Assembly (NCBI GenBank): GCA_019348555.1
Contig: JAHWJH010000007.1
Coordinates: forward strand, 1-40,245
Source: Actinomycetota bacterium
GTDB taxonomy: Bacteria > Actinomycetota > Acidimicrobiia > Acidimicrobiales > CADCSY01
Direction: 5' to 3'
Length of the DNA: 40,245 bases
The notes below the pieces were generated by a model. That model ran no database searches and was not told the DNA's origin. It saw only the letters and a list, made by a program, of their open reading frames with translations. Every line of letters starts with the position of its first letter. Position 1 is the first letter of the stretch. Below, one piece after another: positions 1 through 40,245 of this stretch. The position numbers and the translations under genes are program-made.

Positions 1-948
1 GTCACCCCGGCTGACGAGGCGGCGCTGCCCGAACTGCTCGGGGCCACCCTGGGATGGGGTGATGACGAGCGCTTCGCCTCATTCTTCGCCTGGAAGCACA
101 AGGAGAACCCCTTCGGGGTGTCACCGGGCTGGGTGGCGGTCGACGGCGAGCGCATCGTCGGATTCCGCACGTTCATGCGCTGGGAGCTCGAGGGCTCTGA
201 CGGGGTCCTCAGCGCCGTACGTGCCGTCGACACCGCCACCCACCCCGACTACCAGCGCCGGGGCATCTTCTCCCGGCTGACCCGTCGGGCACTCGACGAG
301 CTCACCGCCGAAGGGGTCGGCCTGGTGTTCAACACCCCCAACGACCGGAGCGGCCCCGGTTACCTCAAGTTGGGATGGAGCGAGCTGGGCCGTCTTCCCG
401 TTCGCTTCCGGCCCACGTCGATCTCGGCTCTCGTGCCCCTGGCCGGCGCCCGCTGCCAGGCCGACCGCTGGTCGCTTCCCATCGACACCGGCAGGCCGGT
501 GCCCGAGGCAGTCGCCGATCCCGACCTCCTCGGGTTGCTGGAGTCGCAACCGCCGCCCACCAAGCTGTGCACACACCGCACCAGGGAGTTCCTCGCCTGG
601 CGCTACGGTTTCGAACCGCTCCGCTACCGGGCGATCCTCGCCGGGCCGACCACCGCGGACGGGCTGGCCGTCTTTCGGGCGCGGCGTCGGGGCAAGGCGG
701 TGGAGGGGACTATCTGCGACGTCCTCGTGCCCCACGGTGACCTGCGGTTGCGCCGAAGGTTGATCCGCAAGGTGCTGGCCGTCCCCGGCCTCGACTTCGC
801 CCTTCATCTGGGCCCGGGCGCCGGACTCCAGGGGTTCCTTCCCCTGGCGGGCCAGGCTCCCACGCTGTACGCCCGAGCCCTGGCCGCTGCCTCCACCTCA
901 CCGCTGGCTGGCTGGCAGCTCTCGCTCGGCGACGTGGAGCTTTTCTGA
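1..948 (+). CDS. GNAT-family N-acetyltransferase, 5' end outside window
   Basis: The reading frame is open from the first base, so the start lies upstream; the 316 visible residues end at a TGA. The central part resembles the acetyl-CoA fold of GNAT enzymes: a strand (VRAVDTATHPDYQ) runs into the pyrophosphate-binding turn QRRGIF near residues 84-89, followed by a helix and the segment NTPNDRSGPGYLKLGW, which is typical of the domain end. The C-terminal half, about 170 residues, looks like a second GNAT-like or substrate domain that I cannot name. The stop is 3 bases before the phosphoglycosyl transferase gene, so the two are probably co-transcribed. The likely role is acetylation of a sugar amine or another surface component; the substrate is unknown. 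A GTG at 118 could be called as a start, but coding continues upstream of it. Confidence 0.75.
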   Translation, partial: VTPADEAALPELLGATLGWGDDERFASFFAWKHKENPFGVSPGWVAVDGERIVGFRTFMRWELEGSDGVLSAVRAVDTATHPDYQRRGIFSRLTRRALDELTAEGVGLVFNTPNDRSGPGYLKLGWSELGRLPVRFRPTSISALVPLAGARCQADRWSLPIDTGRPVPEAVADPDLLGLLESQPPPTKLCTHRTREFLAWRYGFEPLRYRAILAGPTTADGLAVFRARRRGKAVEGTICDVLVPHGDLRLRRRLIRKVLAVPGLDFALHLGPGAGLQGFLPLAGQAPTLYARALAAASTSPLAGWQLSLGDVELF

Positions 949-951
949 GCG

Positions 952-1662
952 ATGGCCCGACGACCGACCTCGACTCCTCCACCACGTCGTCTGGTGAAGC
1001 AGATGATCGACGTCGTGGGCGCCGCCGGCGGCCTGGTCGTCCTCTCGCCGGTGTTGGCGGTCGTGGCCATCCTGGTGCGTCTCCGTCTTGGACGGCCGGT
1101 GCTCTTCACCCAGGTTCGCACCGGCCTCGGAGGCCGACTCTTCACCATCTACAAGTTCCGGACCATGACCGACGCCCGTGACGCGGCAGGGAACCTGTTG
1201 CCAGATGGGGAGCGCCTCACGTCCTTCGGTCGGTTTCTGCGGTCGACCAGCCTTGACGAGTTGCCCGAGCTGATCAACGTCATGAAGGGTGAGATGAGCC
1301 TCGTCGGTCCTCGGCCGCTCCTCCCCGAGTACCTCGACCGCTACGACGAGCGCCAGTGTCGCCGCCACGAGCTGAAACCAGGCATCACGGGGTGGGGCCA
1401 GGTGAAGGGTCGCAACGCGCTCACGTGGGAGGACAAGCTCGAGCTCGACGTGTGGTACGTCGACCACGCCTCGGTGAGCCTGGATCTTCGCATCCTGGCC
1501 TCGACCCTCCGAGCCGTCCTCACCCGTCATGGCATCGCTCCTGAGGGGGAGGCCACGATGCCCCGCTTCCTGGGAAACCCGCTCACAGGTGCTGGAAGAG
1601 ACCAGCCGGGCGACGGCGAGGCGAGCCTACGTCCTCGTCCCGAGGAGGTCGATGGGGCCTAG
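952..1662 (+). CDS. Phosphoglycosyl transferase (bacterial sugar transferase, WcaJ/PglC type)
   Basis: This 236-residue protein matches the bacterial sugar transferase family (PF02397), which moves a sugar-1-phosphate from a nucleotide sugar to undecaprenyl phosphate at the inner face of the membrane and so starts glycan assembly. One hydrophobic segment lies at about residues 18-42, as in the monotopic PglC core; the long multi-pass N-terminal region of WcaJ is absent. Family motifs follow in order: KFRTM near 68, the Asp-Glu pair in LDELPELINV near 102, SLVGPRP near 115 and PGITGWGQVKGRN near 142. The C-terminal 30 residues are a polar tail. It follows the acetyltransferase by 3 bases and its stop overlaps the stop of the convergent membrane-protein gene by 4 bases. 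The sugar cannot be predicted. Confidence 0.93.
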   Translation: MARRPTSTPPPRRLVKQMIDVVGAAGGLVVLSPVLAVVAILVRLRLGRPVLFTQVRTGLGGRLFTIYKFRTMTDARDAAGNLLPDGERLTSFGRFLRSTSLDELPELINVMKGEMSLVGPRPLLPEYLDRYDERQCRRHELKPGITGWGQVKGRNALTWEDKLELDVWYVDHASVSLDLRILASTLRAVLTRHGIAPEGEATMPRFLGNPLTGAGRDQPGDGEASLRPRPEEVDGA

Positions 1663-3041
1663 TAGGGCACGGGTGCGCTGAGCTCGGTCTCATTCCGTCG
1701 TTGATCGGTCCTTCGAGTCCCGGCGTGGTGGGGCGCACCTTTCCGACGCGGAAGTGGCACGGCCAGCAGGACGAGGACGAACGGAAAGAGCTGGGTCCGT
1801 TGTCGAGCGAGGATCCCGAAGTTGGCCACGTTGGAGAAGGCCACGGCGAACATGAGGCTGTAGCTCGCCACCAAGGTCAGGTAGGGGAGCCGGCGGCGAG
1901 GAACGAGGTTCCGCAGGTACCGCCAGTGACGAATGAACAAGACGAGGAGGAAGGTGCCTTCGAGCGAGGCGAACAACGCAAGGGGGTTGGCAGCCTCGAA
2001 CGGCAAGGGCCGGAAGAGGACAGAGAAGATAGCCACGGGCAGCTCGGCCGGAGATCTGGCGCCGGGGGCCTCGAACTCCGACCCACCCTTCGACGTCCGT
2101 TCGGTCGTGCGGTCGAAGACATCGTCGACGGAGGTCTCCTCGTCGAGGCGCAGGTAGTTCTCGACCGCACCGAAGGCGAGGAAGAACACCACGGCCAGAA
2201 CGGCCAGCCCAGCCACCTTGGACAAGGGCCGTGCGTAGGAGGGTCGGCCGGAGCCGACGAGCAGGTAGGCGAGCATGAGGGCGGCGACGGCGATGACGGT
2301 CACGTGTGGTCGCACCATGGCGCTCCCCGCGGTGCCCACCACGACCCACAGCACCCCACTCGGTCGGCGGGTGAGAAGTGCCGCCGCGCCGTAGGCGAAC
2401 GTGCCCAGCATCAGCGTCATCCACGCGTCCTTGCCGATGCTCGACGGCCAGAACAACATGGAAGGTAGGAAGAAGAGCAGCAGCCCGTAACGACGATGCA
2501 AGCCGTCCGGACACGCCAAGCGGAACGCTCGGAAGAAGAGATAGAGGCCCCAGAACCCGAACCACGAGTAAACGAGAAATCCGCCCAACCGAGTTGGCCC
2601 GGTCACGGTGTAGACCAAGCCTGTGAGGATCTCGATGAAGCCGGTACCGATGACCCGTTGTCCAAGGTCGACGGAGAAGTCGCCTTTGGCAAAGGACCCA
2701 GCCAACTGCGTGCCGATGCGGTCGTACTCGAGCGCATCGCCTTCGCCGTAGACGCTCAGCAGGACGGCGTACCGGGCCAACGTACCCACGAGCTTCGCCC
2801 CGAGCCCGACCACGACCAGCCGGCGCAGCGCGCGGTGGCCGTCGCGCTCCAGCCACAGCAGCATGGGAACGGTGACCAGAGCGAGGAGATGGGCGACGAG
2901 CACGCCACCGGCGATGTCGTAGGGAAGCTGCACCAGCCAGGCGACGATGGCGGCGTAGAACAGGGTGAGCGCGCACAGGGCTGCCACCTGGGCCCGTCCC
3001 TGTGAGCTCCCGAGAGCGCCGTACGATCCGACCCCGGTCAT
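1659..3041 (-). CDS. Polytopic membrane protein, candidate polysaccharide polymerase or GT-C-like
   Basis: This is a very hydrophobic protein of about 460 residues with roughly ten predicted membrane spans and a basic C-terminal tail. The motif LPSMLFWPSSIGKDAW in the middle is of a kind often seen in membrane proteins of exopolysaccharide loci, and a loop with YGEGDALEYD precedes it. I do not recognise a named family; a Wzy-like polymerase or a GT-C-type enzyme are the two plausible roles. I chose the ATG at 3041 because AGGAGG sits just before it (only 3 bases away, tighter than usual); the frame stays open upstream to 3125. It is divergent from the beta-helix gene, with about 230 bases between them. 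Confidence 0.7.
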   Translation of the reverse strand: MTGVGSYGALGSSQGRAQVAALCALTLFYAAIVAWLVQLPYDIAGGVLVAHLLALVTVPMLLWLERDGHRALRRLVVVGLGAKLVGTLARYAVLLSVYGEGDALEYDRIGTQLAGSFAKGDFSVDLGQRVIGTGFIEILTGLVYTVTGPTRLGGFLVYSWFGFWGLYLFFRAFRLACPDGLHRRYGLLLFFLPSMLFWPSSIGKDAWMTLMLGTFAYGAAALLTRRPSGVLWVVVGTAGSAMVRPHVTVIAVAALMLAYLLVGSGRPSYARPLSKVAGLAVLAVVFFLAFGAVENYLRLDEETSVDDVFDRTTERTSKGGSEFEAPGARSPAELPVAIFSVLFRPLPFEAANPLALFASLEGTFLLVLFIRHWRYLRNLVPRRRLPYLTLVASYSLMFAVAFSNVANFGILARQRTQLFPFVLVLLAVPLPRRKGAPHHAGTRRTDQRRNETELSAPVPY

Positions 3042-3269
3042 CGTCCTCCTGAGCGCTCCGACGCCTTGCCCCAGGCCGGACAGGGCCCTGACATCACGGC
3101 CATGGTAACCGGCGCTCGGACCCACCGCCGGGCAAAGGCGGTACGATCGGCGAATCGACTACGCGCATTGCCTCCCCCTTCATGCCCCGCACGTGATGAC
3201 CCCTTCCGGCGATCGGCGATGGACTCTTCGCTCCCCCGACTCTGGTTGTCTCGGCTGTCGCCTGACGGC

Positions 3270-4289
3270 ATGAGGAAGGAGCGTGCCGGGATCGACCGAC
3301 GACCGTGGCTGGTGCTGGGTGTCCTGGGGATCCTCTTGGCAGGTGCGTACTTCTACTTCTCCCCGAAGCAACCGACGCCGTCACCGGGGCCGGTCGAGGA
3401 AGAGATCTTTCTCGCGACCGACTGCTCCCAGGACGTGACTAAAGGGCTCAACCGCCTGGTGGCTCGTGCTGACGAGGGTTCGACGATCTTGCTGGAACCG
3501 CTGGGTTGCTATCGGGTCGACGGAACGATCTCAGTAGAGGACAAGCGGAATCTCACCATCGAGGGGAACGGCGCAACGCTGGACGGCTCTCGTGTCCCCG
3601 GCGAGCGCTCGCGTCGTCACATCCGCGTCCGAGGCGGAGCCGATCTGACCATGCGAAACTTCACGATCCTGGGTTCGCGCTGTGCCCAACCTCCCTGCGA
3701 GGGTCCCGGCCTCTCCGAAATGGAGCGCCAGCACGGGATCGCCGTCGAGAACGTCGCGGGCATGCTGATCGAGAGGATGACGATAAAGAACGTCTGGGGC
3801 GACTTCATCTACATAAGCCAGAAGGGGGAGGGTGAACGGCCCTCCGATGTCGTCGTCGCCGACAGCTACTTCCGCAACTCCGGCCGACAGGGCATCGCTC
3901 CGTCAGGGGTGGTGCGGCTGGAGGTGCGGAACAACGTTCTCGTCGATGCTGGTAGGTCCGTCTTCGACTTCGAATCGGAGGGAGGCGGTGCCACTGACGT
4001 CCTGTTGGTCGACAACGACATCGTGCGGCCCGACAACGCCACCCTCAACGTCGGCTGTGCCGACCGGGGCACGGGAGTTCCGCTCAACGAGGGTCCGATA
4101 GTGCTGACCGGCAACAGGATCTACCAGGGCATGCTCCAGGTCGATACGGCGTGCGGGGGTCAGGAGGAGTTGTCGGAGCAACTCAACGTCGTCGTTGAGG
4201 ACAACACCGACAACCTGGACGGTGAGCCGGCAGAGTCGGCGTCGATCGGGGCGCCGACGGCGCGCGGGTCGAGCGGCAGTGGCACCTGA
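3270..4289 (+). CDS. Membrane-anchored right-handed beta-helix protein (pectate-lyase-like fold)
   Basis: The call is 339 residues from ATG 3270. A basic N-terminus is followed by one hydrophobic span at about residues 11-30, then a Pro-rich spacer and an extracellular domain. The domain carries short beta-strand turns with Asn and Gly ladders (LTIEGNGATLDG, LTMRNFTILGS, VLLVDNDIV, IVLTGNRIY), characteristic of parallel beta-helix enzymes such as pectate lyases and GH28-like hydrolases. Several Cys pairs (for example CAQPPC) suggest export. A glycan-modifying or glycan-cleaving role at the outer face of the membrane is inferred from the fold and the locus only. The start is uncertain: ATG 3219 and further upstream codons are in frame and none has a good ribosome site. 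Confidence 0.72.
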   Translation: MRKERAGIDRRPWLVLGVLGILLAGAYFYFSPKQPTPSPGPVEEEIFLATDCSQDVTKGLNRLVARADEGSTILLEPLGCYRVDGTISVEDKRNLTIEGNGATLDGSRVPGERSRRHIRVRGGADLTMRNFTILGSRCAQPPCEGPGLSEMERQHGIAVENVAGMLIERMTIKNVWGDFIYISQKGEGERPSDVVVADSYFRNSGRQGIAPSGVVRLEVRNNVLVDAGRSVFDFESEGGGATDVLLVDNDIVRPDNATLNVGCADRGTGVPLNEGPIVLTGNRIYQGMLQVDTACGGQEELSEQLNVVVEDNTDNLDGEPAESASIGAPTARGSSGSGT

Positions 4290-4316
4290 GGGCTTGCAGG
4301 CGAAACCAGTGGTCTG

Positions 4317-5114
4317 ATGGGCATGGACGAGGTCCAGCCTCGCATCGCCTTCGCTGGAGACCGCCAACTCGCCGTCGATGTCCTCGACTACCTGCTCGGT
4401 CGAGGTGTCCGGCCGCTGGCGTTGCTCCTCAGCTCCGAGCGCACGGCGTCACACGCCGACGAGCTGATCAGCCGTTGTCCCGGGATGGCCGATGGCACCG
4501 TCACCCGAGGCGTCAGCTTTCGAGACGAACCGACGATTCGTCTGCTTCGCTCGCTCGATCTGGACTTCCTCGTGTCGGTGCACTTCCCCTACCTGGTACC
4601 ACCCGAGATCCTCGCCATACCTCGGCACGGCTGCCTCAACCTTCACCCGGCGTTGTTGCCGTACAACCGAGGCTGGCACACGGCAACATGGGCCATCCTC
4701 GACGGGACCCCGATCGGCGCCACGTTGCACTTCATGGACCTGGGGGTCGACACAGGTGACATCATCCACCAGCGACGAGTCGAAGTCGACGCCGGTGACA
4801 CCGCCGACACGCTGTACCAGCGGCTCCTCGAAGCCGAGCTCGAGGTCTTCAAGGAAGCCTGGCCAAGCGTGGCTGCCGGAACCTTCCGTCGCCAGCGGCA
4901 GTCGGACGACGCCGCCACCGAACATGCTCGTGGTGACCTCTTCCACCCGTCGGTTCAGCGGCTCGACCTCGGGGAACGGCGGACGGTCGGTGATGTGCTG
5001 CGCCAGCTCAGGGCCTTGACGACGACGCGCCTCGAGGAAGCCAGCTACTTCGAGGCCGATGGTCGGCGCTACCGGGTGCAGGTCCGGCTCTTGGAGGAGG
5101 CGCCACCTTCCTGA
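4317..5114 (+). CDS. Formyltransferase, probably sugar N-formyltransferase
   Basis: This is a 265-residue formyl-transferase domain protein (PF00551). The catalytic triad of the methionyl-tRNA formyltransferase family is visible: Asn108 and His110 in CLNLHPALLPYNRG, and Asp145 in LGVDTGDII. It is shorter than methionyl-tRNA formyltransferase (about 310 residues) and lies among glycosyltransferases. I therefore infer that it moves a formyl group from N10-formyl-tetrahydrofolate to an amino sugar, as the VioF/QdtF/WbkC enzymes do. The aminotransferase at 21210 could supply the amine. The C-terminal 70 residues are not recognisable as the tRNA-binding domain of Fmt. The start may be ATG 4317 or ATG 4323. 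Its stop is 3 bases from the stop of a convergent glycosyltransferase. Confidence 0.82.
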   Translation: MGMDEVQPRIAFAGDRQLAVDVLDYLLGRGVRPLALLLSSERTASHADELISRCPGMADGTVTRGVSFRDEPTIRLLRSLDLDFLVSVHFPYLVPPEILAIPRHGCLNLHPALLPYNRGWHTATWAILDGTPIGATLHFMDLGVDTGDIIHQRRVEVDAGDTADTLYQRLLEAELEVFKEAWPSVAAGTFRRQRQSDDAATEHARGDLFHPSVQRLDLGERRTVGDVLRQLRALTTTRLEEASYFEADGRRYRVQVRLLEEAPPS

Positions 5115-5117
5115 CGC

Positions 5118-6377
5118 TCAGCCAGCCGAACGCCGATGGCCTCTCGACCCGGCGAGGAGCCGCCCGTAGACGCCGAGCGTCGTATCGATCACTGTCTGCT
5201 GGTCGAAGGCGGCCCGTGCCTTCTCCCGACCAGCGGCACCCATGGTGCTACGCCGGTCTGGGTCAGCGACGAGGTCGGCGACGGCGTCGGCCAGCGCCGC
5301 CGGGTCGCGCGGTGGCACGAGGAGGCCGGTCGCCCCGTGATCGACGACCTGACGACAACCTCTGATGTCGGTGGCGACCACGGGGAGACCCATCGCCGCC
5401 GCCTCCATCGCGGAGCGAGGGAACCCCTCCCGGTGCGAGGCGAGCACGAAGAGGTCCATGGCCGCATAGAGGTCGACCATGTCGCGGCGGAGACCGAGGA
5501 AGTGCACCCCATCGGCTCGCGCCACCTCGAGCGCAGAAGTCGGGACGGCGTCACCCTTGGCGGGGTCATCGGGGCCGACCACCACGAAGCGTGCCCGGGG
5601 ACATCGAGTTCGCAGGGCGGTCGCGGCGGCGAAGAGCTCGGCATACCCTTTCTCCCAGACGAGGCGTCCGACGGTGCCGCAGACCACGTCGTCGCGGCCG
5701 GCCCCCAGCTCTGCGCGGATGGCGGCGACTGCCGCCGGGCTCGCTCTGCGGGGGTCGAAGTGGGCCAGGTCGATGCCGTTGCCGAGCAGGTGGAGCTTGT
5801 GGCGGGGGATGCCGAGACGGCGCAGGACGGGGACGTCCTCCGGGTTCTGTACCAGCTCGGCGCCCGAACAGGTCGACGCCAACCGTTCGAGCCCGTACAC
5901 CAGCGCCCGCTTCTTCGGTGGGTCGTCCGGCTGGGCGTACAGCCCGTGGACGGTGTTGACGACCACGGGTACCCGGGCGAGGCCGGCTGCGAGGCGCCCG
6001 TAGACGCCGGGCTTGGGGTTGTGGGTGTGGACGATGTCCGGCTGCAGCCTCCGGAAGTGCGTCCGGAGCTCGAACATCGCGAGGAGATCGTGGTGGGGCG
6101 CTGCGGACCGGGTGGCGTGACGAAGGGCCACGTGGCCGATCCCCCGCTCGGCGAGCTCGGCGACGTAAGGACCGGGCGCAGACGCCCCGAGCACCTCATA
6201 GCCGGCGTCGGCGAACGCCTCCAGCTGCGGCCCCAACAGGAGGGCGAGGCTGATGTCGGTGGTGGTGACATGGATGACTCGAGGTGGGCGACCAGCGCCG
6301 CTCCCAGGGTCTCGGAGGGTCGCTACCCCCGTGCGGGCTTTCCCGCCCACGAAGGCGCGATCTCCGGGTCCAGCCAC
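5118..6377 (-). CDS. Glycosyltransferase family 4
   Basis: A 419-residue GT-B glycosyltransferase. The N-terminal domain begins after about 30 polar residues with RVIHVTTTDIS and contains DIVHTHNPKPGVYGR. The C-terminal domain carries GTVGRLVWEKGY, the retaining GT4 signature REGFPRSAMEAAAMG (the E-x7-E pair) and GLLVPPRDPAALA. The order and spacing fit cytoplasmic enzymes that add a sugar to a lipid-linked intermediate. The start at 6377 lies 4 bases after the stop of the ABC transporter gene on the same strand, so the two probably share a transcript. The first 30 residues could be an over-called extension. Donor and acceptor are unknown. Confidence 0.9.
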   Translation of the reverse strand: MAGPGDRAFVGGKARTGVATLRDPGSGAGRPPRVIHVTTTDISLALLLGPQLEAFADAGYEVLGASAPGPYVAELAERGIGHVALRHATRSAAPHHDLLAMFELRTHFRRLQPDIVHTHNPKPGVYGRLAAGLARVPVVVNTVHGLYAQPDDPPKKRALVYGLERLASTCSGAELVQNPEDVPVLRRLGIPRHKLHLLGNGIDLAHFDPRRASPAAVAAIRAELGAGRDDVVCGTVGRLVWEKGYAELFAAATALRTRCPRARFVVVGPDDPAKGDAVPTSALEVARADGVHFLGLRRDMVDLYAAMDLFVLASHREGFPRSAMEAAAMGLPVVATDIRGCRQVVDHGATGLLVPPRDPAALADAVADLVADPDRRSTMGAAGREKARAAFDQQTVIDTTLGVYGRLLAGSRGHRRSAG

Positions 6378-6381
6378 CCGA

Positions 6382-8187
6382 CTAGGGGGTCGTCAGCGAG
6401 AGCTGCGCCAAGGCGACGAGCTGGGCGAAGTCGGGCTCCTGGGCCGTCAGCTCCTCGAAGGTGCCGACATTGGCGACGTACCCGTCGCGGAGGAAGTAGA
6501 TGCGGTCGCAGTGCTTCAGCGTGCTGAGGCGGTGCGCCACGGTGATGATCGTCAGCGACCCTCGCAGCGAGGCGATCGTCTCGACGATGCGCGCCTCGGT
6601 GTCGGAGTCGAGCGCCGACGTGGCCTCGTCGAGGACCAGGACGCTGGGCCGGTGGTACAGCGCCCGGGCGAGGCCGAGCCTCTGGCGCTGCCCACCGGAG
6701 AGGCGCACGCCAAGCTCGCCAACGGTGGTCTCCAAGCCCTCGGGCAGCGCAGCGATGAACTGGTCGAGCTGCGCCAACCGGAGGGCCTCTTGGAGCTGCT
6801 CGTCGTCGATGTCATCGGAGCGGATGCCGAAGGCGATGTTGGTCCGGATGGTGTCGTCGATGAGGATGATCTCCTGAGGCACGTAGCCGATCGAGAGCTG
6901 CCAGTCGGTCCGGCACTGGCGCATGGGCACGCCCCCGATCAGGATCTCCCCCGAATGCGGGTCGAGCAGGCCGAGAAGGACGTCGAGCAGCGTCGACTTC
7001 CCCGCCCCCGACGTCCCCACCACGCCGATGTCGTCGCCCGGTTCGATGCGCAAGGAGATCCCGTGGAGGACGTCGGCGTCGGTGCCCTCGTAGCGGAAGC
7101 GGACATCGCTCAATTCGATGGTGGACGGCCCCAAGGCACCATGGGAGGTGTCGTCCCGACTCTGGCGCAGGCGGCGCAGGAGCGCGGTGTCGCCCAGAAC
7201 TTGATCCAGCGCCGGGTGGGCTGCTCGGACGAGGCTGACGATTCCCATGACCCGGTTGAGCGGACTGATCAGTCGGAATCCCGCCGCGAGGAACAGGCCC
7301 AAGCTGGAAAGCGCCTCTCCCGGTGACCGGGTTGAGAGCGCGAACGCCGTCATCATCGCCGCCCCGTAGAGGAACGCCAGGTCGAGGAAGTGGCGGGGCA
7401 CCATCTGGAAGATGACCAACAGACGCTGGGCGGACGCCAGCTGGAGCTTGGTCTCGTAGAACTGCTCGACGAAAAAGTCCTCCCGGTGGAGCACGGCGAG
7501 CTCCTTGTTGGCCCGCACCGCTTCCTGCACCTGTCGGTAGCGCCGCGCCACCTCCTTGTGCACCTTCTTGGCGGCTCGCTTCTGTGGCCCGCTGATGAAG
7601 CGCTGGTACGTGACCCCAATGATGAGGAAGTAGACGATGGTCACGAGCGCGATGAGGGGATCGCTGAGAACGATCACCAGCGCCACGGCGATGAGGGCGG
7701 TGAAGTCGGCGACTGCCGCCATCAACGAGGGGACCGTACGTCGAAACACCAGGAGCAGGGACTCGTTGAGCGTTCGCTGGATCTCCGCCGAGTTTCGCTG
7801 GAGATGGTACGACCTCGGCGCCCGGAGGTAGCTGGAGAAGAGCCGCCGGGCGCTGCGAGCCTCCTGCCGAAGCGATACCCCGACCCCCCAGCGCAACAGC
7901 GCCACCGCTCCGATCGCCTTCACGGTGAAGACCACCAACACCAGCCCGCCGAGGATGGCCGTGGCCTGGTCGTTCGACGACACGTCGACGAACCACTCCA
8001 GGAACCCGGCGGTCGACGGCAGCGGGTCGTTCGGGCCGAGGAGGAGCATCTGGGTCAGGGGGACGATGAAGAACACCCCGAGCGCTTCCAACCCGGCTAT
8101 GAGCAGCGATCCAACGGCGAAGAGGTAGAACCGGAGTCGCGCCGAACGATCGATGAGCGTGAAGGTTCTTCGTACGAAGGAAAGCAT
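6382..8187 (-). CDS. ABC exporter, fused membrane and ATPase domains
   Basis: This half-transporter of about 601 residues has an N-terminal type I ABC transmembrane region (about six spans, residues 15-320) and a C-terminal ATPase. The nucleotide-binding motifs are complete: Walker A GTSGAGKST near residue 389, signature LSGGQRQRLGLARAL near 494, Walker B VLVLDEATSALD near 514, and the switch His in VAHRLSTL. Given its neighbours it could flip lipid-linked oligosaccharides, as PglK does, or export another surface component. I prefer the ATG at 8187 (ATG 8196 is also possible); the frame is open to 8361 but the extra residues do not look like coding. The family normally works as a homodimer. 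Confidence 0.92.
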   Translation of the reverse strand: MLSFVRRTFTLIDRSARLRFYLFAVGSLLIAGLEALGVFFIVPLTQMLLLGPNDPLPSTAGFLEWFVDVSSNDQATAILGGLVLVVFTVKAIGAVALLRWGVGVSLRQEARSARRLFSSYLRAPRSYHLQRNSAEIQRTLNESLLLVFRRTVPSLMAAVADFTALIAVALVIVLSDPLIALVTIVYFLIIGVTYQRFISGPQKRAAKKVHKEVARRYRQVQEAVRANKELAVLHREDFFVEQFYETKLQLASAQRLLVIFQMVPRHFLDLAFLYGAAMMTAFALSTRSPGEALSSLGLFLAAGFRLISPLNRVMGIVSLVRAAHPALDQVLGDTALLRRLRQSRDDTSHGALGPSTIELSDVRFRYEGTDADVLHGISLRIEPGDDIGVVGTSGAGKSTLLDVLLGLLDPHSGEILIGGVPMRQCRTDWQLSIGYVPQEIILIDDTIRTNIAFGIRSDDIDDEQLQEALRLAQLDQFIAALPEGLETTVGELGVRLSGGQRQRLGLARALYHRPSVLVLDEATSALDSDTEARIVETIASLRGSLTIITVAHRLSTLKHCDRIYFLRDGYVANVGTFEELTAQEPDFAQLVALAQLSLTTP

Positions 8188-8450
8188 TGAGCACATCACT
8201 CTAGTGCGAGCCGTGTTGAAACCCCGTCCCGCCATGAGGGTGAGGCCATCTGCCCGCGTCATCGCTTCGATCAACGAACCGGACCACCGGGCTTCGTGGC
8301 GACTCTGCCCAGAGTCGGTCAACCAGCGCAACAGCAACCGCGACAGGCTGTTGGCGACCAAGGCGGGCCGACGTCGCGGCGAGCCGGATCTCCAAGACCG
8401 AGGTGACCCGTATTCCCGCGGTCTCGACGACGAGATGGGCGCCTTTCGGG

Positions 8451-8577
8451 TCAGCCCGGGTCGAGCTCGAGGCTCTCGACCATCCGGTCGAGGACGTTCT
8501 TGTTGACCTGGTAGTCGAGGTTGCCGACCTGATGCGTGGCGGCGGTCAGGGTGCGGAGCTCGTCCCGCCGCCGGTCG
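8451..8577 (-). pseudogene. Possible C-terminal gene fragment of unknown family
   Basis: Directly after the stop of the GT2 gene, a different frame reads a coding-like tail that includes ATHQVGNLDYQVNKNVLDRM and ends at a TGA at 8451-8453. The amino-acid pattern (an amphipathic run with few Arg/Pro/Ser) differs from the shadow frames around it. I cannot assign a family. The remaining bases 8197-8450, up to the ABC transporter start, hold no convincing gene, so the 381-base gap may be a degraded remnant. Confidence 0.3.
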
Positions 8578-9489
8578 TCAGTTCCAGCTCTGCCGCCGCA
8601 GCGGGTCGACCACGGCGTGCATCCCTGCCGACAAGAGGCGCTTGTAGCCACCAAGGCGTCTCGGGTCGGCGCGCACCGCTGCAGCGAAGTGGCGGAGCGC
8701 GGCGCCGTGCAGCCCGAGTCGTGTCGCGTTCTCGCCAGCAACCTTCAACACGCTGGCCCAGGCGACGGGGTGACGCTCCAGCCACGCGCGGTGGTTCTCC
8801 AACTTGTAGAGAGCACCGTGATAGAGGTTCCGAGGAAGGCTGCGCTCCCTGTCCTCGTCCCGGCGCTGATTGATGCGCACAAGCGGCTCAGCAGTACTGA
8901 GCACCGCCAGGCCGTCCCGCTCGCACATCGGGAGGAGGCGCATGGCGAGCTCGTGGTGGGGGCCACTCGGCAGGCCGGGAACGTAGCCGCCAACGGCCGA
9001 GAACACGTCCGCACGCACGGCGAACGCCCCGCTGTCGAAGAGGGCCGCTTGACTCCCGTCCCCGTTCCACTTGTCGCGGGGTGCCACGATCCTGGACCGA
9101 TCCGTGGCCAGGTCGACGTAGAGTCCTGCGCAGGAGACGATCGCGCACGACTGGTCCCGAGCGGCCAGAGAGGCGAGGGTCGACGACCAGCCCGGGAGCA
9201 ACTCGTCGTCATCGTCCAGGAAGGCTATGAAACTGCCGCCCGAGGCCGCCGCACCGGTGTTGCGCGCCGCAGTACCCCCGGCGCGGGTCTGCGATCGGTA
9301 GAGGACCCGAGGATCTTCCAGGGCGGCGACGGCCGCGGCGGTTCTGTCCGTGGAGCCGTCATCGACGACCACGATCTCGGGCTGAGGACCTGCCTGGTTC
9401 AGGACACTGCGGACAGCCCGCAGCACGAGGTCAGCGCGGTTGTATGTGGGGATCACCACAGTGAACTTTGCCGGCTCCACTCGCATCAT
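8578..9489 (-). CDS. Glycosyltransferase family 2
   Basis: A GT-A fold enzyme of about 303 residues (PF00535). It opens with FTVVIPTYNRADLVLRAVRS, continues through VVVDDGSTD, and has the metal-binding acidic run FLDDDDELLPGW at about residue 100. A second motif, GGYVPGLPSGPHHELAMRL, fits the acceptor side. Such enzymes transfer a single sugar with inversion at the cytoplasmic face. Start choice is open. ATG 9489 and 9486 have no ribosome site, while a TACGAT box at 9488-9493 lies 7 bases before an in-frame GTG at 9480, so a leaderless GTG start is equally likely. It is divergent from a sulfotransferase gene. Confidence 0.9.
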   Translation of the reverse strand: MMRVEPAKFTVVIPTYNRADLVLRAVRSVLNQAGPQPEIVVVDDGSTDRTAAAVAALEDPRVLYRSQTRAGGTAARNTGAAASGGSFIAFLDDDDELLPGWSSTLASLAARDQSCAIVSCAGLYVDLATDRSRIVAPRDKWNGDGSQAALFDSGAFAVRADVFSAVGGYVPGLPSGPHHELAMRLLPMCERDGLAVLSTAEPLVRINQRRDEDRERSLPRNLYHGALYKLENHRAWLERHPVAWASVLKVAGENATRLGLHGAALRHFAAAVRADPRRLGGYKRLLSAGMHAVVDPLRRQSWN

Positions 9490-9584
9490 CGTAACGAAGT
9501 CCACCATGCGCTCGAAGGGGCGAGGGGTGCGCATCACGACACCGCCGGGAACCCTGGTGTCGGAGCTCGTTCGAACCGCGCTGC

Positions 9585-9590
9585 TAGGGT
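9585..9590 (+). promoter_or_regulatory. Probable -10 element for the sulfotransferase pair
   Basis: TAGGGT fits the actinobacterial TANNNT -10 pattern. It lies 62 bases before the ATG at 9647, which has its own GGAG ribosome site at 9637-9640. No clear -35 is seen. It would drive the two overlapping sulfotransferase genes. Confidence 0.35.
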
Positions 9591-9646
9591 CCGGTTCGAA
9601 TGGCTACGGGGCTTTCTGTCAGACGCTTGCATGCTCGGAGCATGCG

Positions 9647-10636
9647 ATGGGGCTTGCCGTGCTGAGACGGACGAGCACCTGGCGGCACGCATCAGGAATG
9701 GTCAAGGACCGCTTTCCGGATCTATGGGGGCAGTTGGTGGATGGGTGGGGGAGCACCTCCGCCATGCTCGAGCCGGTCGAGCTGGAGATGCACCGGCTGC
9801 AGTCCCGCTGGACCGCCCGGCGAATCGCCGAAGATCTCCTATCGGTGAAGGTCTTCATAATGTTCGTAGGACGCTCCCGCAGTGGCCACACCGTCGTCTC
9901 GTCCCTGCTGAACGCCCATCCGAATATCGTGATCGGCCAGCGCCTGCGGGTGTTGCGCTATGTCGAGAAGGGCTTCAGCCCCCACGAGATCCTTGCCTCT
10001 GCTCTCGTCGCCGATCGCCGATTCGAGCGTATGGGCCGCGTCGGCAGCAAGAGGTACGACTACTCCGTGCCGGGCGCATGGCAGGGCCGCTACCTTCGCC
10101 TGGACGTCGTCGGAGATGCCGATGTGGCCAGCGGACCGATCAGTAGGCGGCCCGACCTCTTCGAGCGGCTTCGCGAGACCATCGGGGTGCCCGTTCGCCT
10201 GGTTCATGTGGTCCGGAACCCGTTCGACAACATCACGACGTACTCGATCCGCAAGAAGATGTCCCTGGACGATGCGGTCGAGGAGTACTTCCGCGGCTGT
10301 GAGCGCACGGACTGGCTTGCCCAGAGGACGAGCCCGGAAGAATGGTTGGATGTGCACCACGAGGCTTTGTTGGCCGATCCCCGAGCAACCCTCCGACGCC
10401 TGTGCGACTTCGTTGGCGTCTCCGCACCCGAGGACTACCTGGAGAGCGCCAGCGGCATCCTCTACTCTCGACCCAACCGGAGTCGCCACCAACGACACTG
10501 GAGCCCGGAGCTCGTCGGGGTGGTGGAGCGCAGGATGTCGGCGTACGGCTACCTGGACGGCTACACCTTCGAGGAGCACACCGGCGCCGATCGTGAACCC
10601 ACGCCTGGCGCCGGGTCCGGAGACGGAGAACCTTGA
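9647..10636 (+). CDS. Sulfotransferase-family protein (SGH P-loop variant)
   Basis: This 329-residue protein has the layout of PAPS-dependent sulfotransferases. A 5'-phosphosulfate loop lies at residues 72-82 (MFVGRSRSGHT), then LLNAHP, and the 3'-phosphate-binding region VRLVHVVRNPFDNI follows near residue 185. The usual SGT of the P-loop is SGH here, as in two neighbours. It also shares with them the YDYSVPGAWQG segment but has GDADVASG where they have GDKKGG, so it is the most divergent of the three. ATG 9647 is preceded by GGAG 6 bases away. Its TGA overlaps the TTG start of the next sulfotransferase, implying translational coupling. A sulfated surface glycan is the inferred target; the substrate is unknown. 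Confidence 0.82.
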   Translation: MGLAVLRRTSTWRHASGMVKDRFPDLWGQLVDGWGSTSAMLEPVELEMHRLQSRWTARRIAEDLLSVKVFIMFVGRSRSGHTVVSSLLNAHPNIVIGQRLRVLRYVEKGFSPHEILASALVADRRFERMGRVGSKRYDYSVPGAWQGRYLRLDVVGDADVASGPISRRPDLFERLRETIGVPVRLVHVVRNPFDNITTYSIRKKMSLDDAVEEYFRGCERTDWLAQRTSPEEWLDVHHEALLADPRATLRRLCDFVGVSAPEDYLESASGILYSRPNRSRHQRHWSPELVGVVERRMSAYGYLDGYTFEEHTGADREPTPGAGSGDGEP

Positions 10637-11523
10637 CCGCCCTCCTCCGCCACGCCCGCGAGACCCTCGCTCACCGCCTCGATCCGGTTGCACGACGGCG
10701 GATCCCGATGGCGGCCTCGATGCTGTCCGCTCACGTGGGGTCGGCCATAGCTGCCGCGCAGCATCGCCACCTCTTCGACGACGTGCAGACCTACGTGATG
10801 TTCATCGGGCACGCCCGCAGCGGCCACAGCCTCGTCGGATCCCTCCTCAACGCCCATCCCGACGCCGTGATCGCCCACGAGCTCGATGTGCTCCGATACG
10901 TGCGGTGGGGGTTCCGCAGCGCGCAGATCTTCCAGCTCATCGTGGAGAGGGATGCCCTCATCACCAGCCGGGAGTTCCACGCCAACCGGCGATATGACTA
11001 CCGGGTCGCCGACCAATGGCAGGGACGCGTCAGACGTCTGAAGGTGATCGGTGACAAGAAGGGAGGAGCGTCCACCCGGAAGCTCGGGGAACACCCCGAG
11101 CTTCTGAGCCGGCTTCAGCGGACCGTTCGGGTCCCGGTGCGGCTGGTCCAGGTCGTACGCAATCCCTACGACAACATCAGCACCATCGCGCTGCGCTCGG
11201 GTCGAGATCTCGGCGAGGCGATCGACCGGTACTTCGACCGATGTGCGACCGTGCAGCAGTTGGGGAGCCAGGTGTCGGAGAAGGAGCTGATCTGCCTGCG
11301 CCACGAAGACTTCGTGGCCGACCCGGAACGCTCGATGTCGGACCTCTGCGAGTTCGTCGGGCTCGAGGCGGAGGAGTCGTATGTGCGCAGGTGTGCCGCG
11401 ATCGTGCGCCGCTCACCTCATCTCAGCCGCCACGAGATCGTCTGGGCGCAGGAGCACGTCGAGCGGGTCGAGCAGCGCCTGGCGCAGTACCCGTTCCTCA
11501 ACGGATACACCTTCGCCGGCTGA
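10633..11523 (+). CDS. Sulfotransferase-family protein (SGH P-loop variant)
   Basis: 296 residues, a paralogue of the preceding gene. The 5'-phosphosulfate loop is at residues 57-67 (FIGHARSGHSL), with LLNAHPDAVIAHE after it and the 3'-phosphate site VRLVQVVRNPYDNI near residue 173. The block YDYRVADQWQG...LKVIGDKKGG is shared with the minus-strand homologue at 16297. It starts at a TTG that overlaps the upstream stop by 4 bases, with GGAG a few bases before. It ends 43 bases from a convergent glycosyltransferase. Two adjacent, divergent copies suggest different acceptor positions or sugars, but this is inference. Confidence 0.83.
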   Translation: MTALLRHARETLAHRLDPVARRRIPMAASMLSAHVGSAIAAAQHRHLFDDVQTYVMFIGHARSGHSLVGSLLNAHPDAVIAHELDVLRYVRWGFRSAQIFQLIVERDALITSREFHANRRYDYRVADQWQGRVRRLKVIGDKKGGASTRKLGEHPELLSRLQRTVRVPVRLVQVVRNPYDNISTIALRSGRDLGEAIDRYFDRCATVQQLGSQVSEKELICLRHEDFVADPERSMSDLCEFVGLEAEESYVRRCAAIVRRSPHLSRHEIVWAQEHVERVEQRLAQYPFLNGYTFAG

Positions 11524-11566
11524 GCGGCGGGCGTCCCTTCGGCGCCGCCGTGGGGCTCGAGCCCGC

Positions 11567-12640
11567 TCAGGTGGCTCGCTCGAGGGCGCCCTCCCAGAGG
11601 CTGGTCAGCAGGGTCAGGTGTCCAGTGATGTCTGACTTCTTGGCGTGCTCGAACCCAATGTCCCGAAGCTCGGCAGGAAACGGCCTTGCAATGATCTCCA
11701 TGGCGTCATGAATCGTGTCGAACAGAAAGCCGGCGGGCCCGACGTACTCCTTCAAATCGGGTCTGATGTTCTGCATGCAGACGCCCACACCGGCCGCTTG
11801 CGCCTCCGCCACCGCCATCGGCCAACCAACCGTACCGATCTGCTTGGATGCGGTGTAGACCAACCATTCGTGCTTCTTGTATTCGGGACCCATATCGTCG
11901 GGTTCTACTTGCTGCACGATGTTCACCGGGTTGCCCATGCTTTCGTTGAAGGCAATCAGCTCGTCCGACTTGTAACCGATCGCATAGAGGTTGAAGTTCC
12001 GCTCAGGCATGTTCGCTCCGAGGCGGATGTAGTCGTTCATCGCCTTCTTCGGAATGCAGGCGCCACAGTTCATGATCGCGTCGCCGTTGGGAGAGGTATC
12101 ATAGAACCGGTCGTAATTGATGACGGGCCAGCAATCGTGGATCTTCTCGGATGGGATGCCGGCCGACTCGAGGCTCCGTCGCACGAACGGGAAGGCGAGG
12201 ATCCCGAGACAAAGGTCGTCGCGAACCATCTGTGCCGCGTCACGCACCTTGCGTGGGGCCGAACGGGAGGCCAACCTCCCGAAGACCTTTGTGAGCATCT
12301 GCTCCTTCTTGACGCGCTCGAGCACATCGAAGGAGTGGGTCCGAATCGTGAAGGGAACGTTCGTCTGTCGAGCAAGGGGGCTGAGCGTATGGATCTCACG
12401 CAGGTGGTGACCGTGGAGCACATGTGGGCGGAAGTCCTCCACCACTTCTTGCATCGCCCCGAGGTCGGTCAAGTGCTGGAAAGGAAGATGGTTTCGATAG
12501 GGTGACGAAACCTTCGGTTGATGGGTGCTGATGATCCGGATGTCGTAGTCCGCCTGCAGCGCCTCCAGCTCAGTCTTTATATAGGTCTGTGAAGCCTGGG
12601 GGTAGCCATAGAGAAGGTACAACACGCGCATCCGGCTCAA
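11567..12640 (-). CDS. GT-B glycosyltransferase (GT4-like), lower-GC gene
   Basis: 357 residues. The N-terminus MRVLYLLYGYPQASQTYI and the segment HVLHGHHLREIH match the N-terminal domain of GT4-type enzymes that act on a lipid-linked acceptor. The C-terminal part is weaker, with TVGWPMAVAEAQAAGVGVCM at the place of the usual E-x7-E region and only one of the acidic residues clear. The protein is rich in Lys, Asn and Ile, and its DNA is visibly lower in GC than its neighbours, which suggests recent transfer. Start TTG 12640 has AGGAGAGG about 10 bases upstream; ATG 12631 is the alternative. It lies next to a truncated sulfotransferase remnant, which supports an insertion. Confidence 0.75.
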   Translation of the reverse strand: MSRMRVLYLLYGYPQASQTYIKTELEALQADYDIRIISTHQPKVSSPYRNHLPFQHLTDLGAMQEVVEDFRPHVLHGHHLREIHTLSPLARQTNVPFTIRTHSFDVLERVKKEQMLTKVFGRLASRSAPRKVRDAAQMVRDDLCLGILAFPFVRRSLESAGIPSEKIHDCWPVINYDRFYDTSPNGDAIMNCGACIPKKAMNDYIRLGANMPERNFNLYAIGYKSDELIAFNESMGNPVNIVQQVEPDDMGPEYKKHEWLVYTASKQIGTVGWPMAVAEAQAAGVGVCMQNIRPDLKEYVGPAGFLFDTIHDAMEIIARPFPAELRDIGFEHAKKSDITGHLTLLTSLWEGALERAT

Positions 12641-12677
12641 AGTAGCACCGCCTCTCCTCTACAGCTTCGACAGCAGA

Positions 12678-12683
12678 ACCCTA
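12678..12683 (-). promoter_or_regulatory. Probable -10 element upstream of the lower-GC glycosyltransferase
   Basis: On the minus strand the hexamer reads TAGGGT, 38 bases before the TTG start at 12640 and followed by the ribosome site AGGAGAGG. This gives a normal short leader. No -35 is recognisable. Confidence 0.35.
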
Positions 12684-12709
12684 TCGTGGCGGAGTTCACG
12701 AGGTCCAAC

Positions 12710-12844
12710 CTAACCGACGAAGATGACGTAGCGATCGGTGGCGTCGAAGTTGGTCAGAAGCTCGTGCGACGGCCGCAACTCCTTGCGCTCGTGTCGCAAC
12801 AGGCGCGCAGCAATGCCGACGGGTTGCTCGAGGACCGTAGGGGA
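12710..12844 (-). pseudogene. Truncated sulfotransferase N-terminal remnant
   Basis: A 44-residue open stretch with coding character runs from just after the stop of the GT8-like gene, in the same frame, to a TAG at 12710-12712. Its last residues, NFDATDRYVIFVG, align with the strand entering the phosphosulfate loop of the neighbouring sulfotransferases (DDVQTYVMFIG at 10633, ADVQSYCMFIG at 16297), and the frame stops where the loop itself should begin. No matching P-loop follows in any frame. It therefore looks like the front end of a lost sulfotransferase, cut at the boundary of the lower-GC glycosyltransferase segment. It has no good start codon. Confidence 0.55.
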
Positions 12845-13867
12845 CTACCTGGCGAGCCTGGGTGTTCCGGGGAGTTTGCGGAGTGCCCGACGGACGGACT
12901 GGTAGCCCGGCTTGTCCCTCAGCAGGGCGCTCACCCGGCTACGCAACGGCGCCGAGCCGATCCCCGCGTAGCTGAGTCCGAGCGCGTCGGCACGCATCCG
13001 GTTGAACCGGTCGAGCAAGGGGTTGATCCGCGTGTTTGGGGAAGGTCGCAGGAAGCCCCGGTCGTCGATGAGCTTGTGGTAATGGAGCACGAACGGAGGG
13101 CCCCATTGGCCCCGGTACGGTCCGGCGAAGCGGGAGGCCGTGGCCGAGAGGTTGCAGTTGACCGGCAGGGGGTCGATCTCGAGCCCAGCCGTGGCCAGGG
13201 CGGCGGCGAGGGGGATCTGGTCCTTGCGCAGCTGGGCCAGGCCGAGCTCGGCCAGGCCGGGGCCGAGCAACCAGTCGAGGTGGCGCCTCCAGTGCTCCAG
13301 CAGCGGTTGGCACACCCCGCGCGGCACGAACATGACCCCACTGTTGAAGTATGGGTAGGTGCGCTGGCCGCTGACTGTCGTCACACAGTCCCTTGCCGGC
13401 TCCGCCACCCCCAGCGCCCGGTAGAGGCGCTGCCAGGTGTCTGGCTCGGTGATGTCCCGGCCGGCCGGAACGGCACGGAGGGCGTCGGCCTTCACTTCGG
13501 CCGCCAGGTCGCCGATCACCACCACGTCGCAGTCGAGTGCGAGCAGCACGTCGAAGTCGTCGCGCTCGGTTGCCAGCTCGAGCATCCGCAGCTTGTTCGA
13601 CGAGGGTCGACGGCGATCGACGGCATGGACGACCCTCACCTCGGCGTCGAGGCGGTCCATGCCGTCGACGAAGGTTTCGTCGGCGCCGTCGACGACGTGG
13701 ACCACGAACGGCGACGTCGCCAACGACCCACCGAAGTGCCGGACCGACAGGACCAGGTTCTCCATGCTCCGGTGCCAGTCGGGGCGGTTCTCGCCGACAC
13801 AGGAGATGAGCACCCGGGGTGTGGCGGTCTGAGCGTCAGGCGGAACGGTGGAAGGGCCGTCGTTCAT
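12845..13867 (-). CDS. GT-A glycosyltransferase, GT8-like
   Basis: 340 residues. After a short polar N-terminus, RVLISCVGENRPDWHRSMENL begins a GT-A fold. The metal-binding D-x-D is at Asp112 and Asp114 in LLALDCDVVVIGD, followed by YFNSGVMFVPRG and PVNCNLSAT, and by VLHYHKL late in the protein (a His used by GT8 enzymes to bind metal). This resembles the general layout of GT8-like enzymes, but I cannot name a closer family. Its ATG overlaps the stop of the upstream GT4 gene by 4 bases (13864-13867), so the pair is co-transcribed and probably coupled. The basic C-terminal 40 residues may sit against the membrane. Confidence 0.75.
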   Translation of the reverse strand: MNDGPSTVPPDAQTATPRVLISCVGENRPDWHRSMENLVLSVRHFGGSLATSPFVVHVVDGADETFVDGMDRLDAEVRVVHAVDRRRPSSNKLRMLELATERDDFDVLLALDCDVVVIGDLAAEVKADALRAVPAGRDITEPDTWQRLYRALGVAEPARDCVTTVSGQRTYPYFNSGVMFVPRGVCQPLLEHWRRHLDWLLGPGLAELGLAQLRKDQIPLAAALATAGLEIDPLPVNCNLSATASRFAGPYRGQWGPPFVLHYHKLIDDRGFLRPSPNTRINPLLDRFNRMRADALGLSYAGIGSAPLRSRVSALLRDKPGYQSVRRALRKLPGTPRLAR

Positions 13868-14964
13868 CGCCCGACCGGCAGGCCATGCCCGGTGGTGTCA
13901 CCCGTCACGACCTTGCGCTGGGCGTAGATGGCACTGAGGATCTTGTCGAACAGCGAGTCCAGCCCGTGACCGCTGACGATCGTCTCCCGCAGACGTCGGC
14001 CGACCTGCGCTCGGGTCCGGTCATCCCACGAGACCACCTCCCGGATGGTGGTGGCCACACCGGTGACGTCGTCGGCTCGGACTGCCAAGAGGCGCTGCAG
14101 GTCGGCCGGAAGCATCTCGGTGGTGCAATCGTTGGCGGTGATCACCGGCACGCCGACGGCCATCGACTCGCCGGCGGCCTTGTCGAACGCGGTCGTCGAG
14201 AAGTTGATGGTCGCCCGGTACCGCCCCAGCAACCCCGGCAGTTCGGCGTGGTCGACGGCGCCCAGGAACCGCACCTGCTCGTGGAGCCCCAATCGGTCCA
14301 CCAGCTCGCCCAGGGCCAGCCGGTGGGCCTGGTCCTTTGACGCGGGCTCGCCGAAGATGTCCAGCGTGAGGCTTAGCCCGAAGCGATCGCGACACACGGC
14401 CAGCGCCTCGACGGCCACGTCGAGGCGCTTGACCGCGGCGATACGGCCGACGGCGGCGAGATCGCGCGTCGGCGGAGCCTCGTCGAGCTGGAAGAGGCCC
14501 GTATCGATCCCGTGCCCCACGACCCGAACGGTGTCGAGTGCCAGCGGGAACGAACCCGGTGTCGGCGTGAAGATCAGGTCGTCGCAGAAGCGGGCGTAGA
14601 AGCGCATCCGAGCGGAGATGTGAGGATGCGCCTTCCACTGGTAGATCGGGTTCTTCGTGGCCACCTTCAGCGGTAGGAGCAATGCGGGATACGGGCCCCC
14701 CTGGGCGACGAAGAAGAGATCGACGTCGTGCGGCTTCATCCTCAGGGCCGCCCGGTAGAACCCGGCCGCGGTGCCGAGCCACCCCTTGGTTCCGAACCGG
14801 CGTACGGTGACGTTGGCAGGAAGCTCGGCCACGCCGTGGGTGCGGGTGAGGACGTCCACGTGCTCCACCCGTGGGTGGGCGGCGAGAGAGCGGATCCATC
14901 GAACCTGTGTGGCGACGGTGGGGCTGGTCTCGTCGACCGCCTTGCACACGTAGCAGATCCTCAT
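13864..14964 (-). CDS. Glycosyltransferase family 4
   Basis: 366 residues with GT-B architecture. MRICYVCKAVDETSPTVATQ opens the N-terminal domain. The C-terminal domain has AVGRIAAVKRLDVAVEAL, LDIFGEPA, VRFLGAVDHAELPGLLGRY and the donor-site motif FDKAAGESMAVGVPVITA, where the Glu of GES corresponds to the second Glu of the family motif and the first Glu is replaced. The ATG has GAGGGG about 11 bases upstream. It is the first gene of a two-gene operon with the GT8-like enzyme. Donor and acceptor are unknown. Confidence 0.86.
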   Translation of the reverse strand: MRICYVCKAVDETSPTVATQVRWIRSLAAHPRVEHVDVLTRTHGVAELPANVTVRRFGTKGWLGTAAGFYRAALRMKPHDVDLFFVAQGGPYPALLLPLKVATKNPIYQWKAHPHISARMRFYARFCDDLIFTPTPGSFPLALDTVRVVGHGIDTGLFQLDEAPPTRDLAAVGRIAAVKRLDVAVEALAVCRDRFGLSLTLDIFGEPASKDQAHRLALGELVDRLGLHEQVRFLGAVDHAELPGLLGRYRATINFSTTAFDKAAGESMAVGVPVITANDCTTEMLPADLQRLLAVRADDVTGVATTIREVVSWDDRTRAQVGRRLRETIVSGHGLDSLFDKILSAIYAQRKVVTGDTTGHGLPVGR

Positions 14965-14994
14965 GTCAGCGGCGTCCCCTCGAAGCGGATGACC

Positions 14995-15000
14995 TAGAGT
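14995..15000 (+). promoter_or_regulatory. Probable -10 element, leaderless type
   Basis: TAGAGT is followed after 9 bases by an ATG at 15010, the spacing seen for leaderless actinobacterial transcripts. There is no ribosome site before that ATG. The promoter would serve the small ORF and the GT4 gene behind it. Confidence 0.4.
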
Positions 15001-15009
15001 TTGGCAAGC

Positions 15010-15144
15010 ATGGCGGCGAGGCCTCCCACGATCGATGGCGGCCAGCCCTTGGAACAGAGCCTACGCGGGCACTCCCGAGGTCTGGCGCGCCCGGGCCGCT
15101 CGCTGTCGGCGCTGCCGGCGCCCGGGGCTGCCGTCCGGTCGTGA
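15010..15144 (+). CDS. Small upstream ORF coupled to the GT4 gene
   Basis: A 44-codon ORF begins at the ATG 9 bases after the TAGAGT box and ends at a TGA (15142-15144) that overlaps the GTG start of the GT4 gene in the form GTGA. The peptide begins MAARPPTIDGG and ends PGAAVRS; it matches nothing I recognise. The GT4 start has no ribosome site of its own, so terminating ribosomes from this ORF could start it. The peptide itself may have no function. Confidence 0.4.
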   Translation: MAARPPTIDGGQPLEQSLRGHSRGLARPGRSLSALPAPGAAVRS

Positions 15145-16283
15145 AGGTCCTCTACCTCATCAGCGTGCTCGCCCCCGCAGGCGCCGAACAGTCGCTGGTC
15201 GCCATGGCACCCTGCCTCTCAAAGCTGGGCGTGGAGGTCACCGTCGCCTACCTGCGAGAGCGCCCCGGGCTTCACGCCAGGCTCGAAGAGGTCGGGATCG
15301 AGGTCGTCTCCCTGACCGGTCGCGGTGGTGCTCTGCGCCGGTTCCTGCGCACGGTCCGCTTGATCCGGGACCGACAGCCCGACGTGGTGCACACCACGCT
15401 GACGGAGGCGAACATCATCGGCCGCCTGGCCGCTTCCCTCGCGCGCGTCCCCGTGGTCTCGAGCCTCGTCAACGTGAGCTACGGCCCCGAGCAGCTTGCC
15501 GCCCCAACCGGCAGCACCTTCGGCGTGCGCGTCCGGCATCTGCTCGACCTGGCCACCGCCCGGCTCGTCGTGCGGTTCCATGCGGTCACCACCACGGTGG
15601 CCGAGATCATGGCGAGGCGGCTGTACGTGCCTGCCCAGCGGATCGATGTCGTGCCACGAGGCCGCGATCCCGAGCAGTTCGGACGCCGCTCGCAGGCGCG
15701 TGGCGCCAAAGCGAGGGCGGAGCTCGGCGTGCCCAGCGACGCGCCGTTGGTGCTCGCCGTCGCCCACCAGGACTACCAGAAGGGTCTCGACGTCCTCGTC
15801 GCGGCCATGGCGCTCGTGCGCGGGAAGCGGCCCAGAGCCCGCCTGGTGGTGGCCGGCCGCGCCGGCAACCACACCGACGAACTGCGCCACCTCGTCGCCC
15901 GCCTGGACCTCGACGAGTCCGTCAGTTTCCTCGGCCTCCGCGATGACGTCCCCGAGCTGTTGAGCGCCGCCGATGTGTTCGTGCTGGCGTCGCGGTGGGA
16001 GGGGATGGGAGGCGTGCTGCTGGAAGCCATGCTCCTCGAGGCCCCGATCGTGGCAAGCGACCTGGCCACGCTTCGCGATGCCGTGCCCGACGAGCGCCAT
16101 GGCCTGCTCGTGCCGCCCGAGCAGCCGGAGGCGCTGGCCTCCGCGGTGCTCGCCGTGCTGGATGACCCCGAAGCGGCGTCCCGGCGGGCCGTGCTGGCCC
16201 GTGCCCGCGTCCTGGAGCGCTTCACCGTCGAGCGGGTGGCGGAGGAGATGCTGGCCTTCTACGAACGGGCGCTGGGGGCTTGA
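15141..16283 (+). CDS. Glycosyltransferase family 4
   Basis: 380 residues from GTG 15141, which places VLYLISVLAPAGAEQSL at the very N-terminus as usual for the family. Further motifs are DVVHTTLTEANIIGRLAA in the first domain, then VLAVAHQDYQKGLDVLV, ARLVVAGRAG and the retaining GT4 signature WEGMGGVLLEAMLLEAPIV with GLLVPPEQPEALA. The Gly-Ala-Glu turn near the N-terminus binds the donor phosphate in related enzymes. The frame stays open upstream to 14871, but those residues are Arg/Pro-rich and not coding-like. The gene is convergent with a sulfotransferase gene 13 bases away. Confidence 0.9.
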   Translation: MKVLYLISVLAPAGAEQSLVAMAPCLSKLGVEVTVAYLRERPGLHARLEEVGIEVVSLTGRGGALRRFLRTVRLIRDRQPDVVHTTLTEANIIGRLAASLARVPVVSSLVNVSYGPEQLAAPTGSTFGVRVRHLLDLATARLVVRFHAVTTTVAEIMARRLYVPAQRIDVVPRGRDPEQFGRRSQARGAKARAELGVPSDAPLVLAVAHQDYQKGLDVLVAAMALVRGKRPRARLVVAGRAGNHTDELRHLVARLDLDESVSFLGLRDDVPELLSAADVFVLASRWEGMGGVLLEAMLLEAPIVASDLATLRDAVPDERHGLLVPPEQPEALASAVLAVLDDPEAASRRAVLARARVLERFTVERVAEEMLAFYERALGA

Positions 16284-16296
16284 TGAACCTCCTGGC

Positions 16297-17193
16297 TCAC
16301 TTGACCGGATCGAGGCCTTCGGGCTGGTCGTCGTCGAAGGTGTAGCCGTGGAGGAAATCGAACCGCTCGATCGCCTGGTTCACCTCCTCCACCATCTCCG
16401 CCGGCCAGGGGACGTGGTGGCGGGTGCGGCGGGGAGCGGCGTAGAGGATGGCGGCGCAGTCGTCGAGGTAGCCCGGCTCCGCGTCCAAACCGAGGAAGGT
16501 GCAGACCTCGATGAGCTTGAGGTGGGGCGCACCGAGCAGGGCCTCGTGGCGCACGTCGAGCACCTGCCCGGGGCTCAGGCGCACGCGCACGTCCGCCACC
16601 GTCGCGCACAGCTGGAGGTACTCGGCGACGGCGGCCGCCAGGCTGCCGCCTGGGCCGCTCCGCTGGAAGATCGTGGTGATGTTGTCGAACGGGTTGCGGG
16701 CGACGTGGATGAAGCGGGTCGGTACGCCCACCGTCGCCTCAAGGCGATCGAGCAGCCCGGTGTCGCCTGCCAGCCGGCGGGTGGAGCGCCCACCCTTCTT
16801 GTCGCCGAGTACCCTAAGCCGGCGGTACGTGCCCTGCCACTGGCCAGGCACCGTGTAGTCGTAGACGATCTCCCGCTTGTCCCGGTACCGCCGCGAGCTC
16901 TCGAGGGCGAGGGAGTAGACCTGCAGGCGCCCGAAGCGAGCCTGCACGTAGCGCAGGATGTCGGCCTCGTGGGCGATCGCGGCGTCGGGGTGGGCATCGA
17001 GCAACGATCCCAACAGGCTGTGGCCGGAACGGGGGTAGCCGATGAACATGCAGTACGACTGCACGTCCGCAAAGATCTGCCGGTCACGCAGCCCCGCGTA
17101 CGCCGAGGTGAGGAACGCACGCGGGAGGTCGAGGTTGTTGCGCACCCGGGCGACCGGTGACGACTGCCAGGCCGGGGCGGCGGGTGTGCCCAT
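16297..17193 (-). CDS. Sulfotransferase-family protein (SGH P-loop variant)
   Basis: 298 residues, the closest relative in the window of the protein at 10633. The 5'-phosphosulfate loop is at residues 50-60 (FIGYPRSGHSL), then LLDAHPDAAIAHEADILRYV. The block YDYTVPGQWQG...LRVLGDKKGG and the 3'-phosphate site TRFIHVARNPFDNI follow. A large open frame continues upstream to 17883, but it overlaps the divergent sulfotransferase and is not coding-like; ATG 17193 aligns with its homologues. The 39 bases between the two divergent genes must hold both promoters. A near-consensus TAGCAA lies 7 bases before the ATG on this strand, so the message may be leaderless. Confidence 0.84.
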   Translation of the reverse strand: MGTPAAPAWQSSPVARVRNNLDLPRAFLTSAYAGLRDRQIFADVQSYCMFIGYPRSGHSLLGSLLDAHPDAAIAHEADILRYVQARFGRLQVYSLALESSRRYRDKREIVYDYTVPGQWQGTYRRLRVLGDKKGGRSTRRLAGDTGLLDRLEATVGVPTRFIHVARNPFDNITTIFQRSGPGGSLAAAVAEYLQLCATVADVRVRLSPGQVLDVRHEALLGAPHLKLIEVCTFLGLDAEPGYLDDCAAILYAAPRRTRHHVPWPAEMVEEVNQAIERFDFLHGYTFDDDQPEGLDPVK

Positions 17194-17232
17194 CGCCGGA
17201 TTGCTAGCCCGTCGCCAGGGCCAGGGCAATCG

Positions 17233-18141
17233 ATGCCACCGGGACCGATCGTGAACGCGGTCGACCTGTGGAAGCGCTGGGTTCCCCGCAGCTACCAGCA
17301 GCGGGTGATCGAAGCTCGCGTGGCGGCGCGGCGCCGCACGGATCCTCGCCGCCCGCTCCCCGACTTCCTCGTCATCGGCGCCCAACGCTGTGGCACCAGC
17401 TCGCTCTACAAGTACCTGGAGCAGCACCCCTGTGTGCTGTCGTCGCTCCGAAAGGAGACCGAGTACTTCTCCGCCCGCTGGCCCAACGGCGAGGCGTGGT
17501 ACCGGGCTCACTTCCCGTCCCGCTGGCGGAGATCGGCCGAGACACGCAGACGTGGCTTCGGTGTGCTCACCTTCGAGGCTTCGCCGAACTACGTGTTCCA
17601 CCCGCTGGCACCCGCCCGGGCCGCTCGCATGGTGCCTGACGCCAAGCTGGTCGTGCTGCTGCGCAACCCCGTCAGCCGGGCCTTCTCCCACCATCAGCAC
17701 GAGGTCCGAGCGGGCCGGGAGACGTTGCCGTTCGCCGAGGCGCTCGCGTGCGAGGCCGACCGCCTGGCCGGTGAGGAGGAGCGGATGGTGCGCGAGCCCG
17801 GTTATCGCAGCCTCGCCTGGGAGCGGTACTCGTACCAGGCCAGGGGCCGCTACGCCGAGCAGCTCGAGCGGTGGATGAGTCAATTCGGCCCGGAGCGCTT
17901 CCTGGTGCTCCGCAGCGAAGACCTCTACGCCGATCCCCCGGGTACCTACCGGGAGTTGCTGGCGTTCCTGGGGCTACCCGACTGGCAGCCGCCGGCATTC
18001 CGCAACCACAGCTACTCCGGGGGGGCGCCGGAGCCGGCCGAGGCGTTCCCGCCGTCGGTGCGCCGGCGCCTCGAGGAGGCCTTCAGCGTCCCCAACCGGC
18101 GGCTCTACTCGCTGCTGGGGCGCGACCTCGGCTGGGAGTGA
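17233..18141 (+). CDS. Sulfotransferase (PF00685-like)
   Basis: 302 residues of classical sulfotransferase type. The 5'-phosphosulfate loop is at about residues 48-58 (VIGAQRCGTSSLYKYL) followed by EQHPCVL, and the 3'-phosphate site is at about 138-152 (LVVLLRNPVSRAFSHH). The sequence FEASPNYVFHPLAP between them and RSEDLYADP later are typical of heparan-type N- and O-sulfotransferases and their bacterial relatives. It is a different subfamily from the SGH group. Start ATG 17233 or GTG 17251. Its 3' end overlaps the convergent sulfotransferase gene by 37 bases. It probably sulfates a glycan made by this locus. Confidence 0.87.
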   Translation: MPPGPIVNAVDLWKRWVPRSYQQRVIEARVAARRRTDPRRPLPDFLVIGAQRCGTSSLYKYLEQHPCVLSSLRKETEYFSARWPNGEAWYRAHFPSRWRRSAETRRRGFGVLTFEASPNYVFHPLAPARAARMVPDAKLVVLLRNPVSRAFSHHQHEVRAGRETLPFAEALACEADRLAGEEERMVREPGYRSLAWERYSYQARGRYAEQLERWMSQFGPERFLVLRSEDLYADPPGTYRELLAFLGLPDWQPPAFRNHSYSGGAPEPAEAFPPSVRRRLEEAFSVPNRRLYSLLGRDLGWE

Positions 18142-19136
18142 CCCCAATCGTCGACGGGCGTGGCCGACGAGGCGAGCCCGAGCCGCCGTTGCAGGCGGGT
18201 GACTTGGAATCGACCCCGGCGACCCTGCCATTGGAGCCAGCCCCGGGCCACGGCACCGCGGGCCGCCAGTGAGTCGGCGCTTCCGGTCCGCTCGTAGCCG
18301 AGGTCGGCGAGGAGGTCGCCGGCGATGGCGTCGAAGAGCTCCAGATCCTCGGGCGCGAGCTCCCCACGCCAGTCCCGCAGGCCCTGCGTGAGGGGGCGGG
18401 CGACGTTCTCGAATGCCGTCCGCCCCGATCCACCCATCCCCGCGAGCACCGTGTCGGCTCGCTCGTGGAACTGCAGCATGTTCGGTTCGTACTCCAGATC
18501 GAGGAACGCGCACAGGGGCCGCAGGGTCTCCTCGGGTCGCTCGACGAGGTCCTCGTAGCGCACCTCCCGATAGCGCCCCTCGCCGAGCGCCTTGCCCGCC
18601 CTGCGTCCGCGCAGCACTCTGCCCTTCCAGTTGAAGGCGGCGTCAGCGAGCGTCTGGGGCCCGAAGCCGCGCTCTCGGTAGCCGAGCCAGGAGCTGCGCC
18701 CGTCCCGGATGACGTGGACGAAGCGGGCTTCGGGGAACAGCTCGCCCAGGAGACCGATGCGCAGCACGTGGCCAGGCGTCTTGTCGGCGTAGCGCGGCTT
18801 GCCCTGGTGTTCGGCGTAGAGCCCGAGCACGCGTCGCACCGCATCGGCGTAGGTGGGCACCGGTCGGGTGAAGGCCTCCCGCATCGTCGCCTCCGGCACT
18901 TGGAGGAGGGGGAAGCGATGGCTGGCGAACAGGTCGGTCAGGAATCGCTCGGTGACCAACCCGTGGACGGTCTCGTAGCGGCGGCGACGTCGCCCCATCT
19001 CCACGATGAACTGGGCGTGGTGCGCCACGGCCAGCTGGGAGTGGGAGTCGAAGATGGCCCGCACCAGCGTCGTGCCCGAGCGCCCGCAGCCCACGAACAT
19101 GGGGAAGGACCCACCGCGCGTGCCGGCGGCGCTCAC
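18105..19136 (-). CDS. Sulfotransferase (PF13469-like)
   Basis: 343 residues from GTG 19136. The P-loop FVGCGRSGTTLVRAI begins at about residue 14, followed by FDSHSQLAVAHHAQFI. A central segment has RYADKTPGH, and the 3'-phosphate site is RFVHVIRDGRSSW, the Arg-Asp-Gly form typical of the Sulfotransfer_3 family. I chose the GTG because a purine-rich GAGG lies upstream and residues further upstream look non-coding; the frame is open to 19223. The basic C-terminal 60 residues extend past the domain and overlap the end of the convergent gene. The substrate is unknown; several families of sulfotransferase together suggest multiple sulfation positions. Confidence 0.85.
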   Translation of the reverse strand: MSAAGTRGGSFPMFVGCGRSGTTLVRAIFDSHSQLAVAHHAQFIVEMGRRRRRYETVHGLVTERFLTDLFASHRFPLLQVPEATMREAFTRPVPTYADAVRRVLGLYAEHQGKPRYADKTPGHVLRIGLLGELFPEARFVHVIRDGRSSWLGYRERGFGPQTLADAAFNWKGRVLRGRRAGKALGEGRYREVRYEDLVERPEETLRPLCAFLDLEYEPNMLQFHERADTVLAGMGGSGRTAFENVARPLTQGLRDWRGELAPEDLELFDAIAGDLLADLGYERTGSADSLAARGAVARGWLQWQGRRGRFQVTRLQRRLGLASSATPVDDWGHSQPRSRPSSE

Positions 19137-19155
19137 GGCCTCAACCGCCTCGTGG

Positions 19156-19290
19156 TCACAGCTGGTGGCCCAGCCATCGCTCCGGGCACCCGGCGTCGTC
19201 CCAGACCTGGTCGAGGACGGCATCGGGGATCCGGCCGTCGGAGTCGGCCGCTTGGTGCCAGCCCACCCGCGTCAGCACGTCTCGAGCCAT
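19156..19290 (-). CDS. Small ORF upstream of a sulfotransferase, unknown
   Basis: A 44-codon ORF (begins MARDVLTRVGWHQ, ends CPERWLGHQL) ends 19 bases before the GTG start of the sulfotransferase at 19136. Its acidic, aromatic composition reads as coding, unlike the shadow frames nearby. The open frame continues upstream to about 19464 without a better start. It may be a small coupled peptide or the C-terminal end of a decayed gene, possibly the same sulfotransferase remnant that begins at 19501. Confidence 0.4.
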   Translation of the reverse strand: MARDVLTRVGWHQAADSDGRIPDAVLDQVWDDAGCPERWLGHQL

Positions 19291-19384
19291 CGCTCGATGG
19301 TAGGCGGCACGTCCGGCAAACGGCGCAGGCAGCCTGAGTGCTCGATCCCTCCGCACCACCGGGCTCACCCTGGCCTCTCGGCGG

Positions 19385-19501
19385 TCACGTTGTGCGCCTC
19401 GCCCGGAGGTGGCCGGAGGCCAGACCGAAGTGAGAGAGCACCGCCGCGCCCGACTTCGCGGCACCGATGATGACGAGGTCGGGAACCCGGAAATGCTTCA
19501 T
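19385..19501 (-). pseudogene. Sulfotransferase 5' fragment
   Basis: An ATG at 19501 opens a 38-residue frame reading MKHFRVPDLVIIGAAKSGAA and ends at a TGA at 19385-19387. The start is typical of a PF00685-type sulfotransferase, where DFLVIGAQKSGTT leads into the phosphosulfate loop. Here the two Thr of the loop are Ala-Ala and the protein ends about 20 residues later. It is a dead N-terminal fragment, probably left by an internal deletion. Together with 12710-12844 it shows that more sulfotransferases once stood here. Confidence 0.6.
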
Positions 19502-19560
19502 ACCGGTACGCTCACGCTAACAACCGGCCGGGGTTTCGTGGGAGACATCGTCACGACGTC

Positions 19561-19566
19561 TAGCAT
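19561..19566 (+). promoter_or_regulatory. Probable -10 element, leaderless type, for the Wzc-like gene
   Basis: TAGCAT lies 6 bases before the ATG at 19573 and there is no ribosome site between them, the usual picture of a leaderless actinobacterial transcript. No good -35 is visible. It would drive 19573 to at least 22382. Confidence 0.45.
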
Positions 19567-19572
19567 GTGGCG

Positions 19573-21207
19573 ATGTCCGAAGAGGCGGTTGCGGGCCGAG
19601 AACTCGATCTTCGCGACTACCTACGCGTCCTGTGGGTGCGCAAGTGGGTCGTCGTCGTGGCCACCGTGGTCATGGTGACCGTGGCCTACGGCTTCTCCGC
19701 CCGGCAGGATCCGGTCTACCAGGCGACCGCCCAGTTTCGGGTTGTGCCACCCGTGAACCCACTTGTCGCCGAGGGCTCGCGCGGGTCGCAGGTCTCGCCG
19801 GAGACCGAGATCGAGGTCCTGCAGAGTGCTCCGGTCGTCCAGCGGGTGAGGGAGAAGCTCGGGGGCACGGCTCCCTCCATCACGGCGGAGTCGGTGAGCG
19901 GCACCGAGTTCGTCAAGGTCACGGGGGAGAGCCGTGATCCCGAGTCGGCAGCGGCGATCCCGAACGCCTACGTCGATGCCTACGTCGACTACCGTCGTCA
20001 GCAGACCGTCGACAACCTGACACCCGTACGTGACCAGGCTCAGGTTCGTTTCGACCAGGTACAGAACGAGATCAACGATCTGACCGAGCAGTTGAACCGC
20101 ACCTCCCCCCTGACCCAGCCTCAGACGTACAACGACCTTGTGGACCGGCGTTCCGCGGCCCTCAACCGCCAGGGGCCCATCCGCACCGAGATCGACCGGC
20201 TCGACACCCAGATCAACGTCGGAGTCACCGGTGGCGCCAGCGAAGGGACGCCAGCCGAGGTGCCGAAGGAACCCAGCAAGCCGAAGCCGGTTCGCAATGG
20301 ACTCCTCGCCCTGCCCGTCGGGCTGGTGTTCGGCATCGGTTTGGTGTTCCTGTTCGAGTACCTCGATGACTCGATCAAGTCGAAGGACGACCTCCAGCGG
20401 GCCACCGGTGCCCTGCCCGTGCTCGGGCTCATCCCCACCGTGCCGTGGCGAGACCGGGCGCAAGCCCACGTCGTCAGCCTCGAGAACCCCACCTCGCCTC
20501 CCAGCGAGGCCTACCGCTCACTTCGCACCTCGATCCAGTTCCTCGGCATCGACAACCCCCTCCACTGCGTGCAGATCACCAGTGCCTCGCAGGGCGAGGG
20601 CAAGACCACGACCGTCACGAACCTGGCCCTCATGCTGGCCCGCGCGGGTGAGCGTGGGGTCGTGGTGGTCGACTGCGACCTGCGCCGTCCCCGCCTCCAC
20701 GAGTTCTTCGACCTTCCCAACGACATCGGGTTCACCTCGGTGCTGCTCGGCGAGGTGCCGGTCTCGGCGGCCCTGCAGCGCTTCGACGACGAACCCGGGC
20801 TGTCGGTGCTCGTCTCGGGGCCCATCCCCTCCGATCCGTCCGAGCTCCTCGCCTCCCGGCGCACCGCCGAGGTCCTTGCTTCGCTGCGGGTCGACGGCGG
20901 CCTGGTGCTGCTCGACACCCCCCCGGTCCTTCCCGTCACCGACGCCCTGGTCGTGTCGAAGTGGGTCGATGCCACTCTGCTGGTAACCTCCGCCGGTCGC
21001 ACCACCAGGCGCCAGGTGCAGCGGACCGTGGAGCTGCTCGCCCAGATCGACGCCCCGTTGGTGGGCACCGTGTTGAACCAGGCGCCGAGCGGCACGAGCG
21101 GCTACGGCTACGGCTACGGCAGCGGCAGTTACTACGGACCCAAGCCGCTGTTGACCCCACGAGAGCAAGCCGAGAGCGGGCAGCAGAAGGCCCGGGCCGC
21201 CAGGTAG
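19573..21207 (+). CDS. Wzc-like polysaccharide co-polymerase with BY-kinase domain
   Basis: 544 residues. A Wzz-type chain-length domain begins with LRDYLRVLWVRKW and has a first membrane span at about 23-43, an external coiled region, and a second span at about 241-262. The cytoplasmic ATPase follows, with Walker A SASQGEGKTTT near 337, the Walker A' motif VVVVDCDLRRPRL near 363 and Walker B LVLLDTPPVLPVTDAL near 444. The C-terminus carries the tyrosine cluster GYGYGYGSGSYYG at about 509-523, where bacterial tyrosine kinases autophosphorylate. Fusion of both domains in one chain is the Wzc arrangement. It would set chain length and export with a polymerase. The aminotransferase gene follows 2 bases later. 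Confidence 0.92.
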   Translation: MSEEAVAGRELDLRDYLRVLWVRKWVVVVATVVMVTVAYGFSARQDPVYQATAQFRVVPPVNPLVAEGSRGSQVSPETEIEVLQSAPVVQRVREKLGGTAPSITAESVSGTEFVKVTGESRDPESAAAIPNAYVDAYVDYRRQQTVDNLTPVRDQAQVRFDQVQNEINDLTEQLNRTSPLTQPQTYNDLVDRRSAALNRQGPIRTEIDRLDTQINVGVTGGASEGTPAEVPKEPSKPKPVRNGLLALPVGLVFGIGLVFLFEYLDDSIKSKDDLQRATGALPVLGLIPTVPWRDRAQAHVVSLENPTSPPSEAYRSLRTSIQFLGIDNPLHCVQITSASQGEGKTTTVTNLALMLARAGERGVVVVDCDLRRPRLHEFFDLPNDIGFTSVLLGEVPVSAALQRFDDEPGLSVLVSGPIPSDPSELLASRRTAEVLASLRVDGGLVLLDTPPVLPVTDALVVSKWVDATLLVTSAGRTTRRQVQRTVELLAQIDAPLVGTVLNQAPSGTSGYGYGYGSGSYYGPKPLLTPREQAESGQQKARAAR

Positions 21208-21209
21208 CC

Positions 21210-22382
21210 ATGCGACAACCTGCTGTGCTCGGCGGTCCGCCGGCCTTTCCCGACGGACTGCCGTTCGCCCGTCCGTTCACCCCGCCGCTCGCCGCCGTCA
21301 CGGGCCGCCTCGGCCCCTCCTACGACCGGGGGATCCTGACCAACGGGCCTCTCGTCCGCGAACTGGAGGAACGCACAACCGAGCGCCTCGGCGTGGCCCA
21401 CGTGGTCGCCGTAGCCTCGTGCACGTCGGGGCTCATGCTGGTGCTGCGCCACCTGGTGGCGTCGGGGGGCTCGGTCGCCCTCCCGAGCTTCACCTTCTCG
21501 GCGTCGGCCCATGCCCCGGCTTGGTGTGGCCTCCTCCCTAGCTTCGTCGAGTGCCAGGCTGACACGTTCCAGGTCGACGTGTCCGACCTCGAAGCCCGCC
21601 TCGACGGGACCGACGCCATCATCGCCACCCACGTCTTCGGTGCCCCCGCACCCGTCGAGCAGCTCGAGAAGCTGGCCGAGTCAGCGGGAATCCCTCTGGT
21701 CTTCGATGCCGCTCATGCCCTGGGCTCCCGCCGTCAGGGTCGGCCGGTCGGCGCATCGGGCCACGCCGAGGTGTTCAGCCTCAGCCCCACCAAGCTGGTG
21801 GTGGGTGGCGAAGGTGGCCTCGTCGCCACCAACCGCGACGACGTGGCGGAGGCGGTTGTCCTTGGGCGCGACTACGGCAACCCCGGCGACTACGACTGCC
21901 GCTTCCCCGGCGTCAACGCCCGCATGTCGGAACTGCACGCCGCCACGGCCCTCGAGTCGTTGAGCATGCTCGACGACCACCTCGTCCGCCGCCACGCGCT
22001 GGCCGACCGCTACCGCGCCGGTCTGGAAAGCGTCGACGGCATCGCCGTGCAGGTCGTCGACGACGGCGACAGCTCCACCTACAAGGACTTCACCATTCGA
22101 GTGGACGACGACTTCGGGATCTCCCGCGACGTGCTGGCCACGGCGCTCGCCGCCGAGGGCATCGACACCCGGCGCTACTTCTTCCCGCCCGTACACGCGC
22201 AGCAGGCCTACGCCCACCTCGCCCCCGCCAAGCTGCCGGTCACCGACGATGTCGCTGGCCGGGTGCTCTCGCTGCCCATGTTCGGGCGGCTCGGTCTCGA
22301 CGCCGTGGACGCCGTGGTGGAGGCGTTGACAGCGGTGCACCACTACGCCGACCAGGTCGGCGCCCGAGTCCCGCCCGCCTGA
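21210..22382 (+). CDS. DegT/DnrJ/EryC1-family sugar aminotransferase
   Basis: 390 residues of the PLP-dependent DegT family (PF01041), which converts keto-sugar nucleotides to amino sugars or acts as a dehydratase or similar. Landmarks are ASCTSGLMLVLRHLV (cofactor phosphate contact), LPSFTFSASAHAPAW, FDAAHALGS (the Asp that contacts the pyridine nitrogen), and the Schiff-base Lys195 in SLSPTKLVVGGEGG. The C-terminal DTRRYFFPPVHAQQAY is typical of the family. Lys at 195 argues for an aminotransferase rather than a His-type dehydratase. It lies 2 bases after the kinase gene and 6 before a membrane protein. Its product could be the amine used by the N-formyltransferase at 4317, though that is inference. 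Confidence 0.92.
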   Translation: MRQPAVLGGPPAFPDGLPFARPFTPPLAAVTGRLGPSYDRGILTNGPLVRELEERTTERLGVAHVVAVASCTSGLMLVLRHLVASGGSVALPSFTFSASAHAPAWCGLLPSFVECQADTFQVDVSDLEARLDGTDAIIATHVFGAPAPVEQLEKLAESAGIPLVFDAAHALGSRRQGRPVGASGHAEVFSLSPTKLVVGGEGGLVATNRDDVAEAVVLGRDYGNPGDYDCRFPGVNARMSELHAATALESLSMLDDHLVRRHALADRYRAGLESVDGIAVQVVDDGDSSTYKDFTIRVDDDFGISRDVLATALAAEGIDTRRYFFPPVHAQQAYAHLAPAKLPVTDDVAGRVLSLPMFGRLGLDAVDAVVEALTAVHHYADQVGARVPPA

Positions 22383-22388
22383 GGCGGG

Positions 22389-23321
22389 GTGATCCCCGAA
22401 CGCGTCCTCGCCCCCTTCGCCGAGGCGTCGTTTCGCAACGGGTTGGTCATCGGCGTCGTGGCGCTGGTGATCGGCGCGGCGGTGGCGGCGGCGTGGAGGA
22501 GCCGAACGGGCCGGCCCTGTCCGCTTGCCGGCCTTCTCGTTGCCGGTGGCGGAGCGGTCGCCGTCCTTGAGGCCGGCGTCTCGGTGCAAGGCCTCGTCCC
22601 CGGCCTCGTAGCTCTGGGCATCGGTGGCTGCATCGTCGACGTCGTGCCGCGGCTTCGACCGGCGCTCCCTCTCCTCGCTCTGCCGGGAGCATGGCTGCTG
22701 GCCACCGGGATCGACGTGAGCCAGAGCTGGGCACCTCTTGCCGTGGGCATCGTCGTGGCCGGAGGTGGAGCGCTGGCGGCCGACTTCGACGCCCGCTGGT
22801 CGGCCCGGCCATTGGGCCCGGGGCTGTTGGTGGCCTCGCTGGGAGGGGTGTTCCTCACCGTGCCCGAGACGGCCGAGGCCCTTCCCGTGCTCGGCGCCGC
22901 CCTGCCGTTGGCGCTGATCGGCTGGCCGGGAAACCTTGCATCGCTCGGGGCAGGTGGTTCGCTGGCGGCAACCGGACTGCTGGCCTGGACGGTCGCCCAA
23001 GGGGGGACCTTTCGCGACACGGCGATCGTCGGCGGCCTGGCATGCCTCGGGATGCTGGTGGCCGAGCCTCTCGGGCGGATGGCTCGCACGAACCGCCACG
23101 GTCGCCGCCTGCCCCGACCGGTCGGCGTGCTGGTCGCCGTGGTAGCGGCCCACCTGGTGGTGGTGCTGCTGGCGTCCCGGGTGGCGGGCCTGGGCGACGA
23201 CCTCGTCGCCTCCCTGGGGATCGCTGGCCTGGCTCTCGCCGCCGGCGCCGCTGCCTCCCTGGCCATCCGGGCTGTTGCCGCTCGGCCTCGGCCCACCACC
23301 GAGCCAGGCGGGACCGTATGA
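22389..23321 (+). CDS. Hypothetical multi-pass membrane protein
   Basis: 310 residues from a GTG with a purine-rich GAGGCGGG just upstream. It has about nine or ten hydrophobic segments rich in Ala, Val, Leu and Gly, few charged residues, and a short polar C-terminus with RPRPTTEPGG. I recognise no family motif. It sits 6 bases after the aminotransferase and so ends that operon; a role in export or assembly of the glycan is possible but unsupported. Confidence 0.65.
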   Translation: MIPERVLAPFAEASFRNGLVIGVVALVIGAAVAAAWRSRTGRPCPLAGLLVAGGGAVAVLEAGVSVQGLVPGLVALGIGGCIVDVVPRLRPALPLLALPGAWLLATGIDVSQSWAPLAVGIVVAGGGALAADFDARWSARPLGPGLLVASLGGVFLTVPETAEALPVLGAALPLALIGWPGNLASLGAGGSLAATGLLAWTVAQGGTFRDTAIVGGLACLGMLVAEPLGRMARTNRHGRRLPRPVGVLVAVVAAHLVVVLLASRVAGLGDDLVASLGIAGLALAAGAAASLAIRAVAARPRPTTEPGGTV

Positions 23322-23404
23322 GCCGACGTCGCCGAAGATCTCGCCGGACTGTCCTGAGACCAGCCGGCGCCAACCGCCCTTCCGGGTCGTGGGGGCGCGG
23401 CCGG

Positions 23405-23410
23405 TAACAT
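23405..23410 (+). promoter_or_regulatory. Probable -10 element for the radical SAM gene
   Basis: TAACAT is 10 bases upstream of the ATG at 23421, with no ribosome site between. Transcription would begin at or within a few bases of the start codon. The preceding 83 bases after the membrane-protein gene show nothing else. Confidence 0.4.
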
Positions 23411-23420
23411 CGGCCGGACC

Positions 23421-25376
23421 ATGTCATCGCTGTGGTCCCGGCTCGAGCCCTTGCTGGCCCAGGTGCAGAAGCCGGCGCGCTACATCGGCTGCGAAGACGG
23501 TGCCCAGGTGGCCGAGCACGCTCCCCACAAGGTGGCGTGGCTGCTCACCTACCCCGACATCTACGAGATCGGGCTGCCCAACCAGGGCCTGCAGATCCTC
23601 TACGAGATCCTCAACGAGCGCCCGGACGCGGTAGCCGAGCGGGCGTATGCGCCCTGGGTCGACCTCGAGGCCCTGCTGCGGGCCCGGGGCGTGCCGCTGT
23701 TCTCGGTCGACACCCACCGACCTGCCGGTGACTTCGACATCCTGGCGTTCAACGTGTCGGCCGAGCTGGTCTACACCAACGTCCTCAACTGCATCGACCT
23801 CGCCGGAGTGCCGGTGCGCGCCGCTGCCCGCGGCCCCGAGCACCCGCTGGTGGCCGCCGGTGGCCACTGCACCTACAACCCCGAGCCCCTCGCCGACTTC
23901 GTCGACTTCTTCGTGCTCGGCGACGGCGAGGAAGTGGTGTCGGAGATCACCGAGCGGGTGGGGGAGTGGAAGGCCGGTGGGCGGGGCGCCGGCTCGAGGG
24001 AGCGCCTCCTGCACGACCTGGCCACGGTGCCCGGGGTCTACGTACCGTCGATGTACGAGGTCGCCTACGACGGTGCTCGTCTGGCCTCGGTCACCCCTCG
24101 GCACCCCGACGTTCCCGCCCGGGTGGAGAAGCGCACCATCGCCGACCTGGGCGAGTGGCCCTATCCCAAGCGCCAGCTCGTCCCCCTGACCGAGGTCGTC
24201 CACGACCGGCTCAACGTCGAGGTGTTCCGGGGTTGCACCCGGGGCTGTCGGTTCTGCCAGGCCGGCATGATCACCCGCCCGGTGCGCGAGCGACCCGAGG
24301 CCCAGGTGCGCCACATGGTGGCCGACGGGCTGCGCCGCACCGGCTACGACGAGGTGGCGCTCACCTCCCTGTCGACGGCCGACTTCAGCGGCATCGAGCG
24401 GGTGGTGGCCGACACCGTGTCCGACCCGGCCAACTGCGGCCAGGTGTCGGTGTCGTTGCCGTCGCTACGCGTCGACGCCTTCACCGTGGGCATCGCCGCC
24501 GAGCTGCAGAAGGCCCGTCGCACCGGCCTGACCTTCGCCCCCGAGGCCGGCACCTGGCGCATGCGCCGGGTGATCAACAAGCTCATCGCCGACGACGACC
24601 TCTACGGCGCCGTCGAGTCGGCCTACTCCCAGGGCTGGCGACGTATGAAGCTCTACTTCATGGTCGGCCTGCCCACCGAGACCGACGACGACACCCTCGG
24701 CATCGCCGAGCTGGCCCGGCGTTGCGTGGAGATCGGCCGCCGCCACACCAAGGGGGCGTCGGTGACGGTGTCGGCCGGCGGGTTCGTGCCCAAGCCGTTC
24801 ACCCCCTTCCAGTGGTTCGGCCAGAACACGGCCCGCGAGCTGCAGCGCAAGATGTGGTTGCTGCGCGACGACCTTCGACGCAGCCATGGCGTGGCGTTCA
24901 AGTGGCACGATCCCAAGGCCACCGTGGTGGAAGGCATCGCCAGCCGGGGCGACCGGCGCCTGGGTGCGGTCATCGAGCAGGTGTGGCGCAACGGCGGCAC
25001 CTTCCAGGAGTGGTCGGAGCACTTCGACCTCGCCTTGTGGGAAGACGCCATGGCCGCTGCCGGGTTGAGCGTCGACGATGTCGTCTACCGCCACAGGGAG
25101 CGCGACGAGGTGTTGGCCTGGGACCACCTCTCGGCCGGTCTTCACAAGGACTTCCTGTGGCAGGACTGGCGCGACGCGCTCGACGAGGTCGGCCTCGAAG
25201 ACTGCCGCTGGACTCCCTGCTACGACTGCGGGGCCTGCACCGGCTACAGCATCGAGCACGTGGTGGCCTCGGCCCGCCCACCGGCGGGCGGCAGCCAGGG
25301 CACCGGCCAGGGCCTCACGCTGGCGCCCGTGCCGGTGCACCTCGGGCCGCGACCATCGGCCAGGGCGGTCTCCTGA
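23421..25376 (+). CDS. B12-binding-type radical SAM protein (TIGR03960 family)
   Basis: 651 residues. The N-terminal 200 residues resemble the degraded B12-binding-like domain of this family (LTYPDIYEIGLPNQGLQILY near the start). The radical SAM core begins with EVFRGCTRGCRFCQAG, which gives the cluster ligands Cys272, Cys276 and Cys279, and continues through SLSTADFSG, SLPSLRVDAF and TFAPEAGTWRMR. A C-terminal CYDCGAC group may bind another metal. Members of this family are almost always followed by a DUF2344 protein, as here at 25465. Function is unknown; a link to RNA or translation is suggested by linkage to RNase E/G and L21/L27. Confidence 0.92.
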   Translation: MSSLWSRLEPLLAQVQKPARYIGCEDGAQVAEHAPHKVAWLLTYPDIYEIGLPNQGLQILYEILNERPDAVAERAYAPWVDLEALLRARGVPLFSVDTHRPAGDFDILAFNVSAELVYTNVLNCIDLAGVPVRAAARGPEHPLVAAGGHCTYNPEPLADFVDFFVLGDGEEVVSEITERVGEWKAGGRGAGSRERLLHDLATVPGVYVPSMYEVAYDGARLASVTPRHPDVPARVEKRTIADLGEWPYPKRQLVPLTEVVHDRLNVEVFRGCTRGCRFCQAGMITRPVRERPEAQVRHMVADGLRRTGYDEVALTSLSTADFSGIERVVADTVSDPANCGQVSVSLPSLRVDAFTVGIAAELQKARRTGLTFAPEAGTWRMRRVINKLIADDDLYGAVESAYSQGWRRMKLYFMVGLPTETDDDTLGIAELARRCVEIGRRHTKGASVTVSAGGFVPKPFTPFQWFGQNTARELQRKMWLLRDDLRRSHGVAFKWHDPKATVVEGIASRGDRRLGAVIEQVWRNGGTFQEWSEHFDLALWEDAMAAAGLSVDDVVYRHRERDEVLAWDHLSAGLHKDFLWQDWRDALDEVGLEDCRWTPCYDCGACTGYSIEHVVASARPPAGGSQGTGQGLTLAPVPVHLGPRPSARAVS

Positions 25377-25420
25377 TGCGAATGCTGCCCGATTCGTGGG
25401 CACTTGGAGCGGCTGAGCCG

Positions 25421-25456
25421 CCTCGAGCGTCCACAAATGGACGAGACGCTCGGAGG
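25421..25456 (+). promoter_or_regulatory. Stem-loop that could hide the ribosome site of the DUF2344 gene
   Basis: CCTC-GAGCG-TCCA at 25421-25433 can pair with TGGA (25438-25441), CGCTC (25447-25451) and GAGG (25453-25456) around a CAAA loop, with small bulges. GAGG is part of the ribosome site GGAGGG of the GTG at 25465, 7 bases downstream. There is no U-tract, so a terminator is unlikely. Translational control by occlusion is possible. Confidence 0.4.
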
Positions 25457-25464
25457 GCGGCCTC

Positions 25465-26307
25465 GTGAGGGTTCGGCTGCGCTTCGCCAAGCGGGGAAAG
25501 GTGCGCTTCACCAGCCACCGCGACGTCGTACGGCTCTGGGAACGGGCCCTGCGTCGAGCCGTGCTTCCGGTGGCCTACAGCGCCGGCTTTCGCCCTCGGC
25601 CCAAGCTGTCGTTCGGGCTGGCGTTGTCGACCGGTCACGAGTCGGTGGCCGAGTACCTCGACGTCGAGCTCGTCGAGGCGGTCGACGCCTCGGAGGTAGA
25701 TGAGCTTCCCTGGCGTCTGTCGAGCGAGCTGCCGACCGGGATCGACGTGGTCGCCGCCGCCTTGGTCGAGCCCGGCCATCCGTCGCTCCAGGAGCAGGTG
25801 CTCACCTGCAGCTGGCGCATCGAGGCGCTTCACCTCGAGCCCGGCCACGCCGCGCAACTCGTCGACGCTGCGCTCGCCGCCGACGAACTGGTGATCACCC
25901 GGTCTCGCAAGGGCCGGGAGGTGACCGACGATCTACGCCCGGCCGTGCGGTCGGTTGCAGTCGTCGGGCCCACCGGCGACGGCACCGAGCTCGACGCCGA
26001 GTTGGCGGTGCACCCCCGCAGCGTGCGTCCCGCCGAGTTGCTGGTGGCGCTCGCCCCCGGCCTCGTCGAGGGTCGGGTGCTGCGCAGCGCCCAATGGATC
26101 TGGAGCGACGGTGTCAGGGCCGAGCCGCTGGACGCGGCCGTCGAGCTCGGCGCCAGTCGCTCACCGCTCGCCGAGGCGAGCGTCACCCGAAGGGACCAAC
26201 CCGATGTCCGACCCCGCATCCGAGGGGGCGAGGGCTTCCCCGCCCCCGACCGAGAGCCTCGCTTCGCCACCGCCTCTCCAGGACGGCACACCGGCTCGTC
26301 GCCCTGA
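25465..26307 (+). CDS. DUF2344 / TIGR03936 radical-SAM-associated protein
   Basis: 280 residues. The N-terminus VRLRFAKRGKVRFTSHRDVVRLWERALRRA and the following SAGFRPRPKLSFGLALSTG are diagnostic of the family that partners TIGR03960 radical SAM proteins, sometimes as a fusion. The GTG start has GGAGGG 7 bases upstream, inside a hairpin. The last 35 residues are Arg/Pro-rich, and the last 104 bases of the gene overlap the start of the RNase E/G gene in another frame. The biochemical role is not known. Confidence 0.88.
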   Translation: MRVRLRFAKRGKVRFTSHRDVVRLWERALRRAVLPVAYSAGFRPRPKLSFGLALSTGHESVAEYLDVELVEAVDASEVDELPWRLSSELPTGIDVVAAALVEPGHPSLQEQVLTCSWRIEALHLEPGHAAQLVDAALAADELVITRSRKGREVTDDLRPAVRSVAVVGPTGDGTELDAELAVHPRSVRPAELLVALAPGLVEGRVLRSAQWIWSDGVRAEPLDAAVELGASRSPLAEASVTRRDQPDVRPRIRGGEGFPAPDREPRFATASPGRHTGSSP

Positions 26308-27844
26308 GGCACTGCCAGACGAGCTCCCCGAGCCCCCGACCGAGAACCAGCCCTCGGCGGCGGCAGCGGAGCGCGCCCTGGTCCGCGGCCGCCCGAGGGT
26401 CGGTGACACCATGCCGGCGCCGGGCGGTGGGGCGCTCACCGGGGCACCAGCGCGCCGGCGGCGACGGGGCCGCCGTCCAGGCCCGATCGCCGGGGCGGCC
26501 AGCGTCCAGGTCCCTCCGTCGAGCGACACCGCGCTCGACGACGAGGCGCTGGCGCAGCGCAAGGGCCGCCAGCGCCACGGGCGCCCCGTGGGTCGCTACC
26601 TGATGTGCGTGCACGTCGGTCGTAAGGCCACGCAGATCGCCGTGCTCGAAGGCCGCCTGCTCATCGAGCACTACGTCGCTCACGACGACGAGGCCCAGAT
26701 CCACGGCAACGTCTACCTGGGTCGGGTGCAGAACGTGCTCCCCGGCATGGAAGCCGCCTTCGTCGACATCGGCACGCCCAAGAACGCTGTGCTGTACCGC
26801 AGCGACGTGCACCTCGGCACCTCCGGCGGCGACGATGCCGGCCCCCCGCCGCGGATCGAAGAGCTGCTGCGGCCCCGCCAGACCGTGCTGTGCCAGGTCA
26901 CCAAGAACCCCATCGGGCACAAGGGCGCCCGCCTCACCCAGGAGATCTCCCTGCCCGGGCGCTTCGTCGTACTGGTGCCGAACTCGTCGACCTACGGGAT
27001 CTCCAAGCGCCTCTTCGACGACGAGCGCAAGCGCCTGCGGGCCATCCTCGACCAGATCAAGCCCCAGGACCACGGGCTGATCGTGCGGACGGCGGCGTCG
27101 GGGGCGACCACAGGGGAGCTGCAGCGCGACGTCGGCCACCTGGTACGCCTCTGGGAGCGCATCGACGAGCAGGCCCGTCGAGCCCAGGCTCCGGTCTTGT
27201 TGCACCGCGAGCCCAACGTGGCGGTGCGGGTCATCCGCGAGGAGTTCAACCCGTCGTACCGAAGCGTGATGATCGACGACCCCTCGCTCTACGAGGAGGT
27301 GCACGGCTACGTGGCGTCGATCGCCCCGGAGCTGTCCGACCGCGTCGAGCTCTACGACGCCGCCGCCGAGCCCCTGCCGCTGTTCGAGCGCCACCGGGTG
27401 CACGAGCAGCTGCACAAAGCGCTCGACCGCAAGGTGTGGCTGCCGTCGGGTGGCTCATTGGTCATCGAGCGGACCGAAGCGCTCACCGTGATCGACGTGA
27501 ACACCGGTCGCAACGTGGGCCGCACCAACCTGGAGGAGACGGTGTACCGCAACAACCTCGAGGCGGCCGAGGAGATCGCCCGCCAGCTGCGCCTGCGCGA
27601 CGTGGGCGGGATCATCGTGATCGACTTCGTCGACATGGAGCTCAAGGGGAACCGGGACGACCTCATGCGGGTGTTCCGTGAGGCGCTGGCGCGCGACAAG
27701 ACCCGCACCCAGGTGTTCGAGGTGTCCGAGCTCGGCTTGGTGCAGATGACCCGCCGCCGCATCGGCGAAGGCCTGATCGAGGCGTTGTCGAGCACGTGCC
27801 CCACCTGTGACGGCCGAGGTGTGGTGTTCGACACCGACCCCTGA
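26204..27844 (+). CDS. rng: RNase E/G family endoribonuclease
   Basis: 546 residues from ATG 26204. About 125 N-terminal residues are Pro/Ala/Arg-rich and disordered-looking. The conserved catalytic core follows: an S1 domain (IHGNVYLGRVQNVLPGMEAAF), the 5'-sensor and RNase H-like region, and the DNase I-like subdomain. The Mg-binding pair Asp431 (VIDVNTGR) and Asp474 (IVIDFVDM) is spaced 43 apart, as in E. coli RNase E (303 and 346), and the zinc-link CPTC at 532-535 follows 58 residues later, also the E. coli spacing. It ends soon after the zinc-link, so the long C-terminal scaffold of E. coli RNase E is absent. It would process and degrade RNA in the cytoplasm. Confidence 0.95.
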   Translation: MSDPASEGARASPPPTESLASPPPLQDGTPARRPEALPDELPEPPTENQPSAAAAERALVRGRPRVGDTMPAPGGGALTGAPARRRRRGRRPGPIAGAASVQVPPSSDTALDDEALAQRKGRQRHGRPVGRYLMCVHVGRKATQIAVLEGRLLIEHYVAHDDEAQIHGNVYLGRVQNVLPGMEAAFVDIGTPKNAVLYRSDVHLGTSGGDDAGPPPRIEELLRPRQTVLCQVTKNPIGHKGARLTQEISLPGRFVVLVPNSSTYGISKRLFDDERKRLRAILDQIKPQDHGLIVRTAASGATTGELQRDVGHLVRLWERIDEQARRAQAPVLLHREPNVAVRVIREEFNPSYRSVMIDDPSLYEEVHGYVASIAPELSDRVELYDAAAEPLPLFERHRVHEQLHKALDRKVWLPSGGSLVIERTEALTVIDVNTGRNVGRTNLEETVYRNNLEAAEEIARQLRLRDVGGIIVIDFVDMELKGNRDDLMRVFREALARDKTRTQVFEVSELGLVQMTRRRIGEGLIEALSSTCPTCDGRGVVFDTDP

Positions 27845-27868
27845 CGCCCCTGGCGCGTCGGGAGCGGC

Positions 27869-28609
27869 CTACCCGGCCTCGTCGGGCACCCGCACCCGGT
27901 AGCCATCGGGCCGCTGCGCCGGGTCGAACGCCAGCGCCAGCAGGGAGGCGGCCACGTGGGCGGGGGAGTTGAACGCCTGGGTCCGGGCCAGCTCCAAGAA
28001 GCGTTCCACGGCGGGGAAGCGTTCGGGCTCACAGCGGCGGACGAGCGCCTGCATGTCGGTGTCGACCACGCCGGGGGAGAAGGCGTAGGCCCGCAGCCCG
28101 GCATCGGCCTCTTCCAGCCCGACCACCTCGGTCAGGCGGTCGACCGCGGCCTTGGAGGCGCAGTACGCGGCCCAGCCGGCGTAGCCGTGCTCGGCGGCAC
28201 CGGAGCTGAGGTTGACGAGGATCCCCTCGCCGGCTCGGGCACGGACGTGGCGAGCGTAGGCCTGCGTCCCGTGCACGACGCCCATGACGTTGACCGCCAG
28301 GTGGGTGGCGATGTCGTCGGCTGGGATGTCGCGCAGCGGGCCGATGGGATCGAGCACCCCGGCGTTGTTGACCCACACATCGATCGTGCCGAAGCGCGAC
28401 GCCACCTCGTCGGCGAACGCGTCGACCGCACGGGCGTCGGTCACGTCCACACTGGCGGCCACCACGTCGTCGCCCGAAGGCAGCACTGGACGACTGCGGG
28501 AGCACAGCCCCAGGCGCATGCCCCGGTCCGCGAAGTGCTCGGCCAGGCCCGCACCGATGCCGCGGCTGGCGCCGGTGATCACCGCCACCCGTCCCTCCAC
28601 CTCGACCAT
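27869..28609 (-). CDS. Short-chain dehydrogenase/reductase (classical SDR)
   Basis: 246 residues. Rossmann motif TGASRGIG at about 12-19, NNAG near 89, the catalytic Ser in LVNLSSG, and YxxxK as YCASK complete a classical SDR active site. SPGVVDTDM matches the usual segment after the active site. A strong ribosome site (GGGAGGG) precedes ATG 28609. It stands on the strand opposite to the RNase and ribosomal genes and separates rng from rplU, which are often adjacent. The cofactor is probably NADP(H), since an Arg follows the second Gly region (SRSRP); the substrate is unknown. Confidence 0.92.
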   Translation of the reverse strand: MVEVEGRVAVITGASRGIGAGLAEHFADRGMRLGLCSRSRPVLPSGDDVVAASVDVTDARAVDAFADEVASRFGTIDVWVNNAGVLDPIGPLRDIPADDIATHLAVNVMGVVHGTQAYARHVRARAGEGILVNLSSGAAEHGYAGWAAYCASKAAVDRLTEVVGLEEADAGLRAYAFSPGVVDTDMQALVRRCEPERFPAVERFLELARTQAFNSPAHVAASLLALAFDPAQRPDGYRVRVPDEAG

Positions 28610-28672
28610 CTGCCAACCCTCCCTGGCCGAACCCCGGCCTGTGGTGATGCGTCGATCCGACGGTAGCGGGGC

Positions 28673-28678
28673 TAGGGT
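28673..28678 (+). promoter_or_regulatory. Probable -10 element, leaderless type, for rplU
   Basis: TAGGGT lies 8 bases before the GTG of rplU and no ribosome site is present between them. This fits a leaderless message. The 77-base gap to the divergent SDR gene leaves little room for a structured leader. Confidence 0.45.
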
Positions 28679-28686
28679 TGACGCCC

Positions 28687-29001
28687 GTGTACGCCGTGAT
28701 CGCCACCGGAGGCAAGCAGGCCACAGTGGCCGAGGGGCAGCGCCTCGACATCGAGTTGCTGGGTGCCGAGATGGGTGCCGAGGTCAGCTTCACTCCCGTC
28801 CTGGTCGTCGATGGGGCCACCGTGGTGTCGGCGCCCGGCGACCTTGCCGGTGCCACCGTCGCCGCCCGGGTGGTGGGTGAGGCCAAGGGTCCCAAGATCA
28901 GAGGCTTCACCTACAAGAACAAGAGCAACCAGCGCAGGCACTGGGGCCACCGCCAGCACTACGCCACCATCGAGATCACCGGCATCACCAAGGGGGCTTG
29001 A
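28687..29001 (+). CDS. rplU: 50S ribosomal protein L21
   Basis: 104 residues, the normal length. The N-terminus (M)YAVIATGGKQATVAEGQ matches the canonical MYAVIKTGGKQ of L21, which fixes the start at GTG 28687 rather than the upstream in-frame TTG. The C-terminus carries KGPKIRGFTYKNKSNQRRHWGHRQ, the basic 23S-rRNA-binding tail. It is followed 3 bases later by rpmA, the universal order. L21 is an early-assembling protein of the large subunit. Confidence 0.98.
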   Translation: MYAVIATGGKQATVAEGQRLDIELLGAEMGAEVSFTPVLVVDGATVVSAPGDLAGATVAARVVGEAKGPKIRGFTYKNKSNQRRHWGHRQHYATIEITGITKGA

Positions 29002-29004
29002 GTC

Positions 29005-29277
29005 ATGTCGAAGACCAAGGGTGGGGGCTCCACCCGCAACGGCCGCGACTCTCCCGGGCAGCGCCTGGGTGTGAAGATCTACGACGGCCAGGCAGTCAAG
29101 GCCGGCGCCATCCTCGTGCGACAGCGAGGGACCCGCTTCCACCCCGGCGACAACGTCGGCCGCGGCAGCGACGACACCCTGTTCGCCACCGCCGCCGGCC
29201 AGGTGAAGTACGGGGCCCGCAAGGGGCGCAAGCTGGTCGACGTGCTCCCGGGCGCCCCGAGCAGCACGGACTCCTAG
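29005..29277 (+). CDS. rpmA: 50S ribosomal protein L27
   Basis: 90 residues. [22 protein letters not shown] and [25 protein letters not shown] are the classical L27 blocks; the flexible N-terminus reaches the peptidyl-transferase centre. It has no cleavable N-terminal extension of the Firmicutes type. In many bacteria obgE follows, but here the next gene is a convergent beta-helix protein only 5 bases away, so the housekeeping block has been interrupted. Confidence 0.98.
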
Positions 29278-29282
29278 CCCGG

Positions 29283-31286
29283 TCAGGCCCGGTTCCACAC
29301 CTCGGCCGGGATCGGGCTGGGCAGGTCACGGCGCTCCCGCTTCCAGCGGACCAGCTCGAGCAGCACGGCCACGAGGATTGCGCTTACTCCGACGAGGGGC
29401 AGCCACGGGTCCTGCCGTCGGGCGACGGGGTCGGCGGGTGCGGGGACGAGCGTGGAGTTGTCGACGGTGACCAGCCCACCGGGATCGACCCGTAGGGCCT
29501 GGAGCGAGGCATTGACGTCCACCTGCTCCAGCCGGGCGATTCCCGTGCTGGCCACCGTCACCCCACGTTCGACCTCGGAGATCCGCACACCCCACAGTTG
29601 TGCGGTGGTGCGGATGTCGATGCCCCGGGCCGCTCCGCGAATCTCGTCGCCGCGAACGACGCTGCGGGGAGCATCGAGCTTCATGCCGGTCTCGATGCTG
29701 TCGACGATGGTGTTCCCGGTGATCTGGAGGTCGCTGGCGCCACCGTACGCCTGCAAACCGGTGTGGTTCCCCTCCATGCGATTGGCCGAGATGGTGTTGC
29801 CGCTGCTGGCCAGGTTGTTGACCCGCACGCCCACCCGGTTGCGGCGTATGACGTTGTCGACCACCACGTTGTCGGCCGACCCGAGCACGACGATCCCGTC
29901 GCCGGCGTTGTCCTCCACGAGGTTGTTCTCGACCCGGTTGCGGTTCGACTCGAAGTCGAGCACGATGCCGCTGCCGTCGTTGTCGTGGGCGTGGTTGTTG
30001 CGGAACACGCTGTCGACCACGAAGCGGGAGACGATGAAGCCGTGGTTCCCGTTGCCGTAGGCCTCGTTGTCCTCGATCACCAGCCGGGTGCTGTAGTCGT
30101 GGGGGTCGAAGCCGTAGGCAAGATTGTCGCGGAACAGGTTGCCCCGGAAGACGATGTCGGCCGCGTCGTAGGTGAAGACGCCGAAGAGGTTGTGATGGAA
30201 GTCCGAGTTGATGGCCGACCCGGTGATCCCGTCCTGGCGCCACGACACGCCATAGGCACCACCCGAGCGGTCGGAGCCCAGGTACGACATCTCGGAGTCG
30301 ACGATGTCGAGGCGCCCCCCGAGGTCGTAGAGCACGAATGGCCGTCCGTCGGACAGCTCCTCGTCGGGGCCTCCACGTTCGGTGTTCCACGAGGTGACGC
30401 TGACCCCCTCGAAGCGAGCGGTGGCCCCTCGGCCGCCGAGGAACACGTCGGGGCGGTCGAGCAGCCGCACAAGGCGGACGCCGGGCGCAGCGAAGACCAT
30501 CGAGGTGCCCGCCTCCTGGACGATGGCGGTCGCCACCTCGAACACTCCGGGCTCCACCTCGTCGATCCACGCCGGGTCGTTCACCACTCGGGCGAGGCGC
30601 TCGAAGGGGATGGGTCCAGCCGAGGCCGGCAGTGCCAGGCGCCGGACCAGCCGGCCCTCCTGGATCATCTCGATCCGGCCGGGCGCCACCACCATCGCCC
30701 GGGACTCCGGCGCCCGGGGGCAGGGGTACTTCACCACCCGGAACGGGCTGTAGGCGGCCAGCTGGCGGGTCGGATCGGTGCCGTGGTAGGCCGCCTCCTC
30801 TCCGCCGCGGTCGAGGGCGCAGGTGTCCTCCGGGACGATGGGAGCTGGGAACTCCGGTGCCGGCGGGGTGACCGCTGGTGCCTGGGCCACGACCGGCGGG
30901 GCGCTGGCGGTGCGCCGGACCGGAGACCTCCGGACGGCGGTCTCCGGTGCCGGGCGCACCACCACGATGCGAGGGCCGGTTTCCACCAGCGTCTCGGGCG
31001 CAGCTCGGGCGGGAGCGACGGGCTCGACGGCCTCCCGTGAGGGGGCGACGGGCACCGGTGCGGCCGGCACCGGTGCCGGCTCAGGTGCCGATGCCGTCGG
31101 CGGAGGGGTCGTCGGCGGCGTAGTGGTGGCCGGCGTTGTGGTGGTCGGCTGGGTCGTCGCCTCCTGGGGACGTCTGCGGTCGCGGGAGGGGTCCTCGCCG
31201 TCGACCTGCGCGCCGGCGGGAGCGGACAGCGGCAACACCAAGGCGACCGCCGCCGCCATCATCGCCCGGCGGCTGCGGAGCGCCAT
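29283..31286 (-). CDS. Membrane-anchored AlgG-like beta-helix protein, probable C5-epimerase, copy 2
   Basis: 667 residues. A signal peptide (RSRRAMMAAAVALVLPLSAPAGA) is followed by a Pro/Thr/Val-rich stalk of about 120 residues and an exported region starting near CALDRGG. The parallel beta-helix contains DPHD at residues 394-397 followed by NHGFIVSRF, then a run of turns such as GIVLDFESNRNRVENNL and DGIVVLGSADNVV. That order matches AlgG mannuronan C5-epimerases, in which the His of DPHD is the proposed catalytic base. A final membrane span at about 628-647 and a basic cytoplasmic tail anchor it outside the cell. It is the last gene of the operon; its ATG overlaps the upstream stop as TGATG. 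The activity is inferred; the polymer could be mannuronan or another uronan. Confidence 0.82.
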   Translation of the reverse strand: MALRSRRAMMAAAVALVLPLSAPAGAQVDGEDPSRDRRRPQEATTQPTTTTPATTTPPTTPPPTASAPEPAPVPAAPVPVAPSREAVEPVAPARAAPETLVETGPRIVVVRPAPETAVRRSPVRRTASAPPVVAQAPAVTPPAPEFPAPIVPEDTCALDRGGEEAAYHGTDPTRQLAAYSPFRVVKYPCPRAPESRAMVVAPGRIEMIQEGRLVRRLALPASAGPIPFERLARVVNDPAWIDEVEPGVFEVATAIVQEAGTSMVFAAPGVRLVRLLDRPDVFLGGRGATARFEGVSVTSWNTERGGPDEELSDGRPFVLYDLGGRLDIVDSEMSYLGSDRSGGAYGVSWRQDGITGSAINSDFHHNLFGVFTYDAADIVFRGNLFRDNLAYGFDPHDYSTRLVIEDNEAYGNGNHGFIVSRFVVDSVFRNNHAHDNDGSGIVLDFESNRNRVENNLVEDNAGDGIVVLGSADNVVVDNVIRRNRVGVRVNNLASSGNTISANRMEGNHTGLQAYGGASDLQITGNTIVDSIETGMKLDAPRSVVRGDEIRGAARGIDIRTTAQLWGVRISEVERGVTVASTGIARLEQVDVNASLQALRVDPGGLVTVDNSTLVPAPADPVARRQDPWLPLVGVSAILVAVLLELVRWKRERRDLPSPIPAEVWNRA

Positions 31287-33439
31287 CAGGCCCCGTTCCA
31301 GACCCCGGCGGGAACCGGGCAGGGGAGATCCCGCCGTTCTCGACGCCAACGGACGAGCTCGAGCATGACCGCGATCAGGACCGCACTGACCCCGATGAAG
31401 GGCAGCCAGGCGTCCTTCTTGGACGACGCCAGGTCGGAGGGCCGGGGGAACAGGGTGGAACTGGCGACGGTGACCATGCCCCCCGGCTCCACACGCAACG
31501 ACTGGAGGCGGGCATTCACCTTCACCTGCTCGAGCTGGGCGATGCCCGTGGTGGCCACCGTCACACCCTGGTCGACCTCGGAGACCTGCACCCCCCACAT
31601 CTGGGTGGTGGTGCGGATGTCGACGCCCCGGACCGCGCCTCTGACCTCGTCGTAGCGGACGACGGTGCGCGGCGCGTCGAGGATCATTGCCGTGTCGGCG
31701 CTGTGGAGGATGGTGTTGTCGATGATGTCGAGGTCGCTGGCACCGCCGTAGGCCTGGAGCCCGATGTGGTTGCCCTCGATGAGGTTGCTGGACACCGTGT
31801 TGCCGATGCTGTCGAGGTTGTTCACCCGCACGCCGACGCGGTTACCCCGGACGGTGTTGCGCGACACGACGTTGTCGCCTGAGCCCAGCAGCACGATGCC
31901 GTCCTTGTCGTTGTTCTCGACCAGGTTCGACTCGATGCGGTTGCGGTCGGAGCGGAAGTCCATCACGATGCCGTTGCCGGCGTTGTCGTGGGCGTGGTTG
32001 CCCCTGAACAGGCTGTCGACCACGAAGCGCGAGGCGATGAAGCCGTGGCTGCCGTTGCCGTAGGCCTCGTTGTCCTCGACGACCAGGCCGGTGGTGTAGT
32101 CGTGGGGGTCGAACCCGTAGAGCACGTTGTTGTGGAACACGTTGCCCCGGAACACGATGTCGGCGGCCTTGAAGGTGTAGACGCCGAAGAAGTTGTGGTC
32201 GAAGGTGGAGTCGAGGACCTCACCGGTCGAGCCAGCGAGTCGCCACGTCACGCCGTAGGCCGAACCCCGGTCGGAGCCGAGGTACGACATCTGTGAGCCG
32301 AGGATGTCGAGCCTCGACGCTTCCTGGTAGAGCACGAACGGCCGACCGTCGACCGGCTCCTCGTCCGGGGCTCCGGTCTCGGGATCCCACGAGGTGACCT
32401 CGACGCCGTCGAAGCGCACGTTGGCCCCCTGGCCGCCGAAGAACACGCCCTCCCGGTTGAGCAGGCGCACCGTGGTGACCCGGGGGGCGGCCACGCTGAC
32501 GCTGGTGCCGACGTCCTGCACGAAGGCGGCGCCGATCTCGAAGACTCCCGGCTCGACCTCGTTGATCCATGCCGGGTCGCCCACTGCCGTGGCGATGGCC
32601 TCCAGGCCGACGGGCTGTCCACCGGAGGCGAAGGCGATGCGGCGCACGAGCTGGCCGCCCTCGGTCAGCTTGATGCCGTCGGTGTCGAGCTGCAGCGTCC
32701 GCACCTCCGGGGAACGGGGGCAGGGGTAGTTGACGACCCGGAACGGGCTGTAGGCGTCGAGACGGTCACGCCCGTCGATGCCAGTCTCGACCGGGGCACC
32801 GGCGTCGGCACGCTCCACCGAGCAGGTGTCGACGGGCGGCGCCGGCTCGGGCACGGAGCCATCGGGCAGAGGGGCTGGTGGCACGACCGCAGGCCGGACC
32901 TGGGATGGTCCGACGGTGCGGGCCGGCGCCGGGCGCTCGTCGCCCAGACGGGGGCGTACGACGGCGCCAGGGTCGGGCCCGGGGCGGGCCACGCCCGGCG
33001 TGGTCCGCGGGGCGGCGGGCGTTGGTCCGACGATCAGGCCGGTGCCCGGGGGCGGCGGAGGTGGTGGTGTCCGCGGCGCCGGCGTCGGGGCGGGGTCGCG
33101 TCCGGGGACGTTGCCGGGCGACCCGGGGTTGGGCGCTGCCGTGGTGGTGGGCGCCGGCCTGGTGGTGGTGGGCGCCGGCCTGGTGGTGGTGGTCCGGGGG
33201 GCCGCCGTCGTCGTGGGCGACGGCGCCGTGGTGGTCGTTGGCGCAGGGGCGGTGGTGGTCGTTGGCTTCGGGGCTGCGGTGGTCGTGGGTTGTGGAGCTG
33301 CCGTGGTGGTCGGCTCGTCGTTGGCCTTGGGGGGCCCGACCTGGCCTTGCGGACCTCTGTGGTTCGTGGCACCGGCGTGGACGGGGAGCATCACCAGCAT
33401 CACGATGGCGGGGATCAGGGCTCGCGACCAGCGGCTCAC
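31286..33439 (-). CDS. Membrane-anchored AlgG-like beta-helix protein, probable C5-epimerase, copy 1
   Basis: 717 residues, a paralogue of the next gene over its whole exported part. The signal peptide ends near VHAGATNH; the stalk is longer (about 185 residues) and begins with repeated PTTT units. The helix domain has YSPFRVVNYPCPRSPEV, the AlgG-type DPHD at residues 444-447, SHGFIASRF and GIVMDFRSDRNRIESNL. The C-terminal span at about 678-697 and the tail ERRDLPCPVPAGVW are shared with the paralogue. Its ATG overlaps the stop of the synthase gene by 4 bases. Two epimerase-like copies could act on different patterns of residues, or one could have lost activity; both keep DPHD. Confidence 0.82.
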   Translation of the reverse strand: MSRWSRALIPAIVMLVMLPVHAGATNHRGPQGQVGPPKANDEPTTTAAPQPTTTAAPKPTTTTAPAPTTTTAPSPTTTAAPRTTTTRPAPTTTRPAPTTTAAPNPGSPGNVPGRDPAPTPAPRTPPPPPPPGTGLIVGPTPAAPRTTPGVARPGPDPGAVVRPRLGDERPAPARTVGPSQVRPAVVPPAPLPDGSVPEPAPPVDTCSVERADAGAPVETGIDGRDRLDAYSPFRVVNYPCPRSPEVRTLQLDTDGIKLTEGGQLVRRIAFASGGQPVGLEAIATAVGDPAWINEVEPGVFEIGAAFVQDVGTSVSVAAPRVTTVRLLNREGVFFGGQGANVRFDGVEVTSWDPETGAPDEEPVDGRPFVLYQEASRLDILGSQMSYLGSDRGSAYGVTWRLAGSTGEVLDSTFDHNFFGVYTFKAADIVFRGNVFHNNVLYGFDPHDYTTGLVVEDNEAYGNGSHGFIASRFVVDSLFRGNHAHDNAGNGIVMDFRSDRNRIESNLVENNDKDGIVLLGSGDNVVSRNTVRGNRVGVRVNNLDSIGNTVSSNLIEGNHIGLQAYGGASDLDIIDNTILHSADTAMILDAPRTVVRYDEVRGAVRGVDIRTTTQMWGVQVSEVDQGVTVATTGIAQLEQVKVNARLQSLRVEPGGMVTVASSTLFPRPSDLASSKKDAWLPFIGVSAVLIAVMLELVRWRRERRDLPCPVPAGVWNGA
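33130..33315. repeat. Low-complexity repeat encoding a PTTT-rich stalk
   Basis: This part of the copy 1 gene encodes about eight PTTT(A/R)AP-like units. At the DNA level it is GTGGTGGT-rich, and a 21-base unit (GGCGCCGGCC then TGGTGGTGGTG) occurs twice in a row at about 33150-33191. Such tracts are prone to slippage, so stalk length may vary between strains. Confidence 0.7.
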
Positions 33440-34671
33440 ACCGGCACCTGCTCCACCACCGGTGTCTGGCGCTCTTCTTCTTCGTCATCGTTCTGGGACT
33501 CGGTGCGGACCACCGCCCCGTCGACCACGGCGACGTCGCGTGTCAGCCACCGCTGGGCCCTGATCGTGAGCAGGGCGTAGATCTTGACGACCGCCATGAC
33601 GAACGACAGCAGGATGAAGATTGGCAGGATGAGCAGATCCTGGGGACGTCGCCGGAGGTGGGGCAGGATCTTGGTCGCCCGGCTCACCAGCCACCAGTTC
33701 ACCAGGGCGATGGCCACCAGCCAGTCGCCGCGCACCAGGGCGAGCACCAGGAACGTCGGCGCCAGCAGCAAGGTGAAGCTGCTCACCGCCTTGTCGAGCA
33801 TGGTGAAGGCAAGAAACGGCCGCTTGAACACCCAGCCCTGGGCCAGCGCCCGCAGGTCGCTGCGCCAGGTGTTGCGCGACCACCGCAGGCGCTGGAGGAA
33901 GAAGGTACGGGCGCCTTTGGGGAACGTCGACCAGACCCGGGCTGAGCGCTGCATGTAGGTGCGGTAGCCGGCACGCAGGATCAGGCTGGTGAGGCGCTTG
34001 TCGTCGCCGGAGTTGCACGGCACCCCCAGGAAGGTCTCGGCCATGAACTCCTCGGCGTGCTCTTCGAGCAGCCGGCGCCGGTAGACGGCGGTGCGCCCCG
34101 ACAGGCACGACACTGCCTGGCCCATGACCGTCTGGGCGGCGTTCTCGTCGAAGTAGCGGTTGTCGAGGTAGATGTCGTTCATCCGCTGCAGGATCCCGCT
34201 GGGGTTGTAGACGTTCTGGCGGGTGCCGACCCCGCCGATGCGGGGGTCGGCGAACGGCTCGCAGACCCGGTCGGAGACGTCGGCGGCCCAGATCGTGTCG
34301 GAGTCGACCAGGGCCACCAGCGACGTCGACGCGTGCTCCCACCCGAGCTTCAGGGCCGGGCGCTTCCCGGGGACGGAGGTGGGGACCACGGTGACCGGGT
34401 AGTCCGCGGCCACCGCCTGGCACACCGTGTCGGTGATGTCGATGACGCACACCACCTCGGCGACGTGTTTGTTGGCCAGCCAGGACTCGAGGGCCCGGCG
34501 AAAGATCACCGGGTCCTCCTGGTAGACGGGGGTGACGACGGTCATCGGCTCCCGGTGCGACGAGAAGTACGGGCGGTAGAGGGCAGCCGGCACGCGCCGG
34601 ATGAACCAGCTCACCCAACGGATCAGTCCGATGAGGCCGATCGGGATGTAGAAGGCGAGGTCGGCGCTCAT
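33436..34671 (-). CDS. Processive GT2 polysaccharide synthase, Alg8/hyaluronan-synthase-like
   Basis: 411 residues. One N-terminal span (about 5-24) precedes the cytoplasmic GT-A domain, and three to four spans follow (about 290-385). Catalytic motifs of processive beta-glycan synthases are present: the UDP/metal site Asp123-Ser-Asp125 (VDSDT), CLSGR at 189-193, the acceptor GDDK at 222-225 with the catalytic base Asp, and QRLRW at 260-264. The arrangement is shared by Alg8, hyaluronan synthase and NodC. It probably polymerises a uronic-acid nucleotide made by the dehydrogenase upstream and extrudes it through its own channel. No Alg44/PilZ partner is visible. Overlap with the epimerase-like gene downstream is 4 bases. 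Confidence 0.85.
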   Translation of the reverse strand: MSADLAFYIPIGLIGLIRWVSWFIRRVPAALYRPYFSSHREPMTVVTPVYQEDPVIFRRALESWLANKHVAEVVCVIDITDTVCQAVAADYPVTVVPTSVPGKRPALKLGWEHASTSLVALVDSDTIWAADVSDRVCEPFADPRIGGVGTRQNVYNPSGILQRMNDIYLDNRYFDENAAQTVMGQAVSCLSGRTAVYRRRLLEEHAEEFMAETFLGVPCNSGDDKRLTSLILRAGYRTYMQRSARVWSTFPKGARTFFLQRLRWSRNTWRSDLRALAQGWVFKRPFLAFTMLDKAVSSFTLLLAPTFLVLALVRGDWLVAIALVNWWLVSRATKILPHLRRRPQDLLILPIFILLSFVMAVVKIYALLTIRAQRWLTRDVAVVDGAVVRTESQNDDEEEERQTPVVEQVPV

Positions 34672-34705
34672 CGGCCGTCAGTTCGTCTCCTCCGGCGGGT
34701 TCGCC

Positions 34706-35653
34706 TCAGTGATCGGAAGGCCGCTCGGAGACGAGGGCCTCGGAGTCGGGGCCCAAGAGCTCCTCGACGTGGTCGGTGACCTCGGCCAACTCTACCCGCA
34801 CCCGGTGGGCCATGGTCCGGTTCACCTCGATGACCGCACTGAGCAGCGGCATGTCCACGCCGATCTCCCTGGCGAAGCCGAGGAAGCCGACGGTGTCCTT
34901 GGGCAGGCAGGCCCCGCCGTAGGGAGCACCGCCGCGGATGCCGTATTGCGGGTTGGTCGACCCCTCCGAGGAGATGGCCACCGTGGCGGCCACCTCGTCG
35001 CCGTTGAACCCGAGGTGCTCGGCGACCAGCCAGAGCTCGTTCCAGAAGCTGATCTTGGCGGCGTTGAACAGGTTGTGGGCGCACTTCACCAGCTCCGCTT
35101 CCGCCGTGGTGCTGAAGGTGCGCACCGGTCCTCCGAACGGCCGGAACAGCTCGACGAGGCGCTGGACGGTGAGGGTGCTGCGCGACCCGATCACCGTCAT
35201 CGCCGGCGACAGGAAGTCCTCGAGGGCGGTGGCCGCCCGCAGGAACTCCGGGTTCGAGGCCAAGGCGAAGCCCTCACCCTCGGTCTTGCCGGAGGTGGCC
35301 TCCAGGATGGGCCGGATCACGTCATCGCAGGTTCCGGGGGGTGTCGTCGAGCGCAGCACCACGGTGTGGAACCCGGACGACCGTCCCAGGGCGGCGCCCA
35401 CGTTGCTGACTCCGGCGGTCAGCGCCGACAGGTCGTAGCCGGTCGGTCCGCTCGGCGTCGGGAGCACCAGGAACACGATGGTGGGCTCCTCGGAGAGCTC
35501 GATGCGGTCGGTCGCCTCGTAGCCTTCGGCTCGAAGCTCTTCCAGCCGTTGTGGGTTGATGTCGACGAAGGTGACGGCGTGACCGGCGGACGCCAGGCCC
35601 TTGCCCGTTGCCGTCCCCACGACTCCCGAACCAACGATCACCACGTCTGACAT
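34706..35653 (-). CDS. UDP-glucose/GDP-mannose dehydrogenase family protein, short form
   Basis: 315 residues from ATG 35653, which has a strong AGGAGGAGG ribosome site. The N-terminal NAD domain starts with VVIVGSGVVGTATG. VVLRSTTPPGT, ASNPEFLRAATALEDF and the catalytic Cys249 in GGACLPKDT mark the family that oxidises a nucleotide hexose twice to the uronate (AlgD, Ugd). Most members have about 430 residues; here the protein ends soon after the central helix, so the C-terminal nucleotide-binding domain (PF03720) is missing, and there is no frameshifted remainder in the 34 bases before the synthase gene. It is the first gene of the four-gene operon and would supply GDP-mannuronate or UDP-glucuronate if active. 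Confidence 0.85.
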   Translation of the reverse strand: MSDVVIVGSGVVGTATGKGLASAGHAVTFVDINPQRLEELRAEGYEATDRIELSEEPTIVFLVLPTPSGPTGYDLSALTAGVSNVGAALGRSSGFHTVVLRSTTPPGTCDDVIRPILEATSGKTEGEGFALASNPEFLRAATALEDFLSPAMTVIGSRSTLTVQRLVELFRPFGGPVRTFSTTAEAELVKCAHNLFNAAKISFWNELWLVAEHLGFNGDEVAATVAISSEGSTNPQYGIRGGAPYGGACLPKDTVGFLGFAREIGVDMPLLSAVIEVNRTMAHRVRVELAEVTDHVEELLGPDSEALVSERPSDH

Positions 35654-35732
35654 CCGCCGTCCTCCTCCTGCGGAGCACGGCCTGTGCTCTCGCTGCTGAC
35701 CAGTTGTCGAAGATGGGATACGCCGGCTGGGC

Positions 35733-35745
35733 GAGTCGACGACTC
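35733..35745. promoter_or_regulatory. Perfect dyad in the divergent control region
   Basis: GAGTCG-A-CGACTC is a perfect inverted repeat midway between the dehydrogenase gene and the divergent beta-helix gene. A further half-site, GAGTCGTC, lies at 35781-35788. It is a candidate operator for a dimeric regulator of the operon; no regulator gene is in the window. Confidence 0.35.
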
Positions 35746-35842
35746 TCGAAGCGATCCCACTCGATCGGTGCTCGAGGGCAGAGTCGTCACAAGCGGTGCC
35801 AAAGTGCCGGACCGCAGCATCGTAGCCGCCGGGTCCTGGATC

Positions 35843-35856
35843 GTCACCGTAGTGAC
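35843..35856. promoter_or_regulatory. Inverted repeat GTCAC-N4-GTGAC
   Basis: A perfect 5+5 inverted repeat sits 6 bases upstream of the TAGCGT -10 candidate at 35863-35868, in the promoter of the secreted beta-helix gene. A repressor bound here would block that promoter. Confidence 0.3.
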
Positions 35857-35862
35857 CGCCGA

Positions 35863-35868
35863 TAGCGT
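35863..35868 (+). promoter_or_regulatory. Probable -10 element for the secreted beta-helix gene
   Basis: TAGCGT fits the TANNNT pattern, 26 bases before the GTG at 35895, with the ribosome site AAGGGG at 35881-35886 between. Confidence 0.35.
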
Positions 35869-35894
35869 CGTTCGCCGGACAAGGGGTGACCGCT

Positions 35895-36923
35895 GTGCGA
35901 GCCAGGATCCTGATCACCGTCGCCGTCGTGGCGAGCGTCGGCATCGCCATTGCGGTGACCACGGGGCCCGGGGACGACCCGGAGCCGACCGGCCGGACAT
36001 GGTGGGTCTCGGCGGAAGCCGGCGCCGATGGCGACGGATCGCCGTCGCGCCCTTTTGCCGCCATCGAGCCGGCGCTGGCGTCCGCCGGTCCGGGCGATCG
36101 GGTCGTCGTCGGAGCGGGCTCCTATGGGGCGTTCGCCACCGTCCGCAGTGGCCGGCCGGATGCTCCCATCCACCTCATCGGCGAGGGCGCCCGCATCGAG
36201 GGGCGCGGCGTCGGGCGGGTGGTCGAGATCCTGCACAGCTACGTGACCATCGAGAACTTTGAGATCTCGCAGGGCGACGTGCTCGTGCGTATCGTCGGCG
36301 CGAGCGGCACCCGACTGGTCGCCAACCGCCTCCATGACGCCGACAGCGAGTGTGTACGCCTCAGGGGCGGAGCCAGCGACAACGAGCTGGTGGGCAACCA
36401 GATCGAGCGGTGTGGCCTGCGGGACTTCGACCTGGACGCCGACCGGAAGAACGGTGAGGGCATCTACGTCGGCGTCGCCCCCGAGCAGCTCGAGGAGCAA
36501 GCCATCGCCGACCGGTCGGATCGCAACTGGATCCACGGCAACCGCTTCGACGTGGTCGCCGAGTGCGTCGACATCAAGGAGGGAGCCAGGCAGAACCGGG
36601 TCGAGGACAACGACTGCACCGGGGGCCAGGACCCCGAGGGCGCCGGTTTCTCCTCCCGCGGCGACGAGACCATCTTCCGGGGCAACGTCTCGACCGGCCA
36701 CGTCGGTGCCGGCATCCGGCTCGGTGGGGATGAGGAGGACCAGGGTGTGCGCAACGAGGTCGTCGGCAACGAGCTCACCGACACCGGTGGCTACGCCGTG
36801 AAGGTGGAGCGTTTTCCCCAAGGCCTCATCTGCGGCAACGAGGTCGGCGGCAACGACGCCGGCCTGACCAACGGCGACGTCGATCCGTCGCAGCCGTGCC
36901 CGAGCGGCGCTGCACCTCGGTGA
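35895..36923 (+). CDS. Secreted right-handed beta-helix protein, possible lyase or epimerase
   Basis: 342 residues from GTG 35895, chosen for AAGGGG 8 bases upstream. A hydrophobic segment at about 4-22 is a signal peptide or anchor. Then comes WWVSAEAGADGDGSPSRPFAAIEPAL, the entry motif of pectate-lyase-like helices (DUF1565 type), and the turns APIHLIGEG and GRVVEILHSYVTIENFEI. Later motifs ECVRLRGGASDNELVGN, GEGIYVGVAPEQ, CVDIKEGARQNRVEDN and GAGIRLGGDEE are shared nearly block for block with the larger protein at 37015. It is divergent from the synthase operon, so it probably acts on that polymer at the cell surface. Cleavage, epimerisation or binding cannot be told apart. Confidence 0.78.
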   Translation: MRARILITVAVVASVGIAIAVTTGPGDDPEPTGRTWWVSAEAGADGDGSPSRPFAAIEPALASAGPGDRVVVGAGSYGAFATVRSGRPDAPIHLIGEGARIEGRGVGRVVEILHSYVTIENFEISQGDVLVRIVGASGTRLVANRLHDADSECVRLRGGASDNELVGNQIERCGLRDFDLDADRKNGEGIYVGVAPEQLEEQAIADRSDRNWIHGNRFDVVAECVDIKEGARQNRVEDNDCTGGQDPEGAGFSSRGDETIFRGNVSTGHVGAGIRLGGDEEDQGVRNEVVGNELTDTGGYAVKVERFPQGLICGNEVGGNDAGLTNGDVDPSQPCPSGAAPR

Positions 36924-37014
36924 CGGGAGGTCGGGGCTGCATGTGGCAAGCTACGCCGGCCCAGGCCGTCGCTGCCCGCTCAAGTACGGGACCTGTCAGA
37001 CCGAGGAACTCCAC

Positions 37015-39003
37015 ATGCACGCACGCTCTCCCCTCAGGGTCCCGATCGTGGTCTGCACCGGGCTCATCCTGGGGTCGGTGACGTTCCTGCCGACGGCAGC
37101 CCAGAGTGCCGAGAGCGCGGTGCACTACTACGTGGCCCCCAGCGGGAGCGACGACAACGCGGGAGTCCAGCCCAGCGAGCCGTTCGAGACGATCCAGCAT
37201 GCGCTCGACCTGGCTCTTCCGGGCGACACCGTCCACCTGGGCTCCGGGACCTACAAGCAGGACGTGGTCACCGTGCGCGGTGGCGACAGCACCACGGCGC
37301 CCATCACCATCGCCGGGCCAAAGGACGCCGTGGTCAAGGGCGGGGGGAACGGGCGGATCGTCGAGGTCAACCACAGCTACATCGTGCTGCAGGGCTTCAC
37401 CATCGACGGCAAGTTCGACTCCGGTGACAGGAAGTCGGCGTATCGCGACAAGCTCATCTATGCCATCTCGAAGAAGGCCAATGTGGGGATCACTGGGCTG
37501 AAGGTCCTGGGCATGACCCTCCAGAACGCCGGCGGCGAGTGTGTCCGCCTGCGCTACTTCGCCAGCAAGAACGTGGTCGCCGGCAACACCATCACCGATT
37601 GCGGCATCTACGACTTCCGCTTCAACGGCGGCGGCAAGAACGGCGAAGCCGTCTACATCGGCACCGCCCCCGAGCAGTGGGGTGCGAACGGTGCTCCGAC
37701 CAACGACCCCGACAAGTCGGATAAAAACTGGGTGCACCACAACGACATCAAGACCAACGGCAACGAGTGCGTCGACATCAAGGAGTCGTCGAGCGGCAAC
37801 GTGGTCGAGCACAACGACTGCTCAGGGCAGAAGGACGTGAACTCCGCCGGTCTCAACTCCCGGGGCAGCGGCAATATCTTTCGGTACAACACCATCCATG
37901 ACAACCTCGGGGCCGGAATCCGCTTCGGCGGCGACAAGTCCACCGACGGCACCGACAACGACGCCTACGGCAACACGATCACCAACAACGAGGTCGGGGG
38001 CATCAAGTTCATGGCCAAGCCCCAGGGCAAGGTCTGTGGCAACACCTTCTCCGGCAACGGCGGGGCCGATGCGGTCGGGACCTATCGGGACGACTTCGAG
38101 CCGGCCGAGCCCTGCGACGGCGACAACCCCCAGGTCGTCGACACGGAGAAGCCCTCGACGCCCACGGATCTGACGGCCACTGCCATCGACGCCACGACCG
38201 TGAAGCTCACGTGGGACGCAAGCACCGACAACGTGAAGGTCACCGGCTATGAGGTGGTCCGCGACGATGTCCTGGTCGGCTCCACGGAAACGCCCGGCTT
38301 CGACGACACCACGGTGAGCCCCGACACGACGTACGACTACACGGTGCGTGCCGTCGATGCCGCCGGCAACACCTCGCCGGAGAGCGCCGCGCTCAGGGTC
38401 ACCACACCGCCAGGGCCGCCCCCAGGCTCCATCTCCGAGGACTTCGAGTCGCCTTCCGCCGCCGAGCGCTTCGAGGTGATCAGTGGTGGTCGCTGGCGGG
38501 TCGAGAACGGCGTGTACAGGCTCACCCGGCCGGGATCGAAGCGGAAGGCGAACGGCAATGTGTCAGTGCACGTCACCCCGGTCTCGGGTGACTTCTCCCT
38601 CACCGCCGAGGCTCAGGTCAAGGGCACCTCGATCCGCACCAACGACTTCTCGGTGATCTTCGGGTACCGGAACCTGAAGAACTACTGCTACGCCAGCTTC
38701 AGCGAGACCAACGACGGCCGGACCAGCGCACTGTTCCGGGTCCGTGACGGCGCTGTGACCGAGCTGGACGACATCACCAAGGTGATCGATGCCGACCGGT
38801 TCTACACCGTTGGCATCGAGGTCGACGACGATGACGTGCGAGTGACCCTCGGCGGTCAGGAGGTCGCCACCGCCACCACTTCGGGCTGCGGCGATGGTCA
38901 GGTCGGCTTCGGGAGCGCCAACGATGCCGGCCAGTTCGACAACCTGCTGGTGCAGCCCATCACCTCGACGGGCGTAGTCACGGCCCAGGAGCAAGGGGGC
39001 TGA
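37015..39003 (+). CDS. Secreted multidomain beta-helix protein with FnIII and C-terminal beta-sandwich
   Basis: 662 residues from ATG 37015, preceded by GAGGA 7 bases upstream. A signal peptide ends near TAAQSAESA. The beta-helix (about 35-365) repeats the blocks of the preceding protein: GECVRLRYFASKNVVAGN, GEAVYIGTAPEQ, ECVDIKESSSGNVVEHND, LGAGIRFGGDK. A fibronectin type III domain follows at about 380-465 (STPTDLTATAIDATTVKLTW, then YDYTVRAVDAAGNTS). Then a Pro-rich hinge leads to a domain of about 175 residues (ISEDFESPSAAERFEV ... QVGFGSANDAGQFDNLLV) that looks like a concanavalin-type jelly roll used for glycan binding. This is the architecture of secreted polysaccharide-active enzymes. 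The substrate is probably the polymer of the divergent operon, by inference. Confidence 0.82.
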   Translation: MHARSPLRVPIVVCTGLILGSVTFLPTAAQSAESAVHYYVAPSGSDDNAGVQPSEPFETIQHALDLALPGDTVHLGSGTYKQDVVTVRGGDSTTAPITIAGPKDAVVKGGGNGRIVEVNHSYIVLQGFTIDGKFDSGDRKSAYRDKLIYAISKKANVGITGLKVLGMTLQNAGGECVRLRYFASKNVVAGNTITDCGIYDFRFNGGGKNGEAVYIGTAPEQWGANGAPTNDPDKSDKNWVHHNDIKTNGNECVDIKESSSGNVVEHNDCSGQKDVNSAGLNSRGSGNIFRYNTIHDNLGAGIRFGGDKSTDGTDNDAYGNTITNNEVGGIKFMAKPQGKVCGNTFSGNGGADAVGTYRDDFEPAEPCDGDNPQVVDTEKPSTPTDLTATAIDATTVKLTWDASTDNVKVTGYEVVRDDVLVGSTETPGFDDTTVSPDTTYDYTVRAVDAAGNTSPESAALRVTTPPGPPPGSISEDFESPSAAERFEVISGGRWRVENGVYRLTRPGSKRKANGNVSVHVTPVSGDFSLTAEAQVKGTSIRTNDFSVIFGYRNLKNYCYASFSETNDGRTSALFRVRDGAVTELDDITKVIDADRFYTVGIEVDDDDVRVTLGGQEVATATTSGCGDGQVGFGSANDAGQFDNLLVQPITSTGVVTAQEQGG

Positions 39004-39038
39004 TCTCCGTCGGTCGGCACCGCTCGCACTCGGGCAGG

Positions 39039-39767
39039 TTGCGGGCGCCAGCCGGCGCCATGCTCGCCTGTGTTCTGCTCGTGGCCGGTTGCGGCGAAGG
39101 GCAGGAGGAACCGGAGCCGTCGTCGCTCAGCTCCACCACCCAGCGGACTCCCCGCTCGACCAGCTCCACCACCCCGCCGCCACCCGTGATCGTCGGGTCG
39201 GGGAGCGTGGCCACCGAGACCCGTCAGGTCGGTGGCTTCACCGCGGTGGCCCTCGACCTACCGGCTTCGGTCGACGTGGTCATCGGCGATGCCCCGGCCG
39301 TCACGTTGCGAGCCGACGACAACCTGCTCGGGGCCATCACCACTGACGTGATAGACGGTGAGCTGACCATCGGCTCCACCACCCCCTTCTCCACCGAGTC
39401 GGAGATCGCCGTGGAAGTGGTCACCCCTTCTCTCGACCGCGTGGAAGTGCGGGGTTCGGGTTCCGTGCAGGCCTCCGGCGTGTCCGGCCCGTCTTTCGAC
39501 GTCTCGGTCCGGGGCAGCGGCTCGGTGAAAGCCTCGGGGTCGGTCGAACGCGTCGACGTCACCTCGGCCGGCTCTGGCACGGTCGAGCTCTTCGAGCTGG
39601 ACGCGGAGGAGGCCGACGTCAACGTCAACGGAAGCGGCGACGTCGAGGTCACCGTGTCGCGCTCGCTGCGAGCGAAGGTGACGGGGTCGGGGACCGTGGT
39701 CTACGACGGCAATCCATCCGAGGTCGTCACCGACGTCGACGGGTCGGGGTCGATCCCTCCCCGCTGA
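39039..39767 (+). CDS. DUF2807-type lipoprotein
   Basis: 242 residues. A short signal (MLACVLLVAGC) with a lipobox Cys near residue 18 predicts a membrane lipoprotein. A Ser/Thr/Pro-rich linker follows, then a beta-rich region with regular repeats of the type RGSGSVQASG, RGSGSVKASG, VNGSGDVEV and TGSGTVVYDG. This is the GIN/DUF2807 (head domain of trimeric adhesin-like) family. Its function is unknown; surface binding or stress sensing has been proposed for relatives. TTG 39039 is the first start in frame and gives a basic N-terminus; ATG 39060 is the alternative. It follows the beta-helix gene by 35 bases. Confidence 0.75.
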   Translation: MRAPAGAMLACVLLVAGCGEGQEEPEPSSLSSTTQRTPRSTSSTTPPPPVIVGSGSVATETRQVGGFTAVALDLPASVDVVIGDAPAVTLRADDNLLGAITTDVIDGELTIGSTTPFSTESEIAVEVVTPSLDRVEVRGSGSVQASGVSGPSFDVSVRGSGSVKASGSVERVDVTSAGSGTVELFELDAEEADVNVNGSGDVEVTVSRSLRAKVTGSGTVVYDGNPSEVVTDVDGSGSIPPR

Positions 39768-39776
39768 TCGAGGCGG

Positions 39777-40245
39777 CTACCGGGTCTCCACCTGGATGTC
39801 GGCAGGGGTGCTGTTGATGACCTGGTTGCGGAACGAGTGCTCGAAGAGGATGCCCCCCTTGTTCCCGCTGAAGACGTTGCCGTCGAAGACGTTGTCGTCC
39901 GAGTCGATGGCCCGTACGGCGTAGCTGCCGTTGTCTCGGATCTGATTGGCCACGAACCGGTTGAACTTGGGCCGACCGTCGCCGCTCACGGGGGCGTCGC
40001 TGCCCTTGTAGAGGTAGATCCCGTAGGAGGTGTTGCGGGCAAAAGTGTTGCCCTCGATGACGTTGTTGGCCGAGCCCACGCTGAGACGGATCCCTCGTAG
40101 GTTGCCGGTGACGGTGTTGCCGGCGACGCGGTTCTCGAAGCTCTCGAACAGCACGATGCCCGTGTCGGTGTTCGCGGTCACGGTGTTGTTCTCGACGACG
40201 CTCTTGGTCACACTGCGGTGGAGCATGATGCCGTGGCCGGTGTTG
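39777..40245 (-). CDS. Beta-helix (AlgG/NosD-like) protein, C-terminal part, 5' end outside window
   Basis: The frame is open from the right edge; about 155 residues are visible, ending at the stop at 39777. They are nearly all Asn/Gly-rich helix rungs: HGIMLHRSVTKSVVENNTVT, TGIVLFESFENRVAGN, RGIRLSVGSANNVIEGN, YGIYLYKGSD and NVFDGNVFSGNKGGILFEHS. The pattern is close to the late turns of AlgG and of NosD-type proteins. No C-terminal anchor is present, unlike the two operon copies. It converges on the DUF2807 gene with a 9-base gap. Whether it has the DPHD motif depends on sequence beyond the window. Confidence 0.8.
   Translation of the reverse strand, partial: NTGHGIMLHRSVTKSVVENNTVTANTDTGIVLFESFENRVAGNTVTGNLRGIRLSVGSANNVIEGNTFARNTSYGIYLYKGSDAPVSGDGRPKFNRFVANQIRDNGSYAVRAIDSDDNVFDGNVFSGNKGGILFEHSFRNQVINSTPADIQVETR

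Follow-up and report, generated by a model that had tools for sequence, protein, structure and literature searches.

The locus analysed here probably directs the synthesis and remodelling of a beta-1,4-linked uronan. We are confident, by our own estimate, that it encodes some kind of system in which a uronan synthase works with epimerases. With more reserve, from homology and structure models, we favour the specific reading that the chain is made as mannuronan and then turned into an M/G polymer resembling alginate, in a bacterium that is probably single-membraned (monoderm). The window, meaning the whole stretch of DNA that was analysed, is an entire contig (C261, 40,245 bp) from a 2.76 Mb MAG that is 86% complete and probably belongs to an acidimicrobial actinobacterium.

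The original prediction described four genes that overlap or nearly touch on one strand, and this layout is confirmed. The dehydrogenase, the GT2 synthase and beta-helix proteins A and B are all encoded on the minus strand (Table 1). The gap between the dehydrogenase and GT2 genes is 34 bases, the GT2 and A genes overlap by 4 bases, and the A and B genes overlap by 1 base. A ribosome site lies ahead of the dehydrogenase gene (AGGAGGAGG). A pair of plus-strand genes, absent from the earlier account, diverges from the dehydrogenase gene, which brings the locus to six genes. None of the six encodes Alg44, AlgK, AlgE, AlgX or an acetylation function, and a profile scan of other window genes likewise gave no Alg44, AlgK, AlgE or AlgX.

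Table 1. Features of the locus and of the contig end, in window coordinates.
Feature	Position	Strand	Details
AlgG-like C5-epimerase B	29283..31286	-	667 aa, ATG start; NF038177 E=1e-39; alignment to PDB 4nk6 E=9.7e-33
AlgG-like C5-epimerase A	31286..33439	-	717 aa, GTG start; NF038177 E=5.5e-37
Processive GT2 synthase, NodC/hyaluronan-synthase type	33436..34671	-	411 aa; DSD, GDDKRLT, QRLRW, WLTR
Short NDP-sugar dehydrogenase	34706..35653	-	315 aa; PF03721 and PF00984, no PF03720; TIGR03026
Divergent intergenic region	35654..35885	.	232 bases; presumed promoters of both arms, from coordinates only
PL31-like putative alginate lyase A	35886..36923	+	345 aa, start uncertain; GEGIY and ECVDIK motifs
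PL31-like putative alginate lyase B	37015..39003	+	fibronectin-III domain and C-terminal domain
Third AlgG-like, secreted-type beta-helix protein	39777..40244	-	C-terminal 155 aa; cut by contig end

Profiles and alignments, together with a structure model in the case of B, identify beta-helix proteins A and B as AlgG-type. Both contain YGFDPHD, with DPHD at residues 444-447 of A and 394-397 of B. Against the AlgG model NF038177 they score 127.6 bits (A) and 136.6 bits (B), short of the equivalog cut-off of 700 bits, and this shortfall counts against the alginate-like reading. A profile search with B returns AlgG (4nk6) as the best solved relative, followed by the AlgE epimerases. In the alignment of B to AlgG, at 29% identity, the DPHD motif, the Tyr before it and the shielding Arg are all in register; the catalytic roles of these AlgG residues have been described (PMC4444821).

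Overlaying an AlphaFold2 model of B (mean pLDDT 85, four sequences) on AlgG gives Z 38.0 and an rmsd of 1.7 Å over 339 residues. AlgE6 follows at Z 32.5, and the first non-epimerase appears at Z about 29; the top ranks of the structure search are all mannuronan epimerases. The original prediction had named, as evidence that would speak against it, beta-helix folds nearer to non-epimerases with DPHD out of place on AlgG. We find instead that AlgG is the best match and that DPHD is in register, so that the profile, the alignment and the overlay all bear out the claim of two AlgG-like proteins with DPHD. The contig-end fragment also matches NF038177 (E=6.8e-6) and resembles a DPHD protein on another contig (G000:C208, E=1.3e-67).

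It could be argued that the AlgG-like proteins are lyases or inactive binding scaffolds, since a DPHD-type epimerase/lyase exists among solved structures (8ja4/8jaz) and DPHD is lost in some relatives (L035 and L037). We consider this very unlikely for the window copies, which both retain the Tyr, DPHD and Arg, and B fits AlgG far better than it fits 8ja4 (Z 29.1). Among relatives more widely, DPHT or DPHS can stand in place of DPHD. Not every member of the group need therefore be an active mannuronan epimerase, and this variation weighs against an alginate-like product.

The two proteins share with AlgG the beta-helix fold, the YG-DPHD motif and the shielding Arg, but differ in their flanking parts. 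In both, the predicted order is a signal-like N-terminus, a Pro/Thr-rich arm, the beta-helix, a short linker, one C-terminal span and an Arg-rich tail. The original prediction had the epimerases tethered to the outer face of the membrane by a C-terminal span and a long stalk. The span and the outer-face topology hold up, but the stalk does not: the Pro/Thr-rich region (about 180 residues in A and about 130 in B) comes after the signal segment and before the beta-helix, making it an N-terminal arm on the opposite side from the span, and the linker joining the helix to the membrane is short.

The GT2 is, from its profile scores and motifs, a processive type nearer to NodC and hyaluronan synthase than to Alg8, and is not an Alg8 member. 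It matches the NodC profile at E=7e-33 (TIGR04242, 114 bits, below the equivalog cut-off of 550) and hyaluronan synthase at E=7e-23. Its bit scores are 101 against NodC, 84 against the Chlorella-virus hyaluronan synthase (CvHAS) and 67 against XlHAS1, compared to 43 and 33 against the Alg8 references, which are two Rhizobium Alg8-like proteins identified by operon context. The motif GDDKRLT replaces the GDDKSSW of Alg8, and the C-terminal WLTR resembles a gating loop, matching the W-TR element common to hyaluronan synthases and NodC. The GT2 shares with class I hyaluronan synthase and NodC the DxD motif (as DSD), GDD within GDD-RLT, QxxRW, C-terminal W-TR and C-terminal membrane helices. The GT2 differs from those enzymes in its partners, being paired with a dehydrogenase and a C5-epimerase and, in relatives, fused to the epimerase.

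This kinship bears on the polymer in two ways. Because NodC and the hyaluronan synthases use UDP-sugars, it counts against mannuronan. Moreover, among solved synthases the nearest are those for hyaluronan, whose chain is built from two alternating sugars, and the product might accordingly be a hyaluronan-like heteropolymer, with uronic acid alternating with another sugar and the epimerase modifying the chain. We judge such a heteropolymer quite improbable, as the six-gene locus contains no amino-sugar gene and the lyases of the divergent arm match homopolymer lyases.

The dehydrogenase can be assigned from its domains and residues to the UGD/GMD superfamily, as a short form. Of the three domains of these enzymes Pfam detects two, the NAD-binding and the central one; the C-terminal nucleotide-binding domain is absent. 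The protein scores 203.6 bits against TIGR03026 (cut-off 189.8), and the alignment retains the NAD site, NPEFLR and the catalytic Cys (GGACLPKD). Short two-domain dehydrogenases occur in six other clusters, and together these proteins form one clade (support 100/99); the same genome carries two full-length dehydrogenases of the superfamily elsewhere. When WecC, a long outgroup, is used, the tree groups the clade with AlgD (80/81), but without WecC the short dehydrogenases form a third, separate clade. The original prediction of an AlgD-Alg8-AlgG core does not hold in the strict sense. AlgG-type epimerases, a processive GT2 and a UGD/GMD-superfamily dehydrogenase are present, but the GT2 is not Alg8-like, and the dehydrogenase, missing one of AlgD's three domains, branches in its own clade.

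A further alternative is that UDP-GlcA is the donor and the product a glucuronan or a mixed polymer containing GlcA, on which the AlgG-like enzymes would produce L-iduronate instead of L-guluronate. The dehydrogenase scores equally against UDP-glucose enzymes (E=9e-41) and GDP-mannose enzymes (E=2e-39), the GT2 resembles synthases that use UDP-sugars, and a related locus (L037) includes a full-length UGD-like enzyme. Because the tree leaves GDP-mannose and UDP-glucose undivided, and the third domain is missing for nucleotide binding, the dehydrogenase also counts against our preferred reading. Its sequence details, however, resemble AlgD more than UGD: the short dehydrogenases have CLPKD, and the closest ones an AlgD-like P-x-MTV(I/V), in place of the CFPKD and PDRIVIG of the aligned UGDs. 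To our knowledge, the characterised DPHD beta-helix C5-epimerases all act on mannuronan. The lyases of the divergent arm match a polymannuronate lyase, and the neighbours of related loci include PL7 and GH113 enzymes. On balance we think a glucuronan rather unlikely and continue to favour mannuronan.

The plus-strand pair provides what we regard as the best clue to what the polymer is. Both proteins find their best matches as secreted, PL31-like putative alginate lyases, an assignment that for lyase A also draws on a structure model. In profile searches their best solved relative is the PL31 alginate lyase PsAly (6kfn, E=5e-16), with other beta-helix enzymes, PL6 lyases among them, behind it. 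A Foldseek search with the lyase A model (pLDDT 86.8) also returns 6kfn first (E=2.6e-13), and the model overlays PsAly with Z 35.0 and 2.1 Å over 277 residues. PsAly, from Paenibacillus, prefers polymannuronate and uses Tyr184 and Lys221 in catalysis, with Glu181, Glu216 and Asp219 as cation ligands (PMC6796002). In the alignment to 6kfn these five residues map to GEGIY and ECVDIK. The fold and the five residues are shared, and identity to PsAly is 24%. His154, Asp250 and Lys252 are replaced, and these replacements count against the preferred reading. Lyase B, whose start was set from its signal segment and the homologue at L018, differs further in carrying a fibronectin-III domain and, at its C-terminus, a domain that by eye resembles a carbohydrate-binding sandwich. 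The presence of PL31-like lyases on the divergent arm strengthens the alginate reading.

The arrangement is conserved in close relatives. A sister species of the same genus (G001, contig JAHWJI010000080; L018/L023) has all six genes in synteny until the contig end cuts the second epimerase. A second contig of that genome begins with the last codons of the second epimerase, followed by a third epimerase (with DPHS) and cysD-cysN-cysC. In a third species (G002, L055), both lyases, the dehydrogenase and the GT2 are syntenic up to the contig end; as the contig stops right after the GT2, we do not claim that the epimerases are absent there. Outside the genus, at least five further loci contain the dehydrogenase-GT2-epimerase core, which thereby extends to other actinobacterial families; they include Acidimicrobiales SJ307 (L024), G071, G244 and G094, as well as G032, where the GT2 is a different one. 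This synteny and recurrence argue that the arrangement is not due to chance. The core is rare among the sampled genomes: epimerase matches occur in 5 of the 396 genomes of a phylum sample and 2 of the 395 of a class sample, own genome included.

Two of the related loci join synthase and epimerase in a single protein. At L024 the GT2 is followed by the epimerase in one open frame, and at L036 the epimerase comes first, its C-terminal span running into the GT2. Codon-position G+C indicates an unbroken coding frame in both cases, each on a single MAG contig. The two opposite orders point to separate fusion events, and the predicted fusions are our best evidence that the synthase and the epimerase work together as one unit. 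An apparent third fusion, at L034, was rejected because a frame change breaks the GT2 and the epimerase has its own start.

Neighbouring genes in relatives add to the case for a manno-configured uronan, which they fit without proving it. In another genome of the genus (G003), a secreted DPHD epimerase has a PL7 alginate lyase (PF08787, E=1.2e-36) encoded in its vicinity. In G032, the epimerase gene is followed by one for a protein of GH113, a mannanase family. A plasmid search also returned a Streptomyces GT2 (H1, 43% identity), which we do not count, as it has no dehydrogenase or epimerase beside it. Epimerase matches on Rhizobium megaplasmids (H31 and H35) are not relatives either; the operons around them are of alginate type, combining an Alg8-like GT2 with a full-length dehydrogenase like AlgD, and served as references.

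The lyases could also be taken as a sign that the locus degrades algal alginate as food, a carbon source for many bacteria, with the GT2 there by coincidence. The conserved synthase-dehydrogenase-epimerase order and the fusions speak against degradation, and no uptake or KDG genes were seen next to the locus; we give this explanation almost no weight.

Computation shows the homologies, folds, active-site residues, conserved gene order and synthase-epimerase fusions. Taking synthesis of an alginate-like polymer as the preferred reading, we infer from these the substrate, the donor and the following course of events. The short dehydrogenase would supply the uronic acid donor in the cytoplasm by oxidising a nucleotide sugar, with GDP-mannose favoured. 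The GT2 would polymerise it at the cytoplasmic face and extrude the chain through a membrane channel of its own. At the outer face, the two membrane-anchored AlgG-type epimerases would carry out C5 conversion as the chain emerges, and the secreted PL31-like lyases may then trim or release it. Hyaluronan-synthase-type enzymes polymerise and translocate their chain without partners, a mode of action that fits a cell lacking an outer membrane. With its own channel, the GT2 would not need Alg44, AlgK or AlgE. Such a compact locus would amount to a minimal alginate-making machine, possibly consisting of one protein.

As far as our literature search showed, experimentally known alginate synthesis is confined to Gram-negative bacteria and brown algae. 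The search, which reached few subscription papers, found no experimental actinobacterial alginate cluster. In a survey of synthase-dependent operons, alginate operons are mainly in Pseudomonas (PMC7112194). The locus shares with the Pseudomonas/Azotobacter system (algD-8-44-K-E-G-X-L-I-J-F-A) a dehydrogenase, a processive GT2, an AlgG-type epimerase and a lyase encoded together. It differs in that the GT2 is not Alg8-like, the dehydrogenase has two domains, the epimerases are doubled and membrane-anchored, the lyases are PL31-like instead of PL5, and Alg44, AlgK, AlgE, AlgX and acetylation genes have no counterpart among the six genes.

An alginate pathway in Actinobacteria has been suggested before: a 2010 proposal, cited in later work, had an actinobacterium donate the brown-algal alginate genes (PMC8307928, PMC4444821). 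An actinobacterial origin of the algal dehydrogenase is no longer strongly supported, actinobacterial proteins are the closest to the algal epimerases, at about 30% identity, and the brown-algal mannuronan synthase has not been identified and is not homologous to Alg8 (PMC11468063). By its published description, the algal pathway is similar to the locus in having a synthase not homologous to Alg8 and DPHD epimerases that, among bacterial proteins, are nearest to actinobacterial ones. The locus offers a test of the proposed origin, and a hyaluronan-synthase-type GT2 paired or fused with an AlgG-type epimerase is a concrete candidate synthase type to express and to seek in algae. We tentatively suggest, as a possibility that we hold to be on the doubtful side, that alginate machinery of a separate kind exists in Actinobacteria. 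In it, a mannuronan synthase resembling hyaluronan synthases would be physically coupled, by adjacency or by fusion with either partner first, to a C5-epimerase that is anchored in the membrane and edits the outgoing chain. On this view, brown algae could have acquired their synthase and epimerase from a source of this kind rather than from the Alg8 lineage.

The uronan locus of the window adjoins genes for ribosomal protein L21, an RNase E/G-like protein and a radical SAM protein, with L27 recognized by eye, and RNase E/G and radical SAM genes likewise border the locus in both sister species (G001 and G002). Genes for PAPS synthesis also lie near the uronan locus in these two species. In G001, cysD-cysN-cysC immediately follows the third epimerase gene and an inositol-phosphatase/CysQ-like gene comes after lyase B, while cysN-cysC of G002 lies about 6 kb from the lyases. 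It is possible that the uronan-locus polymer is sulfated. In the window, four sulfotransferase-family genes stand among genes for glycosyltransferases, a Wzz-like protein and an ABC transporter. This is probably a cluster for a sulfated polysaccharide, carried on the same contig and separate from the uronan locus.

The genus holds a second, secreted type of epimerase with the DPHD motif, found in the window's own genome (G000) and in a further genome (G003); the C-terminal end of the G000 protein resembles SLH cell-wall repeats by eye. A third PL31-like protein of G000 is encoded apart from the uronan locus. In two GT2-adjacent relatives, DPHD is lost or altered (DAHS), and these proteins perhaps serve as a scaffold or carry out a changed chemistry.

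Coordinates of sulfation, neighbouring and additional epimerase- and lyase-type genes
Feature	Location	Positions
Sulfotransferase-family genes	Window	10633-11523, 16297-17883, 17233-18141, 18105-19223
L21, L27 (by eye), RNase E/G-like and radical SAM genes	Window	28672-29285 and 23421-27844
cysD-cysN-cysC	L022 (G001:C100)	2285-5137
cysN-cysC	L055 (G002:C67)	1-1588
Third PL31-like protein	L056 (G000:C250)	7385-9376
Secreted DPHD epimerase	L019 (G000:C208)	2967-5384
Secreted DPHD epimerase	L020 (G003:C27)	6126-8075
Relative with DPHD lost or altered	L035	10084-11775
Relative with DPHD lost or altered	L037	4013-5812

Two Rhizobium megaplasmid loci (L044 and L045) hold unannotated alginate-type operons, which encode AlgD-like, Alg8-like and AlgG-like proteins, the last of 1250 aa with a long N-terminal region.
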